The notes below the pieces were generated by a model. That model was not told the DNA's origin and searched no databases. It saw only the letters and a list, made by a program, of their open reading frames with translations. A DNA stretch of 43,069 nucleotides from positions 1 through 43,069 of IMG/VR virus record IMGVR_UViG_3300047297_000112. One strand, 5' to 3'. Numbering within the stretch: the stretch's first letter is position 1; every line of letters begins with the position of its first letter. Below, piece after piece: positions 1 through 43,069 of the stretch. Origin of the DNA: a virus. The position numbers were made by a program, and so were the translations under genes.

Positions 1-1530
1 CACTATGTGCCAAGCGAGTTTGCGCTGGAGTTTGTGACTTTCATCAAACTGGTTAATGGCCAGCAAGGTGAGGAGCACAAGACTCCTTTGGTGCACTACC
101 GAATGCTCGACACATTGACTCATGGCGGTACTCGGGTGATCAACCTGTGCCATCGGGGTATTGCCAAAACCACTGTGATGGGTGAGTACTTGTTTCTGTA
201 CGTCGCTGTGTATGGTGAGATTCCTGGGTTTGGTCGATTGGATCTGGCTTTGTATGTGTCCGATTCGATCGAGAACGGCGTCAAGAACATGCGCAAGAAC
301 TTGGAGTTCCGCCGGGACAATTCTGAGTTCTTGATGCAGTACATCCCTGAGATTCGATTCACCGATATTCGTTGGGAATTCAAGAACGCTGATGGCAAAG
401 TGTTCATCGTCAAAGGCTATGGTGCAAAAACCGGTGTTCGTGGTGCCAAGGAAATGGGTAAGCGTCCTCAGTTGGCAGTGCTTGATGACTTGATCTCTGA
501 TGAAGATGCTCGTTCGACTACGGTGATTGCAGCGGTAGAGGACACGGTTTACAAGGCAGTGAACTATGCGTTGCATCCTACCAAGAACATGATTATTTGG
601 TCAGGTACGCCGTTCAATGCCAAAGACCCGCTGTACAAAGCTGTTGAATCGGGGGCCTGGGCAGTCAATGTGTTCCCTGTGTGTGAGCAGTATCCGTGTT
701 CACGCGATGAGTTCAGAGGCTCCTGGCCAGATCGATTCACGTATGACTATGTGAAAGGCCAGTACGACAATGCTGTGAAGCTGGGTAAAGTCGAAACCTT
801 CAACCAAGAATTGATGCTGCGAATCATGAGCGAAGAAGATCGCATGATTCAGGAGGGTGACATTGGTTGGTACAAGATTGATGCTGTACTACGTAACAAG
901 AGCAGATTCAACTTCTACATCACCACTGACTTTGCCACTTCATTGAAAGACAAAGCCGACTTTTCGGTGATCAGTGTTTGGGCTTACAACAATGTGGGCG
1001 ATTGGCTTTGGGTCGATGGGATCTGCAAACGTCAACTGATGGACAAGAACATAGATGCACTCTTTAGGCTTGCCCAACTCTACAAACCGCAGTCCGTGGG
1101 TATTGAGGTTACTGGTCAACAGGGTGGATTCATCCAATGGATTCAGGGCCAAATGTTGGACCGGAACATTTACTTTCCTCTTGCATCGGAAGGAAATGAC
1201 ACCAAGCCAGGCATCCGACCCAACACCAACAAAATGGTTCGTTTTAACACCGTGGTTCCTTTGTTCAAGGCACGCAAAGTCTTCTTCCCGATAGAGCGAA
1301 AGCAGGAAGATACAATGCAGGAAGCCATAAATGAACTGAGCCTGGTTTCTGTTTCTGGCTTCAGAAGTAAGCACGATGACTTCCTCGACACGATCTCGAT
1401 GCTGTCGTCACTGACTCCATGGAAACCATCGGAAGAAGCTCCAATGGTCGAATCAGGAAAAGGCGAGGGAATGTGGGACATCGACGTAGATGATTCTCCT
1501 GCAGACCGAATGGCGTCATACATCGTTTAA
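1..1530 (+). CDS. terL: Terminase large subunit (5' end cut by window)
   Basis: ATPase-nuclease motor that packages phage DNA through the portal and cuts the concatemer. The reading frame is open to the first base of the window, so the true start is probably upstream; numbering here is from the GTG at 7. ATPase half: a deviant Walker A (CHRGIAKTT, residues 48-56), Walker B LAVLDD (156-161) and the SGTP coupling motif (199-202). RNase H-like nuclease half: Asp308 in TTDFATS, Glu367 in GIEVTG, and the C-terminal HDDFLD (456-461), which together give the acidic triad. A degenerate P-loop is normal for phage terminases. A connector-like gene and the portal follow, as expected of a head module. 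No small terminase is seen; it may lie upstream. The family call is firm. Confidence 0.93.
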   Translation, partial: HYVPSEFALEFVTFIKLVNGQQGEEHKTPLVHYRMLDTLTHGGTRVINLCHRGIAKTTVMGEYLFLYVAVYGEIPGFGRLDLALYVSDSIENGVKNMRKNLEFRRDNSEFLMQYIPEIRFTDIRWEFKNADGKVFIVKGYGAKTGVRGAKEMGKRPQLAVLDDLISDEDARSTTVIAAVEDTVYKAVNYALHPTKNMIIWSGTPFNAKDPLYKAVESGAWAVNVFPVCEQYPCSRDEFRGSWPDRFTYDYVKGQYDNAVKLGKVETFNQELMLRIMSEEDRMIQEGDIGWYKIDAVLRNKSRFNFYITTDFATSLKDKADFSVISVWAYNNVGDWLWVDGICKRQLMDKNIDALFRLAQLYKPQSVGIEVTGQQGGFIQWIQGQMLDRNIYFPLASEGNDTKPGIRPNTNKMVRFNTVVPLFKARKVFFPIERKQEDTMQEAINELSLVSVSGFRSKHDDFLDTISMLSSLTPWKPSEEAPMVESGKGEGMWDIDVDDSPADRMASYIV

Positions 1531-1539
1531 GGAATGCCC

Positions 1540-2286
1540 ATGAAACTTCAAGAAATCTTTGACCAGCTCACCTATGGTGAACTTTCACAACTCAGTATTG
1601 GTGGCAATGAAGCTGGGGTGATCGCTCCTGCCAACTACAACCGATTGGTTCCGCACATCAACTTGGCGTTGACTGCCCTGTACAAGCGCTTTCCTTTGAA
1701 AGAAGGTCGCTTGATTCTGGAGTTGCAAAGCGGTCGGACTACCTACCCGATTCACAGCAAGTACGCTGTCAGCAGCCGAGTGTCCAGAGAGGTGGTTCGG
1801 TACATCAAGGACTCTACGGCCGAAGCGTTCAAGGATGACATCCACAAGATTGAACGGGTGTACACGGCAGATGGATTTGAGTTTGGCTTAAATGACGAAT
1901 CAGATCCGTATGGGATGTTCACTCCCAGTGCCACTGTTTTGCGTGTGCCGGCTGAAGTTGCTGCCCAAGCTGTCAGCTTGCCTGATGAACTAAAATCGCC
2001 CAGGGTTGAGTTGGTTTATAGGGCCAACCATCCATTGATCATTGCTGATGGTACAGACTTGGAACCTGAATCCATTGAGCTCGAGTTGCCGTACAGCCAT
2101 CTTGAGCCATTGCTGTTCTACATTGCCAGCCGGGTGCATACGCCTACCGGCATGACCAATGAGACCAATATGGGCAACACGTACTTTTCAAAGTACGAGG
2201 CTTCTTGTGCTCAGCTTGAAACCACCAACCTTCGAGTTGACCAGGGAAGTCAGAATACTCGCTTGGCCCGAAACGGTTGGGTTTGA
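1540..2286 (+). CDS. Head-tail connector/adaptor-like virion protein
   Basis: A protein of about 248 residues that I read as a podovirus head-tail connector (adaptor) or similar neck protein. The basis is position, between terminase and portal, and the general look of the N-terminus: a helical start, then PHINLALTALYKRFPLKEG and an alternating beta-rich middle. There is no catalytic motif, signal peptide or membrane segment. Two in-frame ATGs exist at 1534 and 1540. The Shine-Dalgarno-like AAGGA at 1529-1533 overlaps the terminase stop and sits 6 bases before the second ATG, so 1540 is preferred. Expression is probably coupled to terminase. It could instead be another neck or tail-tube component; only a structural comparison would settle the role. 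Confidence 0.6.
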   Translation: MKLQEIFDQLTYGELSQLSIGGNEAGVIAPANYNRLVPHINLALTALYKRFPLKEGRLILELQSGRTTYPIHSKYAVSSRVSREVVRYIKDSTAEAFKDDIHKIERVYTADGFEFGLNDESDPYGMFTPSATVLRVPAEVAAQAVSLPDELKSPRVELVYRANHPLIIADGTDLEPESIELELPYSHLEPLLFYIASRVHTPTGMTNETNMGNTYFSKYEASCAQLETTNLRVDQGSQNTRLARNGWV

Positions 2287-2288
2287 CT

Positions 2289-2573
2289 ATGGCCGAACGA
2301 GATCCGCGACTTGAGCGAGCCGGTGTTTCTGGTTTCAATTCTCCAAAGAAAACTCCTGGTCATCCAACCAAGAGTCACGTTGTAGTTGCTAAGTCAGGCA
2401 CGCAGGTCAAGACTATTCGATTTGGTCAGCAAGGTGTTTCAGGCAGTCCTAAAAAGGATGGCGAATCTGAGTCCTACCGCAAACGGCGTGAAGCTTTCAA
2501 AGCTCGACACGCTGGTAACATTTCTAAGGGCAAGATGAGCGCAGCCTATTGGGCTGATAAAGTGAAATGGTAA
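2289..2573 (+). CDS. Small conserved basic phage protein (function unknown)
   Basis: A 94-residue, lysine/arginine-rich protein. It contains GVSGFNSPKKTPGHPTKSH near the N-terminus and ends in GKMSAAYWADKVKW. From memory, this pattern (AGVSGFN, TPxHPTKSH, KTIRFGQQG, AAYWAxxVKW) recurs in small phage proteins of unknown role found near structural genes; I cannot confirm a family name. A TTG at 2277 would give four extra residues, but the ATG at 2289, three bases after the previous stop, is the natural start. The density of basic residues and of Gly and Pro suggests nucleic-acid contact or a small structural role, which is inference. A strong hairpin terminator follows directly. Confidence 0.75.
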   Translation: MAERDPRLERAGVSGFNSPKKTPGHPTKSHVVVAKSGTQVKTIRFGQQGVSGSPKKDGESESYRKRREAFKARHAGNISKGKMSAAYWADKVKW

Positions 2574-2577
2574 AAGA

Positions 2578-2601
2578 AAAGGCCCCTTGATTGGGGCCTT
2601 T
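2578..2601. terminator. Bidirectional intrinsic terminator
   Basis: A perfect 9-bp stem, AAAGGCCCC (2578-2586) with GGGGCCTTT (2593-2601), and a TTGATT loop. A-rich sequence lies on the left and TTTGTTT on the right, so it can stop both the plus-strand gene ending at 2573 and the convergent minus-strand dUTPase ending at 2604. Confidence 0.85.
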
Positions 2602-2603
2602 GT

Positions 2604-3023
2604 TTATTTGCCGGAAGATCCGAATCCGCCACTTCCTCTTTCTGTTTGATCTAGGAAGTCGACCTGTTCCAATGTGATGTCTGCAACTGGGATAATCATG
2701 AACTGTAGGATGCGATCACCAGCTTCCCAATTGAATGGGATTCCAGACTTGGTTCGTAAGGCAGCTTTCCACTCGCCGCGATAGTCCGAGTCGATTACCC
2801 CACAAGTGTTGTTCAGCTCCATTCCGTGCTTTGCGCCGGTACTGGAACGGGGCAACAAAAGTCCTACATGGCCGGCAGGAACTGCAGCAGCAAACCCAAG
2901 ACCGACCATTTGAGTTGCACCGGTTGCTGTGCCTGCTTTAGGCATGAATACATCAAAGGCTCCTGCTTTGTCAGTTGCCTTTGTTGGCATAATGAATGCC
3001 TGGTGAAGAGATTGAATGCGCAT
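2604..3023 (-). CDS. dut: dUTP diphosphatase (trimeric dUTPase)
   Basis: Hydrolyses dUTP to dUMP and pyrophosphate, keeping uracil out of DNA and feeding dUMP to the phage thymidylate synthase encoded near 35 kb. All five family motifs are visible: KAGAFDVF (motif 1, with a changed SAGYDL), PRSSTGAKHG (2), GVIDSDYRGEW (3, with the catalytic-region Asp and Tyr), AGDRILQF (4) and RGSGGFGSSGK (5, the nucleotide-closing C-terminus). The start at ATG 3023 gives 140 residues, the usual length; the open frame extends further upstream but overlaps the portal gene and looks like a shadow. It is the only minus-strand gene inside the late plus-strand block and must have its own promoter, or be read antisense, from the 57-bp gap before the portal. 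Confidence 0.93.
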   Translation of the reverse strand: MRIQSLHQAFIMPTKATDKAGAFDVFMPKAGTATGATQMVGLGFAAAVPAGHVGLLLPRSSTGAKHGMELNNTCGVIDSDYRGEWKAALRTKSGIPFNWEAGDRILQFMIIPVADITLEQVDFLDQTERGSGGFGSSGK

Positions 3024-3080
3024 TCTGTTGCTCTTTGGAGTTAATGGGGTGTTTACCGCTGTTCGGAGAACGATTGAATT

Positions 3081-5249
3081 ATGAACCAACTTAACAAGAC
3101 TTCGGAAGTGGAAACCCACCCACTGACCAATTGGAAGAATGCACCTACCCTTCAGAATCTTAAGCAGGATCTGTTGGATGCAAAGAATGTCCATGATGCC
3201 CAACAAACCAAGATTGCTGAGTGGCTTGACAATCTAAATGTCACCGGTAAAGCCAAGGTGCAAACACCCAAAGGCAATTCGGCTATTGTTCCCAAGCTGA
3301 TTCGAAAGCAAGCTGAATGGCGATATGCCTCTTTGAGTGAACCTTTTTTGAGCACAGATGACATCTTCAATGTCAAGCCTGTGACTTGGGAAGATCGCAA
3401 TGCTGCCCATCAAAACCAATTGGTTTTGAATCACCAGTTCAATGTTGCTTTGGACAAAACCCATTTTGTTGATGAGTACGTCCGTGCTGCTGTCGATGAA
3501 GGTACTGTCATTGTCCGAGTAGGCTGGGAGTTTATTGAGGAAGAGTACACCGGTACGTTTCCTGTCATTGAGTTTCGGGTAAACCCTGAGCTGGGTCCAT
3601 TGCACGAGCATTTGAACCAGCTGATGGAAGAGTCTCCTAGCGAGTATGAGACCGACGTTCCTGAAGAACTGAAGCAAGCCCACGAGTTGACCATGGAACA
3701 AGGTCAGCCCATTGAAGCTGTGATCATTGGACAGAAAGAAGAAAAGCGCACTCGCACAGTTTCTAATCGTCCTACGTTGGAAGTCTGTGACTACCGCAAT
3801 GTGATCATTGACCCTACTTGCATGGGCGACATCGACAAGGCTGGCTTTGTGATCTACAGCTTTGAGTCTTCGCTTTCTCAACTGGAGAAAGAAGGCAAAA
3901 AGTACAAGAACCTGGATCAAATCAACATCTCGAATAACTCGATCCTGGGAACTCCTGACCATCATTCTTCTGATGGCACCAAAAGCTTCAACTTCAGCGA
4001 CGAGCCTCGCAAGAAGTTTGTGGTTTACGAGTATTGGGGCTACTGGGACATTGATGGTTCTGGTGTGGTTCAACCGTTTGTGGCTTCTTGGGTAGGCAAC
4101 ACCATGATTCGCATGGAAGAGAATCCCTTTCCAGACAAAAAGATTCCGTTTGTCATTGAGCAATACTTGCCTGTGCGTAAAAGCAGCTACGGTGAGCCGG
4201 ATGGTGCTTTGCTAGAAGATAACCAGAAGATCATTGGTGCTGTGACTCGCGGCATGATTGACATCATGGGTAAGTCTGCCAATGGCCAGACTGGTTTGCG
4301 CAAAGACATGCTGGATACCACCAACAAACGCAAGTTTGATAAGGGCCAGGATTACGAATTCAACTCTAACGTTGATCCTCATCAGGGTGTGTACATGCAC
4401 ACCTATCCTGAGATCCCAGCTTCGGCCCAGTTTATGCTTGGTTTGCAGAACCAAGAAGCTGAGTCTATGACTGGCGTGAAGTCCTATTCTCAGGGCGTCT
4501 CAGGTGCATCTTTGGGCGATGTGGCTGCAGGTGTGCGTGGTGCACTGGATGCTGCTTCCAAGCGTGAGCTTGGTATCTTGCGTCGCTTGTCAAATGGCCT
4601 GGTTAAGATCGGCCGCAAGATGATCAGCATGAATGCTGAGTTCTTGTCGGATACTGAGGTCATTCGCATCACCAATGATGAGTTTGCGGTGGTCAAGAAG
4701 GACGATCTGCCTGGCAATTTTGATCTGCGCTTGTCCATTTCGACTGCTGAGGAAGACAACAACAAAGCAGAGCAGCTGGCTTTCCTGTTCCAGACTGTAG
4801 GCCCAAATGCAGACCCTGATTTGACAAAAATGATCCTGGCTGACATTGCCAAACTGCGCAAAATGCCTGACCTGGCCAAGCGAATTGAGGCATACCAGCC
4901 TCAGCCAGACCCATTGGTTCAACAAAAGGCTCAATTGGAGATTGAACTGCTGAAAGCTCAGCTTGCAACAGAACAAGCCAAGGCAGCAAGCTACCAATCT
5001 CAAGCTCAATTGGACTTGGCTAAAGCAGGAACTGAGGGCGTGAAGCAGGGCAACCTGCAATCAGACACTGATCTGAAGAACTTGGATTTTGTTGAACAAG
5101 AATCTGGAGTAAAGCAAGAGCGGGCTAAGGAATTGCACGGTGAACAGGCTCGTAGCCAGGTGCAATTAAAGCTTTTGGACCGAGAATTTACTAAAGAAGA
5201 CCAAAAAACTGACCTATTAAAGGAATACCTTAAAAATAAAGGCCAGTAA
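3081..5249 (+). CDS. Portal protein
   Basis: The dodecameric ring at the capsid vertex through which DNA enters and leaves. At 722 residues it has the size of N4-like portals. It contains the long mixed alpha/beta body expected of the family (for example the KKIPFVIEQYLPVRKSSYGEP region and the GVSGASLGDVAAGVRGALDA segment). A glutamine- and alanine-rich C-terminal coiled coil from about residue 610 (LEIELLKAQLATEQAKAA) probably forms the crown or barrel. The Shine-Dalgarno is GGAGAA at 3066-3071, 9 bases before the ATG. Terminase and connector genes are upstream; the scaffold and capsid follow. A stable hairpin lies just after the stop. The family call rests on size, position and overall pattern rather than on a short diagnostic motif. 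Confidence 0.85.
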   Translation: MNQLNKTSEVETHPLTNWKNAPTLQNLKQDLLDAKNVHDAQQTKIAEWLDNLNVTGKAKVQTPKGNSAIVPKLIRKQAEWRYASLSEPFLSTDDIFNVKPVTWEDRNAAHQNQLVLNHQFNVALDKTHFVDEYVRAAVDEGTVIVRVGWEFIEEEYTGTFPVIEFRVNPELGPLHEHLNQLMEESPSEYETDVPEELKQAHELTMEQGQPIEAVIIGQKEEKRTRTVSNRPTLEVCDYRNVIIDPTCMGDIDKAGFVIYSFESSLSQLEKEGKKYKNLDQINISNNSILGTPDHHSSDGTKSFNFSDEPRKKFVVYEYWGYWDIDGSGVVQPFVASWVGNTMIRMEENPFPDKKIPFVIEQYLPVRKSSYGEPDGALLEDNQKIIGAVTRGMIDIMGKSANGQTGLRKDMLDTTNKRKFDKGQDYEFNSNVDPHQGVYMHTYPEIPASAQFMLGLQNQEAESMTGVKSYSQGVSGASLGDVAAGVRGALDAASKRELGILRRLSNGLVKIGRKMISMNAEFLSDTEVIRITNDEFAVVKKDDLPGNFDLRLSISTAEEDNNKAEQLAFLFQTVGPNADPDLTKMILADIAKLRKMPDLAKRIEAYQPQPDPLVQQKAQLEIELLKAQLATEQAKAASYQSQAQLDLAKAGTEGVKQGNLQSDTDLKNLDFVEQESGVKQERAKELHGEQARSQVQLKLLDREFTKEDQKTDLLKEYLKNKGQ

Positions 5250-5267
5250 AAGCTTTATAGTACGGAC

Positions 5268-5289
5268 TTGAAGCATTTCGATGCTTCAA
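5268..5289 (+). terminator. Hairpin with TTCG loop after the portal gene
   Basis: A perfect 9-bp stem, TTGAAGCAT (5268-5276) and ATGCTTCAA (5281-5289), closed by a TTCG tetraloop, followed by TTCTATT. The T-run is short, so it may be a weak terminator or an mRNA-stabilising/processing hairpin rather than a full stop. Confidence 0.55.
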
Positions 5290-5321
5290 TTCTATTAACT
5301 TAACAAAGCACTGGTAGACCC

Positions 5322-5669
5322 ATGAGCAACGAAACAATCCAAGCGATTGAGGACAACATCAAGCAGGCACGAAAGATCGTGGAAGTTGGGGATGCTCTTG
5401 AGCGCCTCAAAAATAATCGCGATTTCAAGAAAGTCATGCTGGAAGGTTACTTTGAACAAGAGGCCATTCGTTTGGTTCACTTGAAAAGTGATCAGAATGT
5501 CCAAAGCGCTGAAATGCAGAAGTCCATCATCGCTCAGATTGATGCTATTGGTGCTGTAAGCCAGTACCTGAGTACTGTGCTACATAAAGCCTCTATTGCC
5601 CGGAAAGCAATTGCATCTGATGAAGAAGCTCGTGATGAGCTGCTGGAAGAGGAGCTGAACAATGGCTGA
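5322..5669 (+). CDS. Small helical protein between portal and scaffold (unknown)
   Basis: A 115-residue protein, predicted almost wholly helical, with acidic ends (DELLEEELNNG at the C-terminus) and a heptad-like middle. It has no catalytic motif, signal peptide or membrane segment. Its stop overlaps the start of the scaffold gene by 8 bases, so the two are probably translationally coupled and made together. The portal-scaffold position suggests a head-assembly accessory protein, perhaps binding portal or scaffold, but this is inference from context only. I do not recognise a named family. Confidence 0.65.
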   Translation: MSNETIQAIEDNIKQARKIVEVGDALERLKNNRDFKKVMLEGYFEQEAIRLVHLKSDQNVQSAEMQKSIIAQIDAIGAVSQYLSTVLHKASIARKAIASDEEARDELLEEELNNG

Positions 5670-6855
5670 TCAAGACACTCAAATCGCCGATCAGCCTTCC
5701 TATCTGGAAATGTCTGATGCGGACATTATGAACGGGCCAGCTCCTGCTGACGTTGCTCCTGTTTCTGCAGACAAACCTGCTGATGAGCCGGCTGCAGACC
5801 CTGAAGCTGCCGGCAAAGATGAGCCTGAAACTCCTGAGGCGGCGGACGTTGACGATGAGGACGCCGGTACGGCGGCTGAAGAGGAAACGGACGAAGCCGA
5901 CAAGAAGCCGGAAGAAGGTAAAGTCGAACCAGAAGCTAAAGCTCCTGAGCCGGCCGATGAGAAAAAAGATGAAGTCAAGCCAGAGGAGTCGGACAAGAAA
6001 CCCGATGCAGCTGCAGTTGATTTTGAAGCAGAGTACAAGCGTCTCCTGACTCCCTTCAAAGCAAACGGCCGAGACATTGCCGTTAAGAGCGTTGATGACG
6101 CCATTGCTTTGATGCAAATGGGAGCCAATTACAACAAGAAGATGGCTGCTCTGAAACCGAATCTGAAGCTCATGAAGCTGTTGGAAAACAACGGCCTTTT
6201 GAGCGAAGATAAGATTGGCTTTCTGATTGACCTGGAAAAGAAAAATCCAGCGGCAATCAACAAGCTGGTCAAAGATAGCGGCATTGATCCTATGGATCTT
6301 GACGCTGAGAAAGCAAGCGGATACAAGCAGACTGCTTACACTGTTGACGACCGCGAGATTGAGCTGGATACGGTCCTTGATGACATTCAAGGCACACCTT
6401 CGTACAACCGGACACTCGAAATTGTTAGCACTAAGTGGGATGCGGCAAGTAAACAAGTCATCGCTAGTTCACCTCAACTGCTGAAAGTCATTAACGGCCA
6501 CGTCGAAAGTGGCATCTATGACTTGATCAGCAAAGAGTTGGAAAACGAGCGCTTGTTTGGTCGCTTGAATGGTTTGTCGGATCTCGAAGCCTATCGGCAA
6601 GTCGGTGATTCACTGCACGCCAAAGGTGCGTTTAACTCATTGGCTCAGGGTAGCTCCCAAAGCCAAGAGAAACCTGCATCTGCGCCTGTTGTGGTTGTTC
6701 CGAAACCAAAGGTCGAAGATGACAAGCTGAAAGACAAACGGCGAGCTGCAAGCTCCACTAAGCCTGCTGCCCCTACATCGGCACCAAAGGACTTCAATCC
6801 TTTGTCCCTGTCTGATGAAGAGTTCAGCAAGCTGGTTAACAAACAATTCCTGTAA
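5662..6855 (+). CDS. Capsid scaffolding protein (putative)
   Basis: A 397-residue protein with an extremely acidic, Ala/Pro/Glu-rich low-complexity N-terminal third (residues about 25-120), a helical middle (about 125-330), and a C-terminal basic/Pro-rich linker leading to a short helix ending in LSLSDEEFSKLVNKQFL. An acidic helical protein immediately before the major capsid gene, with a small C-terminal helix that could contact capsid, is the classic layout of a scaffold. The stop is 15 bases before the capsid ATG. No protease motif is seen, so scaffold removal would be by exit or by another enzyme. An internal virion role is a less likely alternative. Confidence 0.75.
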   Translation: MADQDTQIADQPSYLEMSDADIMNGPAPADVAPVSADKPADEPAADPEAAGKDEPETPEAADVDDEDAGTAAEEETDEADKKPEEGKVEPEAKAPEPADEKKDEVKPEESDKKPDAAAVDFEAEYKRLLTPFKANGRDIAVKSVDDAIALMQMGANYNKKMAALKPNLKLMKLLENNGLLSEDKIGFLIDLEKKNPAAINKLVKDSGIDPMDLDAEKASGYKQTAYTVDDREIELDTVLDDIQGTPSYNRTLEIVSTKWDAASKQVIASSPQLLKVINGHVESGIYDLISKELENERLFGRLNGLSDLEAYRQVGDSLHAKGAFNSLAQGSSQSQEKPASAPVVVVPKPKVEDDKLKDKRRAASSTKPAAPTSAPKDFNPLSLSDEEFSKLVNKQFL

Positions 6856-6870
6856 TCACGAAGGTTCATC

Positions 6871-8037
6871 ATGACTCAAAAATACAATGCCCCTCCCGCC
6901 GTAGCCTCGACTGTTGGTCCTCAGATCAACACTCAGTACTACGAAAAGAAAGCCCTCATTGAGGCCCAAAAAGAGCAGTACTTCACTCAGCTGGCTGACG
7001 TGAAATCCATGCCCAAAAACATGGGCAAGAAAATCAAGCAGTATCACTACCTGCCTTTGCTCGATGACGCCAACGTCAACGATCAAGGTATCGACGCTTC
7101 TGGTGCCACCATTGCCAACGGCAACTTGTACGGCTCCAGCAAAGACATCGGCACCATCTCCGGCAAGATGCCTGCACTGAGCGAAACCGGTGGCCGTGTG
7201 AACCGTGTTGGTTTCAAGCGCAAAGAGATCGAAGGCACTCTGGAGAAGTTTGGCTTCTTCGACGAGTACACCCAAGAATCTTTGGACTTCGACACTGATG
7301 CCGAGTTGCAAACTCACATCAACCGCGAAATGGTCCTGGGTGCCAACGAGATCACCGAAGATGCTTTGCAGATCGACTTGCTGAACGCTGCCGGCGTGAT
7401 CAAGTACGCTGGTAATGCCACTACCAATTTGACTGTTGGTGGCGATGACATCGTGACTTACGGTGATCTGATGCGCCTGTCGATTGACCTGGACAACAAC
7501 CGCACTCCCAAGCACACCAAGGTCATCACCGGTTCGCGCATGGTTGACACTCGCGTGATTCCTTCTGCCCGTGTTGCTTACATCGGCTCTGAGTTGCTGC
7601 CTACCTTCAAAGCCATGAAGGATCTGCACAACAACCCAGCCTTCATCAGCGTGGAAAAGTACGCTGCTGGTGGCGCTGTGCTGAACGGTGAAGTTGGCTC
7701 CGTCGATCAGTTCCGCCTGGTGGTGGTTCCTGAGATGATGAAGTGGGCTGGCGGCGGTGCTGATGCTTCGGCCGATGCTACTTGCTACGAAACTGCCAAC
7801 AAGTACGACGTGTTCCCAATCCTGGTGGTTGGTGACGAGGCGTTCACTACCATTGGTTTCCAGACTGATGGTAAGTCGGTGAAGTTCAAGATCACCCACA
7901 AGGCTCCTGGCGAGGCAACTGCCGACCGCAACGATCCTTACGGTGAGACCGGCTTCATGTCGATCAAGTGGTACTACGGTTTCATGGCTCTGCGTCCTGA
8001 GCGCATTGCTTTGATCAAGACCGCAGCCAAGCTGTAA
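6871..8037 (+). CDS. Major capsid protein, N4-gp56 family
   Basis: The main shell protein, HK97-type fold. At 388 residues it matches the N4 gp56 family in size. Features I associate with that family are visible: the early [17 protein letters not shown] helix, the loop with [17 protein letters not shown], the segment [17 protein letters not shown], the Ala-rich [18 protein letters not shown] stretch, and the C-terminal [19 protein letters not shown]. The Shine-Dalgarno is AAGG at 6861-6864, 6 bases before the ATG. It has dense, well-adapted codons and is followed by a strong terminator, as expected for the most abundant virion protein. This is one of the firmest calls in the window and the main reason to call the phage N4-like. 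Confidence 0.93.
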
Positions 8038-8051
8038 TCAGCAAACAAAGT

Positions 8052-8082
8052 GGGATGGCTTGAGAGGGCCATCCCCCTTTTT
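8052..8082 (+). terminator. Intrinsic terminator after the capsid gene
   Basis: Stem GGGATGGC (8052-8059) with GCCATCCC (8068-8075), an 8-base loop, then CC and five T (8078-8082). It lies between the capsid gene and the next plus-strand gene, and probably sets capsid mRNA level relative to downstream virion genes. Confidence 0.85.
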
Positions 8083-8102
8083 CATAAACCCAAGGAAACG
8101 CA

Positions 8103-8663
8103 ATGTCCGACGATACCGATGAAATCCTGACTCAAGATGAGTTGACCGTTCTCAAAGCCCGAGCTGATTTGCTTGGTTTGACTTATCACCCTTCAATTGG
8201 TCTGGAGAAACTCCGCGAAAAGATCAATGCCGCTACATCTGATACGCCCGTTGCAGTTGTTGCCAATCCAGTAGCTGAAGTGGCTACCGAGACCGCGAAT
8301 CAGAAACGCGCACGTTTGAAGAAAGAAGCTTTGGCTCTGGTGCGTATTCGTGTGACTTGCATGAACCCAGCCAAAGCTGAATGGGACGGTGAAATGATCA
8401 CCTCTGGTAATTCGGCCGTTGGTTCGATTACCAAGTTTGTGCCCTTCAATGCTGATGCTGGCTGGCATGTGCCCCACATCATCTATCAACAGCTGGTTGA
8501 TCGCCAGTGCCAGATCTTCGTTACAGCAACGGACTCTCGTGGCAACAAAAGCCGTAAGGGCAAGTTGATTCGTGAGTTTGCAATTGAAGTGATGCCGCCT
8601 TTGACCCAGGCAGAATTGAATGAATTGGCACAACGCCAAGCCATGTCAAAAGCCATTGACTAA
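8103..8663 (+). CDS. Virion-associated protein with SAP/HeH-like N-terminus (putative)
   Basis: A 186-residue protein. Residues about 11-42 (ELTVLKARADLLGLTYHPS, then LEKLREKI) look like a helix-extended-helix (SAP/HeH/LEM-like) element, often found in phage proteins that touch DNA. A poorly ordered Ala/Val linker follows. The C-terminal part (about 75-170) starts with RIRVTCMNPAKAEWDGE and contains GSITKFVPFN and GWHVPHIIYQQLVDRQCQIF, a beta-rich pattern that I remember from uncharacterised phage structural neighbours. Its place directly after the capsid gene suggests a head-associated role. I cannot assign a function. Confidence 0.65.
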   Translation: MSDDTDEILTQDELTVLKARADLLGLTYHPSIGLEKLREKINAATSDTPVAVVANPVAEVATETANQKRARLKKEALALVRIRVTCMNPAKAEWDGEMITSGNSAVGSITKFVPFNADAGWHVPHIIYQQLVDRQCQIFVTATDSRGNKSRKGKLIREFAIEVMPPLTQAELNELAQRQAMSKAID

Positions 8664-8686
8664 GTAGCCCTTTCCCGGATAGACCT

Positions 8687-9331
8687 ATGACACCAATCAC
8701 AGTACCCGACCTGACTCAAGCCACTCTTGAGGGAACAGGTGTCTTTGATGTTTTGATGCGAGCCAACAAAGCTCACCTTGAAGCAGAGTTCACTAAGGGC
8801 CGCATCAAAGGCTCTGAGTACTCAACGGTCTATCTGGGTTCGGTCACTCAGGTCATGCAAACTGCTTTGCAGTTTTTGCTGACCAAAGAAAAGTCCAGAC
8901 TCGAGAACGAGTTGTTGGAAAAGCAAGCCTTGCTTGTTGCCCAACAAACTGCAAACGCTGTGCTAGAAGGTGCAGTGCTTGTGGCTCAAGAATGCAAACT
9001 GCGTGCAGAGTTTGATCTGACCACTGCAAGTATTTTGAAGACCAACCAAGAAACTGCTTTGCTGTCTCAGAAGGTTGCTACTGAACGGGCTCAAGTCACT
9101 GCCCTGGGTGTGGATGACAACAGTGTCTTGGGCAAGCAAAAGACCTTGTACCAAGCACAGACAGACGGCTTCAAGCGAGATGCTGAGCAGAAAGCTGCCA
9201 AGCTTATGGCTGATACCTGGAACGTGCGTCGCACCACAGACGAAGCAACGGTGGCAGATGGAACCAACCAGCTAAATGATGCAGCAGTCGGCCGAGCAAT
9301 TGGAAAACTGTTGACGGGTATCGGGGCTTAA
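8687..9331 (+). CDS. Coiled-coil virion protein (unknown)
   Basis: A 214-residue, mostly helical protein. Residues about 65-165 form a long Gln/Ala/Glu/Lys-rich coiled coil (for example KEKSRLENELLEKQALLVAQ). A Gly-rich C-terminal tail (AVGRAIGKLLTGIGA) could be amphipathic. It has no enzyme motif. The ATG at 8687 has only a weak upstream GGATAG. A terminator lies after it and one lies two genes upstream, so it is in a small late transcription unit of virion genes. The layout suits a tail, tape or internal virion component, but the evidence is composition and position only. Confidence 0.6.
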   Translation: MTPITVPDLTQATLEGTGVFDVLMRANKAHLEAEFTKGRIKGSEYSTVYLGSVTQVMQTALQFLLTKEKSRLENELLEKQALLVAQQTANAVLEGAVLVAQECKLRAEFDLTTASILKTNQETALLSQKVATERAQVTALGVDDNSVLGKQKTLYQAQTDGFKRDAEQKAAKLMADTWNVRRTTDEATVADGTNQLNDAAVGRAIGKLLTGIGA

Positions 9332-9351
9332 AGGCTCACCTACTCAAACAG

Positions 9352-9374
9352 GGGAGCCAAGTGCTCCCTTTTTT
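9352..9374 (+). terminator. Intrinsic terminator
   Basis: Stem GGGAGC (9352-9357) with GCTCCC (9363-9368), loop CAAGT, then six T (9369-9374). It separates the coiled-coil protein gene from the 715-residue virion protein gene. Confidence 0.85.
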
Positions 9375-9397
9375 CATATCTGGAGTCAGGAGAGCAC

Positions 9398-11545
9398 ATG
9401 GGCATTTTCAGCAGCAAATACGTGACCACAGTTGGAACTGTTGTGTCCCGAGTGATCGACGATGACAAGATTATTGGGGCCGTGAAAAAAGGCTCATTGA
9501 AAGCCATCCTTCAAGACGGCAATCTGACTGATCACGTTCTGGAAGAACTGGTTACAGGCATCGGCGTCAAAGCCGAACGTATGTACGCCTACGCAGAAAA
9601 CCATTACACGCATGGTTTGCCTTCAGGTGAGGTGTACTCCTCTACCCAGGGAAGGCAACAGGTTGAGGCTGTCATTGAAGCTCTGGAAGGCCAACAGGTG
9701 TTGATGGAATATTCTCACTTTGGGCCTGCAAATGCATTGCATTTGGGTTGGCTCAAGCTGGTAAATGACCATGGGTACAACCAAGCCACCAATCAGATTG
9801 CTTCCTTGAGCGCACAAAAAGGTAAGCCGGTTTATTTGAAGAACTTGGTGGTTGTGGTTCCATCAAATCTTGTAAGCACCTTGGACTCAAGTGTGTTGGA
9901 GGCTTGGGGCACAGCAGCATCTGGTGGGTACACTCCTGAAGCGCCTGCCAATGAGCTTGAGTTTGCGGTAGCTACGCCATATGCTGTAAGCACCACAGCA
10001 ACTGAGATGTACGTGCTTGCCACCTATGTCTGGAAGGCTTCGACTTCGATTTGGGGAAATGTGTCAGAAGAAACCCTGGCTCTTTCTATCTCGGAGTACC
10101 CAAGCGATCCAGACTACTTTCAAGCAAAATACTTGGTCAATGGTCAAGCCAAATACTGGGTCTATCAAAACGACACTGGAGTCTATCCGTCACTTGATGC
10201 GGTGTTTGTTGATGCGCCTGTAGAAAACGGAAACTACTTCCCCTTCACTTACTTTCGGTACAACAAGCAATCCACCATCAGTGATAAAACAACCCAGGCA
10301 TACAAGACATCCAAAAGACTGGTGAAGTATCTTGGAATTGACTACGACTTGCTGGCAGACACCATTGATGAGAATCCTGATATTGCTGATGTAGAGCAAG
10401 CCATGATGGTCTTTGGCGTGCCGGCAGTTTCTACTAACAACATTGAGTGTCGGTACTTGTTTGACTACTTTAATGCCATGCATTACGCCATGGAGCCAAG
10501 TACGGCTGATAGTCGGTTGGAAGCCATCGCTAGAAGACTTACCTTCAGTCAAACGGCATCTAAGAATAGTGTTGTCATCAAAGACAATCAGTTCAAAATG
10601 GCTTTTGGTAATGACGGAATTTCAAAGCGAATGATTGCTGGCTCTATTGGAGCTGTTGGTTCGTATTCCAGTGGATATGAATCTGTTGACCTGCCTGAGC
10701 ACTTTTACAGACACCAGGTAGCTCCTGGCTTGTATGAAGAGGTGCGCGTCATCAATTTGAAAATGACGTACTACGTCTATGGAGACTACGCAACTACAGG
10801 CGATGAAACAGATGCAATTCTTTTGGTGCCAATTGATCAAAGCATCTCAAGCCAATACTCTATGGGCGATCGAGAGATTCTGTATTCCCGATCTTTGCAC
10901 TTCGTCTTCAACAGCCGAACTGTGACCAAACTCAAGTGGTATCAGACTGGCGTGTTCCAAGTCATTTTGCTGATTATTGCCGTAGTCATTGCCATGTATG
11001 ACGGTGGCTGGACCCTATCCACTGTGCTTAGTGCTGCTGGAATACAGGCGCTAGTCACTACGATCATCATCAATATTGTTGTTGGTGAGTTGCTCAAAGT
11101 GGCTTTCAAACTGTTTGTGAAAGTCTTTGGTGCTGACGTGGCAAAAATCATTGCCATTGTTGCCATTCTGTACGGCGGCTACCAGGCTTTCAAAGCTGGG
11201 TCAATTTCAGGTGCACCCTGGGCCAAAGAGCTTTTGGCAGTGTCTTCTGGTTTGTCCAATGCCGCTATGGCCTCAGACATGGCTGACTTGATGGATGAAG
11301 CAAACGCTTTTAGGCTTTTTGCTGAAGAGAAAAATGAACTATTAGAGGAAGCCAACAAGCTTCTTTCTAATAGCACTGCGCTAAGTCCTTTTGTGATCTT
11401 TGGAGAAGCTCCAGAAGACTTTTATAATAGGACCGTGCACTCCGGTAACATCGGAATCCTGGGTATCAATGCCATCTCCTCCTACGTGGACATAGCACTC
11501 ACCCTCCCTACATTGAATGACTCGTTAGGAGAAGAATATGTCTAA
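9398..11545 (+). CDS. Large virion protein with membrane segments (ejection-type, putative)
   Basis: A 715-residue protein with no enzyme motif that I recognise. Residues 1-510 look globular and beta-rich, with many Tyr, Ser and Thr. Three hydrophobic stretches follow: about 519-537 (QVILLIIAVVIAMYDGG), 549-570 (IQALVTTIIINIVVGELL) and 584-598 (IIAIVAILYGG). The C-terminus is helical and acidic, then becomes beta-like. A soluble virion protein with internal membrane-spanning helices fits one that inserts into the host envelope during DNA and vRNAP delivery; this is inference. The gene sits just upstream of two probable internal virion proteins and the vRNAP, which supports that role. It overlaps the next gene by 8 bases (ATGTCTAA), so the two are probably coupled. 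Confidence 0.6.
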   Translation: MGIFSSKYVTTVGTVVSRVIDDDKIIGAVKKGSLKAILQDGNLTDHVLEELVTGIGVKAERMYAYAENHYTHGLPSGEVYSSTQGRQQVEAVIEALEGQQVLMEYSHFGPANALHLGWLKLVNDHGYNQATNQIASLSAQKGKPVYLKNLVVVVPSNLVSTLDSSVLEAWGTAASGGYTPEAPANELEFAVATPYAVSTTATEMYVLATYVWKASTSIWGNVSEETLALSISEYPSDPDYFQAKYLVNGQAKYWVYQNDTGVYPSLDAVFVDAPVENGNYFPFTYFRYNKQSTISDKTTQAYKTSKRLVKYLGIDYDLLADTIDENPDIADVEQAMMVFGVPAVSTNNIECRYLFDYFNAMHYAMEPSTADSRLEAIARRLTFSQTASKNSVVIKDNQFKMAFGNDGISKRMIAGSIGAVGSYSSGYESVDLPEHFYRHQVAPGLYEEVRVINLKMTYYVYGDYATTGDETDAILLVPIDQSISSQYSMGDREILYSRSLHFVFNSRTVTKLKWYQTGVFQVILLIIAVVIAMYDGGWTLSTVLSAAGIQALVTTIIINIVVGELLKVAFKLFVKVFGADVAKIIAIVAILYGGYQAFKAGSISGAPWAKELLAVSSGLSNAAMASDMADLMDEANAFRLFAEEKNELLEEANKLLSNSTALSPFVIFGEAPEDFYNRTVHSGNIGILGINAISSYVDIALTLPTLNDSLGEEYV

Positions 11546-12095
11546 TTTCACGAATATGGCGGGCTACGGGCAAAGCTATCAACCATTGCCTCCATTTGCC
11601 ATGACCCAACCTGCAGCCTTGCCTGATTGGCGTACTGCAATGCAGCCTGTTCAGGCACCCATGATGTCAGCAGCTCCCGCAGTTGCTTCTCCAGCAATGT
11701 CCTACGACTCGTTTGGAAGCCCTGTGCTTGCCGGTAGTGCTGCTGCCATGAATGCTGATCCTACTGGCTTGGCTCAAGCACAGGTGGATTTGTCTACTGC
11801 TGGCAATGCACCTGGCGGTGGTTGGAACTGGTTTAGCACTCGAGACCAACAAGGCGTTCTTGGCCCTGCATTGCAAGGTGCTCAAACTCTGGCTGGCCTG
11901 TACATGGGCATGAAGCAGTATGGCTTGGCTAAAGACCAGTTGAACTTCCAAAAGGATTCGTTCAACAAGCAATATGCAGCTAACCAAACACTGACAAATT
12001 CTCGTTTGGAAGACCGTCAACGAGCTCGAGTTTCGTCAAATGCAGGGGCTTACCAATCGGTTGGTGACTACATGAATCAGAACGGGGTGAAATAA
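11538..12095 (+). CDS. Internal virion protein (putative, small)
   Basis: A 185-residue protein. The N-terminal half is Pro/Ala/Met-rich and probably disordered. A Gly/Ala-rich stretch is followed by a hydrophobic amphipathic segment (GALQGAQTLAGLYMGMKQYG in outline), and then a C-terminal helix of Gln/Asn/Lys/Arg character (LNFQKDSFNKQYAANQ) that ends in a VSSNAGAYQS-like motif. The arrangement resembles small internal virion proteins of T7-like and N4-like podoviruses that line the ejection channel. It is coupled to both neighbours: 8-base overlap upstream and TAATG downstream. The role is inferred from pattern and context. Confidence 0.6.
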   Translation: MSNFTNMAGYGQSYQPLPPFAMTQPAALPDWRTAMQPVQAPMMSAAPAVASPAMSYDSFGSPVLAGSAAAMNADPTGLAQAQVDLSTAGNAPGGGWNWFSTRDQQGVLGPALQGAQTLAGLYMGMKQYGLAKDQLNFQKDSFNKQYAANQTLTNSRLEDRQRARVSSNAGAYQSVGDYMNQNGVK

Positions 12096-13324
12096 TGGGC
12101 ACACCAATCACTTGGCAAAACATCGCTGCACCCTCGTTTGCTGATGCTAGTCGGGCTATGGCCTTGGCTCAACAGTCGATCACGGGTGCATTTGATGGCC
12201 TCAAAACCGCTGTTACTGACAACGAAGCTTTCAACAAAGAGCTGTGGAAGCGTCAGGACCAAGAAGCTACTCAAGACGCTCTGGGCAAGATCTACCAGGC
12301 TCAGTCCCTTGACCAGTTCAATGCACTGAACCAGTCAGGTGTGCTGGATCAGGCAACCGCTGCCAACGGTGCACGCATTGACCGAGCTGCTGTGAATGCT
12401 TTGCGTGACGGCCGAGTAGGCACGCTTCAGCAAAGAGAAAAACAAGGATGGGAGTTTGCCAATGCAGCTCTGGACCAAAAAGAAGCACCTGTGGTCGATC
12501 AGGTTAAGGGTTTGCTGGCTCAGGGCGACCTGGTTGGTGCCAAACCTTTGATTGCTGGTTTGAGTGCTCGTGGCCAGGCCAACATGCTGGGTGCTTTAGA
12601 TGCCCGTGAGCGCCTGCTCATTGAGCGTGCTCGTGGTGATACCGAGTTTGGCTGGAAAGGCGCCGATGAAGCCCAGAAACAAGCAAAGCGTCCTTTGGAA
12701 ATTAAGAAGCTTGAAGACGATCTTCTCAATGGTCCGTCAACCCGTGCGGCTCAGGCAGCTCAGATTCGTTTGGCAAACGAGCAAATTCTGACCAGTGCAG
12801 CCAATAGAGACCGTATTGAAGCGGAAGCTGAAAAAGCACGCGATCTGAAAAAACTTGGTGCTGCTCTTGACGGCAACATCTACAAGGAAGGTGTCTACAA
12901 AGATGCCGATTCAGTTGATATTGCCAAGCTCATGAAAGACACTGGAGCCGGTGGTGATAGCCCAGCCGACAACGATCAACGCAGGAAGGTTTTAGAGCGT
13001 ATCAACAAGTTGGCACAAACCGGCGTTGAATTGACCCAAGCCGGTCCAGATGGCAAGCCGATAAAGACAGTTGTTCCTTTGCCTTTGGGAGCAGTCAAAG
13101 CTGCATTGCTTGGCTCTAGTGATAGCACCCTTTCTTGGAACGAAGGGTACGCTGACAGTTTTGAAGACAACTTGAAGAAAAGACTCCAAGCTGTTTACAA
13201 CAAGCCTGGGGCAGACGGTAAACCAATGGCAGCAAACAAAGCTGCTGACGATTACCAGAACTTCTTAGCCATCATGCGGGGTACGGCAGAAATTGCACCA
13301 ACCCCTAGTACAAAACGAAAGTAA
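12095..13324 (+). CDS. Internal virion protein (putative, helical)
   Basis: A 409-residue, Ala/Gln/Lys/Glu-rich helical protein with no membrane segment or catalytic motif. The N-terminus (FADASRAMALAQQSITGAFD) resembles internal virion proteins that precede the giant polymerase or lysozyme proteins of podoviruses. Its ATG shares a base with the upstream stop (TAATG), and GGGGTGA just before supplies a Shine-Dalgarno. A strong terminator stands between it and the vRNAP gene. I infer that it helps package or eject the vRNAP, or forms part of the internal core; the sequence alone does not prove this. Confidence 0.6.
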   Translation: MGTPITWQNIAAPSFADASRAMALAQQSITGAFDGLKTAVTDNEAFNKELWKRQDQEATQDALGKIYQAQSLDQFNALNQSGVLDQATAANGARIDRAAVNALRDGRVGTLQQREKQGWEFANAALDQKEAPVVDQVKGLLAQGDLVGAKPLIAGLSARGQANMLGALDARERLLIERARGDTEFGWKGADEAQKQAKRPLEIKKLEDDLLNGPSTRAAQAAQIRLANEQILTSAANRDRIEAEAEKARDLKKLGAALDGNIYKEGVYKDADSVDIAKLMKDTGAGGDSPADNDQRRKVLERINKLAQTGVELTQAGPDGKPIKTVVPLPLGAVKAALLGSSDSTLSWNEGYADSFEDNLKKRLQAVYNKPGADGKPMAANKAADDYQNFLAIMRGTAEIAPTPSTKRK

Positions 13325-13355
13325 ATCGTTTTTAGACTTAAGAAGGAATCAAGAC

Positions 13356-13380
13356 AAAGCCGGGTCACTCCCGGCTTTTT
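13356..13380 (+). terminator. Intrinsic terminator before the vRNAP gene
   Basis: A perfect stem AAAGCCGGG (13356-13364) with CCCGGCTTT (13370-13378), loop TCACT, and a T-run from 13376 to 13380. The vRNAP ATG is 39 bases further on, so a short promoter may lie between, or the terminator only lowers readthrough. Confidence 0.85.
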
Positions 13381-13418
13381 CTTTAGAATAGCCCCATTCT
13401 CCAGGACAGAAAGTACAT

Positions 13419-16400
13419 ATGGCTGAATTTGATCTCGATGCCTACTTGAACAACAAGTTGGGCAATCCCAATCCAGGAAAGGTTGATGACGTTCTTCGAG
13501 CAAAAGATGCCAAGATTGTTGAGCTACAGCAATTTCGAGAAAACCTGGCCCAGAACACTGACAAAGCTTTGACTGCGCAGACTATTGTCAATGGCCGCAC
13601 TTGGGGCGAGTATGGTAAAGATGTTGCGCTTTCTGCCGTTCAGGGTTTGGACACTTTAGCCAAGCTTCCGGCTATGGCTCTTGACAAAGCTACCGAAGGA
13701 AACTTCTACGGCACTGAAACCCAAAAAATCAGTGCAATGTCAGACGAGCGAGAAAAGCTCAAGTCCGCTTTTGCACAAGCCAAGGGCCAGCAAAAAGCAC
13801 AAGCTGCAAAAGAAGCAGGTGAAGCAGCCAAAGCCTATGTGGGTGAAAGCGCACTGGGAACCGGTGCACAGATTGCTGCTGAGTTTGGTTCAGCTTTCTG
13901 GGAAGCCGCCAAAGATCCTGGCAGTCTTCCTGAGTTCTTGGCTCAACAAGTTGCTCAGCTGGGTGTCATGGGCAAAGTCGGCCGTGCATCAGAGCTGGCA
14001 GCTCAATCTGTTTTGAAAGCAGCTCCTGCTCTTGCAGCTACAAAGGCTGGCCAGGCTGCTGTCAGTCGAGTGGGTACTGCCGGCGCTGTTGGAACCGGTG
14101 CAGTGCTACAGGGTGTTGACGTTGGTTCGGACACCATGTCTCGTATCATGCAATTGCCTGATGGGGTGTGGGGCCAAAACCCTGAGTTTATGGCCCGAGC
14201 CAGTGAGATTGGTGCTCCCGCTGCCAAGCAGGAGATTGCATCTCGTTTGGCTTCTGAGGCAACTATCCAAGGTGCAGCAACTTCGCTACTGTCGGCTGCT
14301 CTGCCTGGTGGTACAGCCATTGAAAAAGCTGTTATGGGCAAATCCTTGGGTGGCATCAAAGCGATCCCCAAAGCGTTTGTGGGGGAAGCTGGACAAGAAG
14401 GCATTGAAGAAGGTACAGGCAAGTTCTTTGGCAATGCAGGCGTCAAGCAAATTGACTCGACTCAAGCGCTGTCTGAAGGCGTTGGTGCTGCAGCCGGTCA
14501 AGGTGCTTTCTTAGGAGGCGCTTTAGGCGGCGGCATCAATGGTGTGCAAACAGGCTTGAATGCGCTTGGCAACATTGGTTTGGAAAAACGTGAAAAAGAA
14601 GCCACTCGCTCAGAGGCCGTTAAAGCCGCGATCGAGTCAGGTAATGTCAGTGCCTTGGTTGATCCCAAAAACCCTGTCTATGCCCCAGATCAGGCCATTG
14701 CTGCACTGTTCGGCAACAGTCAGAAAGAAGGCACCACACCGGAAGGCAAGCAAGCCAATCTGGAACAAGCCTCCAAAATCATTTCTGACTTGGAAAGCCA
14801 ACGCACAAAAGCTGAGCAAGCCTACGCTACGGTATCCCCAGAAGGAATTGCGCAGTATCAAAATCAGCTTGCTGAAGCAGACCTGGCTGGCAATAAGGAA
14901 CTGGCTACGTTGTTGAAAGAGCAGCTTGCTGATGCCACCAAAGATACAAAATCGGCTGAACGGTTACAAAACCAAATCAACCGAATTGACGGTCAACTGA
15001 CTCGTGCCCGAGAAGTTCTGACTGCATTCAATCAACAAAACCAGTCTACCGACTTTGATGTTGACGCTGAAGTTGCCAAGATCACTCCTGCTGATCCTGT
15101 GGCTTCACAAGATGCTGCAAGCCGCATCATCAATTTGTCGATGGCCATCCCTGAGCGCCTGAATGCAACTGTGGCTGACTCTTTGGCTGCTGATAGTTCT
15201 AACGGCTTGTCGGAAAGCCAACGCACGTATTTGCGAACATTCTCTCAAGCCCGTATTGCAGAGAACTCATTGAAAGACATGGGCAAAGTCTCAAAGGAGA
15301 TTTACTCAGGCTCTGCTCCAAATGCCCCTGGCATCAAATACATTGGTTTGACAAACTACCGTTCCAATGTGACTGCAGCCCTGGCTGCTGGCAATCAATC
15401 AGCGGCAGACAATCAGTTGGGCATGTTGACTCGGTTTGAGGCCAATCACCAGAACAAAGCACAAGCTGCTTCGGAAGCATTGAGCGCATTTCAGCAAGAC
15501 GGCATTGATCGCCGCATTGTCCGTAATGCAAACGGAGACTGGTCTATTGAGCAAGGCCTGTGGGCTGACAATAAACAACGTGTGTTGAATGGTGGATTGA
15601 ACATCAACAACAACGCTGAAAAATTGGTTGCAGACACTCAGACTGAAGCAGAAGCAATCTTTAAGACTGCTGCTGAGTTGAAGGCTGCGTATGCAGTAAA
15701 GTTTGGTTCAACTAATGTCGTTGGAGCCAGCAATGTCCAGAACGTATCGCAAGCATCCGAAGGAATTCAGGGGACCAAAGAGAAGCTTCCAGCCGAAGCC
15801 TCGCAAGAAATTGGAACCACTGAATCAAGTGCAACTGCAAGAACCGATGGTGTTGCAGCAACGGTTGGAGGTGAGCCTCCGGCCTCTTCTGTGAAGACTG
15901 TTGCAGATGCTCCAGTTCAAGAGCAACAGCAGTCTACTGAGAGTACCAGCGATGAGACTGAACAGGCAACAGAGACTGTTGGTCTTACAGCACTCCAAGA
16001 AAAATCCCCGGAGGGGACTTCACACGATCAGAAAAAACTGGGTGATTTTTTTACCCAGTCGGTGGGTAAAGAAACTGACGGCTCCAAGCGTCCTTTGGTT
16101 GCTGTCAAAAACTTCATGTCAGCCGTCGCTGCTGGCACAGTCAAGATTGGCCAGTACATCAAAGACCAGAACTTGGGCGAAGGCTCCAAGCCAATGGCTT
16201 GGGCAAAGTTTGTTGAGAAGGCTGCAGCCTGGGCACCGATCATTACCCGCAATCTGAAAACCGGAGTAGATCAACGGTTTCACTATCTGAACCCGATTTT
16301 GTTGATGCAGGTGTTAAGTGCCGAAGGAAAATCAACAGCTGAGATTGAAGAGAACGTCAAGACAGCGATTGCTGCTGCAGTGTTTGGCTACACTGCTGAC

Positions 16401-19400
16401 CAGGCAGGCCGACCAGAGCTCAACGATGACAAAGCCATCAACGGCATTCTGGGTCGAAGCAAAGATTCGCCTGTCAGTCCAGATGCCAAGGAGCTGCTTG
16501 CCAATGTCGGTGTTTACCAGTCTCAAGTGATCGACTCTCTTGGCTCGGCTGTGATGGATGCGCTGGGCTTGAAACTGAACCCAAATGCTTCTCAAGACAT
16601 GCTGGCCAAGATGCGTGTATCTTTGGGTGGGCATGCATTGAAGCTGATGGAAGACACTGGTTTGTTGGTTCGCAGCGACATGACCAATGGTGAGATGAAC
16701 CGCCTTCGCAGCGAGAACCTGTTTGAAGACAGCGAATCTGGAAACCAAACCAATGAGGCGGTTTCCTTTTCGGACAGCATCAAAGGGCACATCTTCTTCA
16801 AACTGGCTCGAGACAAAGCAGGTGAACCTGCCGGTGCAGCCAAAGAAATTGCCGATGCAATCAAAGGCTCTCAGAGTTTGATTCAGAATCTGTTTGGCAT
16901 TGAGTCGAGCATTGCATTCCCAAGCCTTACTCCAGCAAAGGGCCTGCAGAAAGAGTCTGACACTGGCATGGGCTTGCCTGGCTTCATGAAGAAAGTCTTC
17001 AAGCTGAACCAGTCTCGTCCTTGGAAAGTCAACAAGGATCCACTGACTGTGCTGAGCTTCTTCTCTGAAGAAGAAGGCATGGCCATGGCCGGCATTGAAG
17101 ACTCGAGCGAGCACACTCACCGACGCAACTTCAACAGCAAGCGTGCCAAGAACGATGGCCTGAGCCGCGAGTTTCGCAACTTTATGGAGTTTGTTGGAGA
17201 GCTGGCTACCAGTGAGAAGAAACTGGATCAGGAGTTCTACCTGAACCAGGAAATGTGGAAGCAGCAGCGTTCTGGCTATAAGTCCACCACTGTCAATCCC
17301 AACACCAGCAAGATCGTTCGTTGGCTCGTGGCTCCTGACAGCTGGAGTACCGAGATCAAGTTGAACGATGAGGCACAGTTGCAGTCCTTTATGCTGCGTG
17401 CATCGGAAGGCTTTGGCATCAAGCCAGAGAAAGCAGACAGTCAAAAGGCTGTCGATGATCTGGCCAAAGTGATGCAAGACCCAACGATGCAAGCTGCAGT
17501 CAAAGCATTGCAGGCTGTGTTGTTTTCAAAGGATGCTCAGCTGTCCGAACAGCAACGCATGGCCATCATGGAAGCGGTGACGGCCGGCAAACAGAAGCTG
17601 CATACCTTGGCCTCGTTGATTGCCTATGCACGCTACCAGCAAGCTGTGGACACCAATGCAGAAAGCTTCACTACCAATCTTATGGGTGAAGTGGACGGTG
17701 TGTCTAACGGATCGATCCTGAACTCGATCATGTACGGTGCTGCTGCCACTGCAGAGCAACTGAACACGCTGCTGGAGAAAGGCGGTATCTACACGCTGGG
17801 CAGCAAGTTCAACCAGTACAACCTCTGGAGAGGTACGCCTGGTCATCAGGACATCTACGAGTCCAACGCTCAGGACTTGCACACCTACGTCAACTCGATG
17901 CCCGAGAGCACTAGAGTTGTGACAGCTGCGATCTGGAATACTGCTGGTTCTCCGATCAACGCTGCACAGGAAGCAACGAAAGACGGCCGTGATTTGTTGA
18001 AGGGGCCGATCAACCCGCTGAACTATGGCGGGGGCTTTAAGAGCATCATCGGCAAGATGGCCTACAACTACGTGGACACCATCTACGAGAAACTCGAAGG
18101 CTTTTCACGCAAAGGCGCTGACCAGGCTACTGTCTACGAGTTCGTTCGCAATGTGAACGTGCTGCTTGCTGCTGGCCGTGCACCTCAAATGCCAATCGGC
18201 AAACCTATTGCCTACTACTTGGGCTACACGCTGTCCAAGGCACAGGAAGCTGCACTACGTAAAGCCTACTCCGAGACGATTGGCGTGGCTGCAAAGGAAG
18301 TGGTGGGAACCAACTTCAAGCCATTCCTGGATAGAAGCAAGCTGGTGACGCAGACCGTCAACCTGACTTATGGTTTGTACGAGGCGATCTACAACGCTTC
18401 TCGTGAAGCGATGATTAAGGAGATGGGCATCCCGATGAAGAGCGGTGAGCCCATTCACGATCTAACCGTGGCTCAGGAAGTGGAACTGACTGAACGCCTG
18501 AAAGACATCCTGCCTGTGATGCACACGGTGATGTCCAAGGACGAAGGCTTTGTCGAGAACGGCATCTTGCTGGCCAAGAAAACCCGCAAGCAGAACAACG
18601 CTGCACCGTACAAGGTGGTGGTGGGTTTTGGTTCGAAGCTGAAGAACGATGCCAGCCAACTGACTGCATCCGGTCGATCTACAGTACAGACCGATCCTGG
18701 TGTGATCGCCATCTCTGGTACGACGCATGCGTTGGACAGTGCTGTCTCCCATGCAGTGCAGGAAGCCAACCATGTTTTGAACAACCACGATGCTGTGGGT
18801 GCTGGCATCAATGTGCTGGGCGAGTCTGCTCAGTTGCTGAACAAGAACACCTGGTCCAAGACGCTTAACTACTCTCCGTTGAACGAAGCTCACGATGCAC
18901 TGATGCGTGTGGTTCAAGGCATTGTTGCCATGGATCAGCGTGGTGAGTTGACGCCTGAGATGAAGGCAGCGATCAAGGACAAGCTCAAGGAGCTGTCCAA
19001 GAAGAATCGTGGCAGCAAAGTCGAGTCCATTGTGGACACCACTGCGTTCAACATCTTCAACGAAGCCCTGGAAGCCAACCGCATCAAGTTTGGTGCGATG
19101 GCTCAATGGGTTGTGGTGGATCAGTACGCCATGGACGGTGGCAGCTACCAAGTCACGGATGCCGATCGTCAGGAAGCCCAGAGCCGGCTGGATGCGCTAA
19201 GCCCTGTCCGTGCAGAAGCTGATCTGCAAGCCCTGAATGCGCTGGCTTCTTCTTTGTTTGGCTCAGGAGCCGTGAGCGCCGCGCCGGTTGCACCGGCAGC
19301 GGCTGCTCCCAAGGCGACTGTGACCAGTTTGTTTGGTGCAGTAGGTACGCCTGCTATTGCCAGCGACCAGGATCTGGTCGAGTTCTTTGAGACCACGCCG

Positions 19401-22400
19401 GAAGCTTCTGCAGCACAGGTTATCAAGCTGCTGGGTGCAGAAGGGCGGATGAATGTTATCAACCGCAAGATTCTGCAGTTGGTTTCTCGAGTGGTCAGCC
19501 CTGATCTAAAGATTAAGTTCGTGACCTCTGAGACGGCACCGAGCATGGTGCTTGAGAAACCCACGACCAATGCCCGTGGCTGGTTTGTGATCAAGGATGG
19601 CCAGGAAGAGATTTATGTCTTGAGCCCTGAGTTCGTGAACTCTGGCTTGACGGCCGAGACGTTGCTCCACGAGCTGGTGCACGCTGCCGTGGCTCGTGTG
19701 ATTGACCAGCCGTCCAAAGACGCTCAGGAGCTAGTGGCCGAGCTTGAAGCACTCCGAGTTAAGGCCCAGGAGTACGCAACAGCCAATGGCTTGACCCAGT
19801 ACGTGCCTGCTTTGGCCAACGTGCAAGAGTTCGTGGCTTGGGGCATGAGCAACCTGGGTCTGCAGCGTGATGTGCTGACAAAAATCACAATGCCATCCAA
19901 GACAGGCTCAAACCGTCTAATCAACGGCATGCAGAAGTTTATCTCTGCACTGACCGGTCTGTTGTTCAAGAAGCCTGATGCCAACATTGACAATGGCCTG
20001 GCTGTGCTGGTCAGCAATGTGTCAGGTTTGTTCTTTGAAGCATCCCAGGTCACCGCCCGTACCGAGATCAATTTGAATCTCGCTCAAGAAACTGTTGAGC
20101 CAATTGACGCTTACACGACCTTGGACATCCACCAGGCGCTCGATAACGGCACGCTGGAGCCCGACTTTAAGGATCACCTGGCCAACCTTCTGGGTGGCAT
20201 CGTTCAGCGCCTCCACGGCCCGTATGGTGCGTTTGCTGCGGCCATGCGCAAGACCGAGGCTGGCAACCCTCTGGCGGTATGGCTGAAAGCCTTGGAAACA
20301 GGTCAGGCACCGTTTGCCTCAAAGATCGTGGCATCGGGATTTGCAGGGTCTGCTCAGGAAGACTTTGCGATGCAACAGGTAGAAGCTACTGTAAAGGCCG
20401 CATTGGATGGCAACGAGTCTTTGACCAAGATTGCTTACAAGCAATTGTCCGACCTTTACACCGAGGTCAAAGGCAAGCTGAAGCCGTCTGACTTTAAGTC
20501 CCAAGCAGACTATGATTTTGTCTTCAAGCTAGAGAGCGATAACGGCGATCGCTCTGATTACCTGGCTCGATTTGCTGCTCTGGGTCTGGCCAATCAGCAA
20601 TTCAATAGCATGTTGAAAATGGCCACTGAGCGAGATACTCGTCGGTTTGGTGAAGGCCAAACTTTCACTCAGCGTCTTGAGAACATCTTTGAAAAGATTG
20701 TGGCTTTCTTCAATGAAAAAGTCACCAAGACTTATGCAGGCCAAAATGCTGATGAAAAGCTTGAAGCTTTCGTCGGTCAGTTGGTAGACATTGAAGCTAA
20801 GAAGCGACATGCAATCAAACGCAAAGCAACACGCACCAACTACTTGGCTCCGGTAGAAGAGGGTGCCAAGAAAGCAACTGATGCCATTCGTTCTAAGGTA
20901 GGTGACCTTGCGGGTTCAGCGTTTGTGCGCAACAACAGTTTTGCTGTGGTTCGTGCTGCAGGCGGGTTGGCCCGTACTGTGGCAAATGATCAAGTAGAGT
21001 TCTTCCTAGATGGTTTGCAGCGTTTGAGAGACAAAGAGTTCACTGGCCGACAAGGTGTTGTTGCTGGTTTGCTGACTGACTTAAAAGGGCCGTTGGCGCA
21101 CTTTGCTGCGCTGCTACGTGAAACAAAACGCCATGAAGGTGAACGCAAAGCCATTATTTCTCAGCATGCCAAGCTGGCGCTGAGCACGTTCTTGAATGGC
21201 AAAGACCTCAGTGCAGAAGCTAAAGCCAGCATCACGTCAGTGTTCATGCGGACGGGTATGCATAACCTGCTTGAGTCAATGGGCTTGGCTGATCTGGAAA
21301 AGTTGGTTGGCGATCCTGTTGAGTTGAACAAAGCAATTGCTGCTGTGGAAAGTCAACTGACTGGAAAGCTCAAAGACCGCTACATTGAACAAGCTAATGC
21401 GTTGGGTTTCTACAAAGCAACCGGTAAGTCTCGCAATCCTGTTTTGATGCTGAACGCTTACCTGATTGCTCGAATGGCCGGTACTCAGTTCAAAAAGCAA
21501 GTGACTGAACAAGAAGCCAAACAAGTTGAGGCAACCATTGCTTCACTGGTTTCGTTGTACGCCTTGAAATACACCAGCGTTCAAGACCTGGCTCAAGCCA
21601 AGCAGGTGTTCCGTTCTGAGAACATTCGCACTGACGGCAACGGAGTAGAGTTTGTACTGAAGCTGCACAAGCAAATGGAAGCTGAATCGTTGGAGCGTTT
21701 GTTTAAAGGTAATCCTGCTTTGATGATTCACGGCTACACGCCTGAAATCTTAAATCCGCACACCGCTATTGCAATTGCTGATGAAGCAGAGGGCGCAAAC
21801 CTGGAAGCCCAAGGTTATTCCAAAGGAGCCAAGGTCACGCAAGATGCTGCTGATCCTGACAAGACCAGCAAGCGCATCTACGTGTTGCGGGATGGTGGCT
21901 TGATGTCATACTTGACTGGAGTGTTTTCTTTGAATGGCTTGCAAGCCAAAGGCACAAAGAAGCAAAACGGCTATGTAAATGTCACTACACAAGCAGGCCT
22001 GAACAACGCAAGCCTGCAAGCAGACATCACCAATGCCAAGCTGCAGTCATTGCAAGGCAAGAACGATCCTCGCCGTGATCTGTCTCAGCAGTCTGGCAAT
22101 TACCTGGTGCCTGTGTTCAACGAGATGGGTGAAATTGTGAATTGGCGTTACATGATGGCCGAAAGCACAAAAGATACATTGCTGGAACGAGACAACCGCT
22201 TTGAGAACATTCTGGGTGTGTTGGCTGGCTCGATTTATGACAAAGAAACTACGCAACAGCAAAACCTGAAAGCAGTTGAAGTGTTGCTAGAGCAATTCAA
22301 TTCTGAGTACGCAACACGCAGTGATTCTTACATTGAGATTGGTGAGCGTAGTGCCGATCCTGAAATGCAAGCCATTTGGAATCTGTTGCCAGAGGCCACA

Positions 22401-23552
22401 AAACGTGATGTACGAAAGGTCTGGGGACGCAACGGCATGAAAGTCCGTAGTGATGCTTTGGACTTGATGTTTGGATACCGCAAGTTGTCTGCAGCTGAGT
22501 TCTTGAGAAACGATCCTGAGACTCTTCAAGGTGTGCAGAAAATCATGCGTGAATGGTTTAACACCTACGCACGTTCACGAGGTATGGATGAACAAGAGGC
22601 CGACAACTATGCCAAGCGTCTTGGCTTGGCTTTGACCAAAGGCGAGCGTGCATGGCAGGAAATTGTTCGGGAAGCCAAGGACCTCATTGTGGTCAAAACA
22701 GGTGTAGTGATGTTGGGCAACATCTGGTCGAACATCTCGTTGTTGGCTATGTCTGGTGTGCCATTGAAAGACATGCTGCACCACCACTTGGTGGCAATGA
22801 AAGGCGCAACTGCATATCAACGAGACAGCGAGCGTTTGGCACAATTACAAACAGTGCTTGAGGTAGGCTACAACGCAAACGATGCACAACAGATTCAAGA
22901 CGAAATCGTTCGATTGAAAGACGCCATTGCGCGTAACCCTGTGCGTGAATTGATTAAAGCCGGCTTAATGCCAACCATCGTAGAAGATGTTGCGGCCGAA
23001 GAAGACATCTACTCATACAAAAATGCTTTGGCACGGAAGGCAGAACGCTTTACCAACCAGTTGAACCCTACGATCAAAGCGGTTGGACGAGTGGCCTACA
23101 TGTCTCACGACACCAAGATGTATCAATCGCTGAGTCGTATCACGCAGCTGTCTGATTTCGTGGCTCGATACACCCTGTACCAACACCTGACGACGCGCAG
23201 CAACAACCCGTTGAGCCAAGCAGATGCAATCCAGGAAGCTTCTGATGCGTTTGTGAATTACGACATTCCAATGCATCGTGGAATTCAGTTCACTGATGAC
23301 ATGGGTTTTACGCCGTTCACTAAATATTTCTTGCGCATTCAACGTGTGCTGTTGAAGCTGGCTCGTGAAAACCCTGCTCGAGTATTGATGGCAATTGGTT
23401 TGAATAGCTACATGGACTTAGGCCCCATCGTGTTAGAGAGCTCATTCACACACCACATTGGAAACAATCCGTTGCGGTCGGGCGCATTCCAGTTCCCTGG
23501 AGCGCTAGATGATCTGGCCACAGTCAACGCTGCAATGGCGGTGTTGAAGTAA
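13419..23552 (+). CDS. Giant virion-associated RNA polymerase (N4 vRNAP-type) with HExxH domain
   Basis: A 3,377-residue polyvalent virion protein, injected with the DNA in N4-type phages to transcribe early genes. The polymerase core lies at about residues 860-1930. Motif A is VDGVSNGSI with catalytic Asp1426. Motif B is R1524-x3-K1528-x7-Y1536-G. Motif C is NNHDAVG with His1790 and Asp1791, preceded by THALDSAVSH. A TxxGR-like element (WKQQRSG, Arg1284) is degenerate. Spacings (142, 102 and 263 residues) are close to those I recall for N4 mini-vRNAP. The N-terminal third is Ala/Gly-rich with a glycine-rich hydrophobic stretch (about 354-380). After an Ala/Pro linker (about 1945-1972) comes an HExxH zinc-peptidase-like motif (His2084, Glu2085, His2088; possible third ligand Glu2137). 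The C-terminal 1,100 residues are helical and unassigned; in N4 this part serves encapsidation. Confidence 0.9.
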   Translation: MAEFDLDAYLNNKLGNPNPGKVDDVLRAKDAKIVELQQFRENLAQNTDKALTAQTIVNGRTWGEYGKDVALSAVQGLDTLAKLPAMALDKATEGNFYGTETQKISAMSDEREKLKSAFAQAKGQQKAQAAKEAGEAAKAYVGESALGTGAQIAAEFGSAFWEAAKDPGSLPEFLAQQVAQLGVMGKVGRASELAAQSVLKAAPALAATKAGQAAVSRVGTAGAVGTGAVLQGVDVGSDTMSRIMQLPDGVWGQNPEFMARASEIGAPAAKQEIASRLASEATIQGAATSLLSAALPGGTAIEKAVMGKSLGGIKAIPKAFVGEAGQEGIEEGTGKFFGNAGVKQIDSTQALSEGVGAAAGQGAFLGGALGGGINGVQTGLNALGNIGLEKREKEATRSEAVKAAIESGNVSALVDPKNPVYAPDQAIAALFGNSQKEGTTPEGKQANLEQASKIISDLESQRTKAEQAYATVSPEGIAQYQNQLAEADLAGNKELATLLKEQLADATKDTKSAERLQNQINRIDGQLTRAREVLTAFNQQNQSTDFDVDAEVAKITPADPVASQDAASRIINLSMAIPERLNATVADSLAADSSNGLSESQRTYLRTFSQARIAENSLKDMGKVSKEIYSGSAPNAPGIKYIGLTNYRSNVTAALAAGNQSAADNQLGMLTRFEANHQNKAQAASEALSAFQQDGIDRRIVRNANGDWSIEQGLWADNKQRVLNGGLNINNNAEKLVADTQTEAEAIFKTAAELKAAYAVKFGSTNVVGASNVQNVSQASEGIQGTKEKLPAEASQEIGTTESSATARTDGVAATVGGEPPASSVKTVADAPVQEQQQSTESTSDETEQATETVGLTALQEKSPEGTSHDQKKLGDFFTQSVGKETDGSKRPLVAVKNFMSAVAAGTVKIGQYIKDQNLGEGSKPMAWAKFVEKAAAWAPIITRNLKTGVDQRFHYLNPILLMQVLSAEGKSTAEIEENVKTAIAAAVFGYTADQAGRPELNDDKAINGILGRSKDSPVSPDAKELLANVGVYQSQVIDSLGSAVMDALGLKLNPNASQDMLAKMRVSLGGHALKLMEDTGLLVRSDMTNGEMNRLRSENLFEDSESGNQTNEAVSFSDSIKGHIFFKLARDKAGEPAGAAKEIADAIKGSQSLIQNLFGIESSIAFPSLTPAKGLQKESDTGMGLPGFMKKVFKLNQSRPWKVNKDPLTVLSFFSEEEGMAMAGIEDSSEHTHRRNFNSKRAKNDGLSREFRNFMEFVGELATSEKKLDQEFYLNQEMWKQQRSGYKSTTVNPNTSKIVRWLVAPDSWSTEIKLNDEAQLQSFMLRASEGFGIKPEKADSQKAVDDLAKVMQDPTMQAAVKALQAVLFSKDAQLSEQQRMAIMEAVTAGKQKLHTLASLIAYARYQQAVDTNAESFTTNLMGEVDGVSNGSILNSIMYGAAATAEQLNTLLEKGGIYTLGSKFNQYNLWRGTPGHQDIYESNAQDLHTYVNSMPESTRVVTAAIWNTAGSPINAAQEATKDGRDLLKGPINPLNYGGGFKSIIGKMAYNYVDTIYEKLEGFSRKGADQATVYEFVRNVNVLLAAGRAPQMPIGKPIAYYLGYTLSKAQEAALRKAYSETIGVAAKEVVGTNFKPFLDRSKLVTQTVNLTYGLYEAIYNASREAMIKEMGIPMKSGEPIHDLTVAQEVELTERLKDILPVMHTVMSKDEGFVENGILLAKKTRKQNNAAPYKVVVGFGSKLKNDASQLTASGRSTVQTDPGVIAISGTTHALDSAVSHAVQEANHVLNNHDAVGAGINVLGESAQLLNKNTWSKTLNYSPLNEAHDALMRVVQGIVAMDQRGELTPEMKAAIKDKLKELSKKNRGSKVESIVDTTAFNIFNEALEANRIKFGAMAQWVVVDQYAMDGGSYQVTDADRQEAQSRLDALSPVRAEADLQALNALASSLFGSGAVSAAPVAPAAAAPKATVTSLFGAVGTPAIASDQDLVEFFETTPEASAAQVIKLLGAEGRMNVINRKILQLVSRVVSPDLKIKFVTSETAPSMVLEKPTTNARGWFVIKDGQEEIYVLSPEFVNSGLTAETLLHELVHAAVARVIDQPSKDAQELVAELEALRVKAQEYATANGLTQYVPALANVQEFVAWGMSNLGLQRDVLTKITMPSKTGSNRLINGMQKFISALTGLLFKKPDANIDNGLAVLVSNVSGLFFEASQVTARTEINLNLAQETVEPIDAYTTLDIHQALDNGTLEPDFKDHLANLLGGIVQRLHGPYGAFAAAMRKTEAGNPLAVWLKALETGQAPFASKIVASGFAGSAQEDFAMQQVEATVKAALDGNESLTKIAYKQLSDLYTEVKGKLKPSDFKSQADYDFVFKLESDNGDRSDYLARFAALGLANQQFNSMLKMATERDTRRFGEGQTFTQRLENIFEKIVAFFNEKVTKTYAGQNADEKLEAFVGQLVDIEAKKRHAIKRKATRTNYLAPVEEGAKKATDAIRSKVGDLAGSAFVRNNSFAVVRAAGGLARTVANDQVEFFLDGLQRLRDKEFTGRQGVVAGLLTDLKGPLAHFAALLRETKRHEGERKAIISQHAKLALSTFLNGKDLSAEAKASITSVFMRTGMHNLLESMGLADLEKLVGDPVELNKAIAAVESQLTGKLKDRYIEQANALGFYKATGKSRNPVLMLNAYLIARMAGTQFKKQVTEQEAKQVEATIASLVSLYALKYTSVQDLAQAKQVFRSENIRTDGNGVEFVLKLHKQMEAESLERLFKGNPALMIHGYTPEILNPHTAIAIADEAEGANLEAQGYSKGAKVTQDAADPDKTSKRIYVLRDGGLMSYLTGVFSLNGLQAKGTKKQNGYVNVTTQAGLNNASLQADITNAKLQSLQGKNDPRRDLSQQSGNYLVPVFNEMGEIVNWRYMMAESTKDTLLERDNRFENILGVLAGSIYDKETTQQQNLKAVEVLLEQFNSEYATRSDSYIEIGERSADPEMQAIWNLLPEATKRDVRKVWGRNGMKVRSDALDLMFGYRKLSAAEFLRNDPETLQGVQKIMREWFNTYARSRGMDEQEADNYAKRLGLALTKGERAWQEIVREAKDLIVVKTGVVMLGNIWSNISLLAMSGVPLKDMLHHHLVAMKGATAYQRDSERLAQLQTVLEVGYNANDAQQIQDEIVRLKDAIARNPVRELIKAGLMPTIVEDVAAEEDIYSYKNALARKAERFTNQLNPTIKAVGRVAYMSHDTKMYQSLSRITQLSDFVARYTLYQHLTTRSNNPLSQADAIQEASDAFVNYDIPMHRGIQFTDDMGFTPFTKYFLRIQRVLLKLARENPARVLMAIGLNSYMDLGPIVLESSFTHHIGNNPLRSGAFQFPGALDDLATVNAAMAVLK

Positions 23553-23585
23553 AAGAAAAGCCCCTGTCTCGAAAGAGCAGGGGCT
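23551..23585 (-). terminator. Minus-strand intrinsic terminator (end of RNA region)
   Basis: Stem AGCCCCTG (23559-23566) with CAGGGGCT (23578-23585), extended inside by CTC/GAG around a GAAA (plus sense) loop. Read on the minus strand, the stem is followed by TTTTCTTTT; on the plus strand there is no T-run. The stop signal therefore points leftward, ending transcripts that cross 23586-24211. Confidence 0.8.
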
Positions 23586-23600
23586 CTGTGATGGCACACC

Positions 23601-23798
23601 ATCATTGAAACGTACTGGGCTTGATTCCAGTTTAGCAACCCACTAGCCGTTGCCGCCGATTGGATGGGCGTCCCCAGGGCCAACTCCATTTTTCTATAAG
23701 CACCTTCGCAGGGCAACCGCCGGGGGGCCACTCCCGCGCTACCTTGAATGTTTCTGCATCGTGCCTAGCGTGTCCATCCACGCCGACGTTTCAATGAT
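23601..23798. repeat. Perfect 12-nt long-range inverted repeat
   Basis: ATCATTGAAACG at 23601-23612 is exactly complementary to CGTTTCAATGAT at 23787-23798. The arms are 174 nt apart and would close a domain holding the GC-rich part of the structured region. Confidence 0.85.
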
Positions 23799-23800
23799 AG

Positions 23801-23945
23801 TTCCCGTCTCTCCGGGATGTCACACGAATGTTCTTGTGCTGTTGCTTGCCCAAGGGGTTAGTGCACTACCCTTGCGACTCACACTGGTTGATCGTGTATA
23901 ACCGCTGCTCGTTGATGTTTGGTTTCTGTCTCTCCAGAATGTCAC
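23801..23945. repeat. Two copies of a covarying hairpin module
   Basis: Copy 1 is at 23801-23823 and copy 2 at 23923-23945. Each has a 5-bp stem, an identical TCTCTC loop (GAGAGA on the minus strand) and an identical TGTCAC flank. The stems are TCCCG/CGGGA and TTCTG/CAGAA. The only four differences in 23 positions form two compensated C-G to T-A pair changes. Confidence 0.85.
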
Positions 23946-24077
23946 GCCGTTCTGCTGGACTTCTGCACTCCAGGCGTTCTCATGTCGCAATTACTCGCAA
24001 TCCAGCTTGGGCGGCACCTCGCATCTTGGGCCGACAATTCACAAGCCAAGGCTTGCAAGAGAAATAAGTTGATGTCG

Positions 24078-24148
24078 CTATCAAGAAAGCAGCCTGTCCC
24101 TTTAACCACATCTCCAAAGAGTTGTAATTCAGGCCGCTTACTTGATAG
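24078..24148. repeat. Long imperfect hairpin in the structured region
   Basis: Left arm 24078-24096 and right arm 24130-24148 pair as CTATCAAG/CTTGATAG, AAGC/GCTT and GCCTG/CAGGC. They are separated only by the single mismatches A24086-A24140 and A24091-C24135. The 33-nt apical part contains a further small CTC/GAG hairpin. Confidence 0.8.
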
Positions 24149-24211
24149 TCATCCCTTACGGGGATGAATCGGACTGCCAGATTTTATAGCCTTCCTGCAG
24201 TCAATGCCAGG

Positions 24212-24517
24212 CTATTGCTTGATGAGAATTTCCTCAAGAGTCCCACCCTTCTCAAGGTGATTCTGAACCCATTGGGGTTTACTTCCTCGACCGGACCAGA
24301 AGTTGGAGCCGGATTGATACTTCATAGCAACCTTGGGCCTATTGGAAATAGGCTTTGGGGGCTCACCAAAAGTTAGGTCTCTGGAACGAATGCCAAAAAT
24401 TTTTATCTTGGTGTTGATGTCTTCAATTGCAGCGGTTCGAGCTTTGCTGAGTAAAGTGTCTCTTTCTTTTTGCAAAGCGTCGATTTGCTTTTGAAGCTCA
24501 TCTAGCTGGTTTGCCAT
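24212..24517 (-). CDS. H-NS-like nucleoid/xenogeneic silencer protein
   Basis: A 101-residue protein with the two-part H-NS layout. The N-terminus is a coiled-coil oligomerisation helix (LDELQKQIDALQKERDTLL). The C-terminus is an AT-hook-like DNA-binding motif (FWSGRGSKPQWVQNHLEKGG), which matches the WSGRGRKPKW signature of H-NS/MvaT-type proteins, with a Phe-Trp start. Such phage proteins can bind AT-rich DNA, act as decoys for, or mix with, host H-NS. The start at ATG 24517 is preferred because of AGAG about 6 bases upstream and because it gives the normal length. An in-frame ATG at 24649 would add 44 charged residues but overlaps the next gene. It is the last gene of the minus cluster, and the structured RNA region follows its stop. 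Confidence 0.85.
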   Translation of the reverse strand: MANQLDELQKQIDALQKERDTLLSKARTAAIEDINTKIKIFGIRSRDLTFGEPPKPISNRPKVAMKYQSGSNFWSGRGSKPQWVQNHLEKGGTLEEILIKQ

Positions 24518-24557
24518 GGGTATCTCTTTTGATTTGGGTGGCTTGTCAAAAAGTTCC

Positions 24558-24788
24558 TCAAGAGCTTTCTTGGGTTCTTCTTTCCTCGCCTTTTGACGGG
24601 CTTGTTGGTACTGATTCGTGCTCACAGTATTCCTTGATACAGAGGGCAATCATTGCGATGACAGCTGCGCCCAACAGGATTGCTCCTGATGCAGCAACAA
24701 GTGCTGAAATGAGCGCACCTCCGATCAATAGTACAGCGAGAACGAGGATTGCGGCTAGTGTGTAGCCGATTCCTTTAAGCACGCCCAT
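24558..24788 (-). CDS. Small two-helix membrane protein (holin-like or unknown)
   Basis: A 76-residue protein with two closely spaced hydrophobic stretches (residues about 9-30 and 33-50, Ala/Leu/Ile/Val-rich with Gly) and a charged, Ser/Glu/Lys-rich C-terminal tail. There is no cleavable signal peptide. The topology would fit a small class II holin-like protein or another inner-membrane protein, but no endolysin or spanin gene is near, so I do not name it a holin. It overlaps the possible N-terminal extension of the H-NS-like gene in another frame. The upstream Shine-Dalgarno is poor (GGGGG close to the ATG), which leaves the start uncertain. Confidence 0.55.
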   Translation of the reverse strand: MGVLKGIGYTLAAILVLAVLLIGGALISALVAASGAILLGAAVIAMIALCIKEYCEHESVPTSPSKGEERRTQESS

Positions 24789-24800
24789 ACCCCCAACCTA

Positions 24801-25136
24801 TTAGTTGAACAGGCTGGTAGGTGTCTTTGCTGCAGGCTCAGGTTCTTGAGTAACAGACCCTTGAACTTCTGGTTCAGCCAATACCAAAGCAGGCTCTTCA
24901 GCCGCTTGTACCACTGGAGGAACCACAGTCAAAGTAGGTTTTGCTGGTTCTTCTTCGCCACCGTCAAAGCCAGGGATACCGGCTTCTTCGATGGACAGAT
25001 CAGCAGTGATGCCTGCTTCTTTGCGACCAGCTGTAAAGGAAATCGTCACTTCTTTGCCGGCCAGGTTGATGCCTTGGCTGGAGATGTACTGCTTCAGAGC
25101 AGCGACGATTTCATTTTGTTTGAGCTGAATTTGCAT
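24801..25136 (-). CDS. Small phage protein with TSLF tail (unknown)
   Basis: A 111-residue protein. The N-terminal 60 residues look folded (LKQNEIVAALKQYISSQGIN, then KEVTISFTAGRKEAG), a pattern I remember from small proteins near phage replication genes. An acidic Pro/Glu/Val-rich tail follows and ends in PTSLFN, almost the same last residues as the ssDNA-binding protein (PTTSLFA). The ribosome site CAAGGAAAACCATG is identical to that of the RecA-like ATPase gene. The start overlaps the end of the RuvC-like gene by 26 bases. The function is unknown; the shared tail suggests a common partner protein. Confidence 0.7.
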   Translation of the reverse strand: MQIQLKQNEIVAALKQYISSQGINLAGKEVTISFTAGRKEAGITADLSIEEAGIPGFDGGEEEPAKPTLTVVPPVVQAAEEPALVLAEPEVQGSVTQEPEPAAKTPTSLFN

Positions 25137-25734
25137 GGTTTTCCTTGTGAAGTTTTGCTGCCATGAATGGCAGCATTTGTTGAAATGCGTTGCAGGATAT
25201 GCCCGCGTAAATAGCAGCTACAGCATCAGCCATGTGCTCAGCTTTCGCTTCACTTACGATTGATTTGCCGTTCTGCTTGTACATGGGCCAGTTGGCTTCA
25301 GGATGTGCAGCCATTGCCCATCGAATCATGTCTTGCTTGCTGGCAGTCTTTCGACCATAGCCAGCCATCTTGACTTCCGTGGGGGTCACTTCAAAAAAGG
25401 GAATGCCATTTGCTCTCAGTGCCCCCAGGACGCCCACACAGACTCCGTAGGAAGCCATTGCCCGAGCCGACTGGCTACCGACAGGAACTTCTACAAAGAC
25501 GGCGTGAGCGCCCTTTGCTGCGGCAATAGCACCTTTGTACAGCTGGAATGCTGACTCAAGATCGGAGCTGTTCTGACGCACTTGCTTGCCGGTAGGCAAA
25601 ACAGGGTTTGTCAGATCCAGTAATTCAATCGTGAGTTTTTTGGTTTCCAGGTTCAAAGTGCCTACTGCCAGACCCCAGTTTCGAAGACTGGGATCTTGTC
25701 CAACGACCTTGATGGTGTCAGTGGACTGGCTCAT
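25111..25734 (-). CDS. RuvC-like Holliday junction endonuclease
   Basis: RNase H-fold nuclease likely to cut branched DNA such as Holliday junctions during recombination and before packaging. At 207 residues it is near the RuvC length. It shows GQDPSLRNWG with Asp14 (beta-1 metal ligand), the FVEVP motif with Glu82, the KMAGYGRKTASKQDM segment typical of the substrate-contact region, and AEHMADAVAA with Asp170 (and Glu166) at the C-terminal metal site. The DPSLRNWG form is characteristic of phage RuvC-like proteins. Its 5' end overlaps the upstream small gene by 17 bases and its 3' end the next gene by 26, so the cluster is tightly packed. The enzyme family is clear; the in vivo substrate is inferred. 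Confidence 0.88.
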   Translation of the reverse strand: MSQSTDTIKVVGQDPSLRNWGLAVGTLNLETKKLTIELLDLTNPVLPTGKQVRQNSSDLESAFQLYKGAIAAAKGAHAVFVEVPVGSQSARAMASYGVCVGVLGALRANGIPFFEVTPTEVKMAGYGRKTASKQDMIRWAMAAHPEANWPMYKQNGKSIVSEAKAEHMADAVAAIYAGISCNAFQQMLPFMAAKLHKENHANSAQTK

Positions 25735-26005
25735 CAGCCAGGGCAGTGGATTGCTCCACTTCCATTTCTACAGCAAAGGGCAAAGTGCCGAGTTCCATCA
25801 AGGCCAAAGAGAGGCCCATAATGAAACCTTTGTGTAGATCGCCAGACAGAATCTGCGGTGTTTCGCTGTTGAACGTGACTTCAATGCCTTCCGGCACTGA
25901 AAGCATGTGCTCCAGAGTCTTGACTTTGCTTTCGTGCCAACTAGACAGCAGTTGAATGAACTGGTCAATGTCGGCAACGATTACAGTTTCAGGTTTCTGG
26001 TTCAT
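25718..26005 (-). CDS. Small protein of unknown function
   Basis: A 95-residue protein starting at the ATG of an ATGA overlap (26002-26005) with the DUF2829/Tad2-like gene, which supports this start over the ATG 12 bases upstream. The sequence begins with an acidic helix (VIVADIDQFIQLLSSWHESK) and continues with a beta-like stretch and a Leu-rich helix (GFIMGLSLALMELG) that is not long enough to be a clear membrane segment. It has no motif I recognise. It sits between a probable anti-defence gene and the RuvC-like gene, and may be an accessory of either or independent. Confidence 0.6.
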   Translation of the reverse strand: MNQKPETVIVADIDQFIQLLSSWHESKVKTLEHMLSVPEGIEVTFNSETPQILSGDLHKGFIMGLSLALMELGTLPFAVEMEVEQSTALADEPVH

Positions 26006-26523
26006 ACGATCAACCAATCATCCGACAGCATGTCGGTTTGTGAAGCCAACCAACCCATCAAGATGCCCACACGCCCGTGAGCGTTGACCGTCTTCATGGT
26101 GATAGCTGGCAAAACCAAGGCCTTGCCACCGTTGTCGATTGCAAAGTCAGCGTTGTTCTTTGACCAGAAGTTCTCTGCAGCCACCAAATGGCCATCCAGA
26201 GAGCCTGACAACGACAGCCACATGCCTTTGCCATTCCAACCGGCTCGAGCAACTTTGTGGCCTTTTTTAAGGGCTTCCAGTGCCAGGCCAAAAGTCATGC
26301 CGTCAGTAGGACCGTAAGCGTTGGCAAACACCGCTGCAGGGCTCCAGGACACGTAGCCTTTGTAGTCTGGGGTGTTGGCAGCACCCCCATCCAGATACTC
26401 GACCAGGAAGCCTTCGTCAGCACCATCTTCGTCAGCAGGCAGTTGCCACTGACGGAAGGTGTTGTACTCAGCCCGTGTCATAGGCTTAGCGTTGATCAGT
26501 TTGACACCGATGTACTGTTTCAT
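26002..26523 (-). CDS. DUF2829 / Tad2-like protein (putative anti-Thoeris)
   Basis: A 173-residue two-part protein. The N-terminal part (about 1-72) has YIGVKLINAKPMTRAEYN and WSPAAVF, a domain I remember in phage proteins fused to or near DUF2829. The C-terminal part (about 75-173) has MTFGLALEALKKGHKVARAG, WNGKGMWLSL and the ending GWLASQTDMLSDDWLIV, the DUF2829 pattern. Known Tad2 proteins of this family bind the cyclic ADP-ribose-type signal of Thoeris defence and so block it. Here that function is predicted, not shown. It is coupled by ATGA overlaps to both neighbours, so it is expressed with the replication genes. The start at 26523 is fixed by the overlap. Confidence 0.8.
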   Translation of the reverse strand: MKQYIGVKLINAKPMTRAEYNTFRQWQLPADEDGADEGFLVEYLDGGAANTPDYKGYVSWSPAAVFANAYGPTDGMTFGLALEALKKGHKVARAGWNGKGMWLSLSGSLDGHLVAAENFWSKNNADFAIDNGGKALVLPAITMKTVNAHGRVGILMGWLASQTDMLSDDWLIV

Positions 26524-26807
26524 GCCAGACCCGCCTCATGGCGACGCTGCATCAACAGGTAGCCTTCCAAGGTCCAGAGTTGCTCAAAAGCGTTGTCATA
26601 CGCAATCTTCTCGCCAATGGCTTGATTGAATGCGGCTGGATCAACGCAAGCACTGGTGCCCACCAAGGTGTAGCCGTTGACAGTGGTGATCTGGCAAACG
26701 GTTGTGGTGCTGTCAGGCAGACGAGTGTAGGTAGAGGATTTCACCTTACTGTTCAAGTCCGCAATAGTGATGCGATTGGGGATCACATCTTCTTGTTGTT
26801 CAGTCAT
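26520..26807 (-). CDS. Gp49-family phage protein
   Basis: A 95-residue protein. It begins IPNRITIADLNSKVKSSTYT, then CQITTVNGYTLVGTSACVD, FNQAIGEKIAYDNAFEQLWTLEGYLL. This matches the pattern of the phage Gp49/66 family (NGF-VVG-SACV, IG-KIAY-NA, W-LEGY), a widespread small protein of unknown role that often accompanies DUF2829 proteins. It has no catalytic residues that I can name. The ATG has no clear Shine-Dalgarno. A terminator stands only 24 bases upstream, so expression may depend on readthrough. Its stop overlaps the next start as ATGA. Confidence 0.8.
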   Translation of the reverse strand: MTEQQEDVIPNRITIADLNSKVKSSTYTRLPDSTTTVCQITTVNGYTLVGTSACVDPAAFNQAIGEKIAYDNAFEQLWTLEGYLLMQRRHEAGLA

Positions 26808-26830
26808 TAAGAGCTTTCAAACTGCTTGTA

Positions 26831-26863
26831 AAACAAAAATGGGGTGGCTGTTACACCACCCCA
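26831..26863 (-). terminator. Minus-strand intrinsic terminator after the SSB gene
   Basis: Stem TGGGGTGG (26840-26847) with CCACCCCA (26856-26863) and an 8-base loop. On the minus strand it is followed by TTTTTGTTT. The next gene starts 24 bases later, too close for a full promoter, so the site probably attenuates rather than isolates. Confidence 0.85.
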
Positions 26864-26877
26864 CACGAGACCAAGAA

Positions 26878-27609
26878 TCAAGCGAACAAGCTGGTCGTTG
26901 GCTTCTTGGCTGCTGCAGGGGCTCCTGCGGCTTTTGGTGCACCAGCAGTGCCAGCAGCACCTTTGGCTTTGTTCTTCACAGTGCCAGTGAACTTGGCATC
27001 CCAAGTGTCAATAAAACCGGCAGTTTCAGCTTGAGCACGAATCTCAGCAGTCGTCATGCGGTCTTTGGCACGGAAGAGTTTGTCGATCTCGTTTTCGTCA
27101 CGAGTTTCGCCAGTGGCTTCGTAGACACCAGCTTCGTTTTTCTTGGTCTTATCGACCGTCTGACGAATGACGCCCACAATGATTTCCTTGCCCAGCAAGT
27201 CCATCAGCATTTCGACTTTGGTCGGCACTTCAGACTTGGCTTCGGCCGAGTACACGTTCACCACTTTGGTTTCAGTTTCCAGCTCAGAAATCTCTTTGCC
27301 ACAAGTCAACAGAGCCAAGCTGTTGGCATGGTTAAAACCCGGCAGGTAGAACTTCTCGCCGTCTTTTTCGTAGTAGTTCTTGCAGCCTTTGGCTGTACCA
27401 GAAGTCATCCACAAGGTTTGACGAATTTCACGATTGGCTTCGGTCTTCATGTTCAAGACCAGGCCAATTGCACCACCAGCAGATTTGGTCACATAGGCCA
27501 AAGCAATAGTGGATTTGTACAAGCCGGAGTCCAGAGGACCGCCGGAACCAACCGAGTCTTTTTCTTCGGTGACAGATGAATCGGTAGAAAGGGTAGCGAG
27601 CAGAGACAT
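26878..27609 (-). CDS. Single-stranded DNA-binding protein (putative phage SSB)
   Basis: A 243-residue protein expected to coat ssDNA in replication and recombination. Residues about 25-180 follow a pattern I associate with podovirus SSB-like proteins: GLYKSTIALAYVTKSAGGA, IRQTLWMTSGTAKG, YLPGFNHANSLALL, VPTKVEMLMDLLGK, TGETRDENEIDKLF. An OB-type fold is likely, though no single diagnostic motif proves it. The C-terminal tail is Ala/Gly/Pro/Lys-rich and ends PTTSLFA, in place of the acidic tip of bacterial SSB, and a related tail occurs in the 111-residue protein nearby. It lies between the RecA-like ATPase and a terminator. Two 11-bp direct repeats lie just upstream. An unrelated structural role is unlikely. 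Confidence 0.7.
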   Translation of the reverse strand: MSLLATLSTDSSVTEEKDSVGSGGPLDSGLYKSTIALAYVTKSAGGAIGLVLNMKTEANREIRQTLWMTSGTAKGCKNYYEKDGEKFYLPGFNHANSLALLTCGKEISELETETKVVNVYSAEAKSEVPTKVEMLMDLLGKEIIVGVIRQTVDKTKKNEAGVYEATGETRDENEIDKLFRAKDRMTTAEIRAQAETAGFIDTWDAKFTGTVKNKAKGAAGTAGAPKAAGAPAAAKKPTTSLFA

Positions 27610-27623
27610 GATTGTTTCTTTCA

Positions 27624-27652
27624 GTTTTGGTTAAAGGTTTGGTTTTGGTTAA
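27624..27652. repeat. Two 11-bp direct repeats upstream of the SSB gene
   Basis: GTTTTGGTTAA occurs at 27624-27634 and again at 27642-27652, 18 bp apart, in the 49-bp gap between the RecA-like gene stop and the SSB start. It could be an operator or an SSB autoregulation site. No matching promoter is clear. Confidence 0.5.
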
Positions 27653-27658
27653 CTATGC

Positions 27659-28384
27659 TTACGCATAGTAGTCTTTGAGTCGGTCAAGGACCAACTGGAT
27701 ATTGTTGTCGATAAAAGTCTCCTTTGTTTCGAACAACCCAAGAGGACCACGCAGACGTTCATTGACCGTCTCTTTGGTGATCTTTGTCTGGAAGACATAC
27801 TTGAAGCCAAGCGCCTCCTCTTCAGGAGTTACAGTGAGAAGATCAGATCCGTAATCCTTCAGTGCCTTAAGGGCCACTTTCTTTGATGCAATCACAACAG
27901 TGAAGTAAGACTCCAAGCCGTTGTTTTTTAAGGAGCCCTTCACAGGAACCTTGGTTTCCATCAACATCTCAGACTCGTTCAGAGTGTCAGAGGTGTGCGC
28001 AGTAAAAATGATTCTCTTGGTAGAGCGAGCCACGTACTGCTGCATCAGCGCTTTGAAGTACTGAGCGAACTGGCCCCAGGCTTGCATGCCGTTGCTGGAA
28101 TTCAGCACGTACAGGCTTTCGTACATGTCAAGCAGGTAGGTCAGGCTGTCGATGATGATGGTGTGGATCTGAGGTTGTGTCTCAGCCCAGTCGAATGCCT
28201 CGTTAATCTGAAGCGGGTCAGTAACCGTTTTCTGAATAAACTTGGCTCTGAATGGAAGTCGTTTGCCGGCTTCACAGTTCAGATACAGAACGCCTTCTGG
28301 GTCTTTAAGGCCCATCAGCGAAGATGATTTGCCAGTGGCAGATTTGCCGCATAGCAAGACCAGATGGTCATTGGTGTCAGACAT
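27659..28384 (-). CDS. RecA-like ATPase (Sak4-type recombinase family)
   Basis: A 241-residue ATPase with Walker A GKSATGKS (residues 13-20) and Walker B TIIIDS (Asp79). The compact size and single RecA-like core fit the Sak4-type phage recombination ATPases, which are commonly next to an SSB gene, as here. Expected role: single-strand annealing or strand exchange during recombination-dependent replication, on ssDNA coated by the neighbouring SSB. The start at 28384 is chosen because CAAGGAAAACC just precedes it, the same ribosome site as in the 25136 gene. The longer frame up to 28435 lacks one. The ATPase fold is firm; the Sak4 label is inferred. Confidence 0.85.
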   Translation of the reverse strand: MSDTNDHLVLLCGKSATGKSSSLMGLKDPEGVLYLNCEAGKRLPFRAKFIQKTVTDPLQINEAFDWAETQPQIHTIIIDSLTYLLDMYESLYVLNSSNGMQAWGQFAQYFKALMQQYVARSTKRIIFTAHTSDTLNESEMLMETKVPVKGSLKNNGLESYFTVVIASKKVALKALKDYGSDLLTVTPEEEALGFKYVFQTKITKETVNERLRGPLGLFETKETFIDNNIQLVLDRLKDYYA

Positions 28385-28440
28385 GGTTTTCCTTGAGTGG
28401 TTTTCCGCAGGAGCGCCGGAGAGCGCATTCCGCAAGAAGA

Positions 28441-28992
28441 TCAGTTGTCGAACCAGAAGACGATGCGTTGATCGCTATCAGGTACGTCTGAAGTTAAATG
28501 GCCAAGCATGTTTTCCAAGCAAGTGAAGTGGTGACTAATTGCTTCTGCTTCTTCGCTAGGACTGATCAACTGCTGTGCTTTCAAAAGCCTAAGCTCTTCC
28601 AGCTTTGCTTTGAGCTCTTCACGAGTACGATAGCCTTCGCTGTGTGCATCACCGCCCCAAGCTTCAAACACGCGACGAACTTCTGGTGAAGCATCATCTG
28701 GAAATTTGATGCGTTCTTTGAAAGACCAGCCAAAAACATGTCTGACTTGCTGAAGCAATCCAAACTTCCAGTAGTCTCTACTGCCGTGAGGAAAGTCGGC
28801 CATATCTGGGTGATTGTCTTCGTCTTCAAGAAGCTGAAACGAGTCGGCTTGATCGCACTTCCAGATACCATTCTTTTTGGTTTCTGAGTGCCAATGGATG
28901 TCGCATCCCATAATTTCTACTTTCTGAATTGAAGTCCCATAGACAAGCGCATCAAGTAGATGGTCACTATGGGACTTGTTGCTTTTGATCAT
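28441..28992 (-). CDS. MGCDIH-type phage protein (unknown function)
   Basis: A 183-residue protein containing MGCDIHWHSETKKNG at residues 28-42. This is the usual N-terminus of a widespread phage family whose role is unknown (MGCDIHxxxExxxxGxW). The middle contains GSRDYWKFGLLQQVR and FEAWGGDAHSEGY. The 5' end offers two starts: ATG 28992, which forms an ATGA overlap with the stop of the helicase-primase gene, and ATG 28911, the family start. The first adds 27 residues, possibly a coupling leader. The Cys and His of MGCDIHWH could bind metal, but no enzyme activity is known to me. It lies between two replication genes. Confidence 0.75.
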   Translation of the reverse strand: MIKSNKSHSDHLLDALVYGTSIQKVEIMGCDIHWHSETKKNGIWKCDQADSFQLLEDEDNHPDMADFPHGSRDYWKFGLLQQVRHVFGWSFKERIKFPDDASPEVRRVFEAWGGDAHSEGYRTREELKAKLEELRLLKAQQLISPSEEAEAISHHFTCLENMLGHLTSDVPDSDQRIVFWFDN

Positions 28993-31130
28993 CGCTTTGA
29001 AATGGCTTTGGCTACTGTGATCATGATGGTGCTCATCACTTCGGCTTCGTCCAATTTGTCAGCAATTTTGTTGTTCAGCGTCATGACTCGCTGGCGGATG
29101 TTTTCGAAATCGAAACCACCATCCAGAAGAATCATTGCGTAGCGCAACAGCATGTTGTTACGGTTGCCGTCACCGATGTTGTTGATCACCCAGCGCTCCA
29201 GGTTGTCCATGGATTGCTGTGAGTTCATCAGCTCTTTGCGCTCTTCGTTCTTACTGGTTTTCGGAATAAAGGGCAAAGCGTCCAGCACATCCCCTTCGTT
29301 GTACTCATAAGTGCCGTCATGAGACAGCCACTTGCGTGCACGTTGGTTGGTTGCTGTGTCCACTTCGAATGGAAGCCACTCGTAGATGTTAGACATGAAC
29401 TCTTTGTAGTCCTTGGCATCCATACTCAACTCGTAGTTGATAGGCAGGATGATTCGGAATCGGTTCTCGTCTTCGGTATGGCGTTTGGTTGTGTAGATCA
29501 AGAATTTGTAGTTCTTCATCAACAACTTAACCGTGCTCATGTTGACGCCGCCATCAACGTCAATCACCACCAGATTGAAACCTGGAATACAGTTTTCTTC
29601 GTTGCGATAGCCTCCATTCAAATGGTGCGCAACCCAATGCAAGCCAGGAGCTTGTGTGAGTTGATGCAGCTTTTCAAACGGTGCATGCTCGTTGCGGTAG
29701 TCTGTTGTGATGTCGGTGCTGTAGCTCAACACCATCTTGGAAAGATCGGTCTCTTTTAGTGTCTCGCCCCGAAGGAACTCGATACCGTCTGAGAAAGACT
29801 TTTTGATGATGATGTTGTTCTTGTAGCCATAGGCAATTGCTAAAGACAGCATCTCAGTCTTTTGGCCTGTAGCACCACGATAGAACGGCAAGTCCTCAAC
29901 CAAGTCAGCTTGGGTAACATCGCGTTTGCAAGTCGCAATGTACTTAGCCAGCTTGACGTAAGGCCGATCACGAGTGAGCAGTTTGTTGAAAGCGTTGCCT
30001 GACTCTTCAGCCAATTTGATGGCTTGGTACAGATGTTCTTGGGTCAACTCTGGCGAGTCGTCAATGAAGGCATAAGCGCCGGCCAACTTCAAGGCTTTGA
30101 AGTATCGGTGAGAGATCTCAGCTTTCTTGATCTCTTCGTGCTCAGGGTAAAGCTCAGCTTCACGCTCACACTTTAGGCGGTATTCGATCAACAGCAAGCT
30201 GGTGTCCTTGCTGACAATCAAACGCTTGTTGACGTTGATGATGTCGGCCAAGGCTTCCAGCTTGTCAGACAGTTCATCCAGGTACTGGTTGCTGTCTTGG
30301 TTTGTCAACTGCACGTACACCTCTTCAGGTGTCATGTCGGTAGACTTGTTAGATGCACGGCTGTAGCCAAAGAAGCAACGACGTGCATAGCCAGTTTCGA
30401 GCATGGAGTACAGCTCTTCTTCGGTCTTGCTGCCGTTGAGCAGTTTGGCTGGTGTGCCAAACAGCATCATGTTGGTCGGAGTGCGGCCAACAATTTCTTC
30501 GTTACGAATGCTGTCAGCTGTGTTCTTGATTAGCTTCTGCTTGACCAAGCCTACGTCGTACAGCTCAAGGAAGGTGTTCAGGATCTCAACGTTGCCGACA
30601 AGGTTGGAGCCGATTTCGTCGATCTGCAGGTTCATAGAGCCTGCATCGGCCATCAGCAACTTGTGACGCATCTGCTTGACTGCAGGTGCTGTACCTGAGT
30701 CAAAGCTGAACATCAGTGAACCGAGGCTGTCGAATTCCTTCTGCACACGCACTAACTCTTCATCGGGATCAGTGCTTTTGCGGTTGGCTCGTTTTAAAGC
30801 CAGCTTGGGCAAATTTTGCTCAGCCAGAATCGGAAACGTCTCTTCAAGAAAACGTCCTCGAAATTGGTTGATGACAGAGTTCTCAATGATGTTGGTTGAG
30901 AAGCCTTTGCCGGAACCTGATGTGCTCAGATTCAGTGCATACATGTTGACTGGGATGTCACCCCGATCGTGTGTAGCAATGGTGGTTCGCATCATGGATG
31001 CAACCAGGCTGAAGTAGTAACCAACCAACACACGGAAGAACAGTGGGTTGCTGTTCTGAGTTTTGCTACACAGAATGCTGACCAGTTTTTCTGAAGCTGG
31101 GTGGTACTCCATTTCGTCAAATGATTTCAT
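28989..31130 (-). CDS. Helicase-primase with C-terminal AEP primase domain
   Basis: A 713-residue replication protein. The N-terminal half has a P-loop-like STSGSGKGFS (residues 69-78), Walker B LQIDE (Asp171, Glu172) and a MLFGTPAKLL sensor-like element, consistent with a DUF3987-type or related helicase ATPase. The C-terminal part carries archaeo-eukaryotic primase motifs: VVIDVDGG (Asp524, Asp526), YTTKRHT (His551), NRFRIILP, and a later acidic residue (Asp591). It would unwind DNA and make primers at the fork. The order, helicase first and primase second, is the reverse of T7 gp4. The Walker A lacks the usual Ser/Thr directly after Lys (it is GKG). No separate DNA polymerase is in the window. 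The primase motifs are clear; the helicase family is less certain. Confidence 0.85.
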   Translation of the reverse strand: MKSFDEMEYHPASEKLVSILCSKTQNSNPLFFRVLVGYYFSLVASMMRTTIATHDRGDIPVNMYALNLSTSGSGKGFSTNIIENSVINQFRGRFLEETFPILAEQNLPKLALKRANRKSTDPDEELVRVQKEFDSLGSLMFSFDSGTAPAVKQMRHKLLMADAGSMNLQIDEIGSNLVGNVEILNTFLELYDVGLVKQKLIKNTADSIRNEEIVGRTPTNMMLFGTPAKLLNGSKTEEELYSMLETGYARRCFFGYSRASNKSTDMTPEEVYVQLTNQDSNQYLDELSDKLEALADIINVNKRLIVSKDTSLLLIEYRLKCEREAELYPEHEEIKKAEISHRYFKALKLAGAYAFIDDSPELTQEHLYQAIKLAEESGNAFNKLLTRDRPYVKLAKYIATCKRDVTQADLVEDLPFYRGATGQKTEMLSLAIAYGYKNNIIIKKSFSDGIEFLRGETLKETDLSKMVLSYSTDITTDYRNEHAPFEKLHQLTQAPGLHWVAHHLNGGYRNEENCIPGFNLVVIDVDGGVNMSTVKLLMKNYKFLIYTTKRHTEDENRFRIILPINYELSMDAKDYKEFMSNIYEWLPFEVDTATNQRARKWLSHDGTYEYNEGDVLDALPFIPKTSKNEERKELMNSQQSMDNLERWVINNIGDGNRNNMLLRYAMILLDGGFDFENIRQRVMTLNNKIADKLDEAEVMSTIMITVAKAISKR

Positions 31131-31146
31131 AAAGGTCTTTCTTGGT

Positions 31147-32136
31147 TCAAAGGATCAGATCGCCTGCTGCAACCAGAGCGTCTTTTTGAGTACATGCAAT
31201 GAATGCTGGGCAATACTTGCATGCAGTGACTTGACCAGGAACCTCTTTGACAATGCCGACATTGCCGTCTTCGTGTAAACGAATCATGGCGTCTTGCATC
31301 GTGTCAAAGTTCTTGGTGCTGCGTGCAGTTTTTTCTGGGTTCTTGTAGTACTTGAACTGGGGCTCACTGCGCCACAACTCATCGTCATCGCACTGAGGAA
31401 TTTCTTCTTCAGGCGCATTCCAGTACTGTTCGATCAATGCCAGCTTCTTGCGAATGAAGGCTTCTGTTTCGTTGAGAGACAGCAGATCAAATGACTGGGT
31501 GTGAAAGCGCTTTGGCGGATAGCTTGGATCGGTCTTGGCCATCGCACCTTTCCAGTCAGTAAAGATGTAGTGAATGTCCATGCGATCCTGATGAATCTTG
31601 ACTGGATCAAGCCAGCGATAGATGCTGCCTTGCTGGGTGTACTTGTCGGCACCGTTTTGCTTCTTGTAAGTGAAAGTGCTGGTGGACTTGAAGTCCTGAA
31701 CCTTACCTTCACTAATGAAGTCAAACTTGCCTGTGATTTTCCATTTGCCTAGTTGACGGCTCAGCCGTTGTTCCAAGTAAATAGGAATCAGGTCGGTAGT
31801 CGAATTCAGCAACTCGTCGGATGGGTTGATGGCTACACGGTCAATGACTCGCTGAGGCAAGCCAATGGCCTCCATGGCTTGACGATAGTTGCCCATCCAG
31901 GCTTTCTCGATGCCATCATGAATGGCTGTACCCATACGGCTGTTCATCATGTCTGCCAAGTTCACTAAGCCTTCGCCAGGTGGAATACGGTTTGGCAGAA
32001 TGATCTGTCGAAGTGGCTTCAGCAGCGTGGTGGCACTGACAGTGAATGGGTCGCTGTCATGATCATAGTGATCGGTGGCAAGGAATACAGCCAAAGCCAA
32101 TGGAACTTCGGATACGTTTGCATAAATGGCGGACAT
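31147..32136 (-). CDS. Cas4/RecB-like PD-(D/E)XK nuclease with Cys cluster
   Basis: A 329-residue exonuclease-type protein. The nuclease core shows the motif series of the RecB/Cas4 group: His73 (GTAIHDGIE), Glu122, Asp139 (GKFDF), the VQDFKST motif with Asp148 and Lys150, and a QxxxY motif (Gln169, Tyr173). Cys249 and the C-terminal CKYCPAFIAC group (Cys306, Cys309, Cys315) could hold a [4Fe-4S] cluster as in Cas4 and AddB. Likely role: 5'-3' or dual-direction resection to feed the neighbouring RecA-like ATPase and SSB. The start at 32136 follows AAAGG. No CRISPR array is present, so Cas4 resemblance does not mean a CRISPR function. Confidence 0.85.
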   Translation of the reverse strand: MSAIYANVSEVPLALAVFLATDHYDHDSDPFTVSATTLLKPLRQIILPNRIPPGEGLVNLADMMNSRMGTAIHDGIEKAWMGNYRQAMEAIGLPQRVIDRVAINPSDELLNSTTDLIPIYLEQRLSRQLGKWKITGKFDFISEGKVQDFKSTSTFTYKKQNGADKYTQQGSIYRWLDPVKIHQDRMDIHYIFTDWKGAMAKTDPSYPPKRFHTQSFDLLSLNETEAFIRKKLALIEQYWNAPEEEIPQCDDDELWRSEPQFKYYKNPEKTARSTKNFDTMQDAMIRLHEDGNVGIVKEVPGQVTACKYCPAFIACTQKDALVAAGDLIL

Positions 32137-32181
32137 AGGGGCCTTTGTTGGTTTATCGAGAAAGCGGACGGAGCCGCATGG

Positions 32182-32541
32182 TCACGAAGTTTGTTCGTGC
32201 AGTTGGATGTAGCGGGTAAGCGTGTCCCGCGCTTCTTTGATGTCTTTGAGAGCTGATTTACCTCCAGTGCGAACACCTGATAGGAGCAGCTTTTTACTGG
32301 CATGCTGAATGCAGCCAGACGGATCTTGAATGTCAAAAAGATGATGCACTGCGTACACATCCACTTCTTTCAAGTCACCGACTTTCTTGTAATACTGAGG
32401 GTACTTTTCTGACATTGCTGGTTCAATGCCTTTGCTTTCACCGACTACAGCTTGAAGCTGAAGTGTGCAGTGTCCGCAAAAGTCCCTATCTCCCCATGCT
32501 GGATTGGGGCAACCAATTGATTTGCATGATTCGTTGTTCAT
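32182..32541 (-). CDS. Small zinc-finger-like protein with C-terminal helical domain
   Basis: A 119-residue protein. The first 30 residues hold CKSIGC and FCGHC, a probable Cys4 zinc knuckle. The C-terminal part (about 60-115) has DVYAVHHLFDIQDPSGCIQHASKKLLLSG followed by GGKSALKDIKEARDTLTRYI, a helical layout that distantly resembles the small phage DUF3310 pattern (dKYLxR-KxG-EDLKKA-WYL); I am not sure. The function is unknown. Its Shine-Dalgarno is AAAGGAAAG, just before ATG 32541. It lies between the RNR hairpins and the nuclease gene. Confidence 0.6.
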   Translation of the reverse strand: MNNESCKSIGCPNPAWGDRDFCGHCTLQLQAVVGESKGIEPAMSEKYPQYYKKVGDLKEVDVYAVHHLFDIQDPSGCIQHASKKLLLSGVRTGGKSALKDIKEARDTLTRYIQLHEQTS

Positions 32542-32560
32542 GTCTTTCCTTTGTAAAGAA

Positions 32561-32609
32561 GAAGAGCCTCAGGATTTGAGGCTCTTCACATAAACCCCCG
32601 GAGGGGTTT
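32561..32609 (-). terminator. Two consecutive hairpins after the RNR gene
   Basis: Hairpin 1: AAACCCC (32592-32598) with GGGGTTT (32603-32609), loop CGGA. Hairpin 2: GAAGAGCCTC (32561-32570) with GAGGCTCTTC (32578-32587), 7-base loop, followed on the minus strand by TTCTTTAC. Together they can stop or slow minus transcription leaving the RNR gene. Confidence 0.75.
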
Positions 32610-32617
32610 GGTACTAC

Positions 32618-34558
32618 TTACAGGATTTCACAAACACCCGCCGTGCAGGCAAGTTCTTTTGTGTTCACTGTTGCATCGTCTTTTTCAAAGTCAGCAAGCT
32701 GGCTCCAATCAAGACTAGGCATACGAGCCAACAAGGCTTCATAGTCAGCTTTAGTGCATTCGGTGTATGGCGCTTGTTGATAGGTATGGTCACTGTGGGG
32801 CAAGAAGCTCACACCAGCCACCTGGTCAAAGTTGCGATACACCCAATCGCCTACGCCCATCCACTCGTGGTCTTTGACGTAAACCGTCACAGACACGTTG
32901 TGTTCAGTCCATTCGCTTTGCAGCATCAAGTAATGATCAAGTTGCTCAAGAGCGCTGCGATCGTTACGGAACACTGCATGGCTAGGGCCTTGCACAGGAA
33001 AGCTGAAGATGTCTGTGCTGTCTGGCTTCATTGCACAGTCTTCGACTGGGAAGCCCTGTGCACGCATCAGCAATGCCAAAGGATCTTTCTTGTCTGCACG
33101 CACTGTGCGGACGTAGTACTCAGAGTAGCGAGGATGAATGCCGGATGCAGAGTCCACTAGTTGGCTGACTGTTCCACTAGGTTTCACGGTGGTGATGGCC
33201 ACCGATTGGTTGATGCCTAGTTTCTCAGCCCATTCTTTGTTGGCGGCAATGGCTGCTTTTTTCATGGCTTTGAGCCATTCGCGTGCTTCTTTGCTGGTGT
33301 GGCTCAGGACTGGGTGGTCCATGATGCCGGTCAGCGAAACACCCAGCAGACGTTCTTCGACCTGGTTCTCTTTCCAGATGTCACGCACGTAGCGGAACTC
33401 GGTAAGCATAGACTGATACGTGCCGATGATGGTGGCTACTTGAACCTTGTCGATCAGGTCTTTCAGTGTGTCTTCTTTGCGGATCACCACTTCAGACAGG
33501 TTGCAAACACCAGCGCTGCGAAGCGTGATTTCTGCACAAGGATTGACGCCCACGACCTTGGTGTAATCACGACGGCCGCTGTCAATGGCTTTCTTGATGG
33601 CTGCTTCACGGTTGAAGATGCCGCGTTCACCAGACTTGGATTCGATCAAGCTTAGCCATTCCTTCATGAAAAGCTCCATGGAAGGACGTTCTGTGTAGGC
33701 TGCTGAGTTGTTGGCCAAAGCACGTTGAGGCTCAACTGCCCACCACTGACCGTTCTTGGCAGTACGCATGCGATCGTCAGACAGGTTGCTCAGAGAAATC
33801 AGAGCACTGCGACGAACGCCACCTACCACCACGATGTCAGCAATTTTGCACACCAAGTCATGGCATTCAATGGAAGTCAGCTTGCGGCCGGCTGCAGCTT
33901 TGAAGGTTTGCACTGCAAACTTGAAGAGATCCACCAAAGGCTGAGGGCCACTGGCTCGACCACCAAAGACTTTCAGTTTGGTTCCGGCTGGACGTACCAG
34001 GCTAGTATCCCAGTTGGGAATGTAGCCTGCGTACAAGAAAGCCAAGAGTTCACGGAAAGCATTGGCCCAGCCTCGTTTGCTGTCTTGAACCACAATGGTT
34101 TCATCAATTGGAGTCAGGTGATCCACAGTTTCAATGTGGAATTTGCCTTCCAAGTCAGCTACTGCTTTGGCTCCAATGATTGGCAGTCGGGCAATGAACT
34201 GACGTTCAACGCTGAAACCCATACCAGTGCCACACATAAGCACATAAAGAATTTCGTCAAAAGCTCTTGGATTGTCAATGGCAACAAAGGCACAGTTGTA
34301 GCCTGCCATAGGGTCACGCTCAAGTGCTGGGCCAGCAGTCATCAAAGCACGCATGGAAGGCATGGTGCGAAGATTTAAGATGCTGTTAAAGATCTGATCT
34401 TTAGGGTAGTGAGGGAACTTGTTTGCAAAGTAGTTGACGTATCGGCCGACGGTTTCATCCCAGTTTTCTCGACGCTGTTCTGCGTCAATCCATCGGGCAT
34501 ATCGGCTTTTGTGTACATACTCTTGCAAAGGGGTGGGGAGTTGTTTGGCTGGATGCAT
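32618..34558 (-). CDS. nrdJ: Class II (adenosylcobalamin-dependent) ribonucleotide reductase
   Basis: Reduces ribonucleotides to deoxyribonucleotides with a B12-generated radical, oxygen-independently. The 646-residue monomer resembles the Lactobacillus leichmannii type. The active-site NPCAEI is at 339-344 (radical Cys341, Glu343). The second redox Cys is 352 in GVCNLSE, and its 11-residue spacing from Cys341 matches the family; the first is Cys89 (MAGYNCAF). The C-terminal shuttle pair is CTAGVC near the end (ACTAGVCEIL). The start at ATG 34558 has GAGAAAG about 6 bases upstream; a TTG at 34594 would add 12 residues and is less likely. The host must supply cobalamin. With ThyX upstream and dUTPase elsewhere, it makes dNTP supply phage-encoded. 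Confidence 0.95.
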   Translation of the reverse strand: MHPAKQLPTPLQEYVHKSRYARWIDAEQRRENWDETVGRYVNYFANKFPHYPKDQIFNSILNLRTMPSMRALMTAGPALERDPMAGYNCAFVAIDNPRAFDEILYVLMCGTGMGFSVERQFIARLPIIGAKAVADLEGKFHIETVDHLTPIDETIVVQDSKRGWANAFRELLAFLYAGYIPNWDTSLVRPAGTKLKVFGGRASGPQPLVDLFKFAVQTFKAAAGRKLTSIECHDLVCKIADIVVVGGVRRSALISLSNLSDDRMRTAKNGQWWAVEPQRALANNSAAYTERPSMELFMKEWLSLIESKSGERGIFNREAAIKKAIDSGRRDYTKVVGVNPCAEITLRSAGVCNLSEVVIRKEDTLKDLIDKVQVATIIGTYQSMLTEFRYVRDIWKENQVEERLLGVSLTGIMDHPVLSHTSKEAREWLKAMKKAAIAANKEWAEKLGINQSVAITTVKPSGTVSQLVDSASGIHPRYSEYYVRTVRADKKDPLALLMRAQGFPVEDCAMKPDSTDIFSFPVQGPSHAVFRNDRSALEQLDHYLMLQSEWTEHNVSVTVYVKDHEWMGVGDWVYRNFDQVAGVSFLPHSDHTYQQAPYTECTKADYEALLARMPSLDWSQLADFEKDDATVNTKELACTAGVCEIL

Positions 34559-34579
34559 TACATCTTTCTCAATCCTGGA

Positions 34580-34623
34580 ATGAAAAAGAGCCAAAATTTC
34601 CCCAGGAAAACTGGAAACCTTGG
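34580..34623 (-). terminator. Imperfect hairpin with T-run after ThyX (minus strand)
   Basis: Arms 34591-34605 and 34611-34623 pair as CCAA, TTTCC and CCAG with small bulges. On the minus strand the hairpin is followed by CTCTTTTTC. It lies in the 104-bp gap between ThyX and RNR. No other element is clear there. Confidence 0.5.
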
Positions 34624-34662
34624 CCCTGAGATTGGGGGATCAGAGTTTACCGGGTTTGCCTT

Positions 34663-35403
34663 TTAATAGTCGCCCTGGGTCAAAGCCGACCAAGCTACTG
34701 GGAAAAGGCGTGTAATGATTTGGTTTACTTGTTCAGCAAGCCCTTGGACTTCCTTTTGAGCATGGGAATCTGATCGCTGGTTGTAGAAGTTGGCATATGC
34801 GTACAGAGAGCCCGTCCATACCCAATTGACTTCACAGCCCTGGGGCAGCATAAAACGAGCTTGTTCAGGACATACACCATCAGCAATTGCTTCTTCATAC
34901 AAATCAACCATTCGGTTGGTTTCTGTCCAATAGCGGGACATCCAATATGCATTTTTAGGGTGCTTGCCGGCCGAACCCTGCTTTACTGAAGCAGCAGCTG
35001 CACGAATGTGCTCTGGTACGTAGACTTCAGGACGGCTAGAAATGTAGCGACGAGACTCTTCTGACTCTACAAAGCCTACCTTGTGCTTAAAACACTGAAC
35101 TCGGATAGGGATAGGTGCTTGCATCCGAAGGGTGATCTGAGGGTGTCCAAAAGGCACCCAGTGGCATGGAATGCTTCGGAGATAGGTGGCTTGCCGCTTA
35201 ACCTCTTCCGTGCTCATACCTTCAGCACCTAGTTTGGCGATCAGATTTTCCCAGTCCCCTGAGGCCATACCTCGAGCTAGGAAACGAATGAGGCTGTTGT
35301 TTTGGGCTTCAGAGAACTGATCGGCTAAGCTGGCAAAGCTTTGACGCGCAAAGTTGGCAACATCCCGGTCGGTAAGGTAATGGTTCTCGTAGACTGCTTT
35401 CAT
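34663..35403 (-). CDS. thyX: Flavin-dependent thymidylate synthase (ThyX)
   Basis: Makes dTMP from dUMP with FAD, NADPH and methylenetetrahydrofolate. At 246 residues it has a normal ThyX length. The signature RHR-x-S-type motif appears as CFKHKVGFVESEESRRYI (Lys106, His107, Lys108, Ser117, Arg118-Arg119, Tyr120), so the two outer arginines are lysines and one extra residue lies before the serine. I recall similar KHx-VG forms in phage ThyX. The upstream HWVPFGHPQITLRMQAP and C-terminal SLYAYANFYNQRSDSHAQKE regions also match the family (substrate and FAD side chains). It is the first gene of the minus cluster, read divergently from the fibre gene. Confidence 0.9.
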   Translation of the reverse strand: MKAVYENHYLTDRDVANFARQSFASLADQFSEAQNNSLIRFLARGMASGDWENLIAKLGAEGMSTEEVKRQATYLRSIPCHWVPFGHPQITLRMQAPIPIRVQCFKHKVGFVESEESRRYISSRPEVYVPEHIRAAAASVKQGSAGKHPKNAYWMSRYWTETNRMVDLYEEAIADGVCPEQARFMLPQGCEVNWVWTGSLYAYANFYNQRSDSHAQKEVQGLAEQVNQIITRLFPVAWSALTQGDY

Positions 35404-35466
35404 GGATTCTTTCAGTTGGTTTGGGGGAATGAAGGATAATCCCTTTCATTCATTGGAGATGTCTTT
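35404..35466. promoter_or_regulatory. Divergent intergenic region with hairpin
   Basis: Contains GAATGAAGG (35427-35435) pairing with CC-T-TTCATTC (35442-35451, one bulged T), loop ATAATC, between the divergent ThyX and fibre genes. GGAGAT at 35455-35460 is the ribosome site of the fibre gene. GGATAAT inside the loop arm is a weak -10-like match with no convincing -35. Promoters for both directions are likely here. Confidence 0.45.
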
Positions 35467-36540
35467 ATGACAACTTGCTCAACAAATGCTTGTGGGTTAG
35501 GGGGCTTTAGTGGACCGCTACCCGGCGATCCAGACAACAACTCAATACTGTCGGCTACTCCTGCTTTTGGTGGGATTGACGTGTCGTGGACTTATCCAAC
35601 GACTAACCCACAAGCAGTAGCACACACGATCTTGTATCGTGGGGTTTTGCCTGATTTCAACTCTGCAATTGTCATTGCGACAATGGGCGGCAATATCTAC
35701 TATGACAAGGCCACCAATGAACAAGCAGTTCAGCAGTACTACTGGATCAGGATCGTATCGGTCAATGGTACGGTTGGAGAGTTGATTGGGCCTGCTTCAG
35801 CCATTGCACGTCCCACCATTGAAGTGGTTCTTGAACAGTTGGCCGGCAGGATTGATGCAGGCACTTTGGCTCAGACTTTGAAAACTGAACTGGACCGTAT
35901 TGAGCTGAACGCCCAAGCTATTACTCAAGAGAGCGCAGCTAGGGTTGCAGCCAATACTGCTTACAGCGTTTTGATGACGCAAGTCCAAGCCGGAGTGTCA
36001 GGGGCTTACAGCGTGCTGAATCAAGAAATCGCTGCTCGCCAGGACGGCGACTCTACACTTGTAGCTGCAATTAACACTGCCCAATCAGCAATGGGCGGCA
36101 ACTTGGCAACTGCGCAAATAGAACTACAAACCAGCATCAATACCGTCGATCAAAAAGTGGGAGCTTTGTACACGGCAAAAGTAAATGTCAATGGCCTGAT
36201 TGGTGGCTTTGGCATCTATAACGATGGCTCTGAAGTCCAAGCAGGATTTGATGTCGATACGTTTTGGATTGGCCGTACAAGCAATGACAAAGTAAAGCCA
36301 TTCATTATTGAAGGCGGTGTGGTCTACATGAACGCCGCAGTAGTGAAAGACGGAACAATTGGTAGTGCCAAGATTGCAGACTCAATCCAATCGGTTAATT
36401 TTTCTTCAGGCTTAGCTGGTTGGAGAATCACTAAAGCAGGTACGCTAGAGTTGAACGGCACGCGCATGCAGATCACCAATTCGGTTATTGCCGTGCGTGA
36501 TGACAACGGCGTTGAGCGTGTCAGGATTGGAACCTTGTAA
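35467..36540 (+). CDS. Tail fibre/tip protein, gpJ C-terminal-like
   Basis: A 357-residue protein for host adsorption. Residues about 26-115 form a fibronectin III-like domain (SATPAFGGIDVSWTYPTTNP, IVSVNGTVGE). A coiled-coil region follows (about 115-235, with repeated Ala/Gln/Glu). The C-terminal part (about 236-357) carries YTAKVNVNGLIGGFGIYNDG and VVYMNAAVVKDGTIGSAKI, typical of the end of lambda-type gpJ tip proteins (DUF1983-like). It lacks the large N-terminal gpJ part. A siphovirus tip module in an N4-like phage suggests transfer by recombination. It shares TAATG with the next gene. Confidence 0.8.
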   Translation: MTTCSTNACGLGGFSGPLPGDPDNNSILSATPAFGGIDVSWTYPTTNPQAVAHTILYRGVLPDFNSAIVIATMGGNIYYDKATNEQAVQQYYWIRIVSVNGTVGELIGPASAIARPTIEVVLEQLAGRIDAGTLAQTLKTELDRIELNAQAITQESAARVAANTAYSVLMTQVQAGVSGAYSVLNQEIAARQDGDSTLVAAINTAQSAMGGNLATAQIELQTSINTVDQKVGALYTAKVNVNGLIGGFGIYNDGSEVQAGFDVDTFWIGRTSNDKVKPFIIEGGVVYMNAAVVKDGTIGSAKIADSIQSVNFSSGLAGWRITKAGTLELNGTRMQITNSVIAVRDDNGVERVRIGTL

Positions 36541-36824
36541 TGGGATACGGCATCCGCCTAAGGAATGCAGCAGGTGTTGAGTTTTTCAACACAGACACCA
36601 TTACCTGGAATTACGTAGGCTCGTTTATTGCTGAGCCAAACACTACCAGCTCTGGTTGGTTTCCTACGTTGAGTCTTCTGAATGAAGTGCTCATTCAGAC
36701 ATCATTTGTAGATGGCGTTCCTGGCAATCAAGAAGCCTACGTACATGGGACCAGTCGCAGTGGAAACACTGTGTATGCGTTTTCTGGAAACGTGCGCACT
36801 CTTGTCACAGTATTGGGTCGATGA
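36540..36824 (+). CDS. Small tail-tip-type protein, short paralogue
   Basis: A 94-residue protein starting MGYGIRLRNAAGVEFFNTD, closely like the start of the following gene (MSYGILVKNTSGHILVSSE). Both resemble small beta-rich proteins encoded next to gpJ-type genes in lambdoid phages (DUF6453-like, tentative). The ATG shares one base with the upstream stop (TAATG), and the stop overlaps the next ATG. It is shorter than its neighbour and may be a truncated duplicate or a single-domain version. A role in adsorption is inferred from position. Confidence 0.6.
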   Translation: MGYGIRLRNAAGVEFFNTDTITWNYVGSFIAEPNTTSSGWFPTLSLLNEVLIQTSFVDGVPGNQEAYVHGTSRSGNTVYAFSGNVRTLVTVLGR

Positions 36825-37762
36825 TGTCATACGGTATTTTGGTCAAAAACACTTCTGGGCACATCCTAGTATCCAGCGAAGTGCAAAGCTTAAGCTGTGC
36901 GGGCATAGCTACCTACGATAGCTTGCAGCTCAGCGGCCTTAGTGATTTTCCCGCTTACGACGATAGCTTTACGCTGTCTGGCCGATGCGTTCATCGGTAT
37001 CGTTGGTTTGGTAACGTAACGCCTTTGTTCTTTATCAGACCGGCTAACTACGACTTGTTTCATGGGATTTTGAACCAATGGGCTTCAGGCGGTTGGCAAT
37101 ACGTTGACGTGATTCAATCTGGGAGTTCTCCAGTGGCCCCCACAATCTATGTGTTTGTGCCTCCGTCTGTGTTGACTCCCTCTGGCAACATTGGTATCCG
37201 AACACAGTTGGCAAATGGTATGGTGGCTTTTGATAGCAGACTACAGCCTTTGGCCATTCATTGGGCTGGCTCGGTGATTCCTCAGGCTGTTCCATGTGAC
37301 GGTGGGCAACCCACTGCTCAGGATGGCTTTAGCTGGAATGACAACACGCTAGACCACAACTTCCACAGCGATAACACGTTCAATGCTTACGGCATGGCTG
37401 TTCCATATGCCAGGTCTTCATTGATGTTTTCTGCACCATCTATTGCCCAGGCTGTGTACACCAGGCAAAAGAGCGGTTTCAAAAGATCGTCAGGCACATA
37501 CAGTTCGCAAGATCACTGGTCAACTGCAGTGTGGTGGGCGATGTACCACTCAGCGTATCGGCTAGCAGACGGTCAATTCCATGCTGGCTGGTCTGTGTAC
37601 GGCGCAGGCTATACGTTCTCTTCAACGTGGGAAAGCTCTGGCTGGTACGAGTTTTCTAACGGTGGTGGTTCGGTGCAAGAGGGCAGCCGACCATACAACG
37701 ACAAGACTATCAATCTCGCTGCAAACTTGGCAATTGTGGCTAATGCGGATCACTACTCATGA
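36821..37762 (+). CDS. Tail-tip-type protein, long paralogue
   Basis: A 313-residue protein. Its first 90 residues parallel the 94-residue gene before it. The rest is rich in Ser, Gly, Tyr and Trp (GWSVYGAGYTFSSTWESSGW), typical of receptor-contact regions. Two ATGs lie in tandem at 36821 and 36824. The first gives an ATGA overlap with the upstream stop. Its own stop overlaps the next gene start (ATGA at 37759-37762). It has no enzyme motif. It probably forms part of the adsorption apparatus, which is inferred from composition and context. Confidence 0.6.
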   Translation: MMSYGILVKNTSGHILVSSEVQSLSCAGIATYDSLQLSGLSDFPAYDDSFTLSGRCVHRYRWFGNVTPLFFIRPANYDLFHGILNQWASGGWQYVDVIQSGSSPVAPTIYVFVPPSVLTPSGNIGIRTQLANGMVAFDSRLQPLAIHWAGSVIPQAVPCDGGQPTAQDGFSWNDNTLDHNFHSDNTFNAYGMAVPYARSSLMFSAPSIAQAVYTRQKSGFKRSSGTYSSQDHWSTAVWWAMYHSAYRLADGQFHAGWSVYGAGYTFSSTWESSGWYEFSNGGGSVQEGSRPYNDKTINLAANLAIVANADHYS

Positions 37763-38973
37763 AAGCATTTCCAAGTGAAGTCGTGTACTTCAACAACGGT
37801 GAAATCTACAAAGCTCCTACTCCTATGGAGTTGTTTGAAAACTATGTAGCAAATGATTCGGCCGATCCTGTTTTTCAGTTGGTCAAAACCACTGACAAAA
37901 AGTATTTTGTTACGTCAGCGTTTAAGGAATTCTTTGGTGATGTTGGTCCTGAAAACATCAGCATGGATGCTTACGATTGCTGCCCTGCTGTTGACCTTTG
38001 GTGTGGGGTAGGAACAATCGACCTTGCAGATACTCAGAACTGTGATCTGTTCTTCGCAGTCAATTCAACAAGTCAACTGCATCAGGTGGCCCAGTACTAC
38101 GGTTTGGCCTATCCTGTTACTGATGCAGTTGGTTCGATCATTGATGCTGCACCAGAAACAATTTGCTGGAAGCGTGTTGAGGCGCGTCCAATTGTGCTTG
38201 GGGCCATCAAATACATTGCCGGACGTGCTACGTACCTAAAGTTGTATGTGTACCCCAAAGCCCATAAAGACTGGGATGTGTGGATGTACGGTGCTTCTTA
38301 CTACGACCATGGCAAGTGTTGGGAATCCGGTGCTGTATTTCAAAAATACTCCGGTGGAGTAGACATTCCAGTAGCCCAAATGCGTGGCAAGAATGGCTAC
38401 CAAAAAGCTGAGCTGATCTTGTCCGAGCGAGAAGATGGGGTAACTACGTCGTATCAGTACACCCGAGGATTAGAAGACCGTGACCCAGCAATTTTCTGGA
38501 AAGGCATTGAGTTTTCCTCTGGGCAAGCAGGTAAGGTCAAAAGGTACGAGTCCTCTCTGACCGTCCGTAAAGCGCTGTATCGCATGAAGAGCGGCACAAC
38601 CCTGGAAGGCAAAGACTTGTGCCCTGCTGTAGCTTTATGGCTCGGCCGCAGCTACTACGAAGATTCGACCGAAGAAGAGCTTCTGTTCTGTGTCCAGTCA
38701 AGAGAAATGCTGGATCAGGTGGCTGAATACTATAGTCTTACTATTCCTTATGACGAAGAACAGAAAGCTATTCTGGATACAAACCTTCAGCTGTACCGAG
38801 CCAGGCACTATGATTTGCTTGGCTTAGGGGAGGGCTACCATGTGCCCGTGGTTGTGGGCAGCATTTTGTTGAAAAACGGTCAGCCAGAAAAGCTTTTGCT
38901 ATATACCTTCCTCAGACAATGGGAGCTAGAAGATCAGATTGCTTTGCCCAGGGTTGCAAGACTTTTGCCATAA
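37759..38973 (+). CDS. Two-repeat protein of unknown function in the tail module
   Basis: A 404-residue protein with an internal duplication. Copy 1 has CPAVDLWCG (75-83), LFFAVNSTSQLHQVAQYYGL (97-116) and VLGAIKYIAG...LKLYVYP (146-166). Copy 2 has CPAVALWLG (288-296), LLFCVQSREMLDQVAEYYSL (308-327) and VVVGSILLKNG...LLLYTFLR (364-386). The copies are about 212 residues apart. There are many Tyr, Trp and Cys residues, no signal peptide and no known motif. It is coupled by ATGA to the tip gene before it. It could be a fibre-associated enzyme or a chaperone, but I cannot assign a family. Confidence 0.65.
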   Translation: MKAFPSEVVYFNNGEIYKAPTPMELFENYVANDSADPVFQLVKTTDKKYFVTSAFKEFFGDVGPENISMDAYDCCPAVDLWCGVGTIDLADTQNCDLFFAVNSTSQLHQVAQYYGLAYPVTDAVGSIIDAAPETICWKRVEARPIVLGAIKYIAGRATYLKLYVYPKAHKDWDVWMYGASYYDHGKCWESGAVFQKYSGGVDIPVAQMRGKNGYQKAELILSEREDGVTTSYQYTRGLEDRDPAIFWKGIEFSSGQAGKVKRYESSLTVRKALYRMKSGTTLEGKDLCPAVALWLGRSYYEDSTEEELLFCVQSREMLDQVAEYYSLTIPYDEEQKAILDTNLQLYRARHYDLLGLGEGYHVPVVVGSILLKNGQPEKLLLYTFLRQWELEDQIALPRVARLLP

Positions 38974-39026
38974 ACCTTCTGTGGTCTAATACAATCCCAT
39001 CACCGGATGACTGAATAGCAGGAACT

Positions 39027-39072
39027 TCCGACAATCAACATAGGCCCAAACATCTTGGTTTGGGTAGTCGGA
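39027..39072 (+). promoter_or_regulatory. Nested hairpin covering a ribosome-binding site
   Basis: Outer stem TCCGAC (39027-39032) with GTCGGA (39067-39072). Inner stem CCCAAAC (39045-39051) with GTTTGGG (39058-39064). The right outer arm includes the GGA of the Shine-Dalgarno GGAGAA (39070-39075), placed about 7 bases before the ATG at 39083, so folding could limit translation. The whole 109-bp gap 38974-39082 holds no gene. Confidence 0.6.
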
Positions 39073-39082
39073 GAACCTGCGA

Positions 39083-39418
39083 ATGACTTCAAGAATCAAA
39101 CTCGTCCAAGGCGATACCGGTCCGCAAATCAAGGTGACGTTGACCGACCAGGTTACGAATGAGCCTATTGACTTGACCAGTGCAGCAGTGACATTGCATT
39201 TTCGCGCTTTTGAAAGCGCCACAATCCTGTTTTCTCGACCGTTGTTTATCAACCCAGATTTGGCAACTACAGGCGTTTGCTATATCGAGTGGGAAGACGG
39301 GGATTTGAATGTTGATCCTGGAGACTATGAAGGCGAGATTGAGATCATTCGCCCTTCTGGTCAACGCGAAACCATCTATGACTTGATGAAGTTTCGGATT
39401 CGTGGAGACTTTGCATGA
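39083..39418 (+). CDS. BppU-like baseplate/tail protein
   Basis: A 111-residue beta-rich protein. KLVQGDTGPQIKVTLTDQ, then PIDLTSAAVTLHFR, IEWEDGDLNVDPGDYEGEIEI and YDLMKFRIRGDF match the pattern of the N-terminal domain of baseplate upper proteins (BppU) and similar small tail proteins found beside fibres. It probably anchors a fibre to the tail. Translation may be limited by the hairpin over its ribosome site. The stop overlaps the next start (ATGA at 39415-39418), so the fibre gene after it is coupled. Confidence 0.75.
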   Translation: MTSRIKLVQGDTGPQIKVTLTDQVTNEPIDLTSAAVTLHFRAFESATILFSRPLFINPDLATTGVCYIEWEDGDLNVDPGDYEGEIEIIRPSGQRETIYDLMKFRIRGDFA

Positions 39419-40461
39419 AAGCAAGTGCGGTTGCTGTTGCCGTAAAAGCTGCTTCGGTGCGGCTGGGGATCAGCGCAGCCGTAACAGTGCCGGCCATTCA
39501 AATGGCTTTTGAAGTAGGCCAGTGGCTAATTCACTATCACCGTGCAGACGGTGTATCGCTTGACGATGGCACAGGCGTTTTGGGTCAAATGTTTGTTGAC
39601 TTCTTTAAAACCAAAACAGATGTTGCTGGTGCTGCCGAAGACATGGCCTATCTGTTTCACAAAGACTTGCGAGACGATGCGGGGTTGTCTGATACCCAGA
39701 TCAGAGACTTCTTTAAAGCCTTGGTAGATGAAGCCAGTGTATTGGAATCGAAAGCTCTGGCAATTAGCAAACCACTGGTTGAAATCGTAGCCAACACAGA
39801 AGACCATGCCTATCTGTTGACAAAAAAAGTCAAGGAAGATTTTGCAGACTTTTCAGATGTACAAGTTCGAGCGTTCTTTAAAGCTTTATTGGATGTCGCT
39901 GGTGTGTCAGAAGCTTTGGCAACTGAGTTCTCAAAGCCAACTGAAGATGCTGGCTCTGTGGCTGAAGCGTATGTAGGGTTTTTGACAAAGACGCTTACCG
40001 ATCGTATTGCAGTAACAGATGACTGGGACGGCCAGGCTTCGATTCTTGATGATCAGGAAGTAGTTTTTACCAAAGGCGTTACAGACGTTGCTGGTGCTTT
40101 TGACGAGATTTACATAATCATTGAAGTGCTGCGAGACTTTGTTGATGCAGCACTGATTTCAGATGCAGCTGCACTATCAACAATCAAACCATTCAATGAA
40201 GAAAGTGTTTTTGCAGATACGCACTTCAAAGCATTGAACAAGGGTTTGTTTGAAATCCCTGTATTGCAAGAATTCTTGGCTCGAAGCTTGAACAAAGCTT
40301 TGGCGGATAATGCAAGCATCACTGACTCAAGGGCTTTGGCCACCAGTGCAGTGAAAGCCGATGCGGCCTCGTTTACTGACACCGGCAGTGTGCAAAACCA
40401 AAGCTATGGCGATACGTCATATTTCTCTGAAAACTACGTAGGGGTTTTCAGAACATTCTGA
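39415..40461 (+). CDS. Tail fibre with 18-residue repeats (putative)
   Basis: A 348-residue protein. After about 60 N-terminal residues it is built of near-tandem units of about 18 residues. Successive units start FFKTKTDVAGAAEDMAYL, FHKDLRDDAGLSDTQIRD and FFKALVDEASVLESKALA, with a common pattern F-x-K-x3-D-x-A-x3-(E/D). Periodic repeats of this kind form elongated fibre shafts in phages. The last 40 residues (GSVQNQSYGDTSYFSENYVG) are Ser/Tyr-rich and could be a tip or a chaperone-binding end. It has no enzyme motif. The fibre role is inferred from repeats and context; a tail lysin or glycosidase is not supported. Confidence 0.65.
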   Translation: MKASAVAVAVKAASVRLGISAAVTVPAIQMAFEVGQWLIHYHRADGVSLDDGTGVLGQMFVDFFKTKTDVAGAAEDMAYLFHKDLRDDAGLSDTQIRDFFKALVDEASVLESKALAISKPLVEIVANTEDHAYLLTKKVKEDFADFSDVQVRAFFKALLDVAGVSEALATEFSKPTEDAGSVAEAYVGFLTKTLTDRIAVTDDWDGQASILDDQEVVFTKGVTDVAGAFDEIYIIIEVLRDFVDAALISDAAALSTIKPFNEESVFADTHFKALNKGLFEIPVLQEFLARSLNKALADNASITDSRALATSAVKADAASFTDTGSVQNQSYGDTSYFSENYVGVFRTF

Positions 40462-40473
40462 AAAGGAAAAACC

Positions 40474-40932
40474 ATGATCAATGAAAAACTGAAACTGTCG
40501 GGTGCTTTGAGCATCGTTCTGACTGACAAAAATGGCAAGGTCAAAGACAGCCGTGAAGTCAAAAATTTGGTGGTCAACGCTGGTTTGGCATACATTATCA
40601 GCCGTATGGTGGGTACTGCCAAAGGCACAATGAGCCACATGGCTTTGGGTGCAGGTACTGCGGTGGCAGCTGCCGGCCAAACCGATTTGCTGTCAATGCT
40701 GGGCATTCGAGAAGCTCTGGACACCACTACCATTGTTGGTACAAACAGTGAAAAAGTGCAGTACGTTTGTACTTTTGAACCAGGTGACGCAACAGGTGCT
40801 ATCACCGAAGCCGGCATTTTCAACGATGCAGCTGGTGGTGACATGCTTTGCCGTACTGTGTTTCCAGTGGTGAACAAAGCAGCTGACGACCAAATGGCCG
40901 TTACCTGGACAATCACTCTCGCTGCAGCGTAA
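40474..40932 (+). CDS. Small virion/tail protein (unknown)
   Basis: A 152-residue protein with LKLSGALSIVLTDKNGKVKD, LVVNAGLAYIISRMVG and MSHMALGAGTAVAAAGQTDL; then FEPGDATGAITEAGIFNDAA and TVFPVVNKAADDQMAVTWT. The short beta-strands and Gly/Ala turns resemble small fibre-associated proteins that I remember from podoviruses. The Shine-Dalgarno GGAAAAA is at a good distance. Its place between two fibre genes suggests a fibre cap, collar or adaptor, but I cannot assign a function. Confidence 0.65.
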   Translation: MINEKLKLSGALSIVLTDKNGKVKDSREVKNLVVNAGLAYIISRMVGTAKGTMSHMALGAGTAVAAAGQTDLLSMLGIREALDTTTIVGTNSEKVQYVCTFEPGDATGAITEAGIFNDAAGGDMLCRTVFPVVNKAADDQMAVTWTITLAAA

Positions 40933-40944
40933 AGGAAATTGAAC

Positions 40945-41808
40945 ATGGTGGCGATTACTCGTCGCGCCGACCTCTCTCGTGGTCTGACTAACGATGAGAT
41001 CGACGCCAATATGACAAACCTGAAGACAGCAGCGGAAGCTGCTGCTCTTTCAGCGTCCTGGAGTGGTGTAACTGGCAAACCAACTACGGTTGCTGGTTAT
41101 GGCATTACTGATGCACAAGCTCCATTGGTTTCTGGAACCAATATTAAAACCGTCAACGGTCAACCCGTATTAGGCGCAGGAGACTTAGCGCTTGCTACAG
41201 CAGGCCACAATCATGATGCTGCTTATTTAGGCAAAACAGCCAAAGCAGCAGATTCTGAGCTGCTTGACGGATTCAACTCTACAGCTTTCTTGCGAGCGGT
41301 AAACGGGGTTGGTCCAGATGCCAACGGCAACGTAACTGTGAACGTTGATCTGTCTTCGCGGATAGCTCGCAGCGGTGACAGTATGGCAGGCATGTTAGCT
41401 ACAAAAAGCAACACAGCCGGTAGCTACTTAAACGCAAATGACAATGCGTTTTCAGTACGAGGTGATGGATCAAACGCTGCTGTGATGAGCTTTCATCGCG
41501 CAGGAGCCTACGCCATTAACATGGGCTTGGATACAGACAACTGGTTCAAAATTGGTGGCTGGTCGGATGGCCAGACTCGGTTTCAAGTAAGACCAGATGG
41601 ACATATTCACACCCCAGCATACGGTTGGCTGTACGACTTCTTTTTTTCTAACGTTTCAAACTGCGGTGCAGGGCATGGAATGGGAGTTGTTGTAGTAAGT
41701 AACTGCGGAAACATTGCCGGAAATAGACCTGAACTTGTTGATAACGGATCTCAGATACGTTTGCAAACTAGCGAATGGAGATGGAACTGTAATTGCACTT
41801 GCAAATAA
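40945..41808 (+). CDS. Tail fibre-like protein (putative)
   Basis: A 287-residue protein. The N-terminus has GVTGKPTTVAGYGITDAQAP and KTVNGQPVLGAGDLALA, then AGHNHDAAYLGKTAKAADSE, classical phage tail-fibre segments. The middle holds Asn/Gly-rich fibre strands (NGVGPDANGNVTVNV). The C-terminus (about 190-287) becomes Cys- and Trp-rich and ends WRWNCNCTCK, which could hold disulphides or metal. The start at ATG 40945 has AAAGGAAA just upstream; a TTG at 40939 is weaker. The fibre assignment rests on typical motifs, and the receptor is unknown. Confidence 0.75.
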   Translation: MVAITRRADLSRGLTNDEIDANMTNLKTAAEAAALSASWSGVTGKPTTVAGYGITDAQAPLVSGTNIKTVNGQPVLGAGDLALATAGHNHDAAYLGKTAKAADSELLDGFNSTAFLRAVNGVGPDANGNVTVNVDLSSRIARSGDSMAGMLATKSNTAGSYLNANDNAFSVRGDGSNAAVMSFHRAGAYAINMGLDTDNWFKIGGWSDGQTRFQVRPDGHIHTPAYGWLYDFFFSNVSNCGAGHGMGVVVVSNCGNIAGNRPELVDNGSQIRLQTSEWRWNCNCTCK

Positions 41809-41817
41809 AGGCTAATT

Positions 41818-42723
41818 ATGAAAAAACTTAAATACTTTCTGCCTTTAAGCAAAAATGTCAATACAGTAAAACCAGAAAAAGACTATGTAATTCGATTAGA
41901 AAAAATTGAACAGTCTTTGATTATTCGCGTTTTTAAACTGACAAATGCAGAGCTGCTTGTTGGAGAAAACGTAGCTTCTGCTGCTGATTTAAATATTTCA
42001 GTTGACACTCCAATGTTGCGTAAAATCATTAGAGAGCGCGTATTGCTACAAGCCTCTATTGTGACTTCAGACCCTACGGCATCTAACAAAGTAGCCCAAG
42101 AAATTGGTCGGCAAATTTTTTCACCAACCATAACTCAAGACGTTCAATGCGGAGCAGGAGAGCGTAATGACTTTGCTGCATTTATTTTTGGGATGAATAC
42201 GCTTGGAGAACTTGATGAGCCATATAACTGGTTTGTCCAATCTACTGATGTAAAAGGCTCGTTGCCTAGAACTTCTCGTTTGAAAAACTCGCAACCCATC
42301 TGTGTTTTGTACTCAGACAAAGCAGGAGCTCCAATTGATGAATGGACATTGATGTACGTTGATTCAATTCCTTTTATCTTAGAAGACACAACTGTTGGAG
42401 TCTTTGAAGATTGTGCTTCTGACTTTATTGTGAATTCTTTGCTGCCTGAAATTACGGCGACTTCAAACGCTACTGTTTCTAGCAACGACTTTGTTAACGT
42501 AGTAGTCACTGTAAAAAGAAATGGTGTCTTAATAGACTACTCAGGAGAGTTGGTAGTTGAAGCTGTTTCTGGGTATGTGCCAAATACTCGGGTGTCTATT
42601 CTTAATGGCCAAGGCGTGTTTAAAGCAATGGCTTTGGGATTGGTTTATGGAGACACCCTTCGAGTAAAAGTTGGTTCAAAAAACATCAGCGGTTTGGCCG
42701 ACATTAGTATCCCTGTAATTTGA
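41818..42723 (+). CDS. Ig-like-domain protein of unknown function
   Basis: A 301-residue protein. The N-terminal 200 residues match no family I know; they include YNWFVQSTDVKGSLPRTSRL and WTLMYVDSIPFILEDTT. The C-terminal part (about 210-301: ATVSSNDFVNVVVTVKRNGV, ELVVEAVSGYVPNTRVS) looks like an immunoglobulin-type beta sandwich, a frequent phage surface decoration. Its codons and third positions are more A/T-rich than those of the capsid or vRNAP genes, which may point to later acquisition. It shares TGATG with the next gene. Confidence 0.6.
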   Translation: MKKLKYFLPLSKNVNTVKPEKDYVIRLEKIEQSLIIRVFKLTNAELLVGENVASAADLNISVDTPMLRKIIRERVLLQASIVTSDPTASNKVAQEIGRQIFSPTITQDVQCGAGERNDFAAFIFGMNTLGELDEPYNWFVQSTDVKGSLPRTSRLKNSQPICVLYSDKAGAPIDEWTLMYVDSIPFILEDTTVGVFEDCASDFIVNSLLPEITATSNATVSSNDFVNVVVTVKRNGVLIDYSGELVVEAVSGYVPNTRVSILNGQGVFKAMALGLVYGDTLRVKVGSKNISGLADISIPVI

Positions 42724-43069
42724 TGAATGGGTTGACGCGCTTTCAACAACTAAGCCAGCAGTACAAACTGCAAGAGGCTTTAGCTGACTGCGCTTCTCCC
42801 ATTCCACCAGGGGAAGTGGTGCGCATACCACTTCCTTTGGATGAAAAAGCCTTAGTCAAAGCAGTAGCTGAGATTGAAAAAAAGTACTTGCTAAGGGGCT
42901 TTATCAATGCAGAAGGTTATGAAGATGCTGGGTATCAAAATATCTCCTTAACCTGTAATCCGGCGATAGCCGGAGATCCTCACCACTCAACTCTTGGTTC
43001 AGCAGCGCTGTCAAAAAAGGATTTTGTTTACGGCAATGCGCGTACAGCAGCAACTCTTGGTTCGTTACA
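42723..43069 (+). CDS. Unknown protein, 3' end cut by window
   Basis: An open frame begins with ATG at 42723, sharing one base with the previous stop (TGATG), and runs through the window end (115 complete codons). The visible part starts MNGLTRFQQLSQQYKLQEAL, then has a Pro-rich stretch (CASPIPPGEVVRIPLPLDEK) and a segment with YLLRGFINAEGYEDAGYQNI and GDPHHSTLGS. The family is not recognised. The tight coupling puts it in the same fibre/accessory operon. Confidence 0.6.
   Translation, partial: MNGLTRFQQLSQQYKLQEALADCASPIPPGEVVRIPLPLDEKALVKAVAEIEKKYLLRGFINAEGYEDAGYQNISLTCNPAIAGDPHHSTLGSAALSKKDFVYGNARTAATLGSL

Follow-up and report, generated by a model that had tools for sequence, protein, structure and literature searches.

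Phages steer host transcription with short RNAs, such as the put sites of phage HK022, and they also carry large RNAs whose role is unknown. The early-operon leader is the position at which phage lambda has nutL. The putRNA of HK022 is a phage antiterminator RNA composed of two stem-loops, and putL is found at the early-leader position (PMC9378689). GOLLD and ROOL are large, ornate phage-associated RNAs (PMC12286853).

The locus described here lies in a 43,069-nt viral DNA (IMG/VR record IMGVR_UViG_3300047297_000112, the whole of which is referred to as the window), between the convergent genes for a virion RNA polymerase (vRNAP) and an H-NS-like protein. Its minus strand almost certainly encodes a structured non-coding RNA, probably the untranslated tail of the operon whose last protein gene is the H-NS-like one. 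Two copies of a short element shared by unrelated phages, R1, lie within it.

Genomic Context and Fold

The vRNAP gene has tblastn matches in 462 phage records, the best of which are annotated as virion RNA polymerase. No relative of the H-NS-like protein was found among viral contigs, and the whole region used as a DNA query gave no match in phage records. The gap between the two genes (23553-24211, 659 bases) is gene-free. The first-pass annotation had seen no believable protein in it, and indeed no open reading frame of the region is conserved at full length in 14 relatives, in which three neighboring genes are kept. Partial tblastn matches of the region in relatives fall in several frames and on both strands simultaneously, as expected from DNA conservation. 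The window contains no tRNA or tmRNA, and the relatives L002 and L188 likewise have no tRNAs. Elsewhere on the minus strand, positions 24558-24788 encode a 76-aa hydrophobic protein after a gp47-like gene; in N4 a 55-aa unannotated hydrophobic ORF has the corresponding position, and the two are likely the same small membrane gene.

The minus strand of the region folds with a z-score of -3.60, with none of 20 shuffles equally good (-4.3 in a repeat run), and the plus strand with a z-score of -2.8. Six 659-nt control stretches antisense to the vRNAP gene reach -0.3 to -3.1, so the fold z-score by itself is only moderately diagnostic. The decisive evidence is covariation.

Table 1. Features of the locus (window coordinates)
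Feature	Position	Strand	Observation
vRNAP gene	13419-23552	+	Convergent with the RNA
H-NS-like gene	24212-24649	-	PF00816, Pfam E 1.1e-8; final protein-coding gene of the minus-strand operon, upstream of the RNA
H-type pseudoknot	24172-24215	-	Both stems form in 11/11 sequences with differing stem sequences
Pseudoknot stem 1, AUAGCCU/AGGCUAU	24209-24215 with 24186-24192	-
Pseudoknot stem 2, GACUGC/GCAGUC	24197-24202 with 24172-24177	-
Pseudoknot A-rich loop 3, AAAAUCUG	24178-24185	-
Hairpin CAUCCCCGUAAGGGAUG, invariant core CCCGUAAGG	24150-24166	-	Paired 100% in 8 distinct sequences
Long stem (24130-24148 with 24078-24096)	24078-24148	-	Encloses a variable inner domain
Cassette M6, with R1 copy 1	23917-24041	-	Kept in 11 distinct aligned sequences; helix B occurs in several versions
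R1 copy 1, helix A AACGCC...GGCGU, inner stem CUGGA/UCCAG	23944-23978	-
R1 copy 1, GACA, helix B UUCUG-GAGAGA-CAGAA, ACC	23921-23943	-
Cassette M7, with R1 copy 2	23795-23916	-	Also present in 4 relatives
R1 copy 2, helix A ACACG/CGUGU	about 23893-23897 with 23822-23826	-
R1 copy 2, GACA, helix B UCCCG-GAGAGA-CGGGA, ACU	23799-23821	-
Terminal domain	23592-23798	-	Closed by 13-nt helix (23786-23798 with 23601-23613); inner hairpins
Intrinsic terminator, hairpin AGCCCC..GGGGCU then UUUUCUUUU	about 23551-23585	-	Same hairpin in L002

Every structural element listed in the first-pass annotation is present on the minus strand, including the long stem with mismatches, the perfect long-range pair, the small hairpins, the two covarying hairpins, and the terminator with its T-run in the minus direction. 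An alignment of relatives, analyzed for covariation as that annotation had proposed, has compensatory changes in the long stem, the CCCGUAAGG hairpin, and the pseudoknot. In the CAUCCCCGUAAGGGAUG hairpin, double changes occur at four of the six pairs. The long stem has 94% of its cells paired, double changes in 9 of 19 pairs, and one mismatch that is fixed in the alignment, and the sequence inside it differs among relatives. Jointly, hairpin and long stem have 95.5% of cells paired and 33 double-change cells, versus 10.7 in shuffles, and their pairing collapses when the alignment is slid by one column.

The pseudoknot has a loop, AUAAAAU, that is invariant among 11 sequences, and the first arm of its stem 1 overlaps the H-NS-like stop codon (24212-24214). 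The first-pass annotation had noted a minus-strand TATAAAAT box here (about 24181-24188), which could be read as a promoter. These bases are instead the 3′ arm of pseudoknot stem 1 together with the A-rich loop, and promoter-like sites at this place number 2, against 0.8 expected by chance. Because the -10-like box sits in a conserved pseudoknot that overlaps the H-NS-like stop codon, co-transcription of the RNA with the H-NS-like operon is at least as likely as independent transcription. Of the proposed minus-strand non-coding RNA, the large structured RNA is upheld by the covariation, a strand-specific shared element, and the terminator, while the independent gene with its own promoter is not.

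Cassette Organization and Relatives

Relatives of the array were collected with a conserved-core pattern (12 contigs) and a pseudoknot/hairpin pattern (12 contigs, three of them new). The nearest contig, L002, has 89% protein identity to the window in the C-terminal part of the vRNAP and a shorter array. Placed side by side, the relatives carry the same cassettes in different combinations, forming a mosaic in which cassette assignment and order were read by eye and are unscored. The recurring modules are the pseudoknot, the long stem, a module with two T-arm-like loops (GGTTCGATTCC), a ATCAAGCAAGCCACTG/CAGTGGCTTGCTTGAT-bounded module, two modules that end in R1, and the terminal stem. Long stems of 13-19 bp bound the cassettes. 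The first-pass annotation had missed this cassette array.

The terminal domain of the window is closed by the perfect long-range pair mentioned above, which spans 12-13 nt (ATCATTGAAACGT). The fill of this domain is seen in this phage only, and its position matches that of the closing stem in relatives. The final bases of the terminator touch the end of the convergent vRNAP gene. Two relatives, L264 and L265, hold only the pseudoknot module and a short stem in an RNA of about 150 nt, and R1 is absent from both; in relatives of complete size, R1 is found in this array only. T-arm-like and tRNA-like pieces occur in L188, L262, and N4, and the T-arm pieces of L188 and L262 are degenerate.

A structured non-coding RNA of 0.4-1.3 kb is present at a comparable place in other members of the N4 family (Schitoviridae), namely N4 (~1.3 kb, with four tRNAs, T-arm-like pieces, and long helices), phCDa (1.0 kb), and LUZ7 (0.4 kb). 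The fold z-scores of these three arrays are -4.2 to -7.6. In all three and in the window, the long structured non-coding stretch follows gp46/gp47-type genes and is close to the vRNAP gene. Despite having long RNA arrays, N4, LUZ7, and phCDa lack R1.

The N4 stretch of ~1.3 kb lies between gp47 and gp48 (L251 7300-8600; N4 record 32299-33599) and is unannotated in the collection. Along with its four tRNAs, it has one or more tRNA-like pieces with a CCA end, and its long helices surround small domains. In Stenotrophomonas phage Pokken (L219 2957-5560), an N4-family phage that carries R1, ~2.4 kb of mostly structured non-coding RNA is interleaved with five tRNAs and also includes long-range helices and tRNA-like fragments.

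The R1 Element

The two covarying hairpins of the first-pass annotation, which have unlike stems and an identical GAGAGA loop, are both copies of a phage-wide element that the annotation had not recognized. R1 is about 49 nt long and consists of helix A, the linker GACA, a 5-bp helix B with loop GARAGA, and a terminal AMC. An exact search of viral contigs with the pattern GTGACA N4 GGAGAGAC N4 AMC returned at least 120 stretches, whereas the same pattern reversed letter by letter returned 1 match. Helix B is fully complementary in 104 of the 108 distinct matches listed, versus 2% expected by chance, the four N-N pairs being unconstrained by the pattern. For the loop variant GGAAAGAC (at least 120 stretches), it is fully complementary in 104 of the 112 distinct matches listed. 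An earlier, shorter motif pattern gave mostly chance matches and was useful only after a helix-complementarity filter.

A covariance model of R1 was built from 27 phage loci, none from this phage group, and contains 10 pairs in two helices. In its alignment, 99.3% of cells are paired and double changes number 41, versus 9.5 in shuffled alignments; the unpaired bases are invariant. Because the window hairpins supplied the search pattern, and a helix A with a fitting loop length was part of the basis for choosing the 27 loci, neither the loop identity nor the pairing of helix A counts as fully independent evidence. The pairing of helix B does.

Applied to the window, the model finds exactly two sites, both on the minus strand: copy 1 with E 9.5e-10 (23981-23920) and copy 2 with E 2.4e-6 (23846-23798), the next-best site having E 0.73. 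Copy 2 is a poor match to the model's helix A and has a longer-range ACACG/CGUGU pair instead, which is invariant in the five cassette members. Rfam 15 holds no family for the region, its relatives, or the R1 loci; searches of the window, relatives, and R1 loci at the gathering threshold and at E 5 yielded nothing but tRNAs and a single unrelated sRNA family. In the literature searched, mainly open-access, neither R1 nor the array RNA of the N4 family is described. R1 is apparently an undescribed element, and the RNA of the window is most fittingly classed as a variant of structured phage RNA.

Distribution of R1

R1 is present in more than 200 viral contigs from unrelated phages. Its restriction to phages shows in its rarity on chromosomes: it occurs in 3 of 293 genomes, two of which had been chosen for having a match, and a stricter pattern has 23 exact matches in 257 Gb. 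In the annotated phages examined, R1 lies on the same strand as the neighboring genes.

The contexts of R1 recur. Seven loci have it 1-10 nt ahead of a phage tRNA, and Phaeobacter phage MD18 and Microcystis phage Mwe-JY26 have it within their tRNA arrays. It is also found between operon genes, at times after a major head protein gene. It also lies in early-operon leaders beside repressor genes in mEp390, the E. coli 23GD11002 prophage, and Stenotrophomonas phage BUCT708. In Acinetobacter phage Alexa, as in the window, R1 lies at a convergent operon end before a terminator. Where R1 forms arrays of 2-3 copies, neighboring copies are same-stranded in 31 of 32 pairs. Ten arrays, mostly from one subgroup with 50-nt spacing, were tested for their flanking genes; in 8 of them the gene upstream codes for an HTH repressor, and in 4 the gene downstream codes for an early-recombination-type exonuclease. 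The PHROG classes of R1-flanking genes are mixed, which argues against a single regulated gene. A Shine-Dalgarno role of the GGAGAG bases is not general; R1 also precedes tRNAs, and many of its neighbors have a Shine-Dalgarno sequence of their own.

A near-identical R1 leader is shared by an E. coli prophage (L270 2300-2670) and a Stenotrophomonas phage (L269 1240-1830), with three R1-like hairpins at a spacing of 50 nt and more and extra GAGGAAAGACCAACG repeats in the E. coli leader. The sequence GCTGTGTGTAGTCTTGGC, common to the early leaders of mEp390 (L218 2620-2645) and the E. coli prophage (L270 2420-2440), is possibly another leader module. A AAAGCGCATTC ... GAGTGCGCTTT stem module adjoins R1 in unrelated phages (L218 2530-2600, L096, and L016 after a tRNA). 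Directly after R1 in L096 (4646-4744, minus strand) is a tRNA gene ~25 nt over the usual length, which Rfam calls and ARAGORN misses.

Possible Function

R1 most likely functions in cis on long untranslated phage RNA. The RNA of the window opens with the pseudoknot and CCCGUAAGG hairpin, continues through stem-bounded exchangeable cassettes, and ends with the terminator. R1 would be recognized during RNA synthesis, allowing the long untranslated RNA to be completed and to survive, and the likeliest form of this would be a put/nut-like effect on the elongating polymerase, either antitermination or anti-Rho. The early-leader, tRNA-leader, and intergenic positions are best accounted for by an element that sustains either transcription or the transcript. 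The whole explanation, a structured operon-end RNA array in which R1 has a cis role, is a tentative one.

Antitermination would explain why R1 lies in early leaders by repressors, before tRNAs, and between operon genes, and why it comes in 2-3 same-strand copies. It would also explain the presence of R1 in the 650-nt untranslated RNA of the window and its absence from the ~150-nt RNAs of L264 and L265. As a mechanism, however, it is possible but somewhat doubtful. In the window and Alexa, R1 lies just before the terminator, where such a site makes little sense; R1 also occurs between head genes without an obvious nearby promoter, and the long arrays of N4, LUZ7, and phCDa lack it. N4 middle genes are transcribed by a phage single-subunit polymerase, and therefore an element of the host RNA polymerase would not act on them. 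The end-of-operon copies argue against plain antitermination and keep trans-acting and processing readings alive.

Alternatively, R1 could be a protein-binding module and the window RNA a stand-alone trans-acting RNA, in which an RNA-binding protein of the host or the phage is titrated by at least two GARAGA hairpins, as by a CsrB-type sponge or an anti-defense decoy. Rapid cassette exchange would then reflect an arms race. The unpaired bases of R1 are invariant, as would be expected of a binding site, and convergent, terminator-ended RNAs of about 400-650 nt with two R1 copies occur in two unrelated phages, the window and Alexa. The mosaic of cassettes among relatives and the T-arm-like and tRNA-like pieces of L188, L262, and N4 point the same way. 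Single R1 copies between genes and directly before tRNAs are more simply explained by a cis role, and this alternative is on balance unlikely.

R1 as a site of RNA processing or protection has a slightly poorer claim. R1 would be recognized by RNase P, RNase E, or RNase III, or be a self-cleaving motif, and would serve adjacent cassettes, tRNAs, and mRNAs, with the long stems as RNase III substrates that free each cassette. Such a role would suit the 13-19 bp stems that bound the cassettes, the seven loci in which R1 ends 1-10 nt before a tRNA 5′ end, and the AMC 3′ end directly after helix B, which resembles the RCC end of an RNase P substrate. However, the alignment used has either A or C in the middle of AMC, so an RNase P-type RCC is not kept, and R1 is also found in leaders that lack tRNAs.

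It is very improbable that the window is a decayed tRNA array whose structured spacers are functionless leftovers. In its favor, functional tRNAs are present in related N4-family arrays and missing from the window, and the T-arm pieces of L188 and L262 are degenerate; decay would not, however, leave the compensatory changes, invariant pseudoknot loop, and invariant R1 loop bases seen among relatives. Both strands fold better than shuffles, as an artifact of DNA inverted repeats might, but an artifact or a missed protein is scarcely credible given that no ORF is conserved at full length and that R1 is strand-asymmetric and follows the strand of neighboring genes in the annotated phages examined.

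Beyond the preferred cis role, a broader reading is plausible yet uncertain. R1 may be an undescribed class of phage RNA element that acts on a conserved host machine (RNA polymerase, Rho, or an RNase) with no phage protein, used by unrelated phages of Proteobacteria and Cyanobacteria, both temperate and virulent, and built by N4-family phages into a shuffling array of RNA cassettes. R1 is short, sharply defined, strongly covarying, and present in hundreds of phages, and it could reveal a common, protein-free control of long untranslated transcripts. Even the classical model phage N4 holds ~1.3 kb of structured RNA and four tRNAs that are blank in the collection's annotation.

Comparison with Known Systems

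R1 resembles HK022 put in form only, as two neighboring stem-loops present in up to a few copies per genome. In temperate phages, R1 also follows the repressor gene where the early operon starts, like putL and nutL, and its arrays there suggest a place downstream of an early promoter; in the window, R1 instead ends an operon. Unlike put, R1 joins its helices by a 4-nt linker, GACA, has a fixed loop, GARAGA, and ends in AMC, and its locations also include tRNA arrays, operon ends, and the gaps between head genes. Within HK022 27000-32500, a segment that may or may not include the put sites, the R1 model gave no convincing match (13.6 bits in the IS903 stretch). HK022 put was set aside as the identity of R1, the likeness being one of form and, in temperate phages, of position.

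The first-pass annotation had compared the RNA in size with GOLLD and ROOL, and covariance-model searches gave no sign of kinship. Neither GOLLD (RF02032) nor ROOL (RF03087) matched the window or its relatives at the gathering threshold, or the region and L016 at E ≤5. GOLLD and ROOL each have one conserved long fold, whereas the window RNA is an array of exchangeable short cassettes.

The Schitoviridae tRNA arrays of N4 and Pokken differ from the window in having tRNAs, and that of N4 in being without R1. They are like it in the place near the vRNAP gene in N4, the long helices between tRNAs, and the T-arm-like pieces. The window region is a tRNA-less version of the N4-family RNA array near the vRNAP gene.

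Follow-up and report, generated by a model that had tools for sequence, protein, structure and literature searches.

GOLLD and ROOL are large structured non-coding RNAs found in phages and prophages. They are often encoded near tRNAs, their function is unknown, and they form RNA-only cages held together by A-minor and kissing contacts (PMC12286853, accessible part of the article). Phage ICP1 makes an abundant ~800-nt transcript between gp139 and gp140, which its authors, in the excerpts available, likened to GOLLD and ROOL (PMC7567579). The putRNA of phage HK022 is about 70 nt long and has two adjacent long stem-loops beside early promoters, as described in the sections at hand of PMC9378689.

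Here we analysed a viral DNA stretch of 43,069 nt (the window), in which two similar hairpins lie at 23801-23945. Short two-copy repeats often arise by chance. The original prediction held that the two copies differ only by compensatory changes, and this was borne out. The copies at 23801-23823 (module c) and 23923-23945 (module b) mismatch at 4 of 23 positions (3, 5, 14 and 16 only), which make up two compensatory stem pairs (3-16 and 5-14), each C-G in one copy and T-A in the other. The loop and the TGTCAC flank show no difference, also as described. By simple counting, the chance that four random differences make up two whole pairs in a 5-bp stem is 0.0011, and about 1.3e-4 if both pairs must also be compensatory. 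A stronger and independent test was the covariance model R1, for which 50 sequences were taken from other contigs and none from the window. In the search of the whole 43 kb for further copies, R1 matched exactly two places, and these are the two hairpins (39.5 bits and E 3.9e-7 for module b, 37.2 bits and E 1.2e-6 for module c); the third-ranked match had E 0.28 with filters off.

The RNA reading of the hairpins is on the minus strand, GUGACA-N4-G-GAGAGA-C-N4'-A. They appear to be copies of a compact RNA module composed of a 5-bp helix P1, the linker GACA, a 5-bp helix P2 with the loop GARAGA, and a following A. The GU of GUGAC belongs to P1, a second helix that was absent from the original prediction. 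The last pairs of P1 are commonly A-U and C-G, its loop holds an insert of variable length, and its 3' strand ends at the U of UGAC. P2 has a G-C closing pair and its stem covaries freely, while the linker and the loop are nearly fixed. Conservation is limited to about 27 nt and drops sharply beyond (144 non-redundant instances).

An exact 5-nt partner for P1 was found 3-60 nt upstream in 94 of 170 instances, where shuffles gave 29.5 on average and 38 at most; the other 76 had no such partner within 60 nt. With inserts of 60-150 nt the count was 29/170 against a mean of 18.6. Partners of 6 nt were at the control level (6 versus 5.7), so P1 stops at five pairs. Among the matches listed with a GGCGU-type P1, ACGCC stood upstream in 59 of 98, compared with a mean of 8.4 for other permutations, and a purine preceded it in all 59 cases. 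We also counted the loops of all hairpins of equal geometry within 800 nt of the modules, modules included. There were 184 GGAGAGAC, 12 GGAAAGAC and 1 GCAGAGAC (closing pair included); the share of GGAGAGAC is given by construction, since the loci were mostly collected by this loop, and the result is the absence of other loops. Beyond 800 nt, 18 hairpins of module geometry had 18 different loops. GGAAAGAC was the only repeated loop variant seen (L028, L116, L205, L214, mEp390, Pokken, P7641, Alexa and Medea1).

The pairing of P2 could be judged on sequences that had been collected without it. A first pattern (5' flank, part of one arm and loop) found 35 viral stretches, and 33 carried the complementary arm that had not been asked for. 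A looser pattern, with only the 5' flank, the loop and one 3' base, gave at least 120 viral matches, which is a lower bound of abundance. Among the matches listed, all four unspecified P2 pairs were present in 96 of 109 non-redundant instances (72 all Watson-Crick), and each pair was kept in 101-107 of the 109, compared with maxima of 64-86 in 1000 shuffles. Full P2 pairing was absent in 13/109 of this set and in 17/142 in another count. A longer pattern had at least 119 matches in viral contigs, with 87 of 98 fully paired among those listed; the looser- and longer-pattern sets share loci, and both are unselected for pairing. When the loop of the longer pattern was permuted, the same viral collection gave 0 matches. 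In 257 Gb of bacterial and archaeal contigs, the longer pattern found 40 stretches, where 32 of 41 instances were fully paired and 9 were not. The record titles there span several bacterial phyla, and we take the organisms to be Proteobacteria of several classes, Chloroflexi, Firmicutes, Cyanobacteria, Acidobacteria and Planctomycetes. Two ORFs overlapping the module in these contigs match a DNA methyltransferase and a phage head maturation protease.

Alignment A3 and R1 comprise 50 of 94 distinct instances, hand-picked from 75 with several unpaired ones knowingly left out, and the pair statistics of A3 are therefore flattering. At E 0.01, R1 missed one of 29 records in which the pattern finds a module (that of L013). 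Two scans for paired modules gave nothing in one case and only L006 in the other. Blast of the regions of L018, L174 and L170 against phages gave no match, and a 41-nt piece of L018 gave four weak ones. The original claim of selection on structure is thus strongly supported by independent sequences, through P2 pairing against shuffles, pairing in the longer-pattern set and RNAalifold. The reading of the hairpins as chance products is contradicted by the shuffles, the permuted-loop scan and R1, and we set it aside. From sequence, we regard it as nearly certain that the module is a structured RNA and selected as such, and the predicted module is found singly or in tandem, mostly at a single place per record, in phages from a wide range of hosts.

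Both window modules lie in a 659-bp ORF-less gap (23553-24211, minus strand) between the ORFs 13419-23552 (plus) and 24212-24649 (minus). Overlapping the gap are short ORFs (82-107 aa, starting with TTG or GTG) that were not counted as genes. The gap would encode a putative large structured non-coding RNA. Its minus strand folds at -250 kcal/mol with z -3.60 and its plus strand has z -2.81 (20 shuffles each), so both strands beat shuffles. The Rfam scan of the window gave no match at gathering score, and the whole gap as a query against Rfam, phages and plasmids found no homolog. No tRNA was found in the window.

All parts of the putative RNA are on the minus strand. On its 5' side, alignment A2 places the hairpin CAUCCC-CGUAA-GGGAUG (24150-24166) where L028 and L116 have a GGAAAGAC module; it has no R1 match, and we tentatively consider it a possible lost or replaced module. 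A long 5' arm (24078-24148) contains a 19-nt inverted repeat (24078-24096 and 24130-24148, 89% complementary) that is paired in the predicted fold. In module b, the P1 5' strand ACGCC (23973-23977, within GAGAACGCC) belongs to a helix found by RNAalifold on 14 homologs, and its partner GGCGU (23944-23948) was located by the P1 partner search and RNAalifold. R1 then places the GACA linker at 23943-23940, the P2 5' arm at 23939-23935, the loop GAGAGA at 23934-23929 and the P2 3' arm at 23928-23924 (23924-23943 as a whole). In module c, the P1 5' strand ACACGA (23892-23897) stands 64 nt from its partner strand UCGUGU (23822-23827, P1 partner search), and is followed in R1 by the GACA linker (23821-23818), the P2 5' arm (23817-23813), the loop GAGAGA (23812-23807) and the P2 3' arm (23806-23802; 23802-23821 as a whole). 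A long arm past module c (23598-23801) is likewise paired in the predicted fold, through a 16-nt inverted repeat (23598-23613 and 23786-23801, 94% complementary). The sequence and a terminator search point to an intrinsic-terminator-like hairpin with a U tract at 23551-23585 as the likely 3' end of the RNA, although such a site is weak by itself, since 2 kb held 5 of them where 2.8 would be expected. Module c is overlapped by a match to a sigma-70-like promoter (10 of 12) at 23823-23794 on the minus strand, which is probably chance, as two sites were found and 1.2 expected.

The gene upstream of the gap (24212-24649, minus) is co-directional and has an H-NS C-terminal domain (Pfam PF00816, E 1.1e-8). 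The convergent ORF on the other side (13419-23552, plus) encodes 3377 aa without a Pfam match, and occupies the place that the virion RNA polymerase gene has in N4, judged by position only against 98PfluR60PP and N4. Among the neighbouring genes are matches to portal, major head and N4 gp53-like proteins, which makes the window a distant relative of the Schitoviridae.

A pattern for the module b domain found 16 stretches. We inspected 17 loci, namely 15 of these stretches, the window and L172 (L007 was left out as it overlaps L028), and aligned 14 of them without the near copies L207, L211 and L213. RNAalifold predicted P1 and P2 and no other helix. P2 varies with compensation in this alignment; P1 is invariant because the search pattern fixed it, so P1 covariation cannot be judged there. 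By eye, L028 has AUACG/CGUAU at the P1 of module c, and the G-to-A change in GUGAC is thus compensated. R1 matches L035 at three places. In 8 of the 17 loci, counting the window, the RNA faces a convergent giant ORF whose C-terminus is related, and 3 have an H-NS-like gene upstream. In L214, two T-arm-like stretches (GGTTCGATTCC) stand upstream of module b; ARAGORN finds no tRNA in them, and they are possibly tRNA-like pieces within the RNA.

Searched whole, 39 of 40 viral records had matches to the module, always on one strand; all but one of the 40 had been chosen because the module was present. Two or more modules occurred in 10 of the 39, and in 8 of these all lay within about 500 nt, the remaining two having modules 3 and 41 kb apart. 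On the minus strand of L085, at about 4930-5480, five tandem units GCGACACC-[variable insert]-GGUGUGAC-[P2 hairpin] can be recognized by eye. In a set of 181 instances, pre-filtered to have four pairs or more, 89 modules were overlapped by an ORF of 80 aa or longer, and in 135 each of the three sense frames had a stop within 180 nt. Ten of the 15 long overlapping ORFs listed were tested; 8 had no Pfam match and the domain matches of the other 2 miss the module.

Named phages have the module too. With a 53-nt piece of L060 as query, 37 phage records matched (E up to 10), several of the weakest probably by chance (four Aeromonas rows, and two Mycobacterium rows in which the match falls outside the hairpin). 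Under the match, 26 of the 37 records had no annotated feature, 9 had a gene and 2 were without any annotation. Nine were opened (mEp390, Pokken, CS01, P7641, Alexa, Medea1, MD18, Pag-Yong1 and RcCWillis), and each had at least one R1 match with E 0.002 or better. Pokken, an N4-like phage of the Schitoviridae, has a module with the GGAAAGAC loop beside tRNAs, and in MD18 the module lies between tRNA-Leu genes. It is present in Pasteurella phage Pmp13 and Aggregatibacter phage S1249 as well, and module-bearing records include ones classed as Hendrixvirinae, Drexlerviridae and Casjensviridae. Sequence like parts of the mEp390 region was found in 35 of 5,426 E. coli genomes, and 10 plasmid records have sequence like parts of the P7641 gap, both being region matches and not module counts. 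In the Planktothrix phage Pag-Yong1 (L291 2198-2803), a short protein annotated as a Cas9/Csn1-family endonuclease is encoded directly downstream of the two-module RNA gap.

The best explanation, to which we assign a probability of roughly 0.5, is a portable module in a large structured phage non-coding RNA of the minus strand, with docking loops and a scaffold role. Its parts differ in strength. That the module is part of a stand-alone non-coding RNA is very probable, whereas docking of the loop in a scaffold has, by our analysis, slightly less than an even chance. A nearly invariant loop with a variable stem, a fixed linker and a helix of fixed length points to a tertiary contact or a protein site. 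Docking of a purine loop would fit the near-invariance of GARAGA, and GARA, in our view, resembles a GNRA tetraloop with two extra bases, a loop of the docking class. The original prediction suggested kissing by this loop, which for Watson-Crick pairing is not supported, as the complements are not enriched in the 400 nt upstream of modules: TCTCTC occurs in 5/183 stretches versus 7/174 control stretches, CTCTC in 29 versus 25 and TCTCT in 21 versus 30. For this reason A-minor-type docking is favoured. The near-invariant purine loop would dock by non-Watson-Crick, A-minor-type contacts on a helix of its own or a neighbouring RNA, each docked module would form a fixed corner bearing a variable arm, and with several modules the RNA might become a compact scaffold or oligomer. 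Such an RNA would work like GOLLD and ROOL without belonging to them.

The chief rival of the docking and scaffold reading is that the module is the site of a phage or widespread host RNA-binding protein, with tandem copies as a sponge or assembly platform. A protein site would fit a module this compact, with nearly invariant letters where it is single-stranded, a stem free to vary, flanks that are not conserved and a copy number that differs, but the record titles span several phyla, so the shared protein would have to be nearly universal or always phage-encoded. Moreover, no constant neighbour gene was noticed, short of a systematic comparison, and the fixed 5+5 bp geometry with P1 exceeds what a simple hairpin site needs. 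We consider this reading somewhat unlikely. It is improbable that the module is a cis-acting leader, that is, a processing site, a translation element or a put-like antiterminator for the next gene or tRNA. A same-strand tRNA does start 16-27 nt after the loop start in 13 of the 181 instances, by eye several modules are followed by a ribosome-binding site and a start codon, and 73/181 have module-strand ORFs on both sides (20/181 on neither). However, a terminator-like hairpin separates the RNA from the next gene in the window and, by eye, in Alexa and Medea1, and similarity between loci extends far upstream, covering 46/181 at -450 nt, part of which is probably coding. R1 was also not above chance in HK022 26-36 kb, the stretch assumed to hold the put sites (best E 1.7).

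Two further readings carry far less weight. A self-cleaving ribozyme or RNase processing module separating precursor units could account for a small conserved core adjoining RNA boundaries and for tandem arrays, yet past P2 the only conserved letter is an A with no further mark of a cleavage site, and the scans gave no Rfam ribozyme match, which makes this highly improbable. The original prediction had also offered hairpin promoters for an N4-type virion RNA polymerase, and the N4-like character of the window would agree with this. The N4 promoters are hairpins with 3-nt loops at early promoters, while the module loop has 6 nt and the window modules lie at the 3' end of a cluster of genes that runs towards the giant gene, a strand and place that suit an RNA end. 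Since the module is also found in Hendrixvirinae, Drexlerviridae and Casjensviridae records and in bacterial contigs, and R1 has no match in 28 kb of N4 (20-48 kb), we give the promoter reading next to no credence.

GOLLD/ROOL-type phage RNAs have odd shapes and no known function, and a shared short module would offer a sequence handle to find and compare more of them. The hosts of the module include easily grown lambdoid and podo-type phages, in which scaffold, cage or sponge roles could be tested, and the module could serve as a natural modular part for RNA nanostructures. A bolder idea, which we regard as rather unlikely, is a near-universal phage 'RNA connector', a ~27-nt module that unrelated phage lineages would string in any number into custom RNA scaffolds or cages, with GARAGA docking within or between molecules.

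Finally, we compared the module with known systems. CsrA/RsmE sites have GGA in a hairpin loop; GGA is found in the module too, but there the first G is part of the closing pair of the stem, and the invariant stretch is much longer than GGA. A weak match to CRISPR-DR16 (E 7.2) and the ATTGAAAC end raised the possibility of a CRISPR repeat, which was dropped because the second copy has no ATTGAAAC end and no array was seen. The gap resembles the ORF-less gaps of N4 (gp47-gp48) and 98PfluR60PP between replication genes and the virion RNA polymerase gene, which contain tRNAs, and the module was not found in the 98PfluR60PP segment. In N4 (EF056009, L216 12114-13632), the gp47-gp48 gap is 1519 bp without an annotated CDS, with long hairpins and a terminator-like end, and ARAGORN finds in it four tRNAs (Asn, Ser, Thr and Pro) that are absent from the feature table.

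The Rfam 15 scans of the window and 41 distinct loci (39 module-bearing and 2 N4-type) gave only tRNAs at gathering score; GOLLD and ROOL had no match at this score and were not among the listed sub-threshold matches. The open-access literature searched names no such module among the matches listed, and the available portion of PMC2864571 has neither GAGAGA nor GUGAC; preprints and subscription journals are outside this coverage, so it may be in print. The ICP1 transcript, as far as the excerpts describe it, is likewise a phage RNA in an ORF-less gap, and ICP1 75-124 kb had no module by script search or R1 (best E 4.2). The HK022 putRNA, in the sections at hand, is similarly a phage RNA of two adjacent stem-loops, while the module helices have only 5 bp each. 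A tRNA lies within 1500 nt in 39 of the 181 instances, in keeping with GOLLD and ROOL, which are phage-encoded and often near tRNA islands. With these two families the locus would share the character of a large structured phage non-coding RNA, and differ in that RNAs otherwise unlike one another use the same short module, in differing numbers. As far as sequence comparison goes, the kind, a large structured phage RNA, is known, and what appears to be new is the portable module, which is not in the families compared.
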